Below are positions 1 to 64,000 of a DNA stretch of 64,000 nucleotides, piece after piece; within the stretch, counting starts at the first letter, position 1; each line of letters starts with the position of its first letter. The translations under genes and the position numbers were made by a program. This DNA comes from Ensifer sp. LC11 (GTDB lineage Bacteria > Pseudomonadota > Alphaproteobacteria > Rhizobiales > Rhizobiaceae), in NCBI RefSeq assembly GCF_001695835.1, contig NZ_MBSO01000067.1, forward strand, positions 1 through 64,000. The letters run 5' to 3'. The notes under the pieces are model-generated. The model was not told the origin of the DNA. It searched no databases and saw nothing but the letters and a program-made list of their open reading frames with translations.

Positions 1-101
1 AAACCTCCGTTCTATGTCTCGGCCAGCCTAGCGGTCCAAGCACGGAGGTCTCTCAAGGAAGATGTAGAACTCGTCCAGTCCTCCACCGGAGGTGGAGGTT
101 T
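1..101. other. Structured non-coding segment at the left edge
   Basis: No convincing gene is visible here. The segment is bracketed by AAACCTCC (1-8) and its reverse complement GGAGGTTT (94-101). It also contains a perfect 8-bp hairpin, CCTCCACC/GGTGGAGG with a 3-nt loop, at 80-98, followed on the plus strand by TTTACTT. It could be the end of a plus-strand transcript entering from the left, or a small RNA rich in CCTCC (anti-Shine-Dalgarno-like) motifs. The window edge prevents a decision. Confidence 0.2.
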
Positions 102-111
102 ACTTGCTTAC

Positions 112-139
112 AAAAAAGGGAGCCGGCGTAGCGGCTCCC
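112..139 (-). terminator. Rho-independent terminator of the phn operon
   Basis: On the minus strand, GGGAGCCG and CGGCTCCC form an 8-bp GC-rich stem around a 6-nt loop (118-139), followed at once by six T residues (117-112). It lies about 30 bp after the phnY stop codon, as expected for the end of phnW-phnA-phnY. Confidence 0.85.
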
Positions 140-172
140 AGAGGGGTGAATCAGCGGGGGAAACGCTGGAGA

Positions 173-1627
173 TCACCATGGCAAGGAGAATGTCTTGACG
201 TTGGTAAAGCTCTTCATCGCCTCGATGACGCCTTCCTTGTAGCCGTTGCCGGAATCCTTGATGCCGCCGAATGGGCTCATCTCGATGCGGTAGCCCGGCA
301 CTTCCCAGATATTGACCGTGCCGACCTTCAGCCCGGCGATGTATTTTTGCATGCGCCGGAAGTCGTTGGTGCAGACGCCGGAGGAAAGTCCGAAAGCCGT
401 CGAGTTCGAAAGCGCGATCAGCGCGTCGTCGTCATCGGGCGCGCGCACGATCGGAATGATCGGCGCGAAGGTTTCCTCCATCACCAGCTCGCTCGAATGC
501 GTGACCCGGTCGACCACGATCGGCGGCAGCAGGGCGCCCTGCCGGCCGGGGTTGTAGAGGATTTCCGCCCCCTCTTCCGCCGCCTTGTACACGCGCTGCT
601 CGAAGACCTCCGCCGCGCGTGCATGCACGACCGTGCCCAGTTCGGTTGCGCGGTCCATCGGATCGCCGAACTTCAGCTTCTTCGCCCGCTCCAGCACCAG
701 CGGCACGAAGCGGTCCGCGACGCTTTCCTGGCAGAGAATGCGCTTCACCGCCGTGCAACGCTGGCCGGAGTTCTTCGTCGCACCGGCAACGGCAAGATCC
801 GCGGCTTTTGCGAGATCGGCGTCCGAGAGATCGTTGAGGATGATCAGCGGGTCGTTGCCGCCGAGTTCCAAAATCTGTCGCTTGTAGTGGGCGTGCGCCG
901 CAATCAGCTTTCCGACCGGCACGCTGCCGGTGAAGGTGATGAGGTCGAAGTTCGGGTTCGTGATCATCTCCATGCCGATATCGCCAGGCCAGCCGGTCAC
1001 GACCGACAGCATCTCCGGCGGCAGGCCGGCCTCATAGAGGATGTCGGCGAAGACGAGCGCCGTCATCGGCGTCAATTCGGTCGGCTTCAGGACGACGCAA
1101 TTGTTCGTCGCGACCGCTGGCGCCACCTTGTGCGCCACCATGTTGAGCGGATGGTTGAAGGGCGTAATCGCCGAAATGGCGTTGAGCGGTTCGCGGGTGG
1201 TGAAGATCTTGCGCGCCTTGCCGTGCGGGGTGAGGTCGCAGGAGAAGATCTCGCCATCGTCATGGATGCACATCTGGCCGGACAGTGTCAGCACGTCGAA
1301 GGCGCGACCGACCTCATAGAGCGAGTCCTGCTTCGAGATGCCGAGCTCCAGCGTGATCAGGTCGGAGATCTCCTCCTTGCGGGCGACGAGCAGGTCCGCC
1401 GCCTTCAGCAGGATGCGCTGACGCTCGTAGCGCGTCAGCTTCGGCTGGTAGGCCGCCGCAATCTCGAAGGCCTTGCGGGCATGCTCGGCGTTACCAGCCG
1501 GAACGGTGCCGATGACGGCATCGTTAAAGGGATAACGCACCTCGATGCGCCCCTCGGTATCGACTGCCTTGCCAGCGATCCGCATCGGCTCGTGGCGAAT
1601 TGCAAATGCCGTTTCCACCTTGGTCAT
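173..1627 (-). CDS. phnY: Phosphonoacetaldehyde dehydrogenase PhnY
   Basis: This 484-residue NAD(P)-dependent aldehyde dehydrogenase should oxidise phosphonoacetaldehyde to phosphonoacetate, the middle step of 2-aminoethylphosphonate breakdown. The general-base glutamate is seen in LELGGNDP and the catalytic cysteine in NSGQRCTAV; the length is normal for the ALDH superfamily. The assignment to PhnY rather than another ALDH rests on its place as third gene of phnW-phnA-phnY, the arrangement described in Sinorhizobium meliloti. The ATG follows an AGGGAGGA ribosome site and lies 10 bp after the phnA stop. A strong terminator follows the gene. Confidence 0.9.
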
Positions 1628-1637
1628 GGCGTCCTCC

Positions 1638-2900
1638 CTAGTGTTCAGCTTGCGCCGCTGCGACGAGCGCGTAGAAGAACGCGTCGAAATTGCGCAGCGT
1701 GCCCGCCGTCAGAAGTTCGGGAAGCTTGCGGTTGGCAATGAACGGCACTTCCTGTTCGGTCAGGCCGCCATGCGAGCGCAGCGGCTCATTGAGCGCGGCG
1801 AGATCGTGCCGGTGCTCGCTGGTGCCGAGCGTTTTGTTCTCGGTCGAGATCAGCACGAGATCGCCAATGCGGTCGTCAGGCAGCTCGAAGCGTACGCAGG
1901 CTTCCGGACGGGAGAGCACGACGTCGATGCCCTCGATCGCCTTCAGGCGCTCGATGATCTCTTCCTTGTCCGCGCCTTCGGGCAGATAGGCGGTCGCAAA
2001 GGAGCCGAGCGCGCCGTGATGCACGACGTAGGGGTCGGTGATCGGCAGGATCACGCGCGCGGCGTCCTTACCGAGCCATTCGTCGAGCAGATCCTGAACG
2101 TAGACGACGTCAGGCGAACCATCCGCCTTGTGCTTTGGCTTCATACCGTGGTCGGCAGTGACGATGATCGCAGCACCAAGCGCGTCGAGTTCGGTCAGGT
2201 ACTTGTCGAACATCTCGTAGAAGGAATTGGCCTGAGGCACGCCGGGGGCGTACTTGTGCTGCACGTAGTCCGTCGTCGTCAGGTACATGACATCAGGGCG
2301 GAACTCCTTCAGCAGCTTGACGCCGGCGGCAAACACGAACTCGGAGAGATCCGCCGAATAGACTTCCGGCACCGGACGGCCGAGCCACGCCGAGGCATTG
2401 TCGAGACCGTTTTCCGCCTTGGTCGTCTTGTCGGACTTCTCCGAGGAGAAGCAGATCGCCCTGCCTTCGTCGAACTTGAGGCCGTGGCCGAGCAGCGCGC
2501 GCAGCTTGTCCTTGGCCGTCACCACGGCCACCTTCGCGCCGGCATCGTAGAAGGACTTGAAGATGGTCGGCGCGCGCAGGAAGCGCGGGTCGTTCATCAT
2601 CACTTCGTTGCCGGTCTGCGGCTCGTAGAGATAGTTGCCGCAGATGCCGTGGATCGCCGGCGGCCGGCCGGTGGCAATGGAAAGGTTGTTCGGGTTGGTG
2701 AAACTCGGGATGACGCTGAGCGCGGTGCGCTCCGTTCCGGTCTTGCGGATGCGCTCGAGCGTCGGCATCAGCCCCGCCTTGATGGCTTCGTCGAGATAGG
2801 CCGGCTCGCAACCGTCGAGGCAGATGGCGATGGCCGGAACCTTCGGCCAGGGATAGGTGCGGCGGTTGGCGGTGACGGTGATCTTGGACATCTGGTTCAT
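1638..2900 (-). CDS. phnA: Phosphonoacetate hydrolase PhnA
   Basis: A 420-residue alkaline-phosphatase-superfamily metalloenzyme that cleaves the C-P bond of phosphonoacetate to acetate and phosphate. Asp29 (in CLDGCEP) and the nucleophile Thr68 (in PSFTNPNN) fall at the same numbers as in the characterised S. meliloti enzyme. Further metal ligands are visible in [15 protein letters not shown] and SHGGL. The start has an AAAGGA site 16 bp after phnW. This is the carbon-phosphorus hydrolase, distinct from the unrelated protein also called PhnA in E. coli. Confidence 0.93.
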
Positions 2901-2915
2901 TGGAATTTCCTTTGT

Positions 2916-4118
2916 TCAGGCAGCGAGGCGGCGGCGTTCTTCAAGGGCGACGGCCGGCGGGGCGGCGCTGTCGACGCCCATTTCATTGAGGGATTCACGA
3001 GCGGCTGCGACCACGCGGCGCATGACATGCTCGTCCATGCGGCCGATGCAGCCGACGCGGAAGCTGTCGACCACGGTCAGCTTGCCCGGATAGATGATGA
3101 AGCCCTTGTCCTTCATCAGATCGTAGAAGCGGTCGAAGGCGAAGGCGGAATGGGCCGGGCTGAAGAAGGTGACGATGATCGGCGACAGCCACTGGTCGGC
3201 AAGCAGCGTCTCGAACCCTGCCTCGCGCATGCCGGCGACCATGACGTCGCGGTTGCGGGCATAGCGGGCTCCGCGGCCGGCTGCCCCGCCCTCCTCGCGG
3301 TGCAGCCGGAGCGCTTCGAGGAAGGCCGCAACCACATGCGTCGGCGGCGTGAAACGCCATTGGCCCGTCTTGTTCATGTAGTCCCACTGCGCATGCACAT
3401 CGAGGCTCAGCGAATGGCTGCGGCCCTTGGCGGCCTCCAGTTCGCTTTTGCGAGCAATGACGAAGCCGAAGCCGGGTACACCCTCGATGCACTTGTTGGC
3501 GGAGGAAACAATCGCCTCGTAGCGGAAATCGCCGATACCGGCTGGCACCGCGCCGAAGGCACTCATCGAGTCGACGAGCAGCTTGCGGCCGCGGGAATAG
3601 ACGGTGTCGGAGATCTCCTTCAACGGGTTGAGAATGCCGGAGCTCGTCTCGCAATGGACGACGACGACATGGGTGATAGCAGCGTCGGCGTCGAGTGCGG
3701 CGGCAACTTCCGGCCCGCGGGGCGGCATGTAGTCGCCTTTGTCGATCGTCACGTGCTCGCGGCCGAGATAGGAGAGTGTCTGGGCAATGCGCTTGCCATA
3801 GGCACCGTTCATCAGCACCAGCACCTTGCCGCCTTTCGGAACGAAGCTGCCGAGCATCGCCTCGACCGAGAATGAGCCGCTGCCCTGCATCGGCACACAA
3901 TCGAACTCGCCCTTGCTATCGCCGGCAATCTCGAGCAGTTCCCGACGCAGCTTGGCTGTCATCGCCCGGAAGTCGCCATCCCATGAACCCCAGTCCCGCA
4001 ACATGGCTTCCTTGACCTCGTAGGCCGTCGTCAGCGGGCCGGGCGTCAGGAGATAGGGTTCGCCCAGCCTCGGCGTTTCCAGGGGCGCGATGGTTCTGTC
4101 AGAAGCGGTGTTTGGCAT
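2916..4118 (-). CDS. phnW: 2-aminoethylphosphonate:pyruvate transaminase PhnW
   Basis: A PLP-dependent class V aminotransferase of 400 residues that converts 2-aminoethylphosphonate and pyruvate to phosphonoacetaldehyde and alanine. The PLP lysine is in SSANKCIEGVPGFG and the pyruvate/PLP region in LLTPGPLTT near the N-terminus. I chose the ATG at 4118 (MPNTASD) because it follows a GAGGAC site; the reading frame stays open upstream to 4169 but without a ribosome site. It is the first gene of the operon. A 28-bp motif shared with the neighbouring Na/Pi gene starts 61 bp upstream of this ATG. Confidence 0.92.
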   Translation of the reverse strand: MPNTASDRTIAPLETPRLGEPYLLTPGPLTTAYEVKEAMLRDWGSWDGDFRAMTAKLRRELLEIAGDSKGEFDCVPMQGSGSFSVEAMLGSFVPKGGKVLVLMNGAYGKRIAQTLSYLGREHVTIDKGDYMPPRGPEVAAALDADAAITHVVVVHCETSSGILNPLKEISDTVYSRGRKLLVDSMSAFGAVPAGIGDFRYEAIVSSANKCIEGVPGFGFVIARKSELEAAKGRSHSLSLDVHAQWDYMNKTGQWRFTPPTHVVAAFLEALRLHREEGGAAGRGARYARNRDVMVAGMREAGFETLLADQWLSPIIVTFFSPAHSAFAFDRFYDLMKDKGFIIYPGKLTVVDSFRVGCIGRMDEHVMRRVVAAARESLNEMGVDSAAPPAVALEERRRLAA

Positions 4119-4178
4119 TGTCCGTCCTCGCAGTTGGCGTGTTCGAGAACGACAATGCGGCGGAAACATATATCTGTA

Positions 4179-4206
4179 AAATCGTTCTTTTGTATCAATC
4201 TATAGG
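4179..4206 (-). promoter_or_regulatory. Candidate LysR operator upstream of phnW (copy 1)
   Basis: On the plus strand the site reads AAATCGTTC, then 14 bp, then ATAGG. The same two blocks with the same 14-bp spacing occur at 5935-5962. Both copies have the same orientation relative to the minus-strand gene they precede, and each begins 61 bp from the chosen start codon. The neighbouring LysR protein is the obvious candidate binder; that link is inference. Confidence 0.5.
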
Positions 4207-4221
4207 CTGAATTTATATATC

Positions 4222-5874
4222 TCACGCCGCTGGGACCAGCCGGCTTTCGAGCAGGTCACCGTTCTCGCGCAGGCGCGGATAGGCCATGGTCGTCACCAGC
4301 GAATTGACCTCCTTCAGCGCCCGCACGATCTCCAGGTGCATGTCGCTCGACAGGATGCTGGCGGCCACACCTTGCCGAAGCCGCTCCAAATGGCTCTTGC
4401 TGCTCTCCTCGACGAGGCGGCGTACATGTTCCTTTTGCCGGACCATCTCGCGGGCGATCACCGGGTCGGGCGAAACGAGAAGGTTGGCCGCGAGCCTGAC
4501 GTTGGAAGCCACGGCCGCATGCAGCAGGGTGAGTTCGCGCCACCCCTCCAGAGAAAAGGCGCCCGCCCCCTCCAACCGCTCCTCCGCCATTTGCAATAGG
4601 CTCTTCGCCACGACGTCGCCGGCATATTCGAGGTGGATCGCCGCCTCGGTGAGCTCGATGCCACGTCGTGATTGGTCTTCTGTGAGAATGCCTCGGTTGA
4701 CGGCGGCGATGTAGAGTTTGATCTCGCTGTGAGCGCGATGAATATTGCCGTCGATGCTGAGCAGCGCTTTGACCGCCTCCGGCGTCGGCGCGTGGATGAC
4801 CGTCATGACCGGCTCCAGCATTCGGGCAATGAGATCGCCCATATGCAATACCTCGCGCGCCGCAGCCGCAAGCGCCTGCGGCGGCTTGTCGATCAGCGTG
4901 CGATCGAGTGCGCTGACATGGACCGAATGATCACCTTTGCCGGCAGCATCCGGCATGAGCAGCCGAACAAGGCGCGCCATCGGGCCGCAGGAGACTGTCC
5001 CGACGAGCACAAGTGCAGCATTGAAAAGCACATGCAGGTTGACGAGCTTTGCAGCCGCCGTCTCGCCTGGAAGCCAAGCGAAAGGAGCATGCAACGAGAA
5101 AAGGCCGAAAACCGCTGCGCCGAACAGGGCGCGAAACAGTAGATTTCCGAGCGGCAAACGTCGGCCCTCGACAGGCAGACCGCGCGTCAGCCAGAGCGCG
5201 ATCAACCCGCCGCCGACATTGACCCCGAGAACCAGCGGAATGCCGATCTCGACGGGCACGATACCCTTCGCGGCAAAGGTAAGGATCAGCAGGATCGCCG
5301 CCACGCTCGAATGCAGCGCCCAGGTAAAAAGCGCGGCGAGGATCATCACCGTCAGCGCGTCCCTGCCGACGAAGGCGACGACGGAAGGCAGCAGCGGGCT
5401 CTGTGCGAGCGGCTGCGTCGCATGGCCGATCATCTGCAGCGACAAAAGCAAAAGCCCGATGCCGAGAACGGCGCGCCCGGCCTCGACGGTCTTCCGGGTC
5501 GATGCCTTCAAATGCACGAGACCGCCGGCCGCAATCAGGAGCGGCGCCAGCCAGTGCAGGTCGAAGGACAGGATCTTGACGACGAGCGCCGAGCCGAGAT
5601 CGGCGCCGAGCAGCACCGCCAGACCGATATCGAGCGCCAATGCACCGCTGACGGCGAACCCCGCAGCCAGCATGGCGACGGCTGTCGAACTCTGCAGCGC
5701 AATTGCGACCGCGCAGCCACAGGCGGCCGCGCGCGGCCGTCCACCGGCTCCACCGACCGTGCGCGCGACGATGTCGCCAGCGGCCGCTTCAACGCCCTTC
5801 TTCACGAGGCTGACGGCGTAGAGCAAGAGAACGGTGGCGGCGGCAAGTTCGAGGGCGACAGCCGGGAGGTTCAT
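4222..5874 (-). CDS. Na/Pi-cotransporter family protein with PhoU-like C-terminus
   Basis: A 550-residue membrane protein. The N-terminal ~300 residues are hydrophobic and carry the two inverted Na/Pi repeats with a QSSTA motif (IALQSSTAV) and a second HSS version (WALHSSVAA). The C-terminal ~200 residues are helical and PhoU-like. Bacterial members such as E. coli YjbB are linked to phosphate export. The start at 5874 (MNLPAVAL) follows a GGAG site. Its position beside phnWAY, sharing an upstream motif with phnW, suggests it handles phosphate released from phosphonates; the direction of transport cannot be read from sequence. Confidence 0.8.
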   Translation of the reverse strand: MNLPAVALELAAATVLLLYAVSLVKKGVEAAAGDIVARTVGGAGGRPRAAACGCAVAIALQSSTAVAMLAAGFAVSGALALDIGLAVLLGADLGSALVVKILSFDLHWLAPLLIAAGGLVHLKASTRKTVEAGRAVLGIGLLLLSLQMIGHATQPLAQSPLLPSVVAFVGRDALTVMILAALFTWALHSSVAAILLILTFAAKGIVPVEIGIPLVLGVNVGGGLIALWLTRGLPVEGRRLPLGNLLFRALFGAAVFGLFSLHAPFAWLPGETAAAKLVNLHVLFNAALVLVGTVSCGPMARLVRLLMPDAAGKGDHSVHVSALDRTLIDKPPQALAAAAREVLHMGDLIARMLEPVMTVIHAPTPEAVKALLSIDGNIHRAHSEIKLYIAAVNRGILTEDQSRRGIELTEAAIHLEYAGDVVAKSLLQMAEERLEGAGAFSLEGWRELTLLHAAVASNVRLAANLLVSPDPVIAREMVRQKEHVRRLVEESSKSHLERLRQGVAASILSSDMHLEIVRALKEVNSLVTTMAYPRLRENGDLLESRLVPAA

Positions 5875-5934
5875 GTGCTCACTCCGCAAAAAGGATGGAA
5901 TCCGAAAACTATCCTTTGCCGCTTTACATAAATC

Positions 5935-5962
5935 AAATCGTTCGTTCTAATAAACCCATAGG
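5935..5962 (-). promoter_or_regulatory. Candidate LysR operator between the Na/Pi gene and lysR (copy 2)
   Basis: AAATCGTTC and ATAGG separated by 14 bp, matching the site at 4179-4206 in blocks, spacing and orientation. It begins 61 bp upstream of the Na/Pi gene start and ends 27 bp before the LysR start. It could therefore serve activation of the transporter and autorepression of the regulator, the usual geometry for LysR divergons. Confidence 0.5.
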
Positions 5963-5989
5963 TGAAATCTATCGAAAGGCGCCGCACAC

Positions 5990-6865
5990 ATGCGCTATGT
6001 CCAGCTTCGCGCCTTCCACAATGTGGCCATTCACGGCGGCTTTTCACGCGCGGCGGAAGCGCTCTTCCTCACCCAGCCTGCGGTTTCCGACCAGGTGCGC
6101 AAGCTCGAGGAGGAATACGATGTCCTGCTCTTCAACCGAAACAAGAAGCAGGTAACGCTGACCCAGGCCGGCCAGCAGCTTCTGGAAGTCACCCGCCGCA
6201 TGTTCGATGTCGAACAGCAGGCGCTCGACCTGCTTTCGGAATCGCGGGCACTCAGGGCCGGAAAGCTCCGCATCGTCGCCGATGCGGCCCACCATCTGCT
6301 GCACATCCTTGCCGCCTTCCGGCGCACCTATCCAACGGTGCAGGTGTCGATCGATTCCGGCAACACCGAGACGGTCATCACAAGCCTGCACGCCTACGAG
6401 GCGGATATCGGCGTTCTCGGCGAAATCCCGCAATCGAGCGACTTCGACATACTGAAGCTCAACTCCACGCCGATCATCGCCTTTGCGAGCCGCGACTATC
6501 CACTCGCGGGCCAGAAATCGGTCACCTTCGCTGACCTCGCCAAGCATCCGCTCGTCATGCGAGAACAAGGCTCCAAGACCCGCCAGAAGCTGGAAGCGAT
6601 GGCCAAGCAATGCGGCATGCCTTTGACGCCCCTCATCGAAGCCGAAGGCCGCGAGGCCGTGCGCGAGATCGTTGCGGCCGGCGGCGGCGTCGGCTTTGTC
6701 TCCTCGGCCGAGTTCGGGCAAGACAACCGCCTCATCCCGATCGAGATCGAGGCACCCGAGATGTTGATGGACGAAGCTCTCATCTGTCTGCGTGAGCGGA
6801 GCAATGGGAAACTTGTCAGCGCCTTCTTCGAGATCGCCCGCAAGCTTGCCTCTGCCCCGACGTGA
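5990..6865 (+). CDS. LysR-family regulator of the phosphonate genes
   Basis: A 291-residue LysR-type regulator. The winged helix-turn-helix is at residues 1-60 (GGFSRAAEALFLTQPAVSDQ), followed by the linker helix and a periplasmic-binding-protein-like effector domain. It is transcribed away from the Na/Pi transporter and phnWAY, and two copies of a shared motif lie in front of those genes. It is a plausible activator responding to 2-aminoethylphosphonate or an intermediate. I see no obvious Pho box in front of phnW, which would fit substrate induction rather than phosphate starvation. The effector is unknown. Confidence 0.85.
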   Translation: MRYVQLRAFHNVAIHGGFSRAAEALFLTQPAVSDQVRKLEEEYDVLLFNRNKKQVTLTQAGQQLLEVTRRMFDVEQQALDLLSESRALRAGKLRIVADAAHHLLHILAAFRRTYPTVQVSIDSGNTETVITSLHAYEADIGVLGEIPQSSDFDILKLNSTPIIAFASRDYPLAGQKSVTFADLAKHPLVMREQGSKTRQKLEAMAKQCGMPLTPLIEAEGREAVREIVAAGGGVGFVSSAEFGQDNRLIPIEIEAPEMLMDEALICLRERSNGKLVSAFFEIARKLASAPT

Positions 6866-7061
6866 GGGAATAGCTGTGCGCCTGTCGGTCTGCCATCCTG
6901 AGCCTTTGGCTCCAAACGACTGAGACCTCGTCGCCGAGGCCGGGTCATTTCTGGTTGAATGGCGCTCCGCGCCCAATTGCTGCGCCTCCCAACTTCACCT
7001 ACATTGACCAGGTGGTAAAAAGACGCGTTCCAAGACGCGCAATCAATCAGAGGGGACCTTA

Positions 7062-8087
7062 ATGCATAGCGATTCCTTCAATTTCATCATTTCCAGAAGA
7101 ACCCTGATCAAAACTGCCGGTGCCTCCGCCGTTGTCGCTGCGGCGGGTCTGCCCAGTCGCCTGCTCGCTGCGGACCCGATAAAGGTGGCGGCCATCTATA
7201 CCGTCCCGGTCGAACAGCAGTGGGTCAGCCGTATCCACAAGGCTGCCAACGCCGCCAAGGAGCGCGGCGACATCGAGTATGTTTATTCGGAGAACACCGC
7301 GAACAACGACTATGAGCGCGTCATGCGCGAATATTGCGAGGCCGGCCACAAGCTGATCGTGGGCGAGGTCTTCGGCGTCGAGGATGCCGCCCGCACCGTC
7401 GCCAAGGACTATCCTGATGTCGCCTTCCTGATGGGCTCTAGCTTCAAACCCGATGCCGCCGTACCGAACTTCTCGGTTTTCGACAACTATATCCAGGACG
7501 CATCCTATCTGTCTGGCCTCGTCGCCGGTGCGATGACCAAGTCCAAGAACATCGGCATGGTGGGAGGTTACCCGATCCCGGAGGTCAACAGGCTGATGAA
7601 CGCATTCATGGCCGGCGTGAAGGAAGTGGCCCCGGACACCAAGTTCCAGGTCGCCTTCATCGGCTCTTGGTTCGATCCACCCAAGGCCAAGGAGACCGCA
7701 TTCGCCCAGATCGATGGCGGTGCGGACCTCCTGTATGCCGAGCGTTTCGGCGTCTCCGATGCCGCAAAGGAGAAGAAGATCCTGGCCATCGGCAATGTCA
7801 TCGACACCCAGGCAGACTATCCGGACACCGTTGTCGCCTCAGCGCTGTGGCATTTCGAACCGACCCTCGACAAGGCGATTGCCGAGGTGAAGGCCGGCGC
7901 TTTCAAGGCCGATGACTACGGCGTCTATTCCTTCATGAAGAACGGCGGCTGTTCGCTCGCGCCGCTCGGAACCTTCGACAGCAAGATTCCGGAAGACGTG
8001 AAGGCCAAGGTCGCGGAGAAGGAAAAGATGATCAAGGACGGTTCGTTCACCGTCGAGATCAACGACGCAGAGCCGAAGTCGAGCTAG
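7062..8087 (+). CDS. BMP-family (PnrA-like) substrate-binding protein
   Basis: A 341-residue periplasmic binding protein of the Bmp/PnrA/Med family, which in characterised cases binds nucleosides or related bases. The N-terminus has a twin-arginine-like signal (SRRTLIK followed by a hydrophobic stretch and an ALA-type cleavage region near LLAADPIK). The ATG follows a GAGGGGACC site. It is the first gene of an operon with an ATPase and two permeases. Rhizobial homologues of this branch often sit beside cytosine or amidohydrolase genes, and a remnant of such a gene lies at the operon's end. Confidence 0.88.
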   Translation: MHSDSFNFIISRRTLIKTAGASAVVAAAGLPSRLLAADPIKVAAIYTVPVEQQWVSRIHKAANAAKERGDIEYVYSENTANNDYERVMREYCEAGHKLIVGEVFGVEDAARTVAKDYPDVAFLMGSSFKPDAAVPNFSVFDNYIQDASYLSGLVAGAMTKSKNIGMVGGYPIPEVNRLMNAFMAGVKEVAPDTKFQVAFIGSWFDPPKAKETAFAQIDGGADLLYAERFGVSDAAKEKKILAIGNVIDTQADYPDTVVASALWHFEPTLDKAIAEVKAGAFKADDYGVYSFMKNGGCSLAPLGTFDSKIPEDVKAKVAEKEKMIKDGSFTVEINDAEPKSS

Positions 8088-8126
8088 CCCTTCCGTTCCT
8101 CCCGTTCGTGGCAGAGGTGGTTGGCA

Positions 8127-9752
8127 GTGCCGGGCGAGGATTACGCTTCGCCGACAGCAACCATCCTCTGCCTGGACGGGAAGCAAAGCCGCTCTCCCGC
8201 AACGCCACTTCCGGTCACCGACGTGTCAAGCAATCTCGCCCTTCGTCTTTCCCGCATCAGCAAGCATTTCGGACCACTCAGGGCCAACGAGGCCATTTCC
8301 TTCGACCTGATGCGGGGCGAAGTCATCGCGCTTCTCGGGGAGAACGGTGCCGGCAAGACAACGCTGATGAACATTCTCTTCGGCCACTACGTCGCCGACG
8401 AGGGAACCGTCGAGACTTTTGGCAAGCCGCTTCCACCGGGAGATCCGCGCGCTGCCCTTGATGCCGGCATAGGCATGGTCCACCAGCACTTCACCCTCGC
8501 TGACAACATGACGGTGCAGGAAAACATCACCCTTGGCACGCAGAGCCTCTGGCGTATGCGGCTTGACCGGGCCGCAGCGCGGCGGCGCATCGAGCAACTG
8601 TCCGCCGATTTCGGCCTCGCCGTCGATCCCGCGGCCACCGTCTCCACCCTTTCGGTCGGCGAACGCCAGCGCGTCGAGATCCTAAAGGCCCTTTATCGTG
8701 AAGCCCGCATCCTGATCCTGGACGAGCCGACGGCCGTTCTGACCCCCGCCGAGACCGACGCACTGTTCCGCACGCTGAAGCTGCTCGTCGCCCAGGGCCT
8801 TTCGATCATCTTCATCTCCCATAAATTGCACGAAGTGATGGCTGTCAGCGATCGGGTGCTGGTCCTACGCTCCGGCCAGCTCGTCGGCGAGCGCGAAACA
8901 GGCTCGACCGATCGCAAAGAACTGGCGGCTCTCATGGTTGGCCAGGAGGTCAAGCCAGCGGAGGTAAGCCCGGTTAAGCTGGGTGCCCCGCTGCTGGTGC
9001 TCGAACGCGTCTCCACGCCGCCGTACAACGGGGCCGGCCTCGATAACGTATCGCTCACGCTCACAGCGGGTGAAATCACCGGCCTTGCCGGCGTTGCCGG
9101 CAATGGCCAGGCTGTCCTTGCCGCTCTCATCGCCGGCATCCGGCGTCCGACGAACGGCAGCATTTCCATCGCCGGGCGGGAGGTCGCCGACTGGTCGCCG
9201 CGCACAGCACTTGCCCATGGCGTGGGACGCATTCCGGAAGACCGCCACGCCATCGGCAGCATCGGCGACATGAGCGTGACGGAGAATGTCATCGCCGAAC
9301 GTTACCGAAGCCCCCGGTTCAGCCGCATGGGCTTTCTCAACTGGAAGGCCGCCGGCCGCTTCGCCGAGAAACTCATTGCCGACTACGACGTCAAATGCCC
9401 CTCGCCCGAGGCCCGCATACGCCTGCTTTCGGGCGGCAACATGCAGAAGCTTATCCTCGGCCGAGCGCTTGATCCCGACCCGGCAATTATCCTTGCAAGC
9501 CAGCCGACCCGCGGCCTCGATGTCGGCGCCGTCGCCTACGTGCACCGGATGCTGCTTGAAGCGCGAGGCAGGGGCGCGGCGATATTGCTGATTTCGGAAG
9601 ACCTCGAGGAAGTCCTGGCATTGTCCGACCGCATCATCGTCATGTCCAAGGGACGCCTTTCGACGCCGTCTTCGCGCGGCGAGCGCAGCATTCGGGAACT
9701 GGGGGAACTGATGGCAGGTCACAGCGGGGAGCACAGCGATCATGCGGCTTGA
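8127..9752 (+). CDS. Double-domain ABC ATPase of a nucleoside-type importer
   Basis: The ATPase has two fused nucleotide-binding domains, as in RbsA/BmpB-type importers. The first has Walker A GENGAGKT, signature LSVGERQRVEI and Walker B ILILDEPTA. The second has a degenerate Walker A (GVAGNGQ), signature LSGGNMQK and a Walker B-like ILASQPTRG, normal for the family. The start is uncertain: GTG at 8127 has a GAGGTGG site 6 nt upstream, whereas homologues usually begin close to GTG 8223 (SSNLALRL), which lacks a good ribosome site. It overlaps the next gene by 11 bp. Confidence 0.88.
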   Translation: MPGEDYASPTATILCLDGKQSRSPATPLPVTDVSSNLALRLSRISKHFGPLRANEAISFDLMRGEVIALLGENGAGKTTLMNILFGHYVADEGTVETFGKPLPPGDPRAALDAGIGMVHQHFTLADNMTVQENITLGTQSLWRMRLDRAAARRRIEQLSADFGLAVDPAATVSTLSVGERQRVEILKALYREARILILDEPTAVLTPAETDALFRTLKLLVAQGLSIIFISHKLHEVMAVSDRVLVLRSGQLVGERETGSTDRKELAALMVGQEVKPAEVSPVKLGAPLLVLERVSTPPYNGAGLDNVSLTLTAGEITGLAGVAGNGQAVLAALIAGIRRPTNGSISIAGREVADWSPRTALAHGVGRIPEDRHAIGSIGDMSVTENVIAERYRSPRFSRMGFLNWKAAGRFAEKLIADYDVKCPSPEARIRLLSGGNMQKLILGRALDPDPAIILASQPTRGLDVGAVAYVHRMLLEARGRGAAILLISEDLEEVLALSDRIIVMSKGRLSTPSSRGERSIRELGELMAGHSGEHSDHAA

Positions 9753-10791
9753 GCCGAAGCCCGCACCGTCCTTGGCGATCACCTTGCTGTTTCCGCTGGC
9801 GGCCATCGCCACAACGCTGATGCTGACGTCGATCCTGGTTCTTGCCGCTGGCGCTTCGCCGCTGTCGGTCTTCTATCTTGTGGCCAAGGGCGCGGCCGGC
9901 TCACAATTCGCGCTGCTGGAAACCTTGACCCGCGCGACGCCACTGATCTTCACGGGCTTGGCGATCGCCGTCGCCTTTCGGGCCAAGCTCTGGAACATCG
10001 GCGCGGAAGCCCAACTCTACATTGGTGGCGTCGTCACCGTGGTGTTGGGCACCGGCGCGCTGCCTTTACCTTCGGCCATCCTGATCCCGGTGATCATGGT
10101 CGCCGTCATGGCCGCCGGCGCGCTGCTTCTGCTCGGCCCTGCCGTGCTGAAGACCCGCTTCGGCGTCGACGAGGTGGTCACCACGCTGCTGCTCAACTTC
10201 ATCATCCTGCTGTTCGTATCGATGCTGCTTGAAGGTGTGCTCAAGGATCCGATGGGGCTCGGCTGGCCGCAATCGCAGAAGGTCATCGCCGAAGCGCAAC
10301 TGCCGCGCCTCATCCAGGGCAAGCGCCTGCACTACGGCTTCGTCATCGCTCTGGTTTCGGCCGTTCTCGTCTGGGTCGTCATGAAAAAGACGGTTCTCGG
10401 TTACGAAATGCGCGCCGTCGGCCACAATCCCGAGGGCGCGCGGTTTGTCGGCATTCCGGTCAACCGCGCGCTGATGAAGACGGCGTTGCTTTCGGGCGGA
10501 TTGGCTGCGCTTGCGGGCTTCTCAGAAGTCTCGGGGCTCAAGGGAAACCTGACGCTCGACCTGTCGCCGGGCTACGGCTACACCGGCATCGTCGTCGCCA
10601 TGCTGGCCATGCTCAATCCGCTCGGCGTCATTGCGTCGGCCATCTTCGTCGCCGGCATCTTCGTCGGCGCCGATGCCATGAGCCGTGCGGCCAGGGTGCC
10701 GAGTTACATAGCCGACGTCATGGTCGCCACCTCGCTGCTGACGATGGTGGTCGCGATCCTTCTGACGCGATTCCGGATCAGGTGGAGGTGA
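9742..10791 (+). CDS. ABC permease (BPD_transp_2 type), nucleoside-type importer
   Basis: A 349-residue integral membrane permease with about 8-10 hydrophobic segments, of the branched-chain amino-acid/ribose permease superfamily. The region WNIGAEAQLYIGG and the loop AVGHNPEGARFVGI are typical of the YufP-like subunit paired with BMP proteins. It begins inside the end of the ATPase gene and ends one base before the next permease, showing translational coupling. Confidence 0.87.
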   Translation: MRLEPKPAPSLAITLLFPLAAIATTLMLTSILVLAAGASPLSVFYLVAKGAAGSQFALLETLTRATPLIFTGLAIAVAFRAKLWNIGAEAQLYIGGVVTVVLGTGALPLPSAILIPVIMVAVMAAGALLLLGPAVLKTRFGVDEVVTTLLLNFIILLFVSMLLEGVLKDPMGLGWPQSQKVIAEAQLPRLIQGKRLHYGFVIALVSAVLVWVVMKKTVLGYEMRAVGHNPEGARFVGIPVNRALMKTALLSGGLAALAGFSEVSGLKGNLTLDLSPGYGYTGIVVAMLAMLNPLGVIASAIFVAGIFVGADAMSRAARVPSYIADVMVATSLLTMVVAILLTRFRIRWR

Positions 10792-10792
10792 C

Positions 10793-11734
10793 ATGGACGC
10801 GCTTGAAATCCTCTTCACCGCCTCCTTCTGGGTTGCCGCCATCCGCATCGCGTCTCCGCTGATCTTCGCGACCATGGGCGAGTTGATCTGCGAGCGCGCG
10901 GGCGTCCTCAACCTCGGCATCGAGGGGATCATGACGGCCGGTGCATTCGCCGGCTGGTTCACCGTATATTCTGGCGGTGATCTTTGGGCCGGATTGCTGG
11001 TCGCTGCCCTTGTGGGCGCCATGTTCGGCCTGCTGCACGCCACGCTCACGGTACCGCTTGGCCTGTCGCAACACGTCGTCGGTATCGGCGTCACGCTGCT
11101 TGCCACGAGTCTTACCTATTACATCTATCGTCTTGCGCTGCCGGAGGTTACATCGCCGCCCAAGATCGAACCGTTCCAGCCCCTGCCGATCCCGGGCCTG
11201 TCCAGCATTCCGGTCGTCGGCGAGGCGCTGTTTACCCAGACGCCACTGACCTATCTTGCCTTCGTGTCGGTCGCAGCTGTTGCCTGGATTCTGTATCGCA
11301 CGCCCGTCGGCCTTGCGGTCCGCGCTGCCGGCGAAAACCCGTCGGCGGTCGAGGCCCAGGGCATTTCGGTCACCGGTATTCGCATGGGCGCCGTCGTTGT
11401 CGGCAGCGCGCTGATGGCGGTCGGCGGCGCCTTTCTCACCACCTCGGCCTTCAATTCGTTCTTCTTCCAGATGATCAACGGGCGCGGCTGGATTTGCATC
11501 GCACTGGTCGTCTTCGGCTCTTGGCGGCCAGGAAAGGCGCTGATCGGCGCCATCCTGTTCGCCGCCTTCGATGCCTATCAGGTTCGCCTTCAGCAGATAT
11601 CGGGCGGCATCGTGCCCTATCAGGTTTTCCTGATGATGCCCTATGCGCTGTCGATCCTGGCGTTGATCCTGGTCGCACGCCGCGCCGCCTATCCCAAGGC
11701 TTTGATGATCCCGTACCAGAAAGGCGAAAGATGA
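10793..11734 (+). CDS. ABC permease (BPD_transp_2 type), second subunit
   Basis: A 313-residue partner permease of the YufQ-like type. The conserved N-terminal stretch GELICERAGVLNLGIEG and the loop RAAGENPSAVEAQGI support the family. It begins one base after the preceding permease. Its TGA overlaps an ATG at 11731 that opens a short decayed reading frame, indicating that the operon once continued into an enzyme gene. Confidence 0.88.
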   Translation: MDALEILFTASFWVAAIRIASPLIFATMGELICERAGVLNLGIEGIMTAGAFAGWFTVYSGGDLWAGLLVAALVGAMFGLLHATLTVPLGLSQHVVGIGVTLLATSLTYYIYRLALPEVTSPPKIEPFQPLPIPGLSSIPVVGEALFTQTPLTYLAFVSVAAVAWILYRTPVGLAVRAAGENPSAVEAQGISVTGIRMGAVVVGSALMAVGGAFLTTSAFNSFFFQMINGRGWICIALVVFGSWRPGKALIGAILFAAFDAYQVRLQQISGGIVPYQVFLMMPYALSILALILVARRAAYPKALMIPYQKGER

Positions 11735-11840
11735 GTTTCGACCTGATCGTGAAGCCAGGCACACTGCCCTTGATGCCGAGGTTCGTCGTGTCGTCGATGC
11801 CTCGGGCAGCCTTGGCGGCCTGAACCCCTCCTGGAAGTCA
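11731..11840 (+). pseudogene. Remnant of an amidohydrolase (cytosine deaminase/dihydroorotase-like) gene
   Basis: The frame from ATG 11731 begins MSFDLIVKPGTLP, resembling the usual N-terminus MSFDLIVRGGTLPDG of CodA-like amidohydrolases. After CCC it loses the family pattern. Another frame starting at 11769 then reads LDAEVRRVVDASGSLGGLNP, resembling the family's next segment (VVDASG followed by a PGFVDPH-type region). The metal-binding and catalytic part is absent. I read this as an internally deleted leftover of the importer's partner enzyme; the homology is from memory of the family. Confidence 0.45.
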
Positions 11841-12094
11841 AAAATCATCACGCCGATTGCCATATCGGCGCGGGCCAAGCATCTCAGCTCATCGCGCCAG
11901 CCAGCCGCCATCAACCGGAATGACCGCGCCGCGCATGGGTTCGGTTCGACATCTCATGCGACTGCCGGCGGCATCCCTCATCATAGCGGTCCGCGGTATC
12001 GCCACACGCTACGAACTCGCAAGCAACGTCCTCGCCGCCGTCGCACTCGCTTCCGCAAGGATATGGGTCCCGGCTTGTGAGTCCGTGACCCAGG
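11841..12094. other. Degenerate intergenic region with an SDR 3' remnant
   Basis: No intact gene is visible between the importer operon and the M20 gene. On the minus strand, 11936-11889 encodes MRGAVIPVDGGWLAR and a stop, which closely resembles the C-terminus of short-chain dehydrogenases (usually TGAVIPVDGGW). Upstream of it no SDR pattern can be followed. With the amidohydrolase remnant next to it, the stretch looks like a deletion scar. Confidence 0.45.
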
Positions 12095-13246
12095 CTAGAC
12101 CAGTGCAGCGCGCGCGAGGTTGTAGAAGTACGTCGCCCCACGTTCGAGGATTTCGTCGTTAAAGTCGTAGCGGGTGGTATGGAGCCCGCTGCTGTCGCCG
12201 TTTCCGATCAGCACATAGGCGCCAGGCACTTTTTCCAGCAGGAAAGAGAAGTCCTCGCTGCCCATCAGTGGTTCGGGAAGCTCTACATAGGCGTCGGCGC
12301 CAAAGGTCTCGGCGATCACCGCCCGGGCGTCCTCGACAGCCTGCGCATCGTTGATCGTCGCGGGATAACCGACCTGCCAGTCGAAGGTGGCTTCTGCGTT
12401 GTAGCTCTGGGCCTGGAAACGGGCGATCTGCTCGACGCGCTCCTGCAATTGCTTGCGCACGACCGGATCCATCGCGCGCATGCTGATTTCCAGCACCGCC
12501 GTATCTGGAATGATGTTTGAAGCCGAGCCCGACTGGAACGAACCGACCGTCAGCACCGACGGCTGATGCGGCGACACGTTGCGTGAGACCAGAGTCTGCA
12601 GCGCCATCACGACGCTGGAACCGACGACAACGGGGTCAATCGTCAGCTCCGGCTGGGCGCCGTGTCCACCCTTGCCCCTGATCGTCAAGGTCAGCACATC
12701 GATCGACGCGGCCATTGCGCCGGCGCGGCTGGAAAAGGTGCCAGCAGGCAGGCCCGGCCAGTTGTGCAGCGCATAGACCCGCTCGCAGGGGAAGCGCTCG
12801 AACAGCCCGTCCTCGATCATCAGCTTGCCGCCGCCGAAATTCTCCTCGGCCGGCTGGAAGATCAGATGCACCGTGCCGTTGAAGCTCTCGTCCTTCGACA
12901 GCGCCCAGGCGGCCCCGAGCAGCATGCTGGTGTGACCGTCGTGGCCGCAGGCATGCATGGCGCCCGGATGCTTGCTCTGATAGGCAAGGCCGGTTTCTTC
13001 CTGCATCGGCAGCGCGTCCATGTCGGCGCGAAAGCCGATGGCGCGATTGCTGTTGCCGCGCTTCAGCGTCGCGACGATCCCGGTCGTTGCCAGGCCACGC
13101 GTAACCTCGAAGCCCCAGGACCGCAGCAGCCCCGCGACATATTCCGAGGTCTTCACCTCGGAGAGGCCGATTTCGGGCATTTCATGCAGTTGATGACGAA
13201 TTTCGACGAGTTCGGGCAGGAAGTGGGAAAAATTGGCGTCGCGCAT
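12095..13246 (-). CDS. M20D-family amidohydrolase (hippurate hydrolase/aminoacylase-like)
   Basis: A 383-residue zinc amidohydrolase of the M20D group that removes acyl groups from N-acyl amino acids. Metal ligands are seen in MHACGHDGHTSM and in PAEENFGGG and MGSEDFSF. I start it at ATG 13246 (MRDANFSHF) with a GAGGAGGC ribosome site; the open frame extends into the preceding ATPase gene but that is unlikely to be translated. It is the last gene of the amino-acid importer operon, 10 bp after hisP, so it may free arginine-type amino acids from N-acyl conjugates. Confidence 0.87.
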   Translation of the reverse strand: MRDANFSHFLPELVEIRHQLHEMPEIGLSEVKTSEYVAGLLRSWGFEVTRGLATTGIVATLKRGNSNRAIGFRADMDALPMQEETGLAYQSKHPGAMHACGHDGHTSMLLGAAWALSKDESFNGTVHLIFQPAEENFGGGKLMIEDGLFERFPCERVYALHNWPGLPAGTFSSRAGAMAASIDVLTLTIRGKGGHGAQPELTIDPVVVGSSVVMALQTLVSRNVSPHQPSVLTVGSFQSGSASNIIPDTAVLEISMRAMDPVVRKQLQERVEQIARFQAQSYNAEATFDWQVGYPATINDAQAVEDARAVIAETFGADAYVELPEPLMGSEDFSFLLEKVPGAYVLIGNGDSSGLHTTRYDFNDEILERGATYFYNLARAALV

Positions 13247-13256
13247 CGGGGCCTCC

Positions 13257-14021
13257 TCAAGCCATCTGCAGGAACTGGCGCAGTCGCGCCGATTGCGGGT
13301 CACGCATCATCTGCGAGGGCGCGCCGCGCTCTTCGACCAGCCCCTTGTGCAGGAAGATCACCTCGCTGGAGATATCACGGGCGAGTGACATTTCGTGGGT
13401 GACCATCACCATGGTGCGCCCTTCTTCAGCGAGCTTCTTGATGACGAGCAGCACCTCGTTGACGAGTTCCGGATCGAGCGCCGAAGTCGGCTCGTCGAAG
13501 AGCATTACCTCCGGCTTCATCGCCAGAGCGCGGGCGATCGCCGCGCGCTGCTGCTGGCCGCCGGAGAGCTGGTTCGGATAGTGGTCGCGCTTCGGTGTGA
13601 TGCCGACCTTTTCCATCAGCAGCTCCGCCTCGCCGATGGCATCCTTGCGGGCCATGCCAAGCACGTGGATCGGCCCTTCGATGATGTTTTCGAGAATGGT
13701 CTTGTGGGACCAGAGATTGAAGCTCTGAAACACCATGCCGAGACGGGTGCGGATGTGTTCGAGCTGCCGCTTGTCGGCGGCGGCAAGCTTGCCGTCCTTG
13801 CCCTTGACGGTGCGGATCACCTCGCCCGAGACGGAGATTTCGCCTTCATCCGGCGTCTCCAGATAGTTGATGCAGCGCAGCAGCGTGCTCTTGCCGGACC
13901 CGCTGCTGCCGATCAGCGAGATGACGTCGCCGGATTTTGCCTCGAAGGAGACGCCTTTCAGCACCTCGACGGATCCGAAGCTCTTGTGAATGTTCTTCAC
14001 CGAAAGCGCTGTTGCAGCCAT
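13257..14021 (-). CDS. Polar amino-acid ABC ATPase (HisP/ArgT system type)
   Basis: A 254-residue ATPase with Walker A GSSGSGKS, signature LSGGQQQRAAI, Walker B VMLFDEPTSAL and the H-loop VTHEM. The VFQSFNLWSHKTILENIIEGP stretch and overall length are typical of the histidine/lysine/arginine/ornithine (HisP) group. It lies 36 bp after the second permease and just before the M20 amidohydrolase, within the ornithine/arginine operon. Confidence 0.92.
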   Translation of the reverse strand: MAATALSVKNIHKSFGSVEVLKGVSFEAKSGDVISLIGSSGSGKSTLLRCINYLETPDEGEISVSGEVIRTVKGKDGKLAAADKRQLEHIRTRLGMVFQSFNLWSHKTILENIIEGPIHVLGMARKDAIGEAELLMEKVGITPKRDHYPNQLSGGQQQRAAIARALAMKPEVMLFDEPTSALDPELVNEVLLVIKKLAEEGRTMVMVTHEMSLARDISSEVIFLHKGLVEERGAPSQMMRDPQSARLRQFLQMA

Positions 14022-14057
14022 GTTCGTTCCTCTCGCGCGCCCAAGCGCGCCTCCTCG

Positions 14058-14759
14058 TTATGCCTTCGCCGTGCGGTAGCGGGTGAGCCGCTTCTCGACC
14101 ACGCCCATGACGCGCGTCAGGATGAAGACGACGGTGAAATAGATGATGCCTGCGGCAATCAACGGTTCGAAAATCAGAAGCGATTGACGCTGCAGCATGC
14201 GGGCGGTGCCCATGACCTCGAGGATGGTGATGGTCGAGGCGAGCGACGTCGTCTTCAACAGGATGATCAGATCGCCCGTCAGTACCGGCAGGCAGGAGCG
14301 GAACGCTTGCGGCAGGGTGATGCGGCGAAGGATCATCGACGAACGCATACCGATCGATTTTGCCGCCTCGATCTGGCCGCGCGGAATTGCCTTGATCGCG
14401 CCGCGGATAACTTCGGCATTGTAGGACGCCTGGTTGAGGCTCAGCGCAAAGATCGCATACCACAGGCCATCACGCAGATAGGGCCAGAGAAAGCTGTGAC
14501 GCACCCAGGTGCCGGGCAGAACTTGCCCCAAACCGTAATAGACGAGGTAGATCTGCACCAACAGCGGCGTGCCGCGGAAGGCGAAGGTGAAGACGTAGGC
14601 TGGCACCGAAAGGATGCGGCGGCCGGAAAGCCGGGCGAGCGCCACGAGCGTGCCGATGACCAGTCCGAAGACGCCGGCGACCGCGGTCAAGAGCAGAGTC
14701 AGCGGGGTTGCCTTGATCAGGGCCGGCAGGAAGCCGATGACGTTGGAGATCGTTTCCAT
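14058..14759 (-). CDS. Polar amino-acid ABC permease (HisM-like)
   Basis: A 233-residue inner-membrane permease with about five membrane segments. The cytoplasmic EAA-type loop is visible (EAAKSIGMRSSMILRRITLP). Its ATG shares one base with the stop codon of the upstream permease (TGATG), so the two subunits are translationally coupled. It forms the channel with the next-listed HisQ-like protein. Confidence 0.92.
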   Translation of the reverse strand: METISNVIGFLPALIKATPLTLLLTAVAGVFGLVIGTLVALARLSGRRILSVPAYVFTFAFRGTPLLVQIYLVYYGLGQVLPGTWVRHSFLWPYLRDGLWYAIFALSLNQASYNAEVIRGAIKAIPRGQIEAAKSIGMRSSMILRRITLPQAFRSCLPVLTGDLIILLKTTSLASTITILEVMGTARMLQRQSLLIFEPLIAAGIIYFTVVFILTRVMGVVEKRLTRYRTAKA

Positions 14760-15472
14760 CAGTGGTGCCCCCGGTTGAGGCGGCGCTCGATCTCAGCAAT
14801 CACCAGGACGGAAACGAGCGTGATTGCCAGAAACAGGATGGCCGTCAGCCCGTAGAAGAAGATGTACTGCTTGGTGCCTGCCGCTGCGCGATATCCCGTG
14901 TAGAGCAGTTCGCTGAAGGAGCCGAGCACGCTGATGATGGCGCTTTCCTTGGTGATCGACAGCCAGAGATTGCCCATGCCGGGCACGGCGTGGCGCATCA
15001 TCTGCGGGAAAACAACACGGGTGAAAACCTTGCGTCTCGGCATGCCGATCGAAACCGCCGCCTCGATCTGGCCCGGCGGCACCGAGAGAAAAGCGGAGCG
15101 CAGCACCTCGGTCATGAAGGCGCCGGAGACGAAGGCAAGCGCAATGATCGCCGCCCAGAACGAGCTGAACTGGAAGGTTTCGGCCACAAGCCCGAAGTGC
15201 TTCAAAAGCCGCTCGGCGCCGCTTGCAACGGAAAAATAGAGAAGGAGGATGACGAGCAGTTCGGGCAACGAACGGACGACCGTCGTATAGATCCCGGCGA
15301 GGTAACGCGGTAGGCGGTGCTTCGACAGTTTGCCGGCGGCACCCAGAAAGCCGAAGAGAACCGCAACCGCATAGGCGACCACGGATACCTGCAAGGTCAT
15401 CACCAGGCCCCAGGCGAAATCATCGCCCCAGCCCTCGCCGCCCCAGGCAAGCAATTGCCAGTAATAGTCCAT
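14759..15472 (-). CDS. Polar amino-acid ABC permease (HisQ-like)
   Basis: A 237-residue permease with the EAA-type loop EAAVSIGMPRRKVFTRVVFP. The N-terminal hydrophobic block and the SLPELLVILLLYF stretch match the HisQ/ArtQ group. It follows the binding-protein gene after a 166-bp spacer that contains a strong hairpin, and precedes hisM without a gap. Confidence 0.92.
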   Translation of the reverse strand: MDYYWQLLAWGGEGWGDDFAWGLVMTLQVSVVAYAVAVLFGFLGAAGKLSKHRLPRYLAGIYTTVVRSLPELLVILLLYFSVASGAERLLKHFGLVAETFQFSSFWAAIIALAFVSGAFMTEVLRSAFLSVPPGQIEAAVSIGMPRRKVFTRVVFPQMMRHAVPGMGNLWLSITKESAIISVLGSFSELLYTGYRAAAGTKQYIFFYGLTAILFLAITLVSVLVIAEIERRLNRGHH

Positions 15473-15591
15473 CCGTCGTTACCTGTTCCCGATTGTCTCG
15501 TCAGCCCCTGCGCCGCTGCCCGTCGAAGGGGGCGCGGTTGCTATAGCGGTGGCTGCGATGTTGCCCCGGCGCTGCGGCCGGTTTGGCGAAC

Positions 15592-15629
15592 AAGGGCGGC
15601 GGCGAGCCGAAGAGCCCGGCGCCGCCCTT
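15592..15629 (-). terminator. Intercistronic hairpin behind the amino-acid-binding-protein gene
   Basis: AAGGGCGGCG and CGCCGCCCTT form a 10-bp stem starting 10 nt after the stop codon of the binding-protein gene. No T run follows, and same-strand permease genes lie downstream. It is more likely a partial attenuator or mRNA-stabilising structure that raises binding-protein expression than a full terminator. Confidence 0.6.
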
Positions 15630-15638
15630 CAAGAGCAA

Positions 15639-16439
15639 TTACTTCTTGCCGAAGATCCACTTGTCGACGAGCTTCTGGGTCGTGCCGTCCTTTTCGAGAG
15701 CAGCGAGGCCGGTATTGACCTTTTCAAGGGTCGCCGCATCGCCCTTGCGCACGGCATAGGCGACACCTTCGCCAAGAACGACGTTCTTCGGCACTTCGAC
15801 CTTGACCTCGTAGTCGGCGCCCTCGGGCGACTTCAGGAAGGTCTGGATGTAGAGGTCGGGGATCAGCACGTAGTCGACACGGCCGGCAACGAGGTCGGCG
15901 ACCGAGTTGTCGGCGGTGTCGTAGCTCTTGGCTTCGGCGCCCGTCAGGTACTTGGCGACGTAAGCCGACTGCACGCTTGAGGTTTGAACGCCGATGATCT
16001 TGCCCTCGACACTTGCCGGATCGATGATCTCGCCGGAACCGTCTGCCGCGTCGACCGTCTTGATCTCGCTCGTGTCAGCCTTGGCCCCGACGAACGACGT
16101 GCCTTCGGTGTAATAGGGCGTCGAGAAGTCGACAACCTGGCGACGCTCGTCGGTGATCGAGAAGGCGCCGATGATGAAGTCGACCTTGTTTTCCTTCATC
16201 GACGGGATCAGACCGTCCCAGGCCATCTGGTTGATGTCGCACTTGACGGCCATCTTCTCGCAGAGCGCGCGGGAGAGATCGGCTTCGAGACCCTCCCATT
16301 CACCGCCGGCATTGACCTGGGTGAAGGGCATATAGGGCTCCGGCGTCATGCCGAGCCGCAAGGTGTCCTCGGCAAATGCGCTGCCGGCAGCCATGGAAAG
16401 GGCGATCCCTGCGAACAGGGCGGTCTTCAACGTCTTCAT
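15639..16439 (-). CDS. Lysine/arginine/ornithine-type periplasmic binding protein
   Basis: A 266-residue periplasmic solute-binding protein of family 3. A signal peptide spans residues 1-23 (KTALFAGIALSMAAGSAFAE). The DTLRLGMTPEPYMPF start of the mature protein, the CDINQMAWDGLIPSM core and the TDERRQVVDFSTPYY block match the LAO/ArgT group. A GAGGAGG site precedes the ATG. It is encoded between the DDAH-like enzyme and the permeases, suggesting arginine, methylarginine or a related basic or ureido amino acid as ligand. Confidence 0.9.
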   Translation of the reverse strand: MKTLKTALFAGIALSMAAGSAFAEDTLRLGMTPEPYMPFTQVNAGGEWEGLEADLSRALCEKMAVKCDINQMAWDGLIPSMKENKVDFIIGAFSITDERRQVVDFSTPYYTEGTSFVGAKADTSEIKTVDAADGSGEIIDPASVEGKIIGVQTSSVQSAYVAKYLTGAEAKSYDTADNSVADLVAGRVDYVLIPDLYIQTFLKSPEGADYEVKVEVPKNVVLGEGVAYAVRKGDAATLEKVNTGLAALEKDGTTQKLVDKWIFGKK

Positions 16440-16468
16440 AATGTTTCCTCCTCGGGGATTGCGTCGGA

Positions 16469-17272
16469 TTAGAGCGTGTTGCTGAACCAGCGCAGCGACA
16501 TGCAGGACAGGCCTGCGTCGATCTTGCCGATCTCCGTCGTTTTCATGGGCACGACCTTATAGCCGAGCTTGTCAAGCATCTCGATCGTGCGCGGGAAATC
16601 CGAGCCGACCATGACGACGTCGTTGACGCGCAGCGCATTGGCCGCAGGCTCTTCGCCATCCGGAATGATCACCTGCTTGAAGCGCTCGAATGCGCCGGAC
16701 TTGGCGAGACGCGCGGTCGAAAGCACGGTCTCGTCGTCAAGCAGCGAGCAGTCGGTCTTGAAGTGCAGCACGCCTTCCGGCGTCGCGACGATCTCGCTCT
16801 TGCGGCCGAGCTTGGTCAGGCAGGCCTGAAGGGCTTCGGCGCCGACCTTGTTGGTGCGGGCCGAGAGGCCGATCATCACGCTCTCGCGGGTCGTCAGCAC
16901 GTCGCCGCCATCGGCAAAGCCGGTACCCGGCAGGTCAAGCACGGTCTCGAACATGGCGCGCAGCGTCGGCTCGATCTCCGGCGTTTCCTTGACGCGAGTC
17001 TCGGCACCCGGGCGAAGCAGGATCGCGCCTTCGGTAAAGACCAGCGCCGGATCCTCGACGAAGATCGAGTCCGGGAAGGCTTCGAGCGCCGGCAGCACCG
17101 TCACCTTCACGCCCGCGTCCTTCATCGCCTGGATGTAGGCGTCGTGTTCAGCCTTCACGCCTTCGAAGGTGGGGTTGCCACGGTCATCGGCACGCAGGCC
17201 GTTGACGACCGACGTCGACGGCGTGCGGACGATGATGTTGTTGAACTGGTAGACGGGGCGTGATTGCGACAT
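16469..17272 (-). CDS. DDAH-like amidinohydrolase (dimethylarginine dimethylaminohydrolase family)
   Basis: A 267-residue guanidino-modifying hydrolase. The catalytic cysteine is in GLSCMSLRW at the C-terminus, the histidine in GVLHFKTDCS and the acidic residue in FVEDPALV. Family members convert N-methylated arginines, or arginine itself, to citrulline. It follows ctlX by 33 bp with an AAGG site. In this operon it would be the first enzyme, making citrulline for CtlX. Whether the substrate is dimethylarginine or plain arginine cannot be told from the residues I can see. Confidence 0.82.
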   Translation of the reverse strand: MSQSRPVYQFNNIIVRTPSTSVVNGLRADDRGNPTFEGVKAEHDAYIQAMKDAGVKVTVLPALEAFPDSIFVEDPALVFTEGAILLRPGAETRVKETPEIEPTLRAMFETVLDLPGTGFADGGDVLTTRESVMIGLSARTNKVGAEALQACLTKLGRKSEIVATPEGVLHFKTDCSLLDDETVLSTARLAKSGAFERFKQVIIPDGEEPAANALRVNDVVMVGSDFPRTIEMLDKLGYKVVPMKTTEIGKIDAGLSCMSLRWFSNTL

Positions 17273-17305
17273 TTTTTCAGTACCTTTGGCTTGGATGAGC
17301 TGCTT

Positions 17306-18277
17306 CTATCGATCGGACGTGGCGGCGTAAAGCTTTTGCGTACCGGCCGGTTCTCTTCGCGACAAATGAACGCCGGCAAGCATGCAGCGCACGGAACCGC
17401 CGGCAAGCTCGATGGTGGGAACGTCAAAGGCGAGAACACGGGCCGAGGCTTCGAGCGCCTTGATCTGGTCTGCACGGAGCGAGGCGAGTGCGCGGGCTGA
17501 CATGACCACGACGCGGCCGTCGGCGCCGTCGAGCTCGATGGCATTGCCGGCGAAATTCTCGATCTGCTCCAGCGTCAGGTCGATGACCTGGCGACCGGTC
17601 TCCTCCAGCCGTGCGCAGATTTCCTGGCGACGGGCAAGATCCGGGATCATGCTGGTGCCGATCAGCGCAAACTCGGTGCCGATGCACATCAAGACGTTGG
17701 TGTGGTAGATCGAATTGCCCTGGCGATCGACCGCGTCGAAGATCATTGGCTCGAAGTTGAAGTGGGTGCAGAAACGCTCCAGCGCCACCTCGTTGGTGCG
17801 GTTGGAGCGGGCCGCGTAGGCGACGCGGCCGATATGATCGAGCACCATGGCGCCGGTACCTTCGAGATAGACGCCATCCTTTTCGAGGCCGGAATAGTCG
17901 ATCACGTCCTGAACGCGATACTCGTTCTTCAGCATCTCGATGATATCGGCGCGGCGCTCGCTCTGGCGGCTTTCCGAATACATCGGATAGATCGCCACAT
18001 GGCCACCCGAATGGGTCGAGAACCAGTTGTTTGGGAAGACCGAGTCGGGACGCGTCGCCGACTCATCCTCGAAGAGGTGCACGGCAACGCCGGCACCGGC
18101 AAGCCCGTCAGCCATGCGGCTCACTTCGTCGTAAGCTGCCCGGGCGATTGCCGACGGCTGGCGCGCCTTGTCGGTCGCCTGGAAGGCATTGTCTTCGGCC
18201 GTCATCGGGTTCGGGCCGAAATGGTGCGGACGGATCATCACGACGCCCTTTGGCGCCTGTACGGACAGTCTCTTCAT
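17306..18277 (-). CDS. ctlX: CtlX-type citrulline hydrolase (amidinotransferase fold)
   Basis: A 323-residue pentein-fold hydrolase. The catalytic histidine lies in SIYHTNVLMCIG and the cysteine in GGSVRCMLAGVHLSR near the C-terminus. The group is named after the Francisella citrulline ureidase, which forms ornithine, ammonia and CO2. The ATG at 18277 (MKRLSVQ) is preferred over the longer open frame because it begins one base after the ornithine cyclodeaminase stop. Its product ornithine is the substrate of that upstream gene. Confidence 0.85.
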   Translation of the reverse strand: MKRLSVQAPKGVVMIRPHHFGPNPMTAEDNAFQATDKARQPSAIARAAYDEVSRMADGLAGAGVAVHLFEDESATRPDSVFPNNWFSTHSGGHVAIYPMYSESRQSERRADIIEMLKNEYRVQDVIDYSGLEKDGVYLEGTGAMVLDHIGRVAYAARSNRTNEVALERFCTHFNFEPMIFDAVDRQGNSIYHTNVLMCIGTEFALIGTSMIPDLARRQEICARLEETGRQVIDLTLEQIENFAGNAIELDGADGRVVVMSARALASLRADQIKALEASARVLAFDVPTIELAGGSVRCMLAGVHLSRREPAGTQKLYAATSDR

Positions 18278-18278
18278 T

Positions 18279-19325
18279 TTATGCAACGCTCCGCTCGGCA
18301 AAGGCGGCCGGCTGCTGCCTGAACAGGCCGTAGAGATCGCGCGGGTGGTCCGGCTGCGTCGTCAGGTCGAGTTCGGTGTAGAAAGCCGTGCCCTGGATCT
18401 TGTCACGCAGGAAGCGCAGCGCCGAGAAGTCCTCAGTGGCGAAGCCAACGGAATCGAAGATGGTGATCTGGCCGATGCTGCGGCGGCCTACGGCCTCGCC
18501 GGCAATGACCTGCCAGAGTTCGGTAACCGGGAAATCCGGCGCCATCTGCTGGATCTCGCCTTCGATGCGGGTCTGCTCCGGATATTCGACGAAGACGTCG
18601 GCGCGGTGCAGGATGTCGCCCTGGAGCTCGGTCTTGCCGGGGCAGTCACCGCCGACGGCGTTGATGTGCACGCCGGCGCCAACCATGTTGTCGGAGAGGA
18701 TCGTGGCGTTGCGCTTGTCGGCCGTGACTGTCGTGATGATATCGGCGCCGGCTACCGCATCCTCCGCGGTGGCGGCGACCACGATGTCGAAGTCCATGTC
18801 CGCGAGGTTGTTGCAGAATTTGTCGGCAGCTTCCGCGTCGATATCGAAGACCTGCAGGCGCTTGACACCGAGAAGCGCGCGGAAGGCGAGCGCCTGGAAT
18901 TCCGACTGGGCGCCGAGACCGATGATCGCCATCGAGCGGGCATCGGGACGAGCGAGATATTTTGCGGCAAGCGCCGAGGTGGCGGCGGTGCGCAGACCGG
19001 TCATGATCGTCATTTCGGAGACGAGACAGGGGTAACCCGTGCTGACATCGGAAAGGACACCGAAGGCGGTGACCGTCTGCAGACCGACATTCGGGTTCTT
19101 CGGGTGACCGTTGACATATTTGAAGCCATAATGCTCGCCGTCAGAGGTCGGCATCAGCTCGATGACACCGGTCTTCGAGTGGCTCGCAAGCCGCGGCGTT
19201 TTCTCGAATGCGTTCCATCGGCGGAAATCATCCTCGATGTATTCCGCAAGACCCACAAGGAACGTCTCAATGCCGATCGATTTGACCAGCTCGATTACGT
19301 TGCCGACACCGACATACTGAACCAC
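18279..19325 (-). CDS. Ornithine cyclodeaminase
   Basis: A 348-residue NAD-dependent enzyme of the ornithine cyclodeaminase/mu-crystallin family converting ornithine to proline and ammonia. The substrate region reads GLRTAATSALAAKYLARP and the Rossmann motif AIIGLGAQSEFQ. The start is a GTG (19325) 8 nt after GGAG. It is the promoter-proximal gene of the minus-strand operon and is divergent from an Lrp/AsnC regulator, a pairing common for this enzyme. Confidence 0.92.
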   Translation of the reverse strand: MVQYVGVGNVIELVKSIGIETFLVGLAEYIEDDFRRWNAFEKTPRLASHSKTGVIELMPTSDGEHYGFKYVNGHPKNPNVGLQTVTAFGVLSDVSTGYPCLVSEMTIMTGLRTAATSALAAKYLARPDARSMAIIGLGAQSEFQALAFRALLGVKRLQVFDIDAEAADKFCNNLADMDFDIVVAATAEDAVAGADIITTVTADKRNATILSDNMVGAGVHINAVGGDCPGKTELQGDILHRADVFVEYPEQTRIEGEIQQMAPDFPVTELWQVIAGEAVGRRSIGQITIFDSVGFATEDFSALRFLRDKIQGTAFYTELDLTTQPDHPRDLYGLFRQQPAAFAERSVA

Positions 19326-19386
19326 GTTACCAACTCCATCGGAGAAATTCGATGAGGTCAGCCTAGGCTTGCAAGAAGTGAGTTGA

Positions 19387-19408
19387 AATTTTAAACATGC
19401 CTAAAATT
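19387..19408. promoter_or_regulatory. Interrupted palindrome in the ocd/lrp divergent promoter
   Basis: AATTTTA and TAAAATT are perfect 7-bp inverted arms around 8 bp, in the AT-rich spacer between the ornithine cyclodeaminase operon and the Lrp-type gene. Lrp/AsnC proteins bind AT-rich imperfect palindromes, so this is a reasonable operator candidate. A 10-bp palindrome AGCCTAGGCT is also present at 19360-19369. Confidence 0.4.
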
Positions 19409-19453
19409 CACGGTCATATTGAGCATTTTGCGCAATCGTAATATACAGTCTTC

Positions 19454-19879
19454 ATGCATATCTTCGACGACCTCGATCACCAGCTGATCTCGCTGTTGCG
19501 AGAAGACGGCCGTGCGCCCTACTCCAAGATAGCGACGGTGCTCGGCATCTCCAGGGCAACGGTGCAGACACGCATCGACCGGCTGCTCGAAAGCGGAGCG
19601 GTGCTGGGTTTCACGCTGCGCGTGCGGCAGGATTATGACGATCGCGCCATCCGAGCAATCATGATGATCGAAGTGAGCGGCCGCAACACCACCAAGGTCA
19701 TCAAATACCTGCGCGGCCTGCCCGAGCTTTACGCGCTGCACACGACCAATGGCGGCTGGGATCTCGTCGCCGAAATCCGCGCCAACAGCCTCAGCGATTT
19801 CGACCGCATCCTGCGCGAAGTGCGCGACGTCGAGGGCGTTTCGAACAGCGAGACGAGCATTCTGCTCAGCACCGTCTGA
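19454..19879 (+). CDS. Lrp/AsnC-family regulator
   Basis: A 141-residue regulator with an N-terminal helix-turn-helix (residues 5-55, SLLREDGRAPYSKIATVLGI-type segment) and a C-terminal RAM/effector domain. It is divergent from the ornithine cyclodeaminase operon and is probably its local activator, as with arginine- or ornithine-responsive family members. The effector is inferred from context. Confidence 0.88.
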   Translation: MHIFDDLDHQLISLLREDGRAPYSKIATVLGISRATVQTRIDRLLESGAVLGFTLRVRQDYDDRAIRAIMMIEVSGRNTTKVIKYLRGLPELYALHTTNGGWDLVAEIRANSLSDFDRILREVRDVEGVSNSETSILLSTV

Positions 19880-19930
19880 TCCACCACCATCACATGCGCT
19901 AGAACTGCGCCACCAAAGACAGGCAAGACC

Positions 19931-20452
19931 GTGAGCCATATTCCCCAGATCGACTACGACACCGCCTCCGACGAAATCCGCGCCGCCCATGACGAGGAGA
20001 TCCGCGTGCGCGGCCGCATGACCAACATGAAGCGCACGCTGCTGCATTCTCCGGTTGCGCATCGGATCTATGCTGAATGGTTCACGCTGCGCGAGGAACT
20101 GCGCCCGGCGCTCAACGACCGGGAGATCTGGTTCCTTTCCCATTCCATTTCCGAAGCAATGAAATCCCCGATCGCGATGGGCTTTTTCCGCCGCGCCTTC
20201 GCCAATGCCGGCATCGACTTCCATTCGGTCGTGCCGACGGAAGACGAACAGCGGCTTATCGCCTTCGGACGGGCGATCGTTGCCGACAGCAATGCCGTCC
20301 CGGACGAGATTTGGACGGGCTTGAAAGCGCGCTACGATGCCAAGGCGCTGGTCGACCTCGTCGCCTTCTCGGGGATCATGGTCGCGACAGCCCTCTTCAA
20401 CAACGTCGCCGGGGTGGAATTCGACAAGGAGCTTGAGCCCTACGTCGACTGA
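19931..20452 (+). CDS. Carboxymuconolactone decarboxylase-family protein
   Basis: A 173-residue helical protein resembling the CMD/AhpD-like family. No cysteine occurs anywhere in it, so the CxxC peroxidase centre of AhpD is absent and a peroxidase role is unlikely. The start is GTG. It lies 50 bp after the Lrp gene on the same strand and 40 bp before a GNAT gene. The function is unknown; its membership in this fold family is a moderate-confidence call. Confidence 0.65.
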   Translation: MSHIPQIDYDTASDEIRAAHDEEIRVRGRMTNMKRTLLHSPVAHRIYAEWFTLREELRPALNDREIWFLSHSISEAMKSPIAMGFFRRAFANAGIDFHSVVPTEDEQRLIAFGRAIVADSNAVPDEIWTGLKARYDAKALVDLVAFSGIMVATALFNNVAGVEFDKELEPYVD

Positions 20453-20493
20453 GCAACTGAGGACCGCCGCCGCCACGCCAAACGTTCGCGGAA

Positions 20494-21048
20494 ATGCAAG
20501 ACCTGAAAGATGAAACCTTGATCAGACCCGCTACCGCAGAGGATGCATCGAGCCTGGCCGCAATCAGCCTGGAAGTTTGGCTCAACACCTACATCCGCGA
20601 CGGCGTCAACGCGTTCTTCGCCGACTATGCGCTGGAGCAATTCACCACCGCACGCTTTAAGGACATCCTGTCTCAGGAGAACGAGAACATCTGGGTTTCG
20701 CAGAATACCGGCGGCATCGACGGCTTCCTGCGCATGTCATCCAACTCGCCGCCGCCGATCGACATCGTTTCGGACCTTGAACTAACGACACTCTATGTGC
20801 AGCCGCGTCACCACGGTCGCGGCATTGGCAAGAGGCTGCTAGAGACTGGCCTTCAGTTCTGCGCAAACACCGGCAGCACGAGTACGTGGCTGGCGGTCAA
20901 CGCCGAAAATGAAAAGGCTACGGCCTTCTACATCGCAAGCGGCTTCGAGAAGATCGGCGAAACCCACTTTAGAATCGGCGACCAGGCCTACCCCAACCAC
21001 GTTCTTCAACTTCGCCTGGACCGGTCCGACATCGATCTGGTGCGGTAA
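20494..21048 (+). CDS. GNAT-family N-acetyltransferase
   Basis: A 184-residue acetyltransferase. The acetyl-CoA pyrophosphate loop is seen as QPRHHGRGIGKRLL, followed by the NAENEKATAFYIASGFEKIG block typical of the C-terminal half of the fold. The N-terminal IRPATAEDASSLAAIS is also characteristic. The substrate is not evident from sequence or neighbours. Confidence 0.88.
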   Translation: MQDLKDETLIRPATAEDASSLAAISLEVWLNTYIRDGVNAFFADYALEQFTTARFKDILSQENENIWVSQNTGGIDGFLRMSSNSPPPIDIVSDLELTTLYVQPRHHGRGIGKRLLETGLQFCANTGSTSTWLAVNAENEKATAFYIASGFEKIGETHFRIGDQAYPNHVLQLRLDRSDIDLVR

Positions 21049-21079
21049 CCGCCCTGTCGTGCGCCCTCACTGTTAGAGC

Positions 21080-21115
21080 TTGACGTCCGGCATTTGCGTG
21101 TATATACACGAATAA
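21080..21115 (+). promoter_or_regulatory. Promoter and 14-bp palindromic operator of the MarR gene
   Basis: TTGACG (21080-21085), a 17-bp spacer and TATACA (21103-21108) form a good sigma-70-type promoter. A perfect 14-bp palindrome, CGTGTATATACACG, covers the -10 region at 21097-21110. Transcription starting about 7 nt after the -10 would fall on the ATG at 21115, giving a leaderless message. No Shine-Dalgarno sequence is visible before that ATG. Confidence 0.6.
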
Positions 21116-21510
21116 TGTCTCGCTGCTACTGTGCCCTATTACGCAAAGCCACCCGCAGAGTGACGTCGCTCTATGACGACGCACTACAGCCGGTCGGCAT
21201 CAACCTGGCCCAATTCAGTTTGCTACGGCACATTGAGCGCGGCGAGCCGATCTCGATGACCGAACTTGGCCGCAAGATCGAACTCGAGCGTTCGACGGTC
21301 AGCCGCAACGTCAAGGTGCTGGAGGGAATGGGGCTGGTTACGACCGCAAGCGGTAAGGATCAGAGGGAGGCCGTTGTCGAACTCACCGAAAACGGCCGGC
21401 GGATTCTCGCGGAAGGTGCGCCGCTTTGGCAGGGCGCGCAGGACCAGATCGAGGCGCGGCTGGGGACCGACGCTGCCGCACAACTGAAAGAACTGCTGCA
21501 AACGCTTTAA
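21115..21510 (+). CDS. MarR-family repressor
   Basis: A 131-residue MarR-type regulator. The winged helix-turn-helix spans roughly residues 45-85 (SMTELGRKIELERSTVSRNV) with the wing SGKDQREAVVEL. I prefer ATG 21115 over the in-frame TTG at 21094, since the upstream start would put a perfect palindromic operator inside the coding region. It precedes an MFS transporter on the same strand, a typical repressor-exporter or repressor-importer pair. Confidence 0.87.
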   Translation: MSRCYCALLRKATRRVTSLYDDALQPVGINLAQFSLLRHIERGEPISMTELGRKIELERSTVSRNVKVLEGMGLVTTASGKDQREAVVELTENGRRILAEGAPLWQGAQDQIEARLGTDAAAQLKELLQTL

Positions 21511-21628
21511 GCGACGCTGCCCGTCAGGGAGCGGCGGCAGACTGACACCAAATCCAAACTGCGACAGGCGCTCTGTGTTCGCGCAGCGCTCTCGCACACC
21601 CGAAAACATGGACAAAAGGAAAACGACG

Positions 21629-22924
21629 ATGCTCGGTCCGGCGCTTGCGCGTTATCTTGCCAGACGCAACATCCACTACGGCTGGGCTGTCGCCGCAGTC
21701 ACCTTCCTCGTCATGCTGTCGACCGCCGGCGCGATGGGCTCAGCCGGCGTGCTGATCAAGCCGCTTGAGACCGAATTCGGCTGGTCCAACGCCCAGATTT
21801 CGCTGGCGCTGGCGATCCGGCTTTGCCTCTTCGGGCTGCTCGGCCCGTTTGCCGCCTCCTTCATGAACCACTTCGGCGTGCGCCCGGTCGTCTCAGCGGC
21901 GCTGATCCTGATCGTCTCCGGCATCGCCGCTTCCTTCTACATGACGGAACTCTGGCATCTGGTCGCGATCTGGGGCGTGGTGCTCGGCGTCGGCACTGGC
22001 ATGACGGCGCTGGTGCTCGGCGCAACGGTTGCGACCCGCTGGTTCGACCAGCGACGCGGGCTGGTGGTCGGGTTGATGACCGCCAGCAACGCCACCGGCC
22101 AGCTGGTCTTCCTGCCGCTGCTTGCAACTCTCACTGAAACGATCGGCTGGCGGTCGGCGCTGACGCTGATCATCGTCATCCTCGTGGTAGCCTTTATCCT
22201 GGTGCTGCTGTTCATGCAGGATCGCCCAAGCGACCTCGGCCTCGCGCCGTTCGGCGGAAAGCAGATCGCGCCGGCGCCGCCGAAGGCAAAGAGCTTCGGA
22301 ACCCTGCTCATGGCGCCGATCCGGGCGCTCGCCGACGCCGCCAAGACCAACACCTTCTGGGTGCTGTTTGCCACCTTCTTCGTCTGCGGTTTCAGCACCA
22401 ACGGCCTGATCCAGACCCATTGGGTTTCGATCTGCGGTGACGTGGGCATTGCCGCCGTTGCCGCGGCCAGCCTCCTGGCACTGATTGGCGTGTTCGATCT
22501 CATCGGAACCATCGGCTCCGGCTGGCTCTCCGATCGTTACGACAACCGCTGGCTGCTCTTCTGGTTCTACGGGCTGCGCGGCCTCTCGCTGATGTTCCTG
22601 CCGTTCAGCGGCTTCAACATCTACACGCTGTCGATCTTCGCGATCTTCTACGGCCTGGATTGGGTCGCGACGGTACCGCCGACCGTGAAGCTCTCGGCCG
22701 AACGCTTCGGCCCGGAACGGGCCGGCCTCGTCTTCGGCTGGATCTTCACCGGCCACCAACTGGGTGCCGCCAGTGCGACCTTCCTCGCAGGCGCCAGCCG
22801 GACGTCGCTCGAAACCTATACGCCAGCACTGCTTGCAGCCGGCATGCTCTGCCTCGTCGCGGCCCTTTTGGTCCTGACGATTGGCCGGCGCCAACCGGCG
22901 ACGCTTGCGCCGCAGCCGGCCTGA
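21629..22924 (+). CDS. MFS transporter (monocarboxylate/oxalate-formate antiporter type)
   Basis: A 431-residue protein with 12 predicted membrane segments. The N-terminal RRNIHYGWAVAAVTFLVM and the loop SDRYDNRWLLFWFYGLRG between segments 8 and 9 fit the MCT/OFA branch of the major facilitator superfamily. I chose ATG 21629 (MLGPALARY) because AAAGGA lies 8 nt upstream; in-frame starts at 21575 and 21608 also exist. It is probably under the control of the preceding MarR protein. The substrate is unknown. Confidence 0.85.
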   Translation: MLGPALARYLARRNIHYGWAVAAVTFLVMLSTAGAMGSAGVLIKPLETEFGWSNAQISLALAIRLCLFGLLGPFAASFMNHFGVRPVVSAALILIVSGIAASFYMTELWHLVAIWGVVLGVGTGMTALVLGATVATRWFDQRRGLVVGLMTASNATGQLVFLPLLATLTETIGWRSALTLIIVILVVAFILVLLFMQDRPSDLGLAPFGGKQIAPAPPKAKSFGTLLMAPIRALADAAKTNTFWVLFATFFVCGFSTNGLIQTHWVSICGDVGIAAVAAASLLALIGVFDLIGTIGSGWLSDRYDNRWLLFWFYGLRGLSLMFLPFSGFNIYTLSIFAIFYGLDWVATVPPTVKLSAERFGPERAGLVFGWIFTGHQLGAASATFLAGASRTSLETYTPALLAAGMLCLVAALLVLTIGRRQPATLAPQPA

Positions 22925-22943
22925 GTTCCCTCATCCGGATACG

Positions 22944-22975
22944 AAAAAGGGTGGGCCGCCTGTGGCAGCCCACCC
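22944..22975 (-). terminator. Rho-independent terminator after the OsmC gene
   Basis: On the minus strand GGGTGGGC and GCCCACCC form an 8-bp stem around 11 nt, followed by TTTTT (22948-22944). It lies 31 bp after the OsmC stop and, read in the other direction, 24 bp after the MFS stop, so it may serve both convergent genes. Confidence 0.8.
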
Positions 22976-23006
22976 CACAAACACACAGGCCTTAGGCCAA
23001 TTGATG

Positions 23007-23435
23007 TCAGTGAGCGAAGCTCGTCACAAATTCCGGATTGCCGCGAATCGTGTTGCTGACGGTGCAGATCTCGTTTTCGGCGGCCTCCGCAATCGCATGG
23101 CGGACCGCATCGTCGAAATCGCCCTTGATGTCGAAGACAATGTTGAACCTGGCGACGCGGGACGGCTCGTCATGCGCCTTCTCACCGGTCACCTTGGCGC
23201 TCACTTCCGTCAACCGGTCGAGCACGCCATAACGGCTGGCGGCGATGCGGGCGCTCAGCACCAGGCAGCTCGCGAGCGACGCATAGAGCAGATCGAGCGG
23301 GCCATATCCTGCCTGCGACGGGCCGGTGACGATATCGAGTTCACCTCCAGTCACAGAGGTCACATGCGGAAATCCGGTCTTGCCGACGACCGCCGTCGCC
23401 CCGGTTTCCCGCGTTCTCACCTTCACATCCGCCAT
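23007..23435 (-). CDS. OsmC/Ohr-family hydroperoxide reductase
   Basis: A 142-residue OsmC-like protein. Both redox cysteines are present: one in SLASCLVLSA and one in ENEICTVSNTI, so thiol-dependent reduction of organic hydroperoxides is plausible. The ATG at 23435 (MADVKVRT) follows GGGAAGG; the frame is open further upstream without a ribosome site. It appears to be a single-gene unit with its own terminator. Confidence 0.88.
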   Translation of the reverse strand: MADVKVRTRETGATAVVGKTGFPHVTSVTGGELDIVTGPSQAGYGPLDLLYASLASCLVLSARIAASRYGVLDRLTEVSAKVTGEKAHDEPSRVARFNIVFDIKGDFDDAVRHAIAEAAENEICTVSNTIRGNPEFVTSFAH

Positions 23436-23488
23436 TTCACAAACCTTCCCAGAACCTAAAGAACACCATCGCATCGGTAGAAACACGT

Positions 23489-23513
23489 CGCCCCGGGCCA
23501 AAGGTCCGGGGCG
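23489..23513 (-). terminator. Hairpin behind the peptide-binding-protein gene
   Basis: CGCCCCGGGCC and its complement form an 11-bp stem (one G-U pair) with an AAA loop, 46 nt after the stop of the SBP_bac_5 gene on the minus strand. There is no T run. It likely protects or terminates that transcript before the OsmC gene. Confidence 0.6.
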
Positions 23514-23558
23514 ATTGATATGTGCGCCTTTGAAGGACGGCGCAAGAGCGATGCTCGA

Positions 23559-25154
23559 TCAGTTCTTCTTCACCATCCGGTAGAAGACGAAGTCGGAGGT
23601 GGCGCCATTGACGTAACCTTCAACCTTGTCCTTCATCGCGACCTGGGTGGCGGCCTGGAACATGATCACGATCGGCGACTTTTCCTGCACCTTGCGCTGC
23701 AGGTCGACATAGAGCGCGTCGCGCTTGGCCGGATCGGCTTCCTTCAGCGCTACCTTGGTCGCTTCGTTGAGCTCGGCCGGAACCGCCCAGCCGTTACGCC
23801 AGGTGGTCGTCGACTGGTACTTGTCGTCGGCGTTGTCCTCGTTATAGGCGAAGGCCTTGGCGTTCGAATGCGGGTCCATGAAGTCCGGGCCCCAATAGAG
23901 CAGCATGGCTTCATGAGTGCGGGCACGGTACTTGGTGATGACCTGGCTGCCGGTGCCCGGAATGATCTCGAAGTTGATGCCGGCTTCGGCGAACGATGCC
24001 TGCAGCGACTGCGCCATGTCGGTGAACGGCGTCGAGTTGATGACGTCGAGCGTCACCTTGATCGGCGTCTTGATGCCGGCGTCGGCGAGGATCTTCTTCG
24101 CCTTTTCGACGTCATAGCCATAGGGCGTTTCATCGAGCGAGCCGGGGAAGCCCTTCGGCCAGAAGGCTTGGTGAACATCCATCTGGCCCTTCAGGAAACT
24201 GTCGGTCATGCCCTTGTAGTCGACGAGGTAACGGGCGGCTTCCCAGACGGCTTCCGGCTGAAGTGCGGCGGCCTTCTGGTTGAACGACAGGAAGTGCACG
24301 GCGGCCTGCGGGTAGGATTCGACCTTCACGCCATCCTTGCCTTCAAGACCCGACACCTGGTCCGGGGTCAGGTTCTTGGCCATGTCGACGTCGCCGGTCT
24401 GCAGCATCAGCTGCTGGGTTGCGGCTTCGGCGACGTGGCGGATGATGACGCCCTTGATGGCCGGAGCGCCGCCGAAGTAGTTCGGGTTGCTGGCAAGGTT
24501 CAGGAGTTCGCCGGCGCGGAAGGCCTTCAGCACGAAGGGACCAGTACCGGCCGAGTTGGCCTTGAGCCAGGCATTGCCGAAATCGCCATCGGCTTCGTTG
24601 GCCTTGACGGTCTCGGCGTCGACGACCGATGCCGGGCGCGCTGCGAGAACGTTGAGGACGAAAGCGGACGAGAAGTCGCCTTCATACTTGATCGTGACCT
24701 TGTTGCCGTCGGCGGTCACCATCTTGTCGATGTTTTCTGGCGTCCAGCCGAGCTGCGTCAGGATGAAGGCCGGGGCCTTGTTGAGAACGACGACGCGCTT
24801 GAAGGAATAGACGACGTCTTCGCCGCGCAGCGGGTTGCCAGAGGTGAAGGTGACACCATCACGCAGCGTGAAGGTGATCGTCTTGGCGGCATCGTCGGCC
24901 GTCCATTCGGAGGCAAGGCCCGGCGCCAGCTTCTTCACGTCGGGCGCATCGTACTGCACCAGGCGGTCATAGGTCTGGGTGACGTATTCACCGGAAGAAA
25001 ACTCGTAGGCCTCGGCCGGGTCGATGCTAACGATGTCGTCGATATTCTGGGCGACGACCAGTACCTCCGCCGGCGTTTCGGCGAGTGCGGCCGGCGACAC
25101 GCTCAGCATCAGGGACGCCGCGAAAACCGCGGCCTTGAACATTCTCATCATCAT
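23559..25154 (-). CDS. Peptide/nickel-type ABC substrate-binding protein (SBP family 5)
   Basis: A 531-residue DppA/OppA-type periplasmic protein. I start it at the ATG cluster 25154-25148 right after AGGAG; the signal peptide then runs through FKAAVFAASLMLSVSPAALA. The family signature is visible in the SIDPAEAYEFSSGEYVTQTYDRL region. Its gene lies 4 bp after an XRE-cupin regulator gene on the minus strand, whereas its permeases and ATPases (25955-29517) are on the plus strand beyond the shared promoter, an unusual split of one importer. Confidence 0.9.
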   Translation of the reverse strand: MMMRMFKAAVFAASLMLSVSPAALAETPAEVLVVAQNIDDIVSIDPAEAYEFSSGEYVTQTYDRLVQYDAPDVKKLAPGLASEWTADDAAKTITFTLRDGVTFTSGNPLRGEDVVYSFKRVVVLNKAPAFILTQLGWTPENIDKMVTADGNKVTIKYEGDFSSAFVLNVLAARPASVVDAETVKANEADGDFGNAWLKANSAGTGPFVLKAFRAGELLNLASNPNYFGGAPAIKGVIIRHVAEAATQQLMLQTGDVDMAKNLTPDQVSGLEGKDGVKVESYPQAAVHFLSFNQKAAALQPEAVWEAARYLVDYKGMTDSFLKGQMDVHQAFWPKGFPGSLDETPYGYDVEKAKKILADAGIKTPIKVTLDVINSTPFTDMAQSLQASFAEAGINFEIIPGTGSQVITKYRARTHEAMLLYWGPDFMDPHSNAKAFAYNEDNADDKYQSTTTWRNGWAVPAELNEATKVALKEADPAKRDALYVDLQRKVQEKSPIVIMFQAATQVAMKDKVEGYVNGATSDFVFYRMVKKN

Positions 25155-25158
25155 TCTC

Positions 25159-25839
25159 CTATTTTCGATGAGGCTTGGTTTTTGTCGTCGCCGGCTTCGG
25201 AAGCGCTTGCGGCGCACCGGTCTCGTTGGATTGGGAGGCACGCGGGCGGAAGAGCGGCAGCGTGCCGGTCCAGATCAGCCGCACGGGCGTGTCGGTCTTG
25301 TTCCACCAGTAGTGGGGCTGGATACCGCGAAAGTGCAGGCCGTCACCCGGGGAAAGCATGGTCTCGTCGCCGTCGAGCCCGAACAGGATTTCGCCTTCCA
25401 GCATATAGACGAGCTCCTCGCCCTCATGACTGAAGACCTCGGAACGGTGTCCGGGCGGAATGGTGATGACGAAGCTCGAAAGCTGGTTGCCGGCAAAATC
25501 CGCGCCGATCCGCTCATAGGACACCGGCGAGCCGCCGACCGAAAACACCATGCGCCCTTCGGCGCGCGAAAGGCCGGTATCGATCGCCGGCGCCAGGATG
25601 AAATGGTTGAGTTCGGCGCCGAGCCCTTGGGCGATCTGCGCCAGCGTGCCGAGCGAGGGCATGGCGAGATCGCGCTCGACCTGGCTGAGATAACCGACGG
25701 AGACGCCGGCCGCATCGCTCAATGCCTGCAGCGTCATATGCATCTGCCTGCGGCGCGCGCGCACCAGCGCGCCCACCTTCGGCTGCCCTGCCCCGGTGCT
25801 TTTTCCGGACGTGGCTTCGTCATCTGACGGAATGCTCAC
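25159..25839 (-). CDS. XRE-type regulator with C-terminal cupin domain
   Basis: A 226-residue regulator. The helix-turn-helix is at about residues 22-78 (LQALSDAAGVSVGYLSQVER) and the cupin at about 110-195 (HRSEVFSHEGEELVYMLEGE, then LSPGDGLHFRGIQPHYWWN). The tail after residue 200 is basic and probably disordered. The GTG start follows GGAGGAGGAGAG. It stands between the two halves of a peptide-type importer and probably controls both, binding a small effector through the cupin. Confidence 0.88.
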   Translation of the reverse strand: MSIPSDDEATSGKSTGAGQPKVGALVRARRRQMHMTLQALSDAAGVSVGYLSQVERDLAMPSLGTLAQIAQGLGAELNHFILAPAIDTGLSRAEGRMVFSVGGSPVSYERIGADFAGNQLSSFVITIPPGHRSEVFSHEGEELVYMLEGEILFGLDGDETMLSPGDGLHFRGIQPHYWWNKTDTPVRLIWTGTLPLFRPRASQSNETGAPQALPKPATTKTKPHRK

Positions 25840-25954
25840 GCTCTCCTCCTCCAGTAAAATTTTTTTGATTTAAGCAAACTTATTTATATACTCCAAGCGA
25901 ATTTTTGCGGTATCGACAGGACAGACCGCAAGCGAAGAGGGATGGAATCGCCAC
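25840..25954. promoter_or_regulatory. Divergent promoter region, XRE-cupin regulator / importer permease
   Basis: The 115-bp AT-rich spacer holds long A/T runs (for example 25856-25868) and a short inverted repeat TAAG-CAAA-CTTA at 25871-25882. Promoters for both directions must lie here; no clear -35/-10 pair could be fixed, and the repeat is too short to call an operator with confidence. Confidence 0.35.
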
Positions 25955-27028
25955 GTGGCAAACGACAGCACGACAGCAGCAGCGCCGGTACGCCGCGCCG
26001 CCAGACCCAGCCGGAGACGGCAGCGCCTTACCTCATTGGCGGGCTTCCTGGTTACGCTCGCGGTGACATTCCTCGGCCTGCTCGCCATCACCTTCTTCAT
26101 CGGCCGCATCGTACCGATCGATCCGGTTCTGGCCGTGGTCGGCGACCGGGCTCCGGTTGCCGTTTATGAGCGTGTCCGCCAGGAAATGGGGCTCGACCAA
26201 CCACTGATCACCCAGTTCGTCAGCTACGTCGGCGATGTCGTCACCGGCAATTTCGGCACCTCTGTCTCGACGGGTAAGCCGGTCATCGAGGACCTCGCCC
26301 GCGTGTTCCCGGCAACGCTGGAAATGGCGACGCTCGGCATCATCCTCGGCGTGCTGATCGGAGTGCCGCTCGGCGTTTTTGCAGCAGCCCGCCGCGGCTC
26401 GTGGCTGGACCAGGGCATTCGCGTCATCGGCCTTCTCGGCTACTCCGTACCGGCCTTCTGGCTTGGCCTCGTCGGCCTGGCGGTCTTCTACGCGCGGCTG
26501 CAATGGGTCGGCGGCCCGGGACGGGTCGATATCTTCTATGATGGCATGGTCTCGCCGGTCACCGGCCTGATCCTTGTCGACAGCATCATCGCCGGGGAAT
26601 GGGAGATCTTCCGCAACGCCGTCTGGCACCTGGTCCTGCCGGCCTCGTGCCTCGGTTTCTTCTCGCTCGCCTATATTGCTCGCATGACCCGTTCCTTCAT
26701 GCTCGACCAGCTGAGCCAGGAGTATGTCACCACCGCCCGGGTCAAAGGCGTGCCGGAGCGCCTCGTCATCTGGCGCCATGCCTTCCGGCCGATCCGCGTG
26801 CCGCTGATCACTGTCATCGGCTTGTCCTATGCCGGCCTGCTCGAAGGGTCTGTCATGATCGAGACGATCTTCTCCTGGCCCGGCATCGGCAACTACCTGA
26901 CCGTCGCCCTGCTCAACGCCGACATGTCGGCCGTGCTCGGCTCGACCCTCGTCATTGGCGCGGTCTTCATCGGCATCAACAAAATTTCGGACGTGCTCTA
27001 TCGCGTGCTCGATCCGCGTGCACGCTAG
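25955..27028 (+). CDS. Peptide-type ABC permease (DppB-like)
   Basis: A 357-residue permease with an extended basic N-terminus (residues 1-28) before the first membrane helix. The EAA-type loop and the conserved LEGSVMIETIFSWPGIGNYL stretch identify the DppB group. The start is GTG, with only a weak ribosome site. It is first of a four-gene block with strong translational coupling downstream. Confidence 0.9.
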   Translation: MANDSTTAAAPVRRAARPSRRRQRLTSLAGFLVTLAVTFLGLLAITFFIGRIVPIDPVLAVVGDRAPVAVYERVRQEMGLDQPLITQFVSYVGDVVTGNFGTSVSTGKPVIEDLARVFPATLEMATLGIILGVLIGVPLGVFAAARRGSWLDQGIRVIGLLGYSVPAFWLGLVGLAVFYARLQWVGGPGRVDIFYDGMVSPVTGLILVDSIIAGEWEIFRNAVWHLVLPASCLGFFSLAYIARMTRSFMLDQLSQEYVTTARVKGVPERLVIWRHAFRPIRVPLITVIGLSYAGLLEGSVMIETIFSWPGIGNYLTVALLNADMSAVLGSTLVIGAVFIGINKISDVLYRVLDPRAR

Positions 27029-27041
27029 GGAGGAGGCGGAC

Positions 27042-27947
27042 ATGACCACACTTCGCGACTGGCTGATCGACGACAGCCCCGCCTCGCCGATGCAGGCGCG
27101 CCTCGGGCGTTTCTACCGCATCTTCGGCGCGCTGATGCGCAATCCGCTCGCCGTCGTCGGCGCGATCATCATTCTTGCACTGGTGCTGACGGCTCTCTTC
27201 GCGCCTTGGCTCGCCACCCATGACCCGCTGCGCCAATCGCTGAGCGAACGTCTGCTGCCACCGAGTGCTGCCCACTGGATGGGAACTGACGAACTCGGCC
27301 GCGACATCTGGTCCCGCGTCGTCTACGGCGCGCGCATCACGCTCGCAATCGTCACGCTGGTTGCCGTGCTCGCAGCGCCCGCCGGTCTTGTGATCGGCGT
27401 CGCTGCCGGCTATTTCGGCGGCTGGGTCGACCGCATCCTCATGGGCATCACCGACATCTTCCTGTCGCTGCCGAAACTGATCCTGGCGCTCGCCTTTGTC
27501 GCGGCGCTGGGCCCAGGCATCGAGAACGCGATCATCGCGATCGCCATCACCTCCTGGCCGGGTTATGCCCGCGTCGCCCGCGCCGAAACGCTCACCTTCA
27601 AGAACTCCGAGTTCATCTCGGCGGTGCGCCTTCTCGGCGCCTCCAGCCTCCGGGTCAATCTCGGCCACGTGCTGCCGCTCTGCACCTCCTCGATGATTGT
27701 CCGTGTGACGCTCGACATGGCCGGCATCATCCTGACGGCCGCCGGCCTCGGCTTCATCGGCCTTGGCGCGCAGCCGCCGCTTCCCGAATGGGGCGCGATG
27801 ATCTCGCGCGGACGCTCCTTCATCCTCGACCAGTGGTGGGTGGCGACCATGCCCGGCTTTGCCATCATTCTCGTCAGCCTCGGCTTCTGCTTCCTCGGCG
27901 ACGGTCTGCGCGACGTGCTCGATCCGAAGAGCGGGGAGCAACGCTGA
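27042..27947 (+). CDS. Peptide-type ABC permease (DppC-like)
   Basis: A 301-residue permease. HWMGTDELGRDIWSRVVYGAR near residue 80 and the C-terminal GLGFIGLGAQPPLPEWGAMI are hallmarks of DppC-type subunits. The ATG at 27042 (MTTLRDWL) follows GGAGG; the frame is open further into dppB but unlikely to be used. Its stop overlaps the next start as ATGA. Confidence 0.92.
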   Translation: MTTLRDWLIDDSPASPMQARLGRFYRIFGALMRNPLAVVGAIIILALVLTALFAPWLATHDPLRQSLSERLLPPSAAHWMGTDELGRDIWSRVVYGARITLAIVTLVAVLAAPAGLVIGVAAGYFGGWVDRILMGITDIFLSLPKLILALAFVAALGPGIENAIIAIAITSWPGYARVARAETLTFKNSEFISAVRLLGASSLRVNLGHVLPLCTSSMIVRVTLDMAGIILTAAGLGFIGLGAQPPLPEWGAMISRGRSFILDQWWVATMPGFAIILVSLGFCFLGDGLRDVLDPKSGEQR

Positions 27948-28780
27948 TGAGTAACCTTCTCGAAATCGAAAACCTGCGTGTCACCTTCCCGACGCCCCGT
28001 GGCGACCTCGAGGTGGTGCGCGGCATCTCCTTCACGCTCGGCCGCGAGCGTCTGGGCATCGTCGGCGAGAGCGGTTCCGGCAAATCGATGACCGGCCGCT
28101 CGATCCTGCAGCTTATCCGCGCGCCCGGTCGGGTGACGGCCGACAAGCTCGTCTTCGACGGCATCGATCTTTTGAAGCGGTCCGAGCGGCAGATGCGCGC
28201 CATTCGCGGCGCCCGTATCTCCATGGTGATGCAGGATCCGAAGTTCTCGCTGAACCCAGTCATGACCATCGGCGAGCAGATCGCCGAAGCGCTTTTGACA
28301 CACCAGAAGCTGCCGCGCCGTGAGGTCAACGCCCGCGTGCTCGCCATGCTGGAATCGGTACGCATCGCCGACCCGGAACGTGTCGCGCGCCTCTACCCGC
28401 ACGAAGTCTCCGGCGGCATGGGTCAGCGCGTGATGATCGCGATGATGCTGATCCCGGAGCCGGACCTCTTGATCGCCGACGAGCCGACCTCGGCGCTCGA
28501 CGTTTCCGTCCAGGCCCAGGTGCTCGACATCATCGATGAACTGGTGAAGCGCAAGGGCATGGGGCTGATCTTCATTAGCCACGACCTGAACCTCGTCTCC
28601 AGCTATTGCGACCGCATCCTCGTGATGAACACCGGCGAGGTGGTCGAGGAGTGCAAGGCCGGTGAACTGATGGCGGCCAAACACCCCTATACGCGCGGGC
28701 TGATCGCCTCCATTCCGCGCCTCGATGAAACACGGGACGAGCTGCCGGTGCTCGACCGCAGCGCATGGGCCAAGGCATGA
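27947..28780 (+). CDS. Peptide-type ABC ATPase (DppD-like)
   Basis: A 277-residue ATPase with Walker [10 protein letters not shown], signature VSGGMGQRVMIAMML and Walker B LLIADEPTSALD. The start at 27947 (MSNLLEIEN) overlaps the permease stop and the gene ends inside the next start, again ATGA. It lacks the long C-terminal oligopeptide-transporter extension with cysteines seen in some DppD proteins, being 40-60 residues shorter. Confidence 0.92.
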   Translation: MSNLLEIENLRVTFPTPRGDLEVVRGISFTLGRERLGIVGESGSGKSMTGRSILQLIRAPGRVTADKLVFDGIDLLKRSERQMRAIRGARISMVMQDPKFSLNPVMTIGEQIAEALLTHQKLPRREVNARVLAMLESVRIADPERVARLYPHEVSGGMGQRVMIAMMLIPEPDLLIADEPTSALDVSVQAQVLDIIDELVKRKGMGLIFISHDLNLVSSYCDRILVMNTGEVVEECKAGELMAAKHPYTRGLIASIPRLDETRDELPVLDRSAWAKA

Positions 28781-29517
28781 CCGCGCTCTCTCTGAAGAAC
28801 CTCGACATCTCCTACGGCGACGTGCAGATCACCCACGACGTCAATCTCGACATCGCCGACGGCGAGAGCTTCGCCCTTGTCGGCGAAAGTGGCTCGGGAA
28901 AATCGACCGTATTGAAGGCGATCGCTGGGCTCGCGCCGGAATGGACGGGCGAAATCACCGTGCTCGGCTCACCCCGCGGCCACGGCATCGACCGCGCCTT
29001 CTCGCGCCAGTGCCAGATGGTGTTCCAGGACCCCTACGGCTCGCTGCACCCGCGCAAGACCGTCGACGCGACACTCGGCGAAGCGCTGACGATCCACGGT
29101 ATCGGCGACCGCAATGCGCGGATAGAGGAAGTCATGGCCTCGGTCGGCCTCGACCGGAAATTTCGCTTCCGTTTCCCGCATCAGCTCTCCGGCGGTCAGC
29201 GCCAGCGTGTGGCGATCGCCCGCGCGCTGATGCTAAAGCCGAAGGTTCTGCTGCTCGACGAGCCGACATCCGCGCTCGACGTCTCGGTTCAGGCCGAAAT
29301 CCTCAACCTGTTGAAGCGGCTCAGGCGCGAGCAGAACCTCACCTTCCTGATGGTCACCCACAATCTGGCGGTCGTTTCCTTCCTCTGCGATCGGCTGGCC
29401 GTCATGCGGCAGGGTCGCATTGTCGAAGTGGCCGATGTCGCCGATCTCAAACGCGGCGACCTTAGGGAACCCTATTCGCGTGAGCTGATGCAGATCAGCG
29501 CCGCGCATGCCAACTAG
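28777..29517 (+). CDS. Peptide-type ABC ATPase (DppF-like)
   Basis: A 246-residue ATPase with Walker [10 protein letters not shown], signature [15 protein letters not shown] and Walker B VLLLDEPTSALD. The start at 28777 (MTALSLKN) overlaps the preceding stop. As with its partner, the C-terminal oligopeptide extension is short. A long hairpin follows the stop codon. Confidence 0.92.
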   Translation: MTALSLKNLDISYGDVQITHDVNLDIADGESFALVGESGSGKSTVLKAIAGLAPEWTGEITVLGSPRGHGIDRAFSRQCQMVFQDPYGSLHPRKTVDATLGEALTIHGIGDRNARIEEVMASVGLDRKFRFRFPHQLSGGQRQRVAIARALMLKPKVLLLDEPTSALDVSVQAEILNLLKRLRREQNLTFLMVTHNLAVVSFLCDRLAVMRQGRIVEVADVADLKRGDLREPYSRELMQISAAHAN

Positions 29518-29566
29518 AGCGGGACAAGGGAAAACGCGGGAGGTTCTCCGCCCGCGTCCCGCTCTA
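29515..29566 (+). repeat. Long palindromic hairpin after the peptide importer genes
   Basis: TAGAGCGGGAC and GTCCCGCTCTA give an 11-bp outer stem whose first bases include the stop codon of the ATPase; an inner CGCGGG/CCCGC pairing extends it. It lies between the ATPase and the GAF gene. It could terminate or stabilise the importer mRNA. The AGAGCGGGA type of sequence recurs in rhizobial intergenic regions, so a dispersed palindromic element is also possible. Confidence 0.5.
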
Positions 29567-29594
29567 AAATATCGCGTAACCCCAAGGACATAGC

Positions 29595-30101
29595 ATGAAC
29601 AGTGAACAGATCGCTGCCGCGCTGGCGGAATTCGACGCGGCGATTGCCAAGACTACCGATGCCGACGCGGTATGGACCGCGTTGCAGACGCTTTGCCGCC
29701 AGGTGATCGGCGCCAAGCTCTTCACCATCATGACGGTCGACATGGTCAACGAAGTCGCCCGCCGCGCCTACACCTCGCACCCTGAGGAATATCCGACCTC
29801 TGGCACCAAGCCGATCCGCTACGACAGCTGGTTCGACATCGTGCATAGGGCGCACCAGACCTTCGTCGCCAACACCATCGTCGACATCTCCAAGGTCTTC
29901 GGCGACCACGAAACCATCTGGTCGCTCGGCTGCGGTTCGGTCGCCAACATCCCGGTCGTGGTCGGTGGCGAACTGCTCGGCACGGTCAACTGCCTCGACG
30001 TCGAGCATCACTACACGCCCGAACGCGTGGCACTTTCCAAGCATCTGGAACTGCCGGCGAAACTCGCCTTCCTCGCCGCCGCGCGCGCCGAGCAGAAGTA
30101 A
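29595..30101 (+). CDS. GAF-domain protein
   Basis: A 168-residue single-domain GAF protein. The region GCGSVANIPVVVGGELLGTVNC matches the core beta strands of the fold. It lacks the cysteine spacing of free-methionine sulfoxide reductase that I would expect, so a ligand-binding or sensing role, or an enzyme role in the catabolism of the imported compound, is possible. AAGGAC precedes the ATG. It follows the importer genes across a hairpin and is convergent with the sugar operon. Confidence 0.78.
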   Translation: MNSEQIAAALAEFDAAIAKTTDADAVWTALQTLCRQVIGAKLFTIMTVDMVNEVARRAYTSHPEEYPTSGTKPIRYDSWFDIVHRAHQTFVANTIVDISKVFGDHETIWSLGCGSVANIPVVVGGELLGTVNCLDVEHHYTPERVALSKHLELPAKLAFLAAARAEQK

Positions 30102-30109
30102 GATTTCGA

Positions 30110-30131
30110 AGCCGAAGCACCGCCTTCGGCT
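30110..30131. terminator. Hairpin between convergent GAF and MalK-type genes
   Basis: AGCCGAAG and CTTCGGCT form an 8-bp stem with a 6-nt loop in the 39-bp gap between two convergent genes. No T tract follows on either strand, so termination activity is plausible rather than certain. Confidence 0.5.
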
Positions 30132-30140
30132 CCCCTCCGG

Positions 30141-31232
30141 TCAGCGGCCGATCGCTTTGCCGGTTTCCTTCAGGAAGAAATGCATCTTTTCCGCCTCGAT
30201 CGGCACCTCGATCTGGTCATCCGGGCCGATGCGTGACGCTGCGTGAACCTGCGCTGTGAACGCGCCTTGCCCCACCTTGCCGAGCGCCAGTGTGTGCGGC
30301 CCAAGCGGCTCGACATCGCGCACGGTGAGCTTCACGGTCGGCGCTCCAGCGTCCGTCCCCATCGTATGCTCCGGACGGATGCCAAGCACCACGTCCTTGC
30401 CGGCAAAAGCACCGAGAAAATCCGCGCGGATCTGCGGAACCGCAATAACGACATCGCCTTCCGCCCTGAAAGTGAGCCCGCTATCGCCACGTTCGAGCCG
30501 GCCCTCGATGAAATTCATGCTCGGCGCGCCGATGAAGGCGGCGACGAAGAGATTGGCCGGTGCCTCGTAAAGCGTAATCGGGTCGGCCGCCTGTTCGATA
30601 CGGCCCTGGTTCATGACGACGACGCGGTCGGCCATGGTCATGGCTTCCACCTGATCGTGCGTGACGTAGACGGCGGTCGTCTGAAGACGCCGGTGCAAGA
30701 GTTTGATTTCGGTACGCATTTCGATGCGCAGCTTGGCGTCGAGGTTCGACAGCGGCTCGTCGAAGAGGAACACATCCGGCTGGCGCACAATCGCCCGGCC
30801 GATCGCGACGCGTTGGCGCTGGCCGCCGGAAAGCGCGCTCGGCTTGCGGTTGAGATAAGCGCCGAGATTGAGGATGCGGGCGGCATCCGCCACGGCCTTG
30901 TCGATCTCGGCCTTCGGCGTGCCGCGCACCTTCATGCCGTAGCCGATGTTTTCGGCGACCGTCATGTGCGGATAGAGCGCATAGTTCTGAAACACCATCG
31001 AGCAATTGCGCAGGCCCGGGCGCAGGTCGGTCACGTCGCGCTCGCCGATCCTGATCGAACCCGACGACGCCGTTTCGAGGCCGGCAATCATCCGAAGGGT
31101 CGTTGTCTTGCCGCAGCCGGACGGCCCGACGAGCACCACGAACTCGCGATCGGCGATCTGAAGATCGAGCGGCGGTATGACGGTGACGTTCCCGAAGGAC
31201 TTGGTGATCTGCTCCAGTCGGACCTGTGACAT
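30141..31232 (-). CDS. Carbohydrate ABC ATPase (MalK/UgpC type)
   Basis: A 363-residue sugar-importer ATPase: Walker [10 protein letters not shown], signature [14 protein letters not shown], Walker [13 protein letters not shown], then a C-terminal TOBE/OB-type regulatory domain from about residue 240. AAGGG precedes the ATG. It is the last gene of the deoC operon and is separated from the binding-protein gene by a 13-bp-stem hairpin. Confidence 0.92.
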
Positions 31233-31281
31233 GCAAAAACCCTTGCTGCTGACAATGCCCCGGCCTCGCCGGGGACGTTGG

Positions 31282-31310
31282 CGCCCGCCCCGAACGTTTC
31301 GGGGCGGGCG
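31282..31310 (-). terminator. Intercistronic hairpin behind the sugar-binding-protein gene
   Basis: A perfect 13-bp inverted repeat (CGCCCGCCCCGAA with its complement, loop of 3) begins 10 nt after the binding-protein stop. No T run follows and the ATPase gene lies downstream, so partial termination or 3'-end protection is the likely role. Confidence 0.65.
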
Positions 31311-31319
31311 GGGGTCTCG

Positions 31320-32774
31320 TTACTGCTGCGGCAGCCCCATCGATGCGCGATAGGCGGCAAGCTGCTTGTCGCGGCCGAACTCGTCGGTCAGCTTGTTCCA
31401 CTGCTCGGCAACGCTATCGAGCGCCTGCTGCGGCGTCACTTCGCCGGCAAGTGCCTTGGAAAGCTCGATCTCCAGCACTTCGGTGTAGGAGAAGTAGCCG
31501 GGCAGGCGCATGTCGAGCGCGATGTTCTTGGCGGTCACCGCCTCCTTCTGCGCACCGAGATACTCCTTCGCTTCACGCTCGGAGAAGATCTTCGACCAGA
31601 GATCGACGTTCGTCGTGTGCGAGATGCGATAGGGGTTGACCCCGGTGCCGCCGGTGATCGCCGCCTGGCCGGAAACGGCCGGGCTCGTCAGGAACTGGAT
31701 ATAGTTCCAGGCCGCTTCCTGCTTCGTCGAGGTGGCGGGAACCGCCGCCTGCCAGCCGCCGAAGGCCATGAACGAGGTCTGGACGACGTGGTCGAACTTG
31801 TCCCATTTCTTGGTCTTGTAGTTCCAGATCTCGTCCGATCCCGGCAGCGGCGCCGAGCCGACATTGCCGGCGACCTTCGACTGCTTCGGATCAGCACCGA
31901 TGACGCCGGTATCGCCCCAGCCGATCGATTCCGCCACCTGGCCACCGGCAAAGGCTGCGTTCACTTCGCCGAAGGAGAAGTTCAGCGCATTCGGCGGCGC
32001 GAGCTTGGAGGCGCGGATGTATTCCTCCAGGCCGCGAACCCAGCCGGGATTGTTGACCTGCGCGTCCATCGTCTCCGGATTGAAGAACATGGCGCCGGGG
32101 TTGTCCGGGTGGCTGGTATAGCCGGCAACGTGGCTGAACAGGAACCAGAATTGCTGGCCGCCGCGGCGGAAGGCTTCCGCCGTGCCCCAGAGGTTGTTCG
32201 AGGGCTGGTTGAAGTACTCGGCGATATCGAGATACTGCTTCCAGGTCTTCGGCGGCGCCAGGTCGTAGCCGTACTTCGCCTTGAACGCCTTCTGGTTGTC
32301 GGCGTTTTCGAAGAGATCGATGCGGTAGCTGTAGGTGTGGGCGTCGCCGTCCATGGTCTGCGACAGCACCTTGCCGTTCCAGACCATCAGTTGTTCGCGG
32401 TAGACAGGGGCGACGTCGTCCCAGTCGGCGCCCTTGCGCAAGTCGGCCGGCATTTCCGACAGGAAGTCGGTGAAGTCAGGCGCCCAGGCAGGCGCAAAGG
32501 CGATGACGTCGAAAGCGTCTTCGCCGGATGTCAGCGAGGTCACGATCTTCGGGTAGAGTTCCGACCACGGGAACTCGACGACCTTGACCTTGCCGCAGGT
32601 CTTTTCCTCCCAGCCTTTGGCCGCAAGCTGCAGCGCCGAGGCGATGTAAGGGCCGGTCTGTGTCGTCGCCGTCAGTTCGACGCCGGTGTAGTCCGGATCG
32701 CAGGCAAGCGCCGTTCCCGCGCTCCCCATCGCGAGTGTGGCAAGAGATGCAGATGCCAGTAGCAATTTCCTCAT
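31320..32774 (-). CDS. Carbohydrate ABC substrate-binding protein (SBP family 1)
   Basis: A 484-residue periplasmic sugar-binding protein with a signal peptide (residues 1-24, ending GTALAC). The LTSGEDAFDVIAFAPAW stretch and the C-terminal helical region fit family 1. The cysteine after ALA could be read as a lipobox, but the following CDPDYTG favours ordinary secretion. It follows the two permease genes by 40 bp. The ligand is inferred from the operon to be a pentose or deoxypentose sugar. Confidence 0.88.
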   Translation of the reverse strand: MRKLLLASASLATLAMGSAGTALACDPDYTGVELTATTQTGPYIASALQLAAKGWEEKTCGKVKVVEFPWSELYPKIVTSLTSGEDAFDVIAFAPAWAPDFTDFLSEMPADLRKGADWDDVAPVYREQLMVWNGKVLSQTMDGDAHTYSYRIDLFENADNQKAFKAKYGYDLAPPKTWKQYLDIAEYFNQPSNNLWGTAEAFRRGGQQFWFLFSHVAGYTSHPDNPGAMFFNPETMDAQVNNPGWVRGLEEYIRASKLAPPNALNFSFGEVNAAFAGGQVAESIGWGDTGVIGADPKQSKVAGNVGSAPLPGSDEIWNYKTKKWDKFDHVVQTSFMAFGGWQAAVPATSTKQEAAWNYIQFLTSPAVSGQAAITGGTGVNPYRISHTTNVDLWSKIFSEREAKEYLGAQKEAVTAKNIALDMRLPGYFSYTEVLEIELSKALAGEVTPQQALDSVAEQWNKLTDEFGRDKQLAAYRASMGLPQQ

Positions 32775-32814
32775 TCTATCCTCCCTGTGAATGAATGCAT
32801 GCCAAAGTCGGTTG

Positions 32815-33843
32815 TTACTTGATCGCTCCGAGAAGCAGGCCGGAGCGCATGAGCCGGCTCAAAAGCCCGGCCATGACCATCATCGGGATGATGGCAACGA
32901 GAGCGGCAGCCGAAATCGCCCACCATTCGTCGCCGCGCTGGCTGTTTTGGCCGGCGACGAGAATCGGCAGCGTCTGCCACTTGGAATTGGTCAGGAACAG
33001 CGCGAACAGGAACTCGTTCCAGACGAAGGCGAGGGTGATCATGAAGGTGGCGATCAGGCCCGGCTTCGACATCGGCAGGACGATACCGAAGAAGATCCGC
33101 CACGACGGCACGTTGTCGACCATCGCCGCTTCCTCGACCTCGACCGGCAATGCCTCGAAGAAGTCGCGCATCAGCCAGATGACGATCGGCAGCGAGAAGG
33201 CGATGTAGGCGAAGGTGAGACCGATGTAGCTGTCGACCAGCTTGAAGCCGAGCTTGCCCATTTCCGTGTACATCAGGAAGAGCGCGAAGGCGGCGACGAT
33301 CGGCGGGAACATGCGCTGGCTGACGAACCAGAAGACGATGTCGTTGTTGCCGAGCTCCGGTCCGGGCAGACGGAAACGACTGGAAACGATCGCAAGGGCG
33401 AGCGCTGCGACGAAAGAGTAGATCAACGAGATCCCCTGCCCGAAGCCGAGCACATGCCGGCCGAGAAGGAAGCCGCCGAAGGCGATCGCCACGAAGATCA
33501 GCGCAGAGAGCAGTCGGAAGCGGAAGGTGAAGCGCACCAACGCATAGGCTGCCATTGCGCCTATGAACGTCGCGGCGATCGATGCCGAAAGACCGATGAT
33601 CGTCGATGCCCAGAAGGTATTGAAGAACTGGCCGCGCTGGCCCGACAGAAGTTCGCTCCAGGCCGTAAGACTCGGCTCGAAGTCAACGAAAGGCAGATAG
33701 GTCGGGCCGCCGACGACGGCGATCGGCGTCTTGAACGAGGTGATCAGCACCCAGTAGAGCGGAAAGAAGGTGATGGCGAGCCAGATGAGGCAACCACCAA
33801 GCGCCAGCCAGCGCCGTTTTCCCTTGAGAGTGCGCACGCTCAT
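32815..33843 (-). CDS. Carbohydrate ABC permease (MalG type)
   Basis: A 342-residue permease. The conserved VEEAAMVDNVPSWRIFFGIVLP loop marks the MalG group. It is larger than a standard MalG (about 280 residues), with an extra hydrophobic segment around residues 100-150 (FGGFLLGRHVLGFGQG). I start it at ATG 33843 (MSVRTLKG), which overlaps the MalF-type stop as ATGA. The frame is open much further upstream, but that part is only an out-of-frame reading of the MalF-type gene. Confidence 0.9.
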   Translation of the reverse strand: MSVRTLKGKRRWLALGGCLIWLAITFFPLYWVLITSFKTPIAVVGGPTYLPFVDFEPSLTAWSELLSGQRGQFFNTFWASTIIGLSASIAATFIGAMAAYALVRFTFRFRLLSALIFVAIAFGGFLLGRHVLGFGQGISLIYSFVAALALAIVSSRFRLPGPELGNNDIVFWFVSQRMFPPIVAAFALFLMYTEMGKLGFKLVDSYIGLTFAYIAFSLPIVIWLMRDFFEALPVEVEEAAMVDNVPSWRIFFGIVLPMSKPGLIATFMITLAFVWNEFLFALFLTNSKWQTLPILVAGQNSQRGDEWWAISAAALVAIIPMMVMAGLLSRLMRSGLLLGAIK

Positions 33844-34715
33844 TTGTGCTTCTCCAGATAGGGCTTGAGGACCGCCAGATAGACGAGGCCGATGACGGTG
33901 ATGACGATCAGGAACAGGAACGAAAGCGCCGAGGTGTAGCCGAGATTGAACTTCTTGAAGCCTTCCTGATAGGCAAAGAGCGTTAGCGTCTCGGTCGAGA
34001 TCCCCGGCCCGCCGCCGGTCATGACGAAGACCGTATCGATGATCTTGTAGCTCTCGATCAGGCGGATGAAGACGACGGCGACAGAGATCGGCAAGAGCAT
34101 CGGAAAGGTGATGTCGCGGAACTGCTGCCAGGGCGTGGCGTTTTCGAGCGCGGCCGCCTCGTAGACATCGTCCGGCAGGGTCTGCAATCCTGCGAGCAGC
34201 ATGAGGATGACGAAAGGTGTCCATTGCCAGACCTCGACTGCAATGATCGAGCCGAGCGCCCAGCTCGTCTGGGTGAGGAACGGCAGGTTGGGAAATCCGA
34301 GCGCCGTCATCAGCTCGTTGAGCGGGCCCATCGTCGGGTTGAGCACCTGGCGGGCGATCAGCGCGACGGCAACCGGCGCGACCAGCATCGGCAGCAGGAA
34401 ACTGACGCGGAAGATTCCCTCGCCCGGCACCTTTGAATTCAGTGCCAGCGCCACGGAAAGGCCGATGACGTATTGCAGCCCGACGGAGATGAAGGCGATC
34501 AGCGTCGTCGTCCCGGCGACGTGCCAGAAGCGCGGGTTCTGCAAAAGGTCGATGTAATTGCCGAGGCCGACGAAGCGGGCGGGCGTCGGCGGCACGAGCC
34601 GCATGCTCATGAAGCTGGTCGTCAGCGAATAGACGAGCGGAAAGATCGAGATCAGAAGGACGATAAGGAGCGCCGGCCAGATGAAGAAATGCTTGATCGG
34701 ATCGTTGCGCGTCAT
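33840..34715 (-). CDS. Carbohydrate ABC permease (MalF type)
   Basis: A 291-residue permease with six membrane segments and the EAA loop YEAAALENATPWQQFRDITFP. Its ATG overlaps the kinase stop (ATGA) and its stop overlaps the MalG-type start. With the neighbouring binding protein and ATPase it forms a complete CUT1-type importer. Confidence 0.93.
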   Translation of the reverse strand: MTRNDPIKHFFIWPALLIVLLISIFPLVYSLTTSFMSMRLVPPTPARFVGLGNYIDLLQNPRFWHVAGTTTLIAFISVGLQYVIGLSVALALNSKVPGEGIFRVSFLLPMLVAPVAVALIARQVLNPTMGPLNELMTALGFPNLPFLTQTSWALGSIIAVEVWQWTPFVILMLLAGLQTLPDDVYEAAALENATPWQQFRDITFPMLLPISVAVVFIRLIESYKIIDTVFVMTGGGPGISTETLTLFAYQEGFKKFNLGYTSALSFLFLIVITVIGLVYLAVLKPYLEKHK

Positions 34716-35644
34716 GCGGCCGCCCCTCTGGCAAGCAGCGCTTCGATCTCGGCAAGGGTCGGCATGGCGGGAGCGGTACCACGGCGAGTGACGGCGATGC
34801 CGGCGGTTGCGCAGCCGAAGCGGACCGCGTCGACCGGAGCAAGGTTGCGCGCCAGTGCGGCGGAGAAGCCGCCGACAAACGCGTCCCCTGCCCCTGTTGT
34901 GTCGACCACCGGTCCGCTGGCGATCGCCGGAACGAGCACGGACTGCTCGTGATTGTGGTAGAGCACACCGCGTTCACCGAGCGTGATCAGCGCGGTCTTG
35001 GCGCCCTTCTTCAGGATCACGTCGCCGGCGCGACGGATGTCATCCTCGGAGGAAAGAGCGAAGCCGACGATCGCCGCCGCTTCGGTTTCGTTCGGCACCA
35101 GATAGTCGCAGAGCGCATAGATCGCGTCCGGGAAAGTTTCAGCCGGTGCCGGATTGAAGACCGTGATGACGCCCGCTGAATGCGCGATCTCAAGCGCGCG
35201 CTGGGCCGCCGCAACCGGCTGCTCCAGCTGGGTCACGAAGATGCGTGAGCCCTCGATCGTCTCGCGGGCGGCCTCGACATCGTCGATGCCGATCGAACCG
35301 GCGGCGCCCGGATAGACGATGATGGCGTTTTCGCCGTTCTGGTCGTTGACATAGATGAAGGCAGCACCCGTCGGCAGATCGTCCATCTGCACGATCGTCG
35401 GCGTCACGCCGGCTTCGGCATAGGTGCGCAGCGCCATCTCGCCAAAGGTGTCGCGGCCGAGCTTGGAGATGAAGGACACCGGACTGCCGGCGCGCGCCGC
35501 GGCGACGGCCTGGTTGGAGCCCTTGCCGCCCGGCCCCACCGAAAAGCCGCTGCCGGTAATCGTTTCACCGACAACCGGCATGCGCCGCGCCAGATAGGCC
35601 GTGTCGGCCACGAAGATGCCAAGGATCGAAACACCAACCTTCAT
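34712..35644 (-). CDS. PfkB-family sugar kinase (ribokinase/deoxyribokinase-like)
   Basis: A 310-residue ribokinase-fold enzyme. The N-terminal GPGGKGSNQAVAAAR and the catalytic DTTGAGDAFVGGFSAAL motifs are intact. In an operon with deoxyribose-phosphate aldolase, phosphorylation of 2-deoxyribose (or ribose) at C5 is the natural role, but sequence alone cannot separate ribokinase from deoxyribokinase. GGAGGC precedes the ATG. Confidence 0.88.
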   Translation of the reverse strand: MKVGVSILGIFVADTAYLARRMPVVGETITGSGFSVGPGGKGSNQAVAAARAGSPVSFISKLGRDTFGEMALRTYAEAGVTPTIVQMDDLPTGAAFIYVNDQNGENAIIVYPGAAGSIGIDDVEAARETIEGSRIFVTQLEQPVAAAQRALEIAHSAGVITVFNPAPAETFPDAIYALCDYLVPNETEAAAIVGFALSSEDDIRRAGDVILKKGAKTALITLGERGVLYHNHEQSVLVPAIASGPVVDTTGAGDAFVGGFSAALARNLAPVDAVRFGCATAGIAVTRRGTAPAMPTLAEIEALLARGAAA

Positions 35645-35751
35645 TCAAGCCTCCCCCTGCGACCGCACCGGTGTGAAACGGTGTGCCCAGGCAATCTCTC
35701 GCGATTTCAATCAGTCAATCGGACGCCACGCGAACCCGCGCAGCCGGATCG

Positions 35752-36204
35752 TCAGGTCTTGGGCGGAATGACGCCCTTGGTGAACAGGAAGCAGCCGTAG
35801 AAGCGGGTTTCGCCCGTGGTGATGACGCAATAGGCCTTCTTGGCTTCCTCGTAGAAGGCGAAGCGTTCGATGCCGTACAACGGTGCAGACTTGCCTTCGG
35901 CGCGATCGATCACCGCCTGGACTTCCTTCTGCACCGGCAGGACTTCATCGGGTGCGCCCATCACCTCCATGCGGCCGGCAGAAGGCTGCAGCGGCGTGTC
36001 GAGCGGCAGCACGGAAAGCACCGCCTCGACGGCACGCGCGGCCGACACGTTGTCGATGCGCAGGAGCGTGCCGAGCGTCGTCTTGCGGGCAATGGCGTCA
36101 GACGGGAAATTGGTGTCGGAAATGACGACCGTGTCGCCGTGCCCCATGGACCTCAGCGCGTGCAGCACGTCGGCATTGAGCGCCGGGTCAATATTTTTGA
36201 GCAT
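35752..36204 (-). CDS. RbsD/FucU-family sugar mutarotase
   Basis: A 150-residue mutarotase that interconverts cyclic anomers of a free sugar before phosphorylation. The HGDTVVISDTNFPS stretch near the N-terminus includes the family's catalytic-site region. The ATG at 36204 (MLKNIDPAL) follows GGAGGAGG. Its place between the dehydrogenase and the kinase fits uptake of a free aldose. Confidence 0.88.
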   Translation of the reverse strand: MLKNIDPALNADVLHALRSMGHGDTVVISDTNFPSDAIARKTTLGTLLRIDNVSAARAVEAVLSVLPLDTPLQPSAGRMEVMGAPDEVLPVQKEVQAVIDRAEGKSAPLYGIERFAFYEEAKKAYCVITTGETRFYGCFLFTKGVIPPKT

Positions 36205-36339
36205 GCAGTCCTCCTCCAGACACGCGACGATTGCCACCGCGCGCAATGCGCTCCCCTTGGGGTGAGCGCGTCTCCCTAACTGTTGACTTCCTCCGTCACG
36301 CGAGCCGGCTCCTCCCGCCCCGCGTGATGGGTCGACCCC

Positions 36340-38733
36340 CTACTCGCCGTAGGGGATCCAGATGTTCTTGACGTCGGTCGCGCGGCGCAGATAGGCCGGG
36401 CCCTCCGCCGCGTCGCGGTCCAGCCAGTTCGTCGCCTTGCCGTAGTCGACGAAGGTGCGCTTCAGATTGCCGGACGAAAGCTTCTCGACGAGCGTCGAAA
36501 GTTCAGGCGTACCGAAGGCCCAGAGCGCGTCCACGTCATTATGGCTCGCGAGCGTCTTTGCCAGCTCGATCGCCGAACCGGTGACGATATTGACCACGCC
36601 GGCCGGAACGTCCGATGTTTCCAGGACCGTGTAGAAGTCGGTCGCAGCCAGCGGATGCGGCTCGCTCGGCACGACGACGACGCGGTTGCCGGTGGCGATC
36701 AGCGGCGCGACCAGGCTGATCATGCCGAGCAGTGGGGCTTCCGGCGGGCAGATCACGCCGACGACACCGATCGCCTCGGGGATCGCCAGCGCGACGCCGC
36801 GAAGCGGCGGCTGGTGGATGGCGCCTTCGTATTTGTCGGCCCAGGCGCCATAGGTAAAGAGCCGCGCAATCGAGGCTTCGACCTCCGCCTTGGCGCTGGC
36901 CGCAGAGGCACCTGTCATGGCCGAAATGCGGTCGGCGAATTCGTCCGCACGGCCACTCAGGTTTTCGGCGATGTAATAAAGGATCTGCGCGTGGTTGTGC
37001 GTCGTTGCCGAGGACCATGCGGATGCCGCCTGCGCCGCAACGACGGCGTTGCGGACGTCCTTGCGGTTGCCCTCGCCAACCTCGCCAAGCACCCTGCCCT
37101 TGGGCGAAAGTACGTTGCGATTGTAATTGCCGTCCGGCCGCGCCTGCTTGCCGCCGATATAGAGCTTGGCGGTGCGGTCGACATCAGGCATGGCGAAGTC
37201 GCCCGCGACGGGTTTCACCGCCGGCTCGGCGACCGCCGGACGCGGCTTGCGGCCGAGCCATGCCTTCGGCTTCAGATATTCGTAGCACCCCTCGCGACCA
37301 CCCTCGCGGCCGAAACCGGACTCGCGCTTGCCGCCGAAACCGGCAGAAGCATCGAAAAGATTGGTGGCATTGACCCAGACGACGCCAGCGGCGAGCTTTG
37401 CCGCAACGTGCAGTGCCAGGCCGATGGTCTCGCTCCAGACGCTGGCGGCAAGGCCGTAGCGCGTGTGGTTGGCAAGCTGGATCGCCTCTTCCGGGGTGCG
37501 GAAGGTCATCGAGACGGCGACCGGCCCGAAGATTTCCTCGGTGGCGACGATCGAGGTCGGCTGTACGCCGGTCAGAAGCGTCGGCGGATAGAAGCTGCCA
37601 CCCTTCGGCAATTCGATCGACGGCTGGTGCAAGGCTGCACCTTCGGCGACACCCTTGGCGACGAGGCTTTCGATCCGCTGCAACTGCACCGGGGCGACGA
37701 TCGCCGCCATGTCGATGGCCTTGTCGAGCGGGTGGCCGACGCGCAGCGTCTGCATGCGGCGCTTCAGCCGCTCGTAGAACAGCGGTGCCACACCTTCCTG
37801 CACGAGAATACGTGAACCGGCGCAGCAGACCTGGCCCTGGTTGAACCAGATCGCGTCGACCACGCCTTCAACGGCCCCGTCGATATCAGCGTCATCAAAA
37901 ACGATGAAAGGCGACTTGCCGCCGAGTTCCAACGTCAGCGACTTGCCTGACCCGGCCGTGCGCTCGCGAATGAGACGGCCGACTTCGGTCGAGCCGGTAA
38001 AGGCGATCTTGTCGATGTCGGAATGTTCGACGATCAGCGCACCCGTTTCGCCCTCGCCGGTCACGACGTTCAACACACCGGCCGGCAGACCGGCAGCGGC
38101 GGCGAGTTCGGCAAAGAGCAGCGCCGTCAGCGGCGTGAATTCAGCGGGCTTCAGGATGACCGTGTTGCCGAGCGCGAGCGCCGGCGCGACCTTCCAGGCG
38201 AGCATCAGGAACGGGAAGTTCCAGGGAATGACCTGACCGACGACGCCGACCGGCACCTGATCGGCAAACTCAGCTTCCTGCAACTGCGCCCAGCCGGCGT
38301 GATGATAGAAGTGGCGGGCGGCGAGCGGGATGTCGATGTCGCGGGTTTCGCGGATCGGCTTGCCGTTGTCGATCGCCTCGACGACCGCAATCAGACGCGC
38401 ATGGCGCTGGATCATACGGGCGAGTGCATAGAGATGGCGCGCGCGAGCATGGCCCGGCAGCTTCGCCCAGGCGACTTGCGCCTTGCGGGCGGCGGCAACG
38501 GCATCGTCCACATCCTTGGAGCCGCCAAGCGCGATCTTTGCGAGCAGCTTGCCGGTTGCCGGCTCGTTGGTCTCGAAGGTCTTGCCGGAAGCGGACGCGA
38601 CGAAGGCGCCGTTGATGAAGTGGCCGAATTCGCCCTTGTGACGCGCCAGCCACTGGCGGGCTTCGGTGTCGGCTTCGGGCGCGGGACCATAGGACATTTC
38701 GTCAAAATACCTTGCGACAGTCATCGGGATCAT
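36340..38733 (-). CDS. ALDH16-like fused aldehyde dehydrogenase
   Basis: A 797-residue protein with a complete aldehyde dehydrogenase (about residues 1-490: general base in LELGGKSP, catalytic cysteine in GQVCCAGSR) followed by a second, truncated ALDH-like module (about 515-797). The second part keeps the NAD-fold half (CPPEAPLLGMISLVAPLIAT) but ends without a catalytic cysteine. This layout is that of ALDH16, known from animals and some bacteria. Its ATG overlaps the deoC stop (ATGA). It likely oxidises acetaldehyde from the DeoC reaction. Confidence 0.88.
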   Translation of the reverse strand: MIPMTVARYFDEMSYGPAPEADTEARQWLARHKGEFGHFINGAFVASASGKTFETNEPATGKLLAKIALGGSKDVDDAVAAARKAQVAWAKLPGHARARHLYALARMIQRHARLIAVVEAIDNGKPIRETRDIDIPLAARHFYHHAGWAQLQEAEFADQVPVGVVGQVIPWNFPFLMLAWKVAPALALGNTVILKPAEFTPLTALLFAELAAAAGLPAGVLNVVTGEGETGALIVEHSDIDKIAFTGSTEVGRLIRERTAGSGKSLTLELGGKSPFIVFDDADIDGAVEGVVDAIWFNQGQVCCAGSRILVQEGVAPLFYERLKRRMQTLRVGHPLDKAIDMAAIVAPVQLQRIESLVAKGVAEGAALHQPSIELPKGGSFYPPTLLTGVQPTSIVATEEIFGPVAVSMTFRTPEEAIQLANHTRYGLAASVWSETIGLALHVAAKLAAGVVWVNATNLFDASAGFGGKRESGFGREGGREGCYEYLKPKAWLGRKPRPAVAEPAVKPVAGDFAMPDVDRTAKLYIGGKQARPDGNYNRNVLSPKGRVLGEVGEGNRKDVRNAVVAAQAASAWSSATTHNHAQILYYIAENLSGRADEFADRISAMTGASAASAKAEVEASIARLFTYGAWADKYEGAIHQPPLRGVALAIPEAIGVVGVICPPEAPLLGMISLVAPLIATGNRVVVVPSEPHPLAATDFYTVLETSDVPAGVVNIVTGSAIELAKTLASHNDVDALWAFGTPELSTLVEKLSSGNLKRTFVDYGKATNWLDRDAAEGPAYLRRATDVKNIWIPYGE

Positions 38734-39743
38734 CCAATCGGGTGTCGGTTGAGGGCCGAGTAGGCGCCGGTCACGTGATGTTCGAGCTGACGTTCGATAT
38801 CGGCGAGCAGGCTCGATGCGCCGATGCGGAAGAGATCCGGTTCAAGCCATTCCCGGCCGAGTTCGTCCTTCATCAGGAACTGGTAGTTGAGGATGTCCTT
38901 GGCAGCCGAGATGCCGCCGGCCGGCTTGTAGCCAACCTTGAGGCCCGTCTGCTCCTGATAGGCGCGGATCATGCGCAGCATGACAAGCGTCACCAGCAGC
39001 GTGGCATTGACGCCTTCCTTGCCGGTGGAGGTCTTGATGAAATCGGCGCCGGCCATCATGCAGACGAGCGAAGCGCGCGCGACGTTGCGCAGCGTCTTCA
39101 GGTCGCCGGTCGCGAGGATCGCCTTCACATGGGCGTCGCCGCAGGCGGCACGGAAGTCGCGCATCTCGTCATAGAGCGCCGGCCAGTTGCCGGTCAGCAC
39201 ATGCTCGCGGGTGATGACGATGTCGATTTCCTTGGCGCCATCAGCGACCGAGGCTTCGATCTCGCGCAGCTTCACGTCATGCGGGATGAGGCCGGCCGGA
39301 AAGCCGGTGGAGACGGCGGCGACCGGAATGCCCGAACCATCAAGCGCTTCGACGGCGGTCGAAACAAAACGATGATAGACGCAAACAGCGCCCGTCGTGA
39401 TGCCGCGACCGCCCATGCCGAGCGCATCGAGCAGATCCTGGCGCACCGGCTGGCGCGCCTTGGCACAGAGCCGCTTGACGCGCTCCGTCGTATCGTCGCC
39501 GTTGAGGGTCGTAAGATCGATGCAGGTGACGGCCTTCAAGAGCCAGGCGGCCTGCGCGTCCTTCTTCACCGTCCGGCGGCCGGGAAGCGTCGCGACGCGA
39601 CGCTCGGCGGCAGACAGGTTGACGCGCTGGTCCAGCACCCAGCCGAGATCGAGATCGATGCCGTCATTGCGCGGCCAATTGTGGCCCGCCGCCGGCGATT
39701 GCGCGGCTTTCGACGCGCCTGACTTCACAGCTAGGTCTTCCAA
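38730..39743 (-). CDS. deoC: Deoxyribose-phosphate aldolase DeoC
   Basis: A class I aldolase splitting 2-deoxyribose-5-phosphate to glyceraldehyde-3-phosphate and acetaldehyde. The Schiff-base lysine is in DFIKTSTGK, the second lysine in VGYKPAGGI and the acid residue in KEIDIVITREH. I place the start at TTG 39743 (EDLAVKSG), 8 nt after AAGGAG; an ATG at 39782 exists without a ribosome site. At 337 residues it is longer than E. coli DeoC (about 260), with an N-terminal extension typical of alphaproteobacteria and animals. First gene of the operon. Confidence 0.9.
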   Translation of the reverse strand: MEDLAVKSGASKAAQSPAAGHNWPRNDGIDLDLGWVLDQRVNLSAAERRVATLPGRRTVKKDAQAAWLLKAVTCIDLTTLNGDDTTERVKRLCAKARQPVRQDLLDALGMGGRGITTGAVCVYHRFVSTAVEALDGSGIPVAAVSTGFPAGLIPHDVKLREIEASVADGAKEIDIVITREHVLTGNWPALYDEMRDFRAACGDAHVKAILATGDLKTLRNVARASLVCMMAGADFIKTSTGKEGVNATLLVTLVMLRMIRAYQEQTGLKVGYKPAGGISAAKDILNYQFLMKDELGREWLEPDLFRIGASSLLADIERQLEHHVTGAYSALNRHPIG

Positions 39744-39830
39744 GCGATGGCTCCTTGAACTCCCTGTCGCAGCCAGCCACACGCGGGCGCGGCCGCCGAG
39801 ATCTCAATTTTGTTATTTTTCTATCGAATT

Positions 39831-39865
39831 TTTGTGACTATTCCATCAAATACTGAGGGTGTCAA
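39831..39865 (-). promoter_or_regulatory. deoC operon promoter with DeoR-type operator
   Basis: On the minus strand TTGACA (39865-39860), a 17-bp spacer and AATAGT (39842-39837) form a good promoter. TTTGTGA with a degenerate mirrored half CATCAAA (39831-39850, plus strand) overlaps the -10 box. The first half matches exactly the operator in front of the DeoR gene, and the spacing of 6 bp is the same. Confidence 0.55.
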
Positions 39866-39916
39866 GCGAACCTCTCACGTTTTGACGAATTGGTAATATT
39901 TTTGCGCCGGCCGCGG

Positions 39917-40648
39917 CTACAGGCTCGGCAGCTGCGTCTCACCCTCTTCCGTTATGATAGAGCGGAAAACGCCGATCGGGGCAAAAAAAGCCGGTTTCAG
40001 CTTGCCGATCTTGCTGAGATCGACGACGAGGTGGCTTTCGCGCGCTAGCGAGATGACCTTCTGCTTGACCGAGACTTCGTGGAAATGAACGCAGGTCGCG
40101 CCGCGGCCCGGATCGACCCCGGCCGCCGACAGGAAGGCGACATTGATGCCGAGCGAGTCAAGCGTTTCCAGGCCGGAATTGCCGGAGAAGGATGCCGATG
40201 ACGGGTGATAGACGCCGCCCAGCATGACAATCCGGACATTGGGCTTGCGCGTCAGCTTTTCAGCGACGTTCAGCGAATAACACACTGCCGTAATTGAATA
40301 ATTTTCCGGAATGAGCTCAACGAGATATTCGAGCGTCGTGCCGCAATCGATGAAGATCGTCTCATCCGGGCGAATGTGGCGGGCGGCTTGGACGCAGGCC
40401 TCGCGCTTGGCGGTCGCATGGCTGTCGGCCTCGCGCGCAAGCTCGTAGGGCGCATCCGGCTCGATCTCTCCGGCCGGCACAATATGCCCTCCGAGAAAGG
40501 CAAACTGGCCGGGATTGTCGGCGACGTCGCGGCGTATGGTCATTTCCGAAACGCCGAGCAGCGCTGCTGCGTCGCGCAAATGCAGGACACGGCGTCCCGA
40601 CAACGCGTCGGCAAGTTGAATGATGCGGGCTGTTTTGCGACTGACCAT
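39917..40648 (-). CDS. DeoR-family repressor
   Basis: A 243-residue regulator: N-terminal DeoR helix-turn-helix (LHLRDAAALLGVSEMTIRRD) and C-terminal sugar-phosphate-sensing domain with FIDCGTTLEYLVEL. The ATG at 40648 (MVSRKTAR) follows GGAAAG. It lies directly upstream of the deoC operon on the same strand, with its own promoter. It should be released by a phosphorylated sugar such as deoxyribose-5-phosphate. Confidence 0.9.
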   Translation of the reverse strand: MVSRKTARIIQLADALSGRRVLHLRDAAALLGVSEMTIRRDVADNPGQFAFLGGHIVPAGEIEPDAPYELAREADSHATAKREACVQAARHIRPDETIFIDCGTTLEYLVELIPENYSITAVCYSLNVAEKLTRKPNVRIVMLGGVYHPSSASFSGNSGLETLDSLGINVAFLSAAGVDPGRGATCVHFHEVSVKQKVISLARESHLVVDLSKIGKLKPAFFAPIGVFRSIITEEGETQLPSL

Positions 40649-40698
40649 ATTCTTTCCGTGTCCTCGGCGTTCGCAACCAACGCAAGGCCCGAACAACT

Positions 40699-40735
40699 TT
40701 TGTGAAAATTATCACAAATAGCTCCAGTTGAGCAA
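40699..40735 (-). promoter_or_regulatory. deoR promoter with autoregulatory operator
   Basis: The inverted repeat TTTGTGA-N6-TCACAAA (40699-40718) has perfect 7-bp arms. On the minus strand GATAAT (40713-40708) inside it is a good -10 box, with TTGCTC (40735-40730) 16 bp upstream as a -35. The operator therefore covers the -10, as expected for autorepression. Confidence 0.6.
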
Positions 40736-40807
40736 GAGGACTCACACGAAGTGAAAGGTGCGACACAATTGCTGCGTGAAACGCCTCAGCCACACTTCCC
40801 ATAGAAT

Positions 40808-40840
40808 GCAAGACGGCGGCCCACCGGACCGCCGTCTTGC
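40808..40840 (-). terminator. Terminator-like hairpin after the Xaa-Pro aminopeptidase gene
   Basis: GCAAGACGGCGG and CCGCCGTCTTGC form a perfect 12-bp stem with a 9-nt loop, 46 bp after the stop of the minus-strand peptide operon. The following sequence on that strand (ATTCTATG) is only weakly T-rich. Confidence 0.65.
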
Positions 40841-40886
40841 CGTTCATCCTCCTGCGCCCGCGCCTTGACGAAGGCTGGTGCACCAA

Positions 40887-42689
40887 TCAGCCTGCGATCG
40901 GCGCAGCTCGCTCCGCAAGCCAGCTCAAGGCTTCGCTATCAAGCAAATCGTCCACCTCCTGCGCGACGCGCCGGTGATAGGCATCAACCCATTGCCGCTC
41001 AGCTTGCGTCAGCAGACCGACCTCGGCCAAGCGCATGTCCATCGGAATCAGGGTCAGACTGCGGAAGCTTAGGAAGCCGTCGCCGTCATCCACGACCTCC
41101 ACCTGGTTCTCGATGCGGATGCCGTAGGCGCCGGCCTTGTAGTAGCCGGGTTCGATCGTCGTCACCATGCCGGGTTCCAACTCGATCTCATTAACGCGGC
41201 GATCAAAGCGCTGCGGCTGTTCATGAACCGAAAGGAAATGACCGACCCCGTGGCCGGTGCCGTGATCGTAGTCGAGCCCGAGATCCCAGAGGGGGCGGCG
41301 GGCGAAGGCGTCGAGCTGGTGGCCATAGGTACCCTTGGGGAACTTGAGCGTTACCATGGAGATCAACCCCTTGAGCACCGCCGTGTAGGCGCGACGGATC
41401 TCGTCGCTGACCGGGCCGAGCGCTGTCGTGCGGGTCGCATCGGTGGTGCCGGTCAGATACTGGCCGCCGCTGTCGAGCAGATAGATCCCGCCCCTGCGGA
41501 TCGGTGCACTGCTCTCGTTCGTTGCAGCGTAGTGGCACATTGCCGCGTGGCCGTCAGCGGCCGAAATCGATCGGAAGCTCGGCTCGACAAAGCTCTCCTC
41601 CATTTGCCGGTAGCCGAGAATGCGCTCTTCCGCCTCCAGTTCGCTGACCGGCCTGCCACTCGCGTCCCGTTCGGCGGCATGACGCTCGAGCCAGGCGAAG
41701 AAGCGGATCCAGGCGGCGCCATCGAGGCGGTGGCAGTCGCGGAAACCCGCAAGCTCGGTCGCGTTCTTGTGCATTTTGGCAAGCGTGACCGGGCTTCTGG
41801 CCAGCTGCACGGTCCCGCCGGCTGCCCGCGTCGCATGGGCGGTAGCCGATGGTGCAAAGCCCGGATCGATCAGTACAGTGCGCCCCGCCGCCATCACCTT
41901 GACGCGCTCGAGCAATTGCCCAGGCTCGGCAACCGCGACGTCGTCGAGCTCGAAATCGGAGAGGTCGTTCGGCAGCTTGCGATGATCGACCAGCCATTCG
42001 GTTTTGCCGGCGCGATCGAAGAGCAGGAAGGATTGCGGCATCGGATTGAAGGCGACGTCGCGTCCGCGAACGTTGAGGAACCAGGCGACATTGTCGGGCT
42101 GCGCCTCGACGAGCACATCCGCCCCCTGCTGCGCCAACATCTCGGCGACACGTCGTTTCTTGTCGGCGACGCTTTCGCCGGAATAGGCGACGGGAAAAGC
42201 CATGATCTTGCCGAGCGGCTTTTCCGGCTGGTCGGTCCAGATCGCATCGACAAGGTCTTCGTCGACAGGTGCCCAGACGCCACCCGCCGCCTCGACCGAA
42301 CGGCCACAGTCCGTGTCCCAGGTTGACGGCAGCAGCATGGCGTTGAAACCGACGCGCTCGCCCTTGCGCAGATTGTTCTTCAGCCACGCCTTCAGCGGCG
42401 CGTCATAGAAATGCTCGATCGCAAAGGTCTCAAGATCAACCTCGTCGCGCACCTGTACCTGATAGCGGCCGTCGACGAAGATGGCGGCCCGATCGCGCAT
42501 GACGATTGCCACCCCGGCCGAACCGGTAAAACCGGTGACGAAGGCCAGCCGGTTGTCGTGCGGCGCGCAATATTCACCCTGGTGTTCGTCGAAACGCGGC
42601 ACGACGTAGCCATCGACCCCGGTCTCGGCGAGCTTGCGGCGCAAGGCGCCGATCCGGCCGGAGATATCCGGCCTCACTGTCTTTGTCAT
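40887..42689 (-). CDS. Xaa-Pro aminopeptidase (M24, PepP/AmpP-like)
   Basis: A 600-residue cytoplasmic-type aminopeptidase P that removes an N-terminal residue preceding proline. The C-terminal creatinase fold holds the metal ligands: DSGGQYLTGTTDATRT, HGTGHGVGHFLSVHE and TTIEPGYYK. Two N-terminal creatinase-like domains precede it, as in the long eukaryotic-type enzymes. ATG 42689 follows AGGAAAG; an in-frame GTG lies one codon earlier. It closes a peptide-importer operon, so the importer probably takes up proline-containing peptides. Confidence 0.93.
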   Translation of the reverse strand: MTKTVRPDISGRIGALRRKLAETGVDGYVVPRFDEHQGEYCAPHDNRLAFVTGFTGSAGVAIVMRDRAAIFVDGRYQVQVRDEVDLETFAIEHFYDAPLKAWLKNNLRKGERVGFNAMLLPSTWDTDCGRSVEAAGGVWAPVDEDLVDAIWTDQPEKPLGKIMAFPVAYSGESVADKKRRVAEMLAQQGADVLVEAQPDNVAWFLNVRGRDVAFNPMPQSFLLFDRAGKTEWLVDHRKLPNDLSDFELDDVAVAEPGQLLERVKVMAAGRTVLIDPGFAPSATAHATRAAGGTVQLARSPVTLAKMHKNATELAGFRDCHRLDGAAWIRFFAWLERHAAERDASGRPVSELEAEERILGYRQMEESFVEPSFRSISAADGHAAMCHYAATNESSAPIRRGGIYLLDSGGQYLTGTTDATRTTALGPVSDEIRRAYTAVLKGLISMVTLKFPKGTYGHQLDAFARRPLWDLGLDYDHGTGHGVGHFLSVHEQPQRFDRRVNEIELEPGMVTTIEPGYYKAGAYGIRIENQVEVVDDGDGFLSFRSLTLIPMDMRLAEVGLLTQAERQWVDAYHRRVAQEVDDLLDSEALSWLAERAAPIAG

Positions 42690-42715
42690 CACGTCTTTCC
42701 TGTTGAAATGGAGGA

Positions 42716-43729
42716 TCAGGCGCCGCCGATGGTCTCGGCGAAATGGCAGGCGGTCATGCCGGCACCGACCGGACGGAGCACTGGCTTGTCGCGGCGGCAG
42801 AGCTCGGTTGCGTGCGGGCAGCGCACGTGGAACGGGCAGCCGGGCGGAATGGCGAGCGGGCTCGGCAACTCGCCGGTCAGTGCAGGCGCGCGGCGTCTGG
42901 CGCCCGGGTCGAGCGACGGGGCCGCGGCAAGCAACCCCTTGGAATAGGGGTGCATCGGCTTCGAAAACAGCGCCTCCGACGGGCCGATCTCGACGATCGC
43001 GCCGAGATAGATGACGGCTACGCGATGCGAGACGTGGCGCACGAGGCGAAGGTCATGGGCGACAAACAACACCGTCAGCCCCAGCTCGTCCTGCAGCTCG
43101 ATCAAAAGGTTGACGACCTGCGCCTGCACCGAGACATCGAGCGCCGAAACCAGTTCGTCGGCGACGAGGCAGGTCGGCTCCAGCGACAGCGCACGGGCGA
43201 TGCCGATCCTCTGGCGTTGGCCGCCGGAGAATTCGTGCGGATACTTGTCCGCCGCCCCCTCGGGCAGCCGGACGAGATCCAAGAGCTCGTCGACCCGCAG
43301 GTCAATCGCAGCCCCTTGCCGCATGCGATGCACCGATATCGCTTCTCGCAGCGTGTCGCGCACGGTCATGCGCGGGTTGAGCGAGGTGTAGGGGTCCTGA
43401 AACATCATCTGGACCCGCCGGTTATAGGCGCGCCGCCGCGCCCCCCGGAGACCGACGACGCTTTCGCCCTCAAACAGGATATCGCCTGATGTCGGCCGGT
43501 GCAGCCCGGCGATCAGGCGTGCCAGCGTGGACTTGCCGCAGCCGGATTCTCCGACAATGCCCAGCGTCTCACCGGGCATGACGTCAAGGTCGACGCCATT
43601 GACTGCCGAAACGATCTGTTGGGGACGCCTTGCCAGCGTATCGGAGAGCGAGCGCCGCTTCTCGAAACGCATGGAGAGCGCCCGAAGCGAGAGCAAAGGC
43701 GAAGTGCTTGCTGAAGCTGGCATGGTCAT
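42716..43729 (-). CDS. Peptide ABC ATPase (DppF-type)
   Basis: A 337-residue ATPase with Walker [10 protein letters not shown], signature [15 protein letters not shown] and the C-terminal oligopeptide-transporter region with cysteines ([15 protein letters not shown]). The ATG at 43729 (MTMPASAS) overlaps the DppD stop. The Xaa-Pro aminopeptidase follows after 26 bp. Confidence 0.93.
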
Positions 43730-44739
43730 TGCGCCGCCTCCCGCGGTCTGAAATGCGTTTGCGCGTCGGCAAGATGATGACAGGCAACCTGCCGCAACAC
43801 GTCGACGCTCTGGAGCGCAGGCCTGACATTCGGGCATTCGGCACCGGCAACCGGACAGCGCGCGCTGAAAGCGCAGCCAGGCGGAAGCGCATTCAGCGCC
43901 GGCGGTGCGCCGGGGATGGAATAGAGCGGCGTGCGTGGCGCGACGTCGCGCGGGATCGAGCGCAGCAACCCCAGCGAATAGGGGTGGCGCGCATCGCCGA
44001 TGACGGCCGCCGTCGGGCCGACTTCGCAGATCCTGCCGCCGTACATGACGGCGACCCGATCGCAGGTCTCGGCGACGACGCCCATATCGTGGGTCACGAG
44101 GATCACCGCCATGCCGAGATCACGGCTCAGCGACTGGATGAGCCTGAGGATCTGGTCCTGGATCGTGACATCAAGCGCTGTCGTTGGCTCGTCCGCCAGC
44201 AGCAGTTTTGGATTGGAGGCAAGCGCGATCGCGATCATCACCCGCTGGCGCATGCCGCCGGAGAACTCGTGCGGGAAATCATCGAGGCGATTGCGCGCTG
44301 CAGGGATGCCGACCAACTCGAGGAGTTCAATCGCCCGCGCCTTTCTCGCTCTGGCATCGAGATCCGTATGCGCCACCAGGTTTTCCGATATCTGCAGCCC
44401 GACTGACAGCAGCGGATTGAGCGACGACATCGGCTCCTGGAAAATCATCGCGATCTCCCGGCCGCGGATGCGCCGGAGCTGTGCCTCGGAAAGCGTAACG
44501 AGATCCCGTCCGTTCCAGCGGATTTCACCAGCAACGCGCCCGCGTGGGCGGACAATGCCGAGGATCGAACGAAGCGTGATGCTCTTGCCCGAACCGGACT
44601 CGCCGACGAGACCGAGGATCTCGCCCGCCGCAACCTGGAACGAGACATCGTCGACCGCAACCAGTGGCCGTTCGCGCGGACCGAACTCCGTTCGAAGGTG
44701 CCTGACGTCGAGCACGACGGGTTTTTCCTGTGTTCCCAT
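43726..44739 (-). CDS. Peptide ABC ATPase (DppD-type)
   Basis: A 337-residue ATPase: Walker [10 protein letters not shown], signature [15 protein letters not shown], Walker [13 protein letters not shown], and the cysteine-bearing tail [15 protein letters not shown] that in this family can carry an iron-sulfur cluster. The ATG at 44739 (MGTQEKPV) lies one base after the permease stop, so the frame extending further upstream is not used. Confidence 0.93.
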
Positions 44740-44740
44740 T

Positions 44741-45610
44741 TCAGCGCCCCTTCGGTCGAAGCAAGTCGGCAAGCGCATCGCCGACGAGGCTGAAGCCAAG
44801 CCCGGTCAGCACGATGGCGATGCCCGGCATCAGGCTCATCCACCAGGCCGTCATCAGGAAGTTGCGGCCTTCGGCGATCAGCACCCCCCATTCGGCGGCC
44901 GGCGGCTGGGCGCCGAGGCCGAGATAGCCGAGCGAAGAGCCGAGCAGGATCGCAAGCGCCATGTCCGTCATCCAGTAGACGAGGATTGGCGAGATCGCGT
45001 TCGGCAGCAGGTGGCGGAAGATGATGCGACGATCCGAGTAACCGAGCACCCGGCCGGCGGCCGCATAGTCGCTGGCCTTCTGCGTCATGATTTCGGCGCG
45101 CGTCAGCCGGGCGTAGTAGACCCAGTTCACCGCAGTGATCGCCACATACATGTTGACAAGGCCAGGCCCGAGCACCGCGACGATGGCAATGACCAGGACC
45201 AGAAAGGGAAAGGTGATGATCGCATCGACGCAGCGGCCGAAGATCACGTCGGCAATGCCGCCGTAATAGCCCACGAAAGCGCCGACAGTGAGCCCGATCA
45301 ACAGCGCGAAGATCGTCGCGAAGAAGGCCATCTGCATGTCGACCCGGTAGGCCCAGATGACCCGAGACAGCACGTCACGGCCGAAATTGTCGGTACCGAA
45401 GGGATGGGTGAGGCTCGGCCCCTGCTGCATCGCCTGGAGGTCGAAGGCGAGTGGATCATAAGGCGCGAAGACCTGCGGGAACAGAGCAAGCGCCAGCGAC
45501 AGGCCGAGGATGGTAACACCGACAACAAAGGATGGGCGAGCGAAGGCGCGTGCCAGGAATCCAGCAAGCCGCCCCCGCGTCCGCGAATGGGATTGGGTGA
45601 TGGCACTCAT
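44741..45610 (-). CDS. Peptide ABC permease (DppC-type)
   Basis: A 289-residue permease. LTHPFGTDNFGRDVLSRVIWAYR and the C-terminal SSLGYLGLGAQPPAAEWGVL are hallmark regions. The ATG overlaps the DppB stop as ATGA. Confidence 0.93.
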   Translation of the reverse strand: MSAITQSHSRTRGRLAGFLARAFARPSFVVGVTILGLSLALALFPQVFAPYDPLAFDLQAMQQGPSLTHPFGTDNFGRDVLSRVIWAYRVDMQMAFFATIFALLIGLTVGAFVGYYGGIADVIFGRCVDAIITFPFLVLVIAIVAVLGPGLVNMYVAITAVNWVYYARLTRAEIMTQKASDYAAAGRVLGYSDRRIIFRHLLPNAISPILVYWMTDMALAILLGSSLGYLGLGAQPPAAEWGVLIAEGRNFLMTAWWMSLMPGIAIVLTGLGFSLVGDALADLLRPKGR

Positions 45611-46548
45611 GACTGGCGAAGCCTCGGATCGAGCCAGGATTGAACGACGTCCGTCAGCAGGAAGACGACGGAGACGAGCACGGCGAAGGTGAGCGTCAGT
45701 CCCTGGATCAGCGGATAGTCGCGGGCAAAGATCGCCTCCAGCATCAGCCGGCCGACGCCGGGAATGGCAAAGACAGTTTCCGTCACCAGCGTGCCGCTCA
45801 TCAGGTTGCCGATCGACAAGCCGAGCAGCGTGACAGTCGAAACCAGCGCGTTGCGCAGCACGTGCCGGGTCATGATGATCCGCGGCGAAAGCCCCTTGGC
45901 GCGGGCGAACTGCACATAATCGGCGTCGAGCACCTCGATCAGCGAGGCGCGCAGATTGCGCAGGATGATCGCCGACGTATAGAGCGCGACGCTGAGCGCC
46001 GGCAGGATCAGGTGATAAAGATTGGCAAGAAAGGTCTTGCCGTAGCCGCCGACCGGAAACCAGCGCAGTTGTGCGGCCAGCACCGTCAAAAGGACCAGGC
46101 CGATATAGAAAACCGGCATCGAGAGGCCCACCTGGAAGACACCGCGGATAGCGACGTCGACGGGACTGTTGACCCGCGACGCAGCAAGGAACGCAAGCGG
46201 CCCCGCAAGCAAGACAGCGAGCACAACCGAATAGAGTGCAAGAAAGATCGTCGTCGGCAGGCGACTGAGAATGATGTCGGTCACCGGCGCCTTGAGCATG
46301 ATCGAGCGGCCGAGATCGCCCGTCAGCGTGTTCTTGACGAAGACGAGGAATTGCACCGGCAGCGGCTGATCGAGACCAAGATTGTGCCGGATCTGCTCAA
46401 GCTGGGCGTCGGTCGCCTTGGCCTCGGCCATGGCTATCGCCGGATCGCCCGGCAAAAGGCGCACGAGCAGGAAGATGAAGATCATCACCAACAGAAACGT
46501 CGGGATGATCTGCAGCAGCCGCGCCACGAGATAGGAAAGTGAGGGCAT
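45607..46548 (-). CDS. Peptide ABC permease (DppB-type)
   Basis: A 313-residue permease; the LPGDPAIAMAEAKATDAQLE region near residue 30 and SGTLVTETVFAIPGVGRLML mark the DppB group. I start at ATG 46548 (MPSLSYLV); an in-frame ATG five codons earlier is possible. A hairpin lies between it and the binding-protein gene. Confidence 0.92.
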   Translation of the reverse strand: MPSLSYLVARLLQIIPTFLLVMIFIFLLVRLLPGDPAIAMAEAKATDAQLEQIRHNLGLDQPLPVQFLVFVKNTLTGDLGRSIMLKAPVTDIILSRLPTTIFLALYSVVLAVLLAGPLAFLAASRVNSPVDVAIRGVFQVGLSMPVFYIGLVLLTVLAAQLRWFPVGGYGKTFLANLYHLILPALSVALYTSAIILRNLRASLIEVLDADYVQFARAKGLSPRIIMTRHVLRNALVSTVTLLGLSIGNLMSGTLVTETVFAIPGVGRLMLEAIFARDYPLIQGLTLTFAVLVSVVFLLTDVVQSWLDPRLRQS

Positions 46549-46565
46549 GGTTCCAACCTTCAACG

Positions 46566-46595
46566 GAGAACCGGGCCCATTGCCGCCCGGTTCTC
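46566..46595 (-). terminator. Intercistronic hairpin behind the peptide-binding-protein gene
   Basis: GAGAACCGGGC and GCCCGGTTCTC form a perfect 11-bp stem with an 8-nt loop, 17 nt after the binding-protein stop and 18 nt before the permease start. No T run follows, so the role is probably 3'-end protection or partial attenuation. Confidence 0.65.
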
Positions 46596-46611
46596 GCAGT
46601 CCGCTCCACTA

Positions 46612-48189
46612 TCAGTCGGCGCGCCAGGCTTCAGAGAAGTCGTTGGCACCGAGCGGCGTCTGCACGTAACCCTCGATCGACTTCGAAACGGCGACGGCGA
46701 AGGGCGTCTCGAACAGGAAGAGCAGCGGCGCTTCCGCCGCATAGATCTCCTGCATGCGCTTGTACTCGTCCTTGCGCTTGGCCGGATCGGTCTCGACGTT
46801 GGAGGCTTCGAACAGCGTGTTGAATTCCTGGTTGTTCCAGCCGGTGCCGACGGCCTGGCGCTGCTTGTAGTAGCCGAGCCAGCCGGTCACCTGCGCCGGG
46901 TCGTTGACGTCGTTTGCCCAGCCATAGGTGTGGATGTCGAAGTCGCCGGAGCGGTTCTTTTCGCCTCGGGTCGGGTTGTCGACCTGCTCGACCTTGAGGT
47001 TGACGCCGAGCGGCGCCCACATCTGCTGAAGGGCCGTAAACAGCGTCGCGTCGTCGGCGCTGCCGGCAAGCGTGGTGAAGTTCACGTCGAAGCCGCCACT
47101 GAGACCGGCATCAGCCAGTAACTGCCTGGCCTTCTCCGGGTCGTACGGGTAGAGCGGCGCGGGGCCGTAGTGAAGCTGTGTCGCCGCCGACATCAACGAG
47201 GTCATCGGCTTGCCGGTGTCGAAGGTGACGAGCTTGATCAGCACGTTCTTGTCGGTCGCGTAGTTCAGCGCCTGGCGGACCTTGGCGTCGGCAAGCGGAT
47301 TCTTCGCGCCATCCTTCTTCGTCTCGCGCGTATTGATCGGCGCGTAGACGATGCGGGTCGAGGGGAAGAGCTCCATCTTCAGGTTCGGATCGGCGCCCAA
47401 CTCGCCGACGCGGGCAAACGGAATGAACTCGGCCGCGTCGACTTCGCCGGCCTGAAGCTTGAGAATACGGGTGGCATCATCGGGAATGACGAGGAACTCC
47501 ACTCGGTCGAGATAAGGCAGCGGCTTGCCGTCTTCGCCCTGGCGCCAGTAGTTGGGATTGCGCTCGAAGCTCATGCTCGACCCCTGCTCGTGGCTCTTCA
47601 TGACGAAGGGACCCGAGGTCACAGGGCCGGCGGCGAAGAAGGCGCGCGCCTTCTCCTGGTCCGTGCTACCTGCCGCCTTCTCGAAGGCCGCCTTCGGCAT
47701 GATGCCGGTGTTGAAGGTCGCAAGGATCGAAATGATGGTGGGGTCGGGGTTCTTCAGCGAAACGGTGATCTTGTTGCCGTCGGCACTGACCTTGTCGACC
47801 GCACCGAGCAGGCCTGCCCAGGGGCCGAGGTCGGTGTTTCGCGCCCTGTCGAGTGAGAAGACGACGTCAGCGCCGGTCAACTCCGAGTCGTCGGAAAACT
47901 TGAGACCGCTCCTCAGTGTCAGGGTGATGGTCTTGCCGTCAGCGGAAACCTCATGGGCCTCGGCAAGGCCCGGCACGATCGAGCCATCAGGACCGTTGCG
48001 CAGCAGCGTTTCGTAGAGGCCATTCACCATCCAGAGATCGGGGTTGCGGTCCGCATAAACGGGGTCGATGACGGTCGAGTCGTCGTAGCGTGCGAATGTC
48101 ATCGCACCGCCGCGTTCGATCGCGAAAGCCGAGGTGGCCGCAAGCAGCCCAAGCGTCGCGCCGAGCATGATAGGCAATATACGTTTCAT
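46612..48189 (-). CDS. Peptide ABC substrate-binding protein (SBP family 5)
   Basis: A 525-residue periplasmic protein with a signal peptide (KRILPIMLGATLGLLAATSA, cut near FAIERGG). Family 5 features include the DSTVIDPVYADRNPDLWMVN start and VDNPTRGEKNRSGDFDIHTY. AAAAGGAGG precedes ATG 48189. It leads the operon SBP-dppB-dppC-dppD-dppF-pepP. A palindromic ATTGGATCCAAT site sits 60 bp upstream of its start and is shared with the hydroxyproline-epimerase gene. Confidence 0.92.
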   Translation of the reverse strand: MKRILPIMLGATLGLLAATSAFAIERGGAMTFARYDDSTVIDPVYADRNPDLWMVNGLYETLLRNGPDGSIVPGLAEAHEVSADGKTITLTLRSGLKFSDDSELTGADVVFSLDRARNTDLGPWAGLLGAVDKVSADGNKITVSLKNPDPTIISILATFNTGIMPKAAFEKAAGSTDQEKARAFFAAGPVTSGPFVMKSHEQGSSMSFERNPNYWRQGEDGKPLPYLDRVEFLVIPDDATRILKLQAGEVDAAEFIPFARVGELGADPNLKMELFPSTRIVYAPINTRETKKDGAKNPLADAKVRQALNYATDKNVLIKLVTFDTGKPMTSLMSAATQLHYGPAPLYPYDPEKARQLLADAGLSGGFDVNFTTLAGSADDATLFTALQQMWAPLGVNLKVEQVDNPTRGEKNRSGDFDIHTYGWANDVNDPAQVTGWLGYYKQRQAVGTGWNNQEFNTLFEASNVETDPAKRKDEYKRMQEIYAAEAPLLFLFETPFAVAVSKSIEGYVQTPLGANDFSEAWRAD

Positions 48190-48248
48190 CTCACTCCTCC
48201 TTTTGACCGCAGCCAGCATCGATCGCGCGCCGAACACGTTTATTGGAT

Positions 48249-48260
48249 ATTGGATCCAAT
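48249..48260 (-). promoter_or_regulatory. ATTGGATCCAAT palindrome upstream of the peptide importer operon
   Basis: A perfect 12-bp palindrome, preceded by an extra direct half-site TATTGGAT at 48241-48248. The same core occurs at 50257-50268 between the proline-racemase-family gene and the GntR gene. The sequence type (short palindrome with central GATC) suits a GntR/FCD dimer. Confidence 0.6.
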
Positions 48261-48363
48261 CTTTCTTAGTGTTTTTCGCCGCCGACGGATTGCCGTGAAG
48301 ACGTTCTTGTAGTTCCCCTTTTGAAAGAAGGCCGGCGTCCGATCTGATCGGCTTGCCGAACCA

Positions 48364-48382
48364 ACTTTAGCTGGACTAAAGT
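48364..48382 (+). promoter_or_regulatory. Palindrome upstream of the XRE-cupin gene
   Basis: ACTTTAG and CTAAAGT are perfect 7-bp inverted arms around CTGGA, ending 35 bp before the regulator's ATG. It is a candidate autoregulatory operator of the XRE-cupin protein and is distinct from the GntR-type site 104 bp away in the same spacer. Confidence 0.5.
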
Positions 48383-48417
48383 ACATCGATAGACGTGAGT
48401 CAAGCGGAAAGAAAATC

Positions 48418-49038
48418 ATGCCCCTGAAGATCAAAGAGGCGCCGCAAGCTGCCGAAGGCGCCTCCCTCCCCGAAGCCGTGGCGACCGCCTCGCTCGGCCA
48501 GATGCTGCGCGCGCGCCGCAAGGAAATCGGCAAGACCATGAAGGACGTTGCGCGCGAAGCCGGTTTGACGGAAGGCTTCATCAGCCAGATCGAGCGCGGC
48601 ATTTCCACCCCGTCGCTGATCTCGCTTTACAACGTCGCCAACGCGCTCGGCACCAGCGTCGACACCTTCCTGTCGCAGCCGCCGCAGCATGGACATTCGA
48701 TGGTCTCGCATGCCGGTGAGCGGCCAGGATACAATGTCGAGACCAAGGAGCGCGTCTACGAACTGATCGAGCGTGGCTTCCCGGGTGCGACGCTCAATGG
48801 CTGCATCACCCATATGCCCAAGGGCTACGCATCGGAACTGACGAGCCACGAAGGCGAGGACTTTCTCTACCTGATCGAGGGCGAAATGCTCTACGAAATC
48901 GACGGCAAGGAGTATCTGCTGAAGGCCGGCGACACGCTGCACTTCCCGGCGGCGCTGCCGCACCGCGCCCGCAATGTCGGCGCGGGGCCGGCCCGCGAAC
49001 TCTGGGTCGGCACGACCAGGATCATCAAAGAAGACTGA
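48418..49038 (+). CDS. XRE-type regulator with C-terminal cupin domain
   Basis: A 206-residue regulator with the helix-turn-helix at about residues 20-78 (MKDVAREAGLTEGFISQIER) and the cupin at about 120-200 (SELTSHEGEDFLYLIEGEML and LKAGDTLHFPAALPHRARN). It is divergent from the peptide importer operon. Proteins of this type often control amino-acid or polyamine catabolism. GGAAAG precedes the ATG. Confidence 0.9.
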   Translation: MPLKIKEAPQAAEGASLPEAVATASLGQMLRARRKEIGKTMKDVAREAGLTEGFISQIERGISTPSLISLYNVANALGTSVDTFLSQPPQHGHSMVSHAGERPGYNVETKERVYELIERGFPGATLNGCITHMPKGYASELTSHEGEDFLYLIEGEMLYEIDGKEYLLKAGDTLHFPAALPHRARNVGAGPARELWVGTTRIIKED

Positions 49039-49095
49039 GCCAGCCGGCCAAAACGCAGCGTCCGGGCCGCACAAGGCAGCCCGGATAATGACGCC

Positions 49096-50127
49096 TTACT
49101 GCTTGCGCGGCCAAGTATCGGCAAGCCGGTAGCCGGCCGGCCACGGATCCGCCGGATCGAGCATCACCTGATGGGTGCCAGTGATCCAGGCGCGGCCGGA
49201 AATCTCAGGAATGATCGCTGGCCGTCCGGCAACAGTGGTTTCGCCGGCGATCCGGCAGTCAAACGTCGAATCGATGATGGAATGGCCGCTGAAGCGCTGG
49301 CCGACCTTCATCACGCCGCGCGCATGCAGCACCGCCATGCGTGCCGAGCAGCCGGTGCCGGTCGGCGAACGGTCGAGCTTGGCCGGCTGGATAACGACCG
49401 TGTTGCGGCCGTGCAGGACACCGTCCTTCTCCTCGACAGGCAGCGTGAGCTGGCAGAAGGAAATGTGGTTCCACTCGGGGTTTTCCGGATGGGTGAAACC
49501 GAGCTGTTCATTGGCCGCGCGGGTAATCTTGATGCCGGTTTCGGCAAGCTCGCGCGCCTCGTCCGGCGTCACCGAAAAGCCAAGCGTGCGCGCGTCGGTG
49601 ATGACGAAGCTGTCGCCGCCATAGGCGGTGTCGACCGTGAGCGTGCCCAGCCCCTCGACTTCGAGCTTGGCATCGAGCTTGTCGGCAAAGGACGGCACGT
49701 TGGTCACCGTAATGCGCTCGGCCTTGCCGTTGCGGCACTGCGCGACGACGTTGACCAGCCCGCCCGGTGCTTCGAGCACCATGCGTGTTTCCGGTTCCTG
49801 CATCGGCACGATGCCGCTGTCGAGAAGTACGGTCGAAACGCAGATGGAGTTGGAACCGGACATCGGCGGCGTATCTTCGGGTTCCATGATGATGAAGCCC
49901 ATCGTCGCGCGCGGATCCTTCGGCGGCACGAGCAGGTTGATGTGGCGGAAGACACCGCCGCGCGGCTCGTTGAGCACGAAATTGCGCAGCGTCTGGTCTT
50001 CGGCGATGAAGCGGCGCTGTTCCCAGAGCGTGTTTCCGGGCGGCGGCGCAACGCCACCGACGATGACGTCGCCGACTTCCCCCTCCGCGTGGCAGGAAAC
50101 GATGTGGACGACCTTGTTGCTGCGCAT
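49096..50127 (-). CDS. Proline-racemase-family enzyme, probable hydroxyproline epimerase
   Basis: A 343-residue enzyme of the proline racemase fold. The second catalytic cysteine is present ([11 protein letters not shown]), while the first catalytic position is serine ([10 protein letters not shown]) instead of the MCGH-type cysteine. A Ser/Cys pair is known among hydroxyproline 2-epimerases, whereas true proline racemases use Cys/Cys. The ATG at 50127 (MRSNKVVH) follows AAGGAGAG. It is divergent from a GntR regulator with a perfect palindrome between them, and lies close to a proline-peptide uptake operon carrying the same site. Confidence 0.85.
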
Positions 50128-50254
50128 GCCTCTCTCCTTCCAAGCGGTGGACGGGTGCCACCTCAGGCGACCGATGCCCTGCGCATTGGCCGTACTCCCG
50201 CTTTTGCCAGGATGATACGCGACGGCGCTGAACCCGGCGAAAACACTCATAGAA

Positions 50255-50270
50255 ATATTGGATCCAATAT
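50255..50270. promoter_or_regulatory. 16-bp perfect palindrome between the epimerase and gntR genes
   Basis: ATATTGGATCCAATAT is a perfect 16-bp palindrome, 128 bp upstream of the epimerase ATG and 147 bp upstream of the GntR ATG. Its 12-bp core repeats at 48249-48260. It is the best candidate binding site of the adjacent GntR/FCD protein. The rest of the 289-bp spacer shows no gene. Confidence 0.65.
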
Positions 50271-50416
50271 ACAATCTGAAATATTCGAAATCCCGCCCGA
50301 GACCACAGGGTTCTGTTGCCCGCGGTCCGGAATGGACCTATGACCATGGACCAACAGCGCCAAAACGCTTCCGAATTCGCCGAGCCAGAAGGCTTTGCCA
50401 GCAGGATTTGAACACG

Positions 50417-51082
50417 ATGAAACTCGAGGCCGTGGACGTCAGGCAATCTGCCTCAGCCGCCGATATCGTCTATGAAGCGCTGCGCAAGGCGATCATCGAA
50501 GGCGATCTCGCCGAGGGCGAGAACCTGCGACAGGACCACATCGCGCAAATGTTCAACACCAGCCGCATCCCGGTGCGCGAAGCGCTTTCCCGTCTCGAAC
50601 AGCACGGCCTGATCACGACCGAGCGCTACAAGGGCGCCGTCGTCGCCGGCCTCTCCATCGAGGAGATCGAAGAGATCTTCGAGTTTCGTGCCCTGATCGA
50701 GGCCGAGGTCATTCGCCTTGCGGTGCCCAATCTCGACCGCCGCACGCTCGACCTTGCACGCCGGCATTGCGAGGCGTTCGAGCAAGAAGAGAACGCCGAC
50801 CACTGGGGCGAGATCAACCGCAATTTCCACTACAGCCTCTATGAGGGCGCGCGCCGACCCTACTATCTGCAAATCGTCCGCGCCTCGCTCGACCGCATCG
50901 ACCGCTACCTCAGGGCGCAGCTGACGCTGACATCGGGCATTGCCCGCGCACGCCGCGAGCACAAGGCGATCCTCGATGCTTGCATTGCCCGCGACGCCGA
51001 GCGCGCCAGTGCGCTGACGCGCGACCACATCATAGATGCCGGCCGCTCGCTGATCGTCTTCCTCAGGGAACAGAGAGCCTAG
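50417..51082 (+). CDS. GntR-family regulator (FCD subfamily)
   Basis: A 221-residue regulator. The GntR winged helix spans about residues 15-75 (QDHIAQMFNTSRIPVREALS) and the helical FCD effector domain follows (EEIFEFRALIEAEVIRLAV, HREHKAILDACIARD-type region). I start at ATG 50417 (MKLEAVDV); the open frame upstream runs through the operator and is unlikely to be coding. It is divergent from the hydroxyproline-epimerase-like gene and is its probable regulator. Confidence 0.9.
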   Translation: MKLEAVDVRQSASAADIVYEALRKAIIEGDLAEGENLRQDHIAQMFNTSRIPVREALSRLEQHGLITTERYKGAVVAGLSIEEIEEIFEFRALIEAEVIRLAVPNLDRRTLDLARRHCEAFEQEENADHWGEINRNFHYSLYEGARRPYYLQIVRASLDRIDRYLRAQLTLTSGIARARREHKAILDACIARDAERASALTRDHIIDAGRSLIVFLREQRA

Positions 51083-51225
51083 CGCGATGGCCCGCCGCGC
51101 AACGGCGCCGTCGTCATAATAGTTTGATTTAAATATCATTTTATCGTGTTTCATTCCGGATCGGTGCTCTGGCACTTATCTCAGGACTCCCGCTGAAATT
51201 GCGCAGCACGTCGACCTCTCCTCGG

Positions 51226-51231
51226 TTGACA
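51226..51231 (+). promoter_or_regulatory. Possible -35 element upstream of the macroglobulin gene
   Basis: A consensus TTGACA lies 63 bp before the chosen ATG. No convincing -10 box is seen 16-18 bp downstream in the GC-rich spacer, so the promoter is tentative. The rest of the 211-bp gap (51083-51293) shows an AT-rich patch at 51116-51150 and no gene. Confidence 0.25.
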
Positions 51232-51293
51232 AGCGCCCCCGGAAGCCTGAAAAGTGGGGCCCCTATCGAGACCGGCAGCGTTGGGAGGACTTG

Positions 51294-54200
51294 ATGTCTG
51301 TGCGCGCGTTTTTCGGCCTTTCCACCCTCCTTTTGTCCCTTCTGACCGCGGGAAACCCCGCCGCTGCTCAGGAGACCGGCCGCCAGGTCGAGATAACGAA
51401 GGATGGCGACTATTTCGGCTTCGATCTCAGGACCGAGCAAAACGTCTCGCTCGACGAATGCCAGCAGACCTGTATCGCCGATCAGTCCTGCCGCGCTTTC
51501 ACCTACAATCCCAAGGTGAAGTGGTGCTTCCTCAAGTCCGACTATAATCAGTTGAACGCCTTCCCAGGCGCCATTGCCGGCAAGGTCGTACAGCCGCAGG
51601 CAGCCGCAGCCGACATCGGCGCGCCGCCGCGCCTGAAGTTCCTGTCGGACCAGATCCTGCAGGACGCCCGCAACACCAAGGCCAATCTCGCGCTTGCCGA
51701 CGACCAGCAGGGCCTGGGCGTCAATACGCTGATCGACATGGCGCGCGGCCAGGCCGGCCTGGGCAATATCGAGAATGCGCTGAAGGCCTTCCAGGGCGCG
51801 CTGGCGGTGACGCCCGATGAAGCCGAGCTTTGGCTGGAAGCGGCGCGTACGGCAAACCGCATCACCAACAATTCGGCCGTGTCGATGCAAGCAGCGATCG
51901 CCGCGATCAACGGCTACGAGCTGACCCGCACGGCCGAAAGCCGGGCGCATGCGCTCGCCGTTATGGCAAAATCGCTCGAAGGCGCTGAAAACTACCGCGC
52001 CGCATTGGACGCCTACAAGGCGAGCCTGGAATTGGTGAAGGCGAAGTCGGCCGAGGCCGCCTATCTCGATCTTAAGCAGCGCAAGGGTTTCCGCGTCGTC
52101 GAGCATACGATCGATTCCGACGCTGCGACGCCGCGCGCCTGCGTGCAGTTTTCCGAACAGCTCTTGAAGAGTGGCGCTGACTATGCCTCTTTCGTCACCG
52201 TCAACGGCGCAGCACCCAAGGCGCTCGAAGCCAAAGGCGATCAGATCTGCGTCGAGGGCCTTTCGCATGGCGAGCGTTACAAACTGACGCTTCGCACCGG
52301 CCTGCCCTCCACTGTCGACGAAGTGCTGGAGGCGCCGGTCAATCTCGACATCTATGTCGCCGACCGCGCCCAGATGGTGCGTTTCACCGGTGACAGCTTC
52401 GTGCTGCCGTCGACCGCGCGCCGCGGGATCCCGCTCGTGTCGGTCAACACCGATAGCGCCAAACTCAAACTCTATCGCGTCGGCGACCGCAGCATCGCCC
52501 AGGTGCTGCAGAGCTCGCAGTTCCTCACCCAGCTCGACGGCTACAGTGCCCAGCGCATCGAAGATGAAAGCGGCGAACTCGTCTGGCAGGGCACGATCGA
52601 CATCGAGCGCGACGTCAACAAGGAGGTCGTCACCAGCTTCCCGGTCGATGAAGCGCTGCCGGAGCGTAAGCCCGGCGTCTACGTTCTGACGGCGGCGCCG
52701 ACCACCGGTATCAGCCAGGAGTGGGATGCGCGCGCGACGCAATGGTTCGTCGTCTCCGATATCGGCCTTTCCACCTATGCCGGCACGGACGGGCTGAACG
52801 TCTTCGTGCGCTCGCTTGCGTCGGCCGAGCCGATTGAAGGCGTCGAACTGCAGCTCGTCGCCAAGAACAACGAGATCCTGGGTACGGCGACCAGCGATGG
52901 CGATGGCCGTGTCACCTTCACGGCGGGCCTGATCCGCGGCACGGCGGGACTGACCCCCGCGGTCATCACCGCCAGGAAGGGTGAAGACGACTACGTCTTC
53001 CTCGACATGAGCCGTGCCGGCTTCGATCTGTCCGATCGCGGCGTCACCGGTCGCGCGGCCCCCGGCGCCATCGACATTCTCGCCTGGACCGAGCGCGGCA
53101 TCTATCGCGCCGGCGAAACAGTGCATGCGGCAGCGCTTGCCCGCGACGTCGACGGCATGGCGATCGAGAACCTGCCGCTGACCTTCGTTTTCCTCCGGCC
53201 CGATGGGGTCGAGTATCGCCGAATGACCAGCGCCGGCGGCAAGCTCGGCGGCCATACACTCGATCTCGACGTTCAGGCCAACGCCATGCGCGGCACCTGG
53301 ACGATGCAGATCTTCACCGATCCGAAATCTCCTGCCATCGGCGAGAAGCAGTTCCTCGTCGATGATTTCGTGCCCGATCGCACCGAATTCGACCTGACCA
53401 GCGACGCCAAGGAAATCGCCGTTGGCGAGGCGGCGAGCGTGGCCGTTGACGGACGTTATCTCTATGGCGCGCCAGCCGCCGGTCTCGAGCTCGAAGGCGA
53501 AGTGGCCATCAAGCCGACGCGCGAGAACGCCGCCTTCAAGGGCTATTCCTTCGGCCTTGCAGACGAAGAGGCGAGCGAAGACACGCGCCTGCCGCTTGAG
53601 GAGCTTTCGGCGCTCGACGAGGAAGGCAAGTCCACGTTCGACGTCTTCATCGACGAAGTGCCCTCGACCACACAGCTGCTCGACGCCACCGTCACCGTCC
53701 GCATGCGGGAAGCCGGCGGCCGCGCTGTCGAGCGCTCACTGAAGCTACCGGTGCGCGCCGAAGGCCCGATGCTCGGCATCAAGCCGGAGTTCGAAGGCGA
53801 ACTTGCCGAAAACTCGATTGGCAAGTTCCGCGTCATCGCCGTCGATCCGGACGGCAGCAAGACCGCCATGCCCGGCCTCCTGTGGAAGCTGATCAGCGTC
53901 GAACGCAATTATCACTGGTACCGCGACGGCAGTGCCTGGAAGTATGAGCCTGTCGTCACCACCAAGCAGGTGGCAAACGGCAGCGTCGACCTGACCGAAG
54001 ATGGCGGCGAGATCGCCGTGCCTGTCGGCTGGGGGCGCTACCGCCTGGAGGTCGAGACGGCCTCGATCGACGGCCCGACCTCCAGCGTCGAATTCGATGC
54101 CGGCTGGTATGTCGCCGCCACCTCGACGGAAACGCCCGATGGCCTGGAGATCGCGCTCGACAAGGAGAAATACGCGGTCGGCGATACGGCCAAGCTGAAG

Positions 54201-56750
54201 GTTTCGCCGCGGTTTGCCGGTGAACTGCTGGTAACCGTCGGCACCGAAAACCTGATCACGACCCAGACAGCGTCGATTGCCGCCGAAGGCGGCGAGGTCG
54301 AGCTGCCGGTGACCGAAGCCTGGGGCGCCGGCGCCTATGTCACAGCCACGCTCTATCGGCCTGGCGATGCCCAGGAAAGCCGCATGCCCATGCGCTCGAT
54401 CGGCATCAAGTGGCTTTCGGTCGACCCGGCCGAGCGCAAACTCGCCGTCACACTGAACGCTCCGGAGAAAATGGAGCCGCGCGGCGCTCTCGACATCGGC
54501 CTTCAGGTCGCCGGTGCTGGTGCCAACGAGGAAGCCTATGTGACGCTCGCAGCCGTCGACGTCGGCATCCTCAATCTCACCGGTTACGAGGCGCCGGATC
54601 CGGAAGCCTGGTATTTCGGCCAGAGGCAGCTCGGGCTTGAGATCCGCGACCTCTATGGCCGCCTGATCGATAGCTCGCTTGGCGCTACCGGAAAACTGCG
54701 CACCGGCGGCGACGGCGGCCAGGTGGCGCTCCAGGGCAGCCCGCCCACGGAAAAGCTCGTTGCCTTCTTCGAGGGGCCAGTGCAGCTCGACGGTGACGGC
54801 AAGGCGACCGTCAGCTTCGACATCCCGCAATTCAACGGCACGGCGCGGCTGATGGCCGTCGCCTGGACGAAATCCGGTGTCGGCCACGCCACGCGCGACG
54901 TGGTGATCCGCGACCCGGTGGTCGTCACCGCCAGCCTGCCGCGGTTCCTGGCGCCCGGAGACCGGTCCGAGCTGAGGCTCGATATCGCCAATACCGACGC
55001 GCCGGCGGGTGACTACCAGATCCACGTAACGACCAGCGGACCTGCAACGGTCGAACAACCCGGCACGGGCAACACGGTAACCCTGGACCAGGGCGGTCGC
55101 ACCTCGATAACCTTGCCGGTGGTCGGGCAATATCCCGGAAACGGTGTCGTCACGGTCGCACTGACGGGCGCCAACGGCCTTTCGCTGGAGCAGTCGCTCG
55201 ATATGCTCGTGCGTCCGGCAACCTTGCCGATCACGCAGCGGCAGGTCGTTGCGATCGCGCCCGGAAGCAGCCTTACGGTCGATGGGCAGTTGCTCGCCGA
55301 CAGCATCCTGCAGGGCGCATCGGTCAATCTCAGCGTCACGCGCGCGGCTGCCTTCGACATGCCGGCGCTGCTGATGACGCTCGATCGCTACCCCTATGGG
55401 TGCGCCGAGCAGACGACGAGCCGGGCGCTGCCGCTGCTCTATTTGAGCGAACTTGCGAAGCAATCCGGTCTCGCCGACGATGAGGGCGTGACCAAGCGCG
55501 TGCAGGAGGCTGTCTATCGCGTGCTCTCCTACCAGTCATCGTCCGGCAGCTTCGGCCTGTGGGGCCCCGGCTATGGCGATCTCTGGCTCGACGCCTATGT
55601 CACCGACTTCCTGACCCGCGCCCGCGAGCAGAAATACGACGTGCCTGAGGCTGCCATGGTCCAAGCGCTGGAAAACCTGCAGAACGGCGTCGGCTACGAC
55701 ACCAATGTCAAGGACCGCGGCAACGAGATCGCTTACGGGCTCTACGTGCTCGCGCGCAACCGCAAGGCGGCGATCAACGATCTGCGTTACTACGCCAACA
55801 CGGCGATCAATGACTTCCCGACACCGCTCGCCAAGGCCCATATTGCCGCGGCTCTGGCGCTCTATGGCGATGCACAGGGGTCGCAGGATACCTTTGCCAA
55901 GGCGGCCAACATGTCGACCGGCCTCGTCAATGTCAGCCTGTCGCGCTCCGATTACGGTTCGTCCCTGCGCGACAACGCCGCCGTACTGGTGCTTGCCGCT
56001 GAAAGCCGTCCGGTCCCGCCGATCGTTCCGGAACTGTCAAAGATCGTCGCGCGTGAATGGGAACAGAAGACCTACACCAGCACCCAGGAACAGGCCTGGA
56101 TGCTGCTAGCCGCCCGTGCCATTCAGAACGGCGATGAAGACATGGCGCTGGACGTCAACGGCGCATCGAAGACCGGCAGCTATGCGGCCCAGATGACCGG
56201 CGACGCGCTCGTGACCCATCCGGTCGTAATCCGCAATCAGGGCGCCGATCCGGTTTCGGCTGTCGTCACCAGCGTCGCCGCCCCGGCTCAACCGCTTTCG
56301 GCCGGCGGCGACGGTTTTACCATAGAGCGTACCTACTATACGCTCGACGGCGCCGAGGCCAACGTCATGGAGGCACGCCAGAACGAGCGCTACGTCGTTG
56401 TGCTCAAGATGACGGAGACCAACGACTGGCCGTCGCGCGTGCTGGTGACAGACCTGCTGCCGGCCGGATTCCAGATCGACAATCCGAGCCTCGTTGACAG
56501 CGCTCAGTTGACGAATTTCGAATGGCTCGGCGAAATCACCGCGACCCATTCGGAGTTCCGCAACGACCGCTTCGTCGCGGCGATCGACCGGAGCACCGGT
56601 GCCGCCCGGGATGTGACCCTCGCCTATGTGGTGCGTGCCGTCACCCCTGGTGTCTACGACCATCCGGCTGCCACGGTCGAGGATATGTACCGGCCGCAAC
56701 TGTCGGCTCGCACCGCCACCGGGCGCATGGAGGTGCTCGCTGCGCAATAG
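51294..56750 (+). CDS. Bacterial alpha-2-macroglobulin with N-terminal PAN-like domain
   Basis: A 1818-residue secreted or periplasmic protease trap. A signal peptide (residues 1-26, ending GNPAAAQ) is of the ordinary type; I see no lipobox. Next come a PAN/apple-like cysteine domain (about 30-95, DECQQTCIADQSCRAFTYN) and a TPR-like helical part (about 120-235), then macroglobulin domains. The thioester motif GCAEQTTSR, with Cys near residue 1370, is intact, within an alpha-toroid TED region (about 1340-1600). A GGGAGG site precedes the ATG. pbpC follows after 8 bp, the classic pairing. Confidence 0.92.
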   Translation: MSVRAFFGLSTLLLSLLTAGNPAAAQETGRQVEITKDGDYFGFDLRTEQNVSLDECQQTCIADQSCRAFTYNPKVKWCFLKSDYNQLNAFPGAIAGKVVQPQAAAADIGAPPRLKFLSDQILQDARNTKANLALADDQQGLGVNTLIDMARGQAGLGNIENALKAFQGALAVTPDEAELWLEAARTANRITNNSAVSMQAAIAAINGYELTRTAESRAHALAVMAKSLEGAENYRAALDAYKASLELVKAKSAEAAYLDLKQRKGFRVVEHTIDSDAATPRACVQFSEQLLKSGADYASFVTVNGAAPKALEAKGDQICVEGLSHGERYKLTLRTGLPSTVDEVLEAPVNLDIYVADRAQMVRFTGDSFVLPSTARRGIPLVSVNTDSAKLKLYRVGDRSIAQVLQSSQFLTQLDGYSAQRIEDESGELVWQGTIDIERDVNKEVVTSFPVDEALPERKPGVYVLTAAPTTGISQEWDARATQWFVVSDIGLSTYAGTDGLNVFVRSLASAEPIEGVELQLVAKNNEILGTATSDGDGRVTFTAGLIRGTAGLTPAVITARKGEDDYVFLDMSRAGFDLSDRGVTGRAAPGAIDILAWTERGIYRAGETVHAAALARDVDGMAIENLPLTFVFLRPDGVEYRRMTSAGGKLGGHTLDLDVQANAMRGTWTMQIFTDPKSPAIGEKQFLVDDFVPDRTEFDLTSDAKEIAVGEAASVAVDGRYLYGAPAAGLELEGEVAIKPTRENAAFKGYSFGLADEEASEDTRLPLEELSALDEEGKSTFDVFIDEVPSTTQLLDATVTVRMREAGGRAVERSLKLPVRAEGPMLGIKPEFEGELAENSIGKFRVIAVDPDGSKTAMPGLLWKLISVERNYHWYRDGSAWKYEPVVTTKQVANGSVDLTEDGGEIAVPVGWGRYRLEVETASIDGPTSSVEFDAGWYVAATSTETPDGLEIALDKEKYAVGDTAKLKVSPRFAGELLVTVGTENLITTQTASIAAEGGEVELPVTEAWGAGAYVTATLYRPGDAQESRMPMRSIGIKWLSVDPAERKLAVTLNAPEKMEPRGALDIGLQVAGAGANEEAYVTLAAVDVGILNLTGYEAPDPEAWYFGQRQLGLEIRDLYGRLIDSSLGATGKLRTGGDGGQVALQGSPPTEKLVAFFEGPVQLDGDGKATVSFDIPQFNGTARLMAVAWTKSGVGHATRDVVIRDPVVVTASLPRFLAPGDRSELRLDIANTDAPAGDYQIHVTTSGPATVEQPGTGNTVTLDQGGRTSITLPVVGQYPGNGVVTVALTGANGLSLEQSLDMLVRPATLPITQRQVVAIAPGSSLTVDGQLLADSILQGASVNLSVTRAAAFDMPALLMTLDRYPYGCAEQTTSRALPLLYLSELAKQSGLADDEGVTKRVQEAVYRVLSYQSSSGSFGLWGPGYGDLWLDAYVTDFLTRAREQKYDVPEAAMVQALENLQNGVGYDTNVKDRGNEIAYGLYVLARNRKAAINDLRYYANTAINDFPTPLAKAHIAAALALYGDAQGSQDTFAKAANMSTGLVNVSLSRSDYGSSLRDNAAVLVLAAESRPVPPIVPELSKIVAREWEQKTYTSTQEQAWMLLAARAIQNGDEDMALDVNGASKTGSYAAQMTGDALVTHPVVIRNQGADPVSAVVTSVAAPAQPLSAGGDGFTIERTYYTLDGAEANVMEARQNERYVVVLKMTETNDWPSRVLVTDLLPAGFQIDNPSLVDSAQLTNFEWLGEITATHSEFRNDRFVAAIDRSTGAARDVTLAYVVRAVTPGVYDHPAATVEDMYRPQLSARTATGRMEVLAAQ

Positions 56751-56758
56751 GCTAGATC

Positions 56759-58840
56759 ATGTCGATTGGGCGCAAACTGCTGATCGCCTTGCCCGTCTGC
56801 CTACTGCTGACGGGGCTGACGGGTTTTGCGATCGAGAAGGCCGACGAGGCCTTCCCGCCGCCACTCGAAGAGGCTGACGTCGTCTCGCGCGAGGTGCTCG
56901 ATGCCAACGGGCAATTGCTGCGAGCCTTCGCCACGCCGGACAGCCTCTGGCGACTGAAGACCACGGTCGGCGATGTCGATCCGCAGTTCCTCAAGATGCT
57001 GATCGCCTACGAGGATCAACGTTTTGAAGAGCATTCGGGTGTCGACTTCCTGGCGCTCGGGCGCGCGGCGCTGCAATTTGTCAGCAACGGTCGCATCGTC
57101 TCCGGCGCCTCCACACTTTCGATGCAGGTCGCCCGCCTGATCGAACCGCGCCAGCAACGCTCGGTGACGGCCAAGCTCTTGCAGATCGCCCGTGCGATCC
57201 AGATCGAACGACGGCTTTCAAAAGAGCAGATCCTCAACCTCTATCTCACCCATGCGCCCTATGGCGGCAACATCGAGGGCGTGCGCGCCGCAAGCCTCGC
57301 CTGGCTCGGCAAGGAGCCGAAGCGGCTGACCGCCGGCGAAGCGGCACTGCTCGTCGCCCTGCCGCAACTGCCGGAGAAGCGCCGGCCGGATCGCAACCAT
57401 GCCGCAGCCGTCGCCGCCCGTGAGCGCGTGCTGGCACGTCTCGCCGTTGCCGATGTGATCGGGGACGGTGAGGCCGCGCGCGCCGTCGCAACCTCCGTCC
57501 CCTCGCGCCGCCTGCAGCTTCCCGCCTATGCCGCGCATCTCGCCGAACGGGCCCTTCGCAAGGACCCGAAGGCCATCCAGCATCAGACGACATTGCGCCT
57601 TGCGGTCCAACGCAACCTCGAGGCCGTGGCAAAGGAAGGCGCCACCAAGCTGGGTCCGAAGGTTTCGGTCGCGATGGTCATGGCCGATGCGCGAACCGGC
57701 GAGATTGTCGCGTCGGTCGGATCGGCCGATTACTTCGACCCGAGCCGTTCCGGCTGGATCGACATGACCCGCATCACGCGCTCGCCCGGCTCGACCCTCA
57801 AGCCGTTCATCTATGGTCTCGCGTTCGAGGAAGGGCTCGTCAGCCAGGAGACGATCATCGAGGACCGGCCGGCGGATTTCTTCGGCTATCGTCCACGCAA
57901 CTTCGACATGAGCTATCAGGGCGATGTCAGCGTGCGCGAGGCGTTGCAACTGTCCTTGAACGTGCCGGCGATCCGCCTTCTCGACGCCGTCGGCCCGGCC
58001 GAACTGATGATGCGCTTCCGCCGCGGCGAGGTGAAACCGGCGCTGCCTGTAGGCGAAGCGCCGGGGCTTGCGATCGGTCTCGGCGGCGTCGGGCTTTCGC
58101 TGCGCGACCTCGTCCAGCTTTATGCCGCCCTTGCCAATCGCGGCTTCCCCTTGAGGCTCGGTGACGGCATTGATGGCAAGGCCGGCCTGATCGAGGCGGA
58201 GCCGCTGCTGTCTCCTGTCGCGGTCTGGAATGTCTCCGATGCGCTCTCGGGCGTGTTGCCGCCGACGGGCAGCCGACAGCGCGGCATCGCCTACAAGACC
58301 GGCACGAGCTACGGCTATCGTGACGTCTGGTCAGTCGGCTATGACGGGCGCCATGTGCTCGGGGTCTGGGTTGGCCGGCCCGACAATGGCGCGGTTCCGG
58401 GCCTCACCGGCTACGGCAGCGCCGCGCCCATCCTCTTCGAAGGCTTTGCCAAATCCGGCTTCGGCATCAAGCCGCTCCCGGACGCGCCGGCCGGGGCGAT
58501 CCGCATTTCGCAAGCGGAGCTGCCAATCAGCCAGCGCCGCTTCTCGCTGACTGCAAGCGGCCTGGTCAATGCCTCGGCGCGCGAGCCGGCGCCGCAGATC
58601 GTCTTCCCGCCCGAGGGAGCACGTGTCGAACTCGGCGCAGATCATCAGGCGATCTCACCGTTGACGCTGAAGCTTCAGGGCGGGCGGGCGCCGTTCCGCT
58701 GGCTTGCCAACGGCAGGCCGTTGCCGGAGCTGACCCGCCGTCGAGTGACACAATGGCAACCCGACGGTGTCGGCTATTCGACGCTCACCGTCATCGACGC
58801 GGTCGGCCGCGCCGCAAGCGTTCGCGTCTTCATCGAATAG
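56759..58840 (+). CDS. pbpC: Penicillin-binding protein 1C
   Basis: A 693-residue bifunctional peptidoglycan synthase. An N-terminal membrane anchor (LLIALPVCLLLTGLTGFAI) is followed by a GT51 glycosyltransferase with EDQRFEEHSGVD and GASTLSMQ. The transpeptidase motifs are SPGSTLKPF (SxxK), LSLNVP (SxN) and YKTGTSYG (KTG). A C-terminal BiPBP_C domain begins near residue 590. It is directly coupled to the macroglobulin gene; the pair is thought to guard the periplasm and repair the wall when the outer membrane is breached. Confidence 0.94.
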   Translation: MSIGRKLLIALPVCLLLTGLTGFAIEKADEAFPPPLEEADVVSREVLDANGQLLRAFATPDSLWRLKTTVGDVDPQFLKMLIAYEDQRFEEHSGVDFLALGRAALQFVSNGRIVSGASTLSMQVARLIEPRQQRSVTAKLLQIARAIQIERRLSKEQILNLYLTHAPYGGNIEGVRAASLAWLGKEPKRLTAGEAALLVALPQLPEKRRPDRNHAAAVAARERVLARLAVADVIGDGEAARAVATSVPSRRLQLPAYAAHLAERALRKDPKAIQHQTTLRLAVQRNLEAVAKEGATKLGPKVSVAMVMADARTGEIVASVGSADYFDPSRSGWIDMTRITRSPGSTLKPFIYGLAFEEGLVSQETIIEDRPADFFGYRPRNFDMSYQGDVSVREALQLSLNVPAIRLLDAVGPAELMMRFRRGEVKPALPVGEAPGLAIGLGGVGLSLRDLVQLYAALANRGFPLRLGDGIDGKAGLIEAEPLLSPVAVWNVSDALSGVLPPTGSRQRGIAYKTGTSYGYRDVWSVGYDGRHVLGVWVGRPDNGAVPGLTGYGSAAPILFEGFAKSGFGIKPLPDAPAGAIRISQAELPISQRRFSLTASGLVNASAREPAPQIVFPPEGARVELGADHQAISPLTLKLQGGRAPFRWLANGRPLPELTRRRVTQWQPDGVGYSTLTVIDAVGRAASVRVFIE

Positions 58841-60623
58841 CGGTAGAGTTGCGTCCACTTTCGGGAGTGTCCCCCCAAAGTGCAGCCGCGATTTCCTCTT
58901 CGAGGCGCTCGGCGTCGAGCGGCTTATGCAGCAGTCGGTGGCCGCTGGCGGTCACCTCCTTCAGCCGCGCCGGCGAGGTATCGCCTGAAAGGATCAAGGC
59001 CGGTACGTCCCTGCCGAGATAACGCTTGATTGCTCCAACGGCGCCAATTCCCGTCTCGCCGTCTTCGAGGCGGTAGTCCGTGATGACAAGATCGACCGGT
59101 GCTGCGCCCTGGCTCGAAGCCCTCGTATGCTCGTAACAGGCGGCCACCGCCGAGCGACCGGCGTAGACCCGATAGCCGAGCGTTCCAAGGAGCAATGCCG
59201 TTGCTTCCAACACGTCGCGTTCGTCATCGATGACGATGATGCCCCCGTGGTGGGTCGCGGCCGTCAAATCCGGACGGATCTTCTGCGGTGACGGGATCGG
59301 AGCGGTGATGGGCAGGGTGATGGAGAAACCCGAGCCGCGCCCCTCCGTTGAAACCACCGTGATCGGATGCCCGAGCAGAGCGGCCGTGCGCTGGACAATC
59401 GCAAGACCCAGTCCCAGTCCCTGAGCGCGGTCGCGTGCCGGGTTTCTGAGCTGAACGAACTCCTCGAAGATTGCCTCCCGGTCCACCTCGGGGATTCCGA
59501 CGCCTGTGTCCCAGACCTGGATTTCGACCGATCCGCCGCGACGTCGGCAGCCGATCAGCACTCGGCCGCTTTGCGTGTAGCGAAAGGCATTGGAAAGCAG
59601 GTTGTCGAGTATTCGCTTCAGCATCATTGGATCGGTATCGACCCAGACATCGGTCACCACGACGCGCCAGTCGAGCCCCTGTCCCTTGGCAATGCTGGAG
59701 AATTCCGACTTGAGGTCAAAGAACAGGCGCCGCAGGGCGACCGGCTCGCGCTCCACGGCAACCACGCCGGCATCAAGCTTGGAAATATCGAGCAGTGCAT
59801 CGAGCAGACCGCTCAGGCTGCCAATGACGGAGCGTGCCCGCTCGGCAAGATCACGCCCGTTCCTTGCCGGCACGTCGCCGTTTCGGGCGAGCGCACCGAG
59901 CGTGGAGATGAAGAGGCCGAGCGCATGGATCGGCTGGCGCAAGTCGTGGCTCGCCGCCGCGAGGAAACGCGACTTGGCGCGATCAGCGCTTTGCGCCTTG
60001 TCGCGTTCTTCCTGCAGGTCGCCAATTAGCGACAGGTTCTCGAAACGCAGCCGCACGGTCTCTGCGAGAGTGCGATGGGTGACGCGGCTGTAGTAGAGGT
60101 CGACGCCGAAGAGGCAGATGGTGAAGACCAGATAGGTGTCATAGATCGGACCGTCGCCCATGAAGCAGCGGATCGCGAAAGGCAGCAACATCGCCAGCAG
60201 CGATCCGGCGTAAGCCAGCGGAAAAGCAGACAGTGATGGCACCGCGCCGCTGGCAATGCCCGTGATGACGATGCAGATGAAGGCGAGCGTCTGCGGCTCG
60301 TCCGGCAGGAAAGCAACCCAGCCAAGCGCACCCCACAGGGCGCTCGAAAGCCAGGAGAGCAAGGTGAAACGCCAGGCCCATCGCCCCCAATCGCTTTTGC
60401 GCTGTTCATCGGGCTCGCGCCGATAGCGCCAGTCGAGAAGGATGCGGGCGAACGTCAGCAGATAGAGGGCAGCGATCCAGGTCAAGAGCAGGTTTGCCGG
60501 CACCCATTCACGCAGGACATAAGCAACCGGCAGTGGAATTGCGAAATTGGCAAAAAGCACCGCGTAAGATTGACGAAATAATAAGTCTATCAGGAGAGGT
60601 TGCAGATGCTCGCGAGTGTCCAT
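58830..60623 (-). CDS. Hybrid sensor histidine kinase with receiver domain
   Basis: A 597-residue membrane kinase. The first ~190 residues hold about six hydrophobic helices with no periplasmic sensor. The phosphorylated histidine is in AAASHDLRQPIHALG, the N box in RILDNLLSNAFRYT and G boxes in WDTGVGIP and GLGLGLAIV. A C-terminal receiver (about 470-590) has the acceptor aspartate in DLVITDYRLEDG and the lysine in LLHKPLD. Its 3' end overlaps pbpC by 11 bp in the convergent direction. It is divergent from a NarL-type regulator, its likely partner. Confidence 0.92.
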   Translation of the reverse strand: MDTREHLQPLLIDLLFRQSYAVLFANFAIPLPVAYVLREWVPANLLLTWIAALYLLTFARILLDWRYRREPDEQRKSDWGRWAWRFTLLSWLSSALWGALGWVAFLPDEPQTLAFICIVITGIASGAVPSLSAFPLAYAGSLLAMLLPFAIRCFMGDGPIYDTYLVFTICLFGVDLYYSRVTHRTLAETVRLRFENLSLIGDLQEERDKAQSADRAKSRFLAAASHDLRQPIHALGLFISTLGALARNGDVPARNGRDLAERARSVIGSLSGLLDALLDISKLDAGVVAVEREPVALRRLFFDLKSEFSSIAKGQGLDWRVVVTDVWVDTDPMMLKRILDNLLSNAFRYTQSGRVLIGCRRRGGSVEIQVWDTGVGIPEVDREAIFEEFVQLRNPARDRAQGLGLGLAIVQRTAALLGHPITVVSTEGRGSGFSITLPITAPIPSPQKIRPDLTAATHHGGIIVIDDERDVLEATALLLGTLGYRVYAGRSAVAACYEHTRASSQGAAPVDLVITDYRLEDGETGIGAVGAIKRYLGRDVPALILSGDTSPARLKEVTASGHRLLHKPLDAERLEEEIAAALWGDTPESGRNSTAIR

Positions 60624-60691
60624 TGCCGCTCCCCTCTCGATGCTGTGCAGTAGCCGCCGACAATTGCCGAAATCGATGAAGGATTGCTTAC

Positions 60692-61351
60692 ATGCGCAAA
60701 CTGCTGACGGTCGTGGTGGCCGACGATCACGCCATCGTTCGCGAAGGCCTGAAGCTGCTGCTCTCCACCATGGATCATGTATCGGTGGTTGCGGAGGCTG
60801 CCGACGGCGAGGCGCTGGCAGCCATCGTGCGGGCTGGCGGCGCAGACCTGGTGATCCTCGATCTCGGCATGCCGAGGGTCGCTGGCGTGCAGTTCATCAG
60901 CGAACTCAGGGCGATTGCGCCGCGTATGAAGATCCTGGTGCTGACGGCCAACATCGAAGCCCGCACCGTCCGGGCCACGATCGCCGCCGGTGCCAGCGGG
61001 TATCTTACGAAGAGCGGAGATCCCGCCGAATTGAACGCGGCGCTCGATGCCATGCTGCGAAACGAAGTCTATCTCAGCCAGGCGGTTCGCTTCGCTGTCG
61101 ATGATCCTCGAAGCCACCAGCCGCCGCCATTGACCGATGCGGCTCTTTCGCCGGTCCCCCTTACCCGGCGCGAGATGCAGATCCTGACACTCGCAGCGCA
61201 AGGGTTGACGGCGCGCGAAACCGCCGATCGCCTCGGCATCAGCCCGCTGACGGCGCGCAAGCATCGCGAAAACCTGATGCGCAAGCTCAGCCTGCACAAT
61301 GCGGCAGAGATCGCCGCCTATGCCATGCGCATCGGCCTGCCGATCGGATGA
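60692..61351 (+). CDS. NarL/LuxR-type response regulator
   Basis: A 219-residue two-component regulator. The receiver domain shows VVADDHAIVREG, the acceptor aspartate in LVILDLGMPRV and the lysine in GYLTKSGDP. The C-terminal LuxR helix-turn-helix is LTRREMQILTLAAQGLTARE through RLGISPLTARKHRENLM. AAGGA precedes the ATG. It is divergent from the hybrid kinase across a 68-bp promoter region. Confidence 0.93.
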   Translation: MRKLLTVVVADDHAIVREGLKLLLSTMDHVSVVAEAADGEALAAIVRAGGADLVILDLGMPRVAGVQFISELRAIAPRMKILVLTANIEARTVRATIAAGASGYLTKSGDPAELNAALDAMLRNEVYLSQAVRFAVDDPRSHQPPPLTDAALSPVPLTRREMQILTLAAQGLTARETADRLGISPLTARKHRENLMRKLSLHNAAEIAAYAMRIGLPIG

Positions 61352-61563
61352 TGGCCGCATTTTCTCTCCGCCTGCTTTGACGGTCACACTCCCTTAACCA
61401 CGCCAGCATGGGCGTGCCGGCCCACAGGGCGAAATACGGCATCCGCCGTATGTCTCGCTGATACAACCAAGCGTAGTTCTTCCGCCAGATCGAACCACGA
61501 TTCTCGTGGATCGACGATTGGACACCACCCCGAGAAGGGTCGGCGATATCTGGAGGAACAGCC

Positions 61564-62178
61564 ATGCCCTCGATGGAGCATTGGATCTCGTTTGTGCTTG
61601 CCACAGCGATCTTTGCCTGCATGCCGGGCCCGGCTATCCTTTACATGACGGCCCAGACGCTCGCCCATGGACGCAAGGCGGGGTTTCTCGCCGCGCTCGG
61701 CATCCATATCGGTTGCTACGTCCATATCGCTGCGGCTGCCCTCGGGCTCGCCGCCCTGCTGCATCATGCACTGCTTCTCTATACGGTGATCAAGCTCGCG
61801 GGCGCCGTCTATCTAATCTGGCTCGGCGCAACCATGTTGCTCGGGGCCGGGAAACACACCGCCCACACCGGAGCGGCCAAACCCGGCGTCCTGCGTGACA
61901 GCATCGTCGTCGAAATCCTCAATCCCAAGACAGCTTTGTTCTTCGTGACGTTCCTGCCGCAATTCGTCGACCCTACGGCATCTATGCCGTTGTCAATGCA
62001 GTTCCTGATGTTCGGGCTGCTGGTGAACCTCGCCCTCTCGATCGCTGACGTCGCTGCCGTGTTCCTCGCCTCGTTCACACTTGGGCGCCTGACCGGCAGC
62101 GGTAGCCGGCTGGTTCCGCGCGCCTGCGGCTCTATTCTCATTGCCCTCGGCCTGATGTTGGCTGGCCAGCCGGTGTGA
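61564..62178 (+). CDS. LysE-family exporter
   Basis: A 204-residue membrane protein of the LysE/RhtB amino-acid exporter family with about six helices. The N-terminal MPGPAILYMTAQTLAHGRKAG and the LNPKTALFFVTFLPQFVD motif are both characteristic. GGAGGAAC precedes the ATG. The exported compound is unknown. Confidence 0.9.
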   Translation: MPSMEHWISFVLATAIFACMPGPAILYMTAQTLAHGRKAGFLAALGIHIGCYVHIAAAALGLAALLHHALLLYTVIKLAGAVYLIWLGATMLLGAGKHTAHTGAAKPGVLRDSIVVEILNPKTALFFVTFLPQFVDPTASMPLSMQFLMFGLLVNLALSIADVAAVFLASFTLGRLTGSGSRLVPRACGSILIALGLMLAGQPV

Positions 62179-62253
62179 ACGTCAAAAGACGACCCGTGCC
62201 CACGTGGCAGCCATGGTGTATCGTAAGACACGCTGGAGTGGAGGGGCCGGACT

Positions 62254-63057
62254 ATGCTCAATGCGACCGAGATAACCAAAGCCGCCGAAAGCCTGCATCA
62301 GGCGGAACACGACCGCAAGCAAATCGGACTTCTATCGCTCAAGCATCCTGAAATGACGATCGATGACGCCTATGCGATCCAGGCCGCCTGGGTTAGGCGC
62401 AAGCGCGACGACGGCCACCGTATCATCGGCTGGAAGATCGGCTTGACCTCCAATGCCATGCAGCAGGCGCTTGGCATAGATACGCCTGACTCCGGTGTGC
62501 TGTTCGACAACATGCTGTTCGACGACGGTGCGAGCATTCCGGCCGATCGCTTCATCCAGCCACGCGTCGAAGCCGAGATCGCTTTCGTCATGAAGGCTGG
62601 TCTCAAGGGACCGCGCGTCAATCTGGTGCAGGTGTTGAACGCCACTGATTATGTGATGCCGGCAATTGAGATTCTCGACACGCGCATCGTGCGAACCGAC
62701 CCCAAGACCAAGAGGACGCGGACCATCGTCGATGCGATTTCCGACAATGCCGCCAATGGCGGCCTCATTCTCGGCGGCCGCGCCGTGCGTCCCGATACCG
62801 TCGACATGCGTTGGATGGGCGCGATCGTCTCGCGCAATGCGGCGATCGAGGAGACGGGGCTTGCGGCCGGCGTGCTCAATCATCCGGCCCGCGGTATCGC
62901 CTGGCTTGCCAACCGCCTCGCGCAGTGCGGAGATGCGATCGAGCCCGGCCAGATCGTTCTTTCCGGTTCGTTCATCCGCACCATCGAAGCCAAGAATGGC
63001 GATACGATCGTTGCCGATTTCGGCCCCTACGGCTCCGTGAGCTGCCATTTCGCGTGA
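62254..63057 (+). CDS. hpaH: 2-oxo-hept-4-ene-1,7-dioate hydratase (HpaH-like)
   Basis: A 267-residue hydratase of the fumarylacetoacetate-hydrolase-related family. The metal-binding region PRVEAEIAFVM and the GWKIGLTSNAMQQALGI stretch match HpaH/HpcG, which hydrates 2-oxo-hept-4-ene-1,7-dioate in homoprotocatechuate degradation. No other hpa genes are near, so it may instead act on another 2-oxo-alkenoate. The start follows a GGAGGGG region. Confidence 0.85.
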   Translation: MLNATEITKAAESLHQAEHDRKQIGLLSLKHPEMTIDDAYAIQAAWVRRKRDDGHRIIGWKIGLTSNAMQQALGIDTPDSGVLFDNMLFDDGASIPADRFIQPRVEAEIAFVMKAGLKGPRVNLVQVLNATDYVMPAIEILDTRIVRTDPKTKRTRTIVDAISDNAANGGLILGGRAVRPDTVDMRWMGAIVSRNAAIEETGLAAGVLNHPARGIAWLANRLAQCGDAIEPGQIVLSGSFIRTIEAKNGDTIVADFGPYGSVSCHFA

Positions 63058-63141
63058 CGGCGGAGGCGCCGGGACGAGACCTTTACTCGCGCGGGCCCGG
63101 CCGGAAAGCCGTTCCACACTTTTCCTGGAATTGCGTGCGGC

Positions 63142-64000
63142 TCACTGCACCAGAATGGCGCGGAAATCGTTGACGTTGGTGCCGGTCGGCCCAGGCTTGA
63201 AGAGATCGCCGAGCGCATCGAACGCTGTCCAGCTGTCATTCTTCTGCAGCAGTCCTGCAGCATCCAGCCGCTGCGCCACGAGCCGGGCTACGGTCGTGTC
63301 GTCTGCGAAAGCGCCGGCATTGTCCTCCGAGCCGTCGATCCCGTCCGTGTCAGCCGCAAGTGCCGAGACGCCCTTGGCGCCATCGATACCAAGCGCCAAG
63401 GCCAGCAGGAACTCGCTGTTGCGGCCGCCCTTGCCCTTGCCGCGGATCGTCACGGTCGTCTCGCCGCCGGAAAGCACGACGACAGGCTTGCTGAACGGCC
63501 GTCCCCGGCCGGCGACTTCACGGGCGATCGCCGCATGCACGCCGCCGACATCGCGTGCCTCGCCTTCGATCGCATCAGACAGAATGATCGCCGCGATCCC
63601 GGCTGCACGCGCTTCAGCCGCGGCTGCCTCGAGCGAGACGGAGGCGGATGCGATCAGCCGCACTTCGTTGCGGGCAAAGCGCAGATCATCCGGCAACGGC
63701 GCGGCGCTGTCGGGGCTGTTGATCCAGGCGATGACCTTGGCCGGCAATTCCAGGCCGTAGCGGTCGATCAGCGTCAGCGCATCTTCGCGCGAGCTTGCAT
63801 CGGCGAGCGTCGGCCCGGATGCGACCAGCGCCGGATCGTCGCCCGGAATATCAGAGACGATCAGCGAGACGACCTTCGCCGGATAGGCGGCAGCTGCGAG
63901 CCTGCCGCCCTTTATCATCGAAACGTGCTTGCGCACGGCGTTCATGGCGCTGATCGGCGCGCCGGAGGCAAGCAGTGCTCGGTTGACCGCAATCTCGTCT
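63142..64000 (-). CDS. Glycerate 2-kinase (MOFRL family), 3' part
   Basis: The C-terminal ~285 residues of a glycerate kinase/hydroxypyruvate-reductase-like (TtuD-type) protein; the 5' end is beyond the window. The typical VNRALLASGAPISAMNAVRK block is read at the right edge and continues in frame to base 64000, so the Met at 63945 is internal. The MOFRL domain with VLSGGETTVTIRGKGKGGRN follows. The predicted reaction is phosphorylation of D-glycerate to 2-phosphoglycerate. Confidence 0.88.
   Translation of the reverse strand, partial: DEIAVNRALLASGAPISAMNAVRKHVSMIKGGRLAAAAYPAKVVSLIVSDIPGDDPALVASGPTLADASSREDALTLIDRYGLELPAKVIAWINSPDSAAPLPDDLRFARNEVRLIASASVSLEAAAAEARAAGIAAIILSDAIEGEARDVGGVHAAIAREVAGRGRPFSKPVVVLSGGETTVTIRGKGKGGRNSEFLLALALGIDGAKGVSALAADTDGIDGSEDNAGAFADDTTVARLVAQRLDAAGLLQKNDSWTAFDALGDLFKPGPTGTNVNDFRAILVQ

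Follow-up and report, generated by a model that had tools for sequence, protein, structure and literature searches.

The question raised by this locus is why two gene groups of Ensifer sp. LC11, with the gene of a further regulator between them, carry the same palindrome, and which protein reads it. Within the window, the whole stretch of 64,000 nucleotides that was analysed, the perfect 12-mer ATTGGATCCAAT was read at 48249-48260, upstream of a peptide importer and pepP, and again at 50257-50268, between a proline-racemase-family gene and a gntR gene, where a 16-bp palindromic form, ATATTGGATCCAATAT, spans 50255-50270. An earlier note on this DNA had given the first copy, with an extra half-site there, and the 16-bp form at the second, and reading of the sequence confirmed all of them. 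From the comparisons set out below, it appears very probable that both palindromes are operators of the GntR/FCD protein encoded beside the second one, here called GntR2, which would jointly control the dehydratase gene, gntR itself and the importer-pepP operon as a predicted repressor with a hydroxyproline-type ligand. We infer the binding, the repression and direction of control, the ligand and the substrate from sequence.

Both operators are tripartite, consisting of the palindrome and a direct half-site at a fixed spacing. Operator A (48242-48260, forward strand) has the half-site ATTGGAT (48242-48248) abutting the palindrome, and lies 60 bp upstream of the importer binding-protein ATG (48189); its distance to the XRE-cupin gene, which it also precedes, is 157 bp. 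In operator B (50257-50275, forward strand) the palindrome is followed by the half-site ATACAAT (50269-50275), which the earlier note had missed; this operator lies between the dehydratase gene and gntR, 130 bp upstream of the dehydratase ATG (50127) and 148 bp from that of gntR (50417). When the strands are matched, A reads ATTGGAT directly followed by ATTGGATCCAAT on the forward strand and B reads ATTGTAT directly followed by ATTGGATCCAAT on the reverse strand, so the geometry of the two sites is the same, with the half-site 9.5 nt from the palindrome centre in each. A simple sigma-70 scan gave no promoter-like match over either operator, and one near the importer start.

A search of the whole 6.2-Mb genome for the exact 12-mer returned only two copies, both inside the window and 2.0 kb apart. 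The many random genomic copies that the earlier note named as evidence against a shared regulon are thus absent, and so are the further copies that it expected before other hydroxyproline genes, none that is exact being present in the genome beyond these two. Three copies with 1 mismatch occur elsewhere: one within an apparent coding sequence, as judged by eye (C21:52039), one within an ORF (C32:29247), and one 60 bp before an ORF and ∼19 kb from hypR (C56:126756). No hydroxyproline gene was recognised adjoining any of the three in the stretches inspected around them. For the 16-mer, 9 places in the genome match at up to 3 mismatches, compared with 4 for a backwards control; one of the weaker matches, with 2 mismatches, is at C6:14309.

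It could be argued that the pair is a chance repeat, or that it has been conserved by common descent alone. When the window only is considered, finding two matches with 2 mismatches allowed is indeed ordinary (42 of 100 shuffles reach two), and the loci compared below are related. However, the significance of the pair comes not from the window count but from both copies being exact, from the uniqueness of the exact pair in the genome, and from conservation. The genus search covered this genome and 15 other Ensifer genomes (about 114 Mb), and the exact 12-mer was present in 16 of 16, with 30 of its 31 copies at the dehydratase-importer locus. The sole exact copy away from it is at G014:C1:2650958, and the genomes G013 and G015 have a single exact copy each because one base differs in their site A. 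Intergenic alignments of 15 Ensifer genomes (this one and 14 others, with G014 left out) gave as the longest invariant run TTGGATATTGGATCC in region A (15 nt, the next being 11 nt in a palindrome before the XRE-cupin gene) and ATTGGATCCAATATACAAT in region B (19 nt, the next being 6 nt). These runs, within otherwise diverged intergenic DNA, point to a common three-box form of A and B.

Conservation extends to far relatives. The wider set comprised the best 80 of 414 stretches encoding GntR relatives from named genomes (53-95% identity), and within 300 bp upstream of gntR the site was found exactly in 40 loci, with 1 mismatch in 20 and with 2 in 10, i.e., in 60 of 80 loci at up to 1 mismatch and in 70 of 80 at up to 2. 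As a control, 89 palindromes of the same letters each reached at most 1 of 80 loci at up to 1 mismatch. The 80-locus counts measure conservation and are not 80 independent events, since the species are related and several Ensifer are in both sets. Together, the genome, Ensifer and 80-locus counts refute a chance repeat, and we assign a negligible probability to chance or shared descent as the whole explanation.

The exceptions are also informative about what the site accompanies. No site at up to 2 mismatches was found within 300 bp upstream of gntR in 10 of the 80 loci. In L059, L060 and L061, inserted DNA parts site B from gntR and the site remains with the dehydratase gene. A 1-mismatch copy lies farther upstream of gntR in L096, L104, L105 and L138 and downstream of it in L133, and no copy at up to 1 mismatch is present in L106 and L135. 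In Ensifer G014 the dehydratase-importer block is ∼27 kb from gntR, and both operators are retained at the block. This arrangement and the three insertions show that the sites follow the target genes. Among the importer-bearing loci, site A is present in 15 of 15 (10 exact, two with 1 mismatch, three with 2), and all 15 also have a site before the dehydratase gene (12 exact, two with 1 mismatch, one with 2). The claim of the earlier note that a shared site links the importer-pepP operon with the racemase-family gene and gntR is therefore strongly supported by conservation. The three loci with 2 mismatches in site A are those of Aminobacter, where the outer half-sites TTGGAT and ATCCAA persist but TT replaces the central GG (ATTTTATCCAAT); the compact palindrome is therefore not found everywhere. 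Outside the 80-locus set, the site accompanies gntR relatives at 58% identity (with 1 mismatch), at 51% (as an exact copy) and at 41% (with 1 mismatch), and two further relatives, at 41% and 35%, lack it at up to 1 mismatch. In genome G024 a 41% identical gntR adjoins a 75% identical dehydratase gene with no site, indicating that the dehydratase may also be accompanied by a GntR of a different type.

The architecture of the site can be compared with published GntR operators. Additional half-sites are reported at 7-12 nt from the palindrome centre for GntR proteins (PMC4494728), and the extra boxes near GntR-family palindromes described there are weaker, whereas the third box here is nearly constant across 70 sites: its C, A, A and T occur in 67, 67, 66 and 68 of them, and at positions 13, 15, 16, 17 and 18 the most frequent base accounts for 67, 67, 67, 66 and 68. 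The FadR-subfamily consensus given in the same source is TKGT/ACMA with a 2-3 nt centre (PMC4494728). The operator here has a 2-nt centre, but TTGG/CCAA in place of TKGT/ACMA; in 6 of the 70 sites the right half of the palindrome is ACAA.

The gene between the two operators (48418-49038, forward strand), which is divergent from the importer, encodes an XRE-cupin regulator (Pfam HTH_3 and Cupin_2), and its position might suggest that this protein is the one that binds ATTGGATCCAAT. We regard this as highly improbable. Neither an XRE-cupin homologue nor the importer was found in 65 of the 80 GntR2 loci, yet 58 of those 65 have a site at up to 2 mismatches, on which ground this candidate was rejected. 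Moreover, the XRE-cupin gene is preceded by a conserved palindrome of its own, ACTTTAG-N5-CTAAAGT (48364-48382, forward strand; 35 nt before the gene), which is a candidate operator of the XRE-cupin regulator. It occurs as a single exact copy in the genome, and its arms are conserved in all 15 Ensifer rows and in each of the three Aminobacter loci that were read. The XRE-cupin regulator is probably a second, separate input.

GntR2 (50417-51082, forward strand; 221 aa) has an N-terminal GntR winged helix (Pfam GntR, 59.9 bits) and a C-terminal FCD domain (87 bits), both over cut-off, as is required of the FadR subfamily. His138, His182 and His204 are invariant in an 8-row alignment, and we take them to be the FCD metal site known from such proteins, in line with the corresponding trio of the Streptomyces HypR; a site of this kind would fit a carboxylate ligand. 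The trio of metal-site residues in the Streptomyces protein is given in PMC6608401.

The possibility that the GntR protein of the window is HypR itself was considered and rejected, as the two share ∼30% identity, fall in separate clades and have different operators. In a tree of 40 chosen rows, 23 GntR2 rows form one clade (100/100) and five HypR rows another (100/99); the stem of the latter is so long that the program flagged possible long-branch joining there, but the GntR2 clade is clear. The genes gntR2 and hypR are neighbours in 13 of the 80 loci. The operator before hypR, in this genome and in S. meliloti, is TTGTCGACAA, and that before the GntR2 gene is TTGGATCCAA; the label HypR was given to the genes of S. 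meliloti and of this genome by their position beside the hyp cluster. The HypR regulons described for S. meliloti and other proteobacteria (PMC5343134) resemble the present one in having a GntR/FadR-subfamily regulator beside its targets and hydroxyproline enzymes under its control, and the HypR operator also has a 2-nt centre (PMC4494728). They differ in that GntR2 adjoins a putative trans-3-hydroxyproline dehydratase gene and an ABC peptide importer, whereas the HypR-type gene of this genome leads the hyp cluster, which lies on a different contig. The HypR of Streptomyces coelicolor, likewise a GntR protein of the FCD type, is reported to repress hydroxyproline genes as well as a putative collagenase gene, but its motif, CTNTGC(A/C)ATGTCAC, is weakly symmetric (PMC6608401).

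The racemase-family gene (49096-50127, reverse strand) had been labelled hydroxyproline-epimerase-like in the earlier note, a label that gives way to that of a dehydratase on family scores and on the catalytic pair. Its product, of 343 aa, scored 659.6 bits against the trans-3-hydroxyproline dehydratase model NF047722 (cut-off 550); a second dehydratase model, NF045511, was not reached (211.4, cut-off 540), and the scores for the 4-hydroxyproline epimerase models were all under cut-off (NF010578, 214.2 against 376; NF052296, 170.3 against 450; NF010577, 86.3 against 442). The catalytic pair is Ser90/Thr256 and not Cys/Cys. The 4-hydroxyproline 2-epimerases are described as having a catalytic Cys/Cys pair, or Ser/Cys in one known group, and the dehydratase B9K4G4 as having Ser90 and Thr256 (PMC4113996). 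A 4-hydroxyproline 2-epimerase was rejected on the model scores together with Ser90/Thr256, and the protein is best described as a putative trans-3-hydroxyproline dehydratase. The enzyme system reported in PMC4113996 is the closest known, with Ser90 and Thr256 at equal numbers and full-length similarity (576.9 bits, residues 1-340); it differs in that here a single gene is tied by its operator to a peptide importer, and the activity is a prediction within a mixed cluster. The protein cluster of this enzyme (cluster 3) is reported as functionally mixed, some members having epimerase activity, and of the nearest solved structures (4k8l, 1tm0 and 4k7g) the closest relative, 4K8L, is listed among the epimerases (PMC4113996). 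Aligned dehydratase pieces of at least 60% identity numbered 66 in the 80 loci, comprising 53 with Ser/Thr, seven with Ser/Cys and six that do not cover both positions.

The importer-pepP operon is encoded on the reverse strand. It comprises a family-5 substrate-binding protein of a peptide-type ABC importer (46612-48189; Pfam SBP_bac_5, 301.9 bits), whose ATG is preceded by a purine-rich AGGAGG-like stretch, permeases of the Dpp/OppB (45607-46563) and Dpp/OppC (44741-45610) types, ATPases of the Dpp/OppD (43726-44799) and Dpp/OppF (42716-43837) types, and pepP (40887-42692). The permeases and ATPases were assigned by family profile matches, and the OppB-, OppD- and OppF-type genes have mechanical starts. 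PepP is a long M24 Xaa-Pro aminopeptidase of 601 aa with the catalytic, creatinase N-terminal and M24 C-terminal domains of the long form (Pfam Creatinase_N, Creatinase_N_2, Peptidase_M24 and Peptidase_M24_C); it matches Xaa-Pro aminopeptidase 1 (3ctz) with an E-value of 1.6e-101 over residues 25-600, and 4s2r also near full-length.

The sites could be those of GntR2 while the importer and PepP serve proline or other peptides generally, with hydroxyproline incidental and the ligand being proline, pyrroline-2-carboxylate or a peptide. The binding protein is distant from solved ones (best match 7kz8, E-value 6.8e-71; a literature search for AapF, the name on that nearest solved protein, gave no match), no collagenase was found among the 10 window proteins scanned, and the genome's own 4-hydroxyproline cluster has no exact copy of ATTGGATCCAAT, all of which would agree with such a general role. 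Against it, the operator is common to the dehydratase gene, and GntR2 stands beside homologues of 4-hydroxyproline epimerase and D-amino-acid oxidase in 34 of the 80 loci. We consider a general peptide role somewhat unlikely. As for the source of hydroxyproline, no support was found here for plant cell-wall glycoprotein, as the earlier note had suggested; collagen-type peptides are possible.

In the proposed hydroxyproline circuit, a GntR2 dimer would sit on ATTGGATCCAAT, and a further GntR2 subunit or dimer probably contacts the abutting direct half-site ATTG(G/T)AT. At site B, GntR2 would control gntR itself together with the divergently oriented dehydratase gene, and at site A the operon of the peptide ABC importer and pepP. 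Judging from known GntR regulators of hydroxyproline use, such as the S. meliloti HypR (PMC5343134), GntR2 most likely acts as a repressor that a hydroxyproline-type ligand releases, in which case peptide uptake, Xaa-Pro cleavage and trans-3-hydroxy-L-proline dehydration would come on together. Alternatively, GntR2 may activate one unit, e.g., the importer, whose operator has its extra half-site on the gene side; FadR-subfamily proteins are capable of both activation and repression, and the Streptomyces HypR is suggested to activate a transporter promoter (PMC6608401). We think this quite unlikely, however, given that site B is divergently placed next to GntR2's own gene and that HypR of Sinorhizobium meliloti is reported to regulate negatively (PMC5343134). 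The dehydration product, pyrroline-2-carboxylate, would be reduced to proline by an enzyme whose gene lies elsewhere in the genome; a plausible candidate is the Ldh_2-family protein of the hyp cluster. This protein is the only one of its family in the genome, and its superfamily includes enzymes that reduce proline ketimine (PMC4113996). The trans-3-hydroxyproline route may thus rely on that separate cluster.

The 4-hydroxyproline cluster itself, on another contig beside the genome's own HypR-type GntR and the palindrome TTGTCGACAA, resembles the S. meliloti cluster in L146, the two GntR proteins being 80.5% identical. The hyp cluster of S. meliloti strain LMB1 includes the gene of a dehydratase that belongs, like that of the window, to the NF047722 family (642.8 bits). 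The neighbourhoods of the 80 loci were sorted over ∼10 kb on each side, or less in some, with homologues accepted at no less than 30% identity for 4-hydroxyproline epimerase, 45% for D-amino-acid oxidase and 60% for HypR and dehydratase. In 34 loci (Ancylobacter, Nitratireductor, Maritalea, Rhodobacteraceae and others), GntR2 occurs with the epimerase and oxidase homologues and no HypR, and a further 12 have part of this set. The dehydratase-GntR2 pair adjoins a HypR-led hyp cluster in 13 (Rhizobium, Pararhizobium, Shinella and other Rhizobiales) and occurs with importer-pepP genes in 15 (10 Ensifer, three Aminobacter and two Shinella). None of these gene sets was found in 6 loci, of which three have the dehydratase gene and one is L133. 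Overall, a dehydratase gene of at least 60% identity is present in 60 loci, and none was found in the stretches analysed for the other 20. These neighbourhoods offer supporting evidence for a hydroxyproline role of GntR2. In L133 (Jhaorihella), gntR2 and the 1-mismatch site downstream of it are followed by genes for a binding protein, an M24 peptidase and ABC components, the products being 26-49% identical to those of the window. The M24 peptidase (31% over 207 columns) and binding protein (26%) are so dissimilar that peptide uptake and an M24 peptidase appear to have joined the operator in at least two forms.

A history that may equally well prove right or wrong is that GntR2 is an old alphaproteobacterial hydroxyproline regulator, that in Rhizobiaceae the 4-hydroxyproline pathway passed to HypR and only the trans-3-hydroxyproline dehydratase was kept, that Ensifer, Aminobacter and some Shinella then gained the importer and Xaa-Pro aminopeptidase via a copied three-half-site operator, and that paralogous GntR proteins now split the hydroxyprolines between them. 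We infer the order of events, from GntR2 to HypR, from the present-day neighbourhoods.

Peptidases and a peptide permease within hydroxyproline GntR regulons are already known as predictions: the predicted HypR regulon of Alteromonadales and Aeromonas includes prolidases/AmpP and a peptide permease (PMC5343134). What appears to be new is that a GntR lineage distinct from HypR has an operator of its own and is linked to a predicted trans-3-hydroxyproline enzyme, in a comparison made without the published alphaproteobacterial HypR motifs. Among the literature matches listed, judged by title and the start of the abstract, no study of a GntR2-type regulator was found; none of those listed for the 10-mer TTGGATCCAA is by its title a GntR operator study, and a search combining Ensifer adhaerens, hydroxyproline and GntR gave no match. 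The locus provides a testable regulator-operator pair for the use of trans-3-hydroxyproline and peptides in soil bacteria, and sets the GntR2 circuit apart from the well-known HypR system of the same genome. The near-constant third half-site makes it a good case for how FCD regulators use three-box operators, and the circuit as a whole suggests that regulons have passed from one paralogous GntR protein to another.

Where gntR has become separated from its former neighbour, the proposed operators of its product remain with the target genes. The largest separation was seen in one compared genome (G014, stretch L149), in which approximately 27 kb lie between the two genes, while extra DNA of roughly 0.75–5.7 kb intervenes in L039/L059, L040, L042/L060 and L046/L061. 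G014 also carries the only exact copy of the operator 12-mer found away from this locus among 16 genomes (L150:4958-4969); the 10-kb stretch around it, searched with the window and hyp genes as queries, yielded no homologue from either set. Directly 3′ of gntR, positions 51291-58840 of the window hold a large ORF of 1,819 aa, which we take to be alpha-2-macroglobulin-like, followed by a second ORF, presumably encoding the penicillin-binding-protein-like PbpC. Both adjoin gntR on this side in all 15 same-genus genomes compared.

The region between operator A and the XRE-cupin gene contains a further palindrome, ACTTTAG-N5-CTAAAGT (48364-48382), located 5′ of that gene and occurring as a single exact copy in the genome-wide count for LC11. 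Its arms are kept in 15/15 Ensifer rows and in the Aminobacter loci compared, and it is likely the XRE-cupin regulator's own operator. Between this palindrome and operator A, a 9-nt run, GTTCCCCTT (48312-48320), is unchanged across the intergenic alignment of 15 Ensifer genomes. A candidate operator can also be put forward for HypR, the different GntR encoded beside the hyp cluster: TTGTCGACAA is present on either side of hypR in LC11 (L140:5780-5789 and 6529-6538) and 5′ of hypR in S. meliloti (L146:28256-28265).

The LC11 genome encodes a third member of the proline-racemase superfamily (L142:9464-10498, on C2), the product of which is 44% identical to the window's proline-racemase-family protein and falls below the cut-off for all six NCBIfam models listed for it. 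Among the best 80 of 414 stretches encoding GntR relatives, 7 of the 66 aligned pieces of dehydratase homologues have Ser/Cys in place of the Ser/Thr active-site pair, a residue difference which suggests that activity may have switched among close homologues of the dehydratase.
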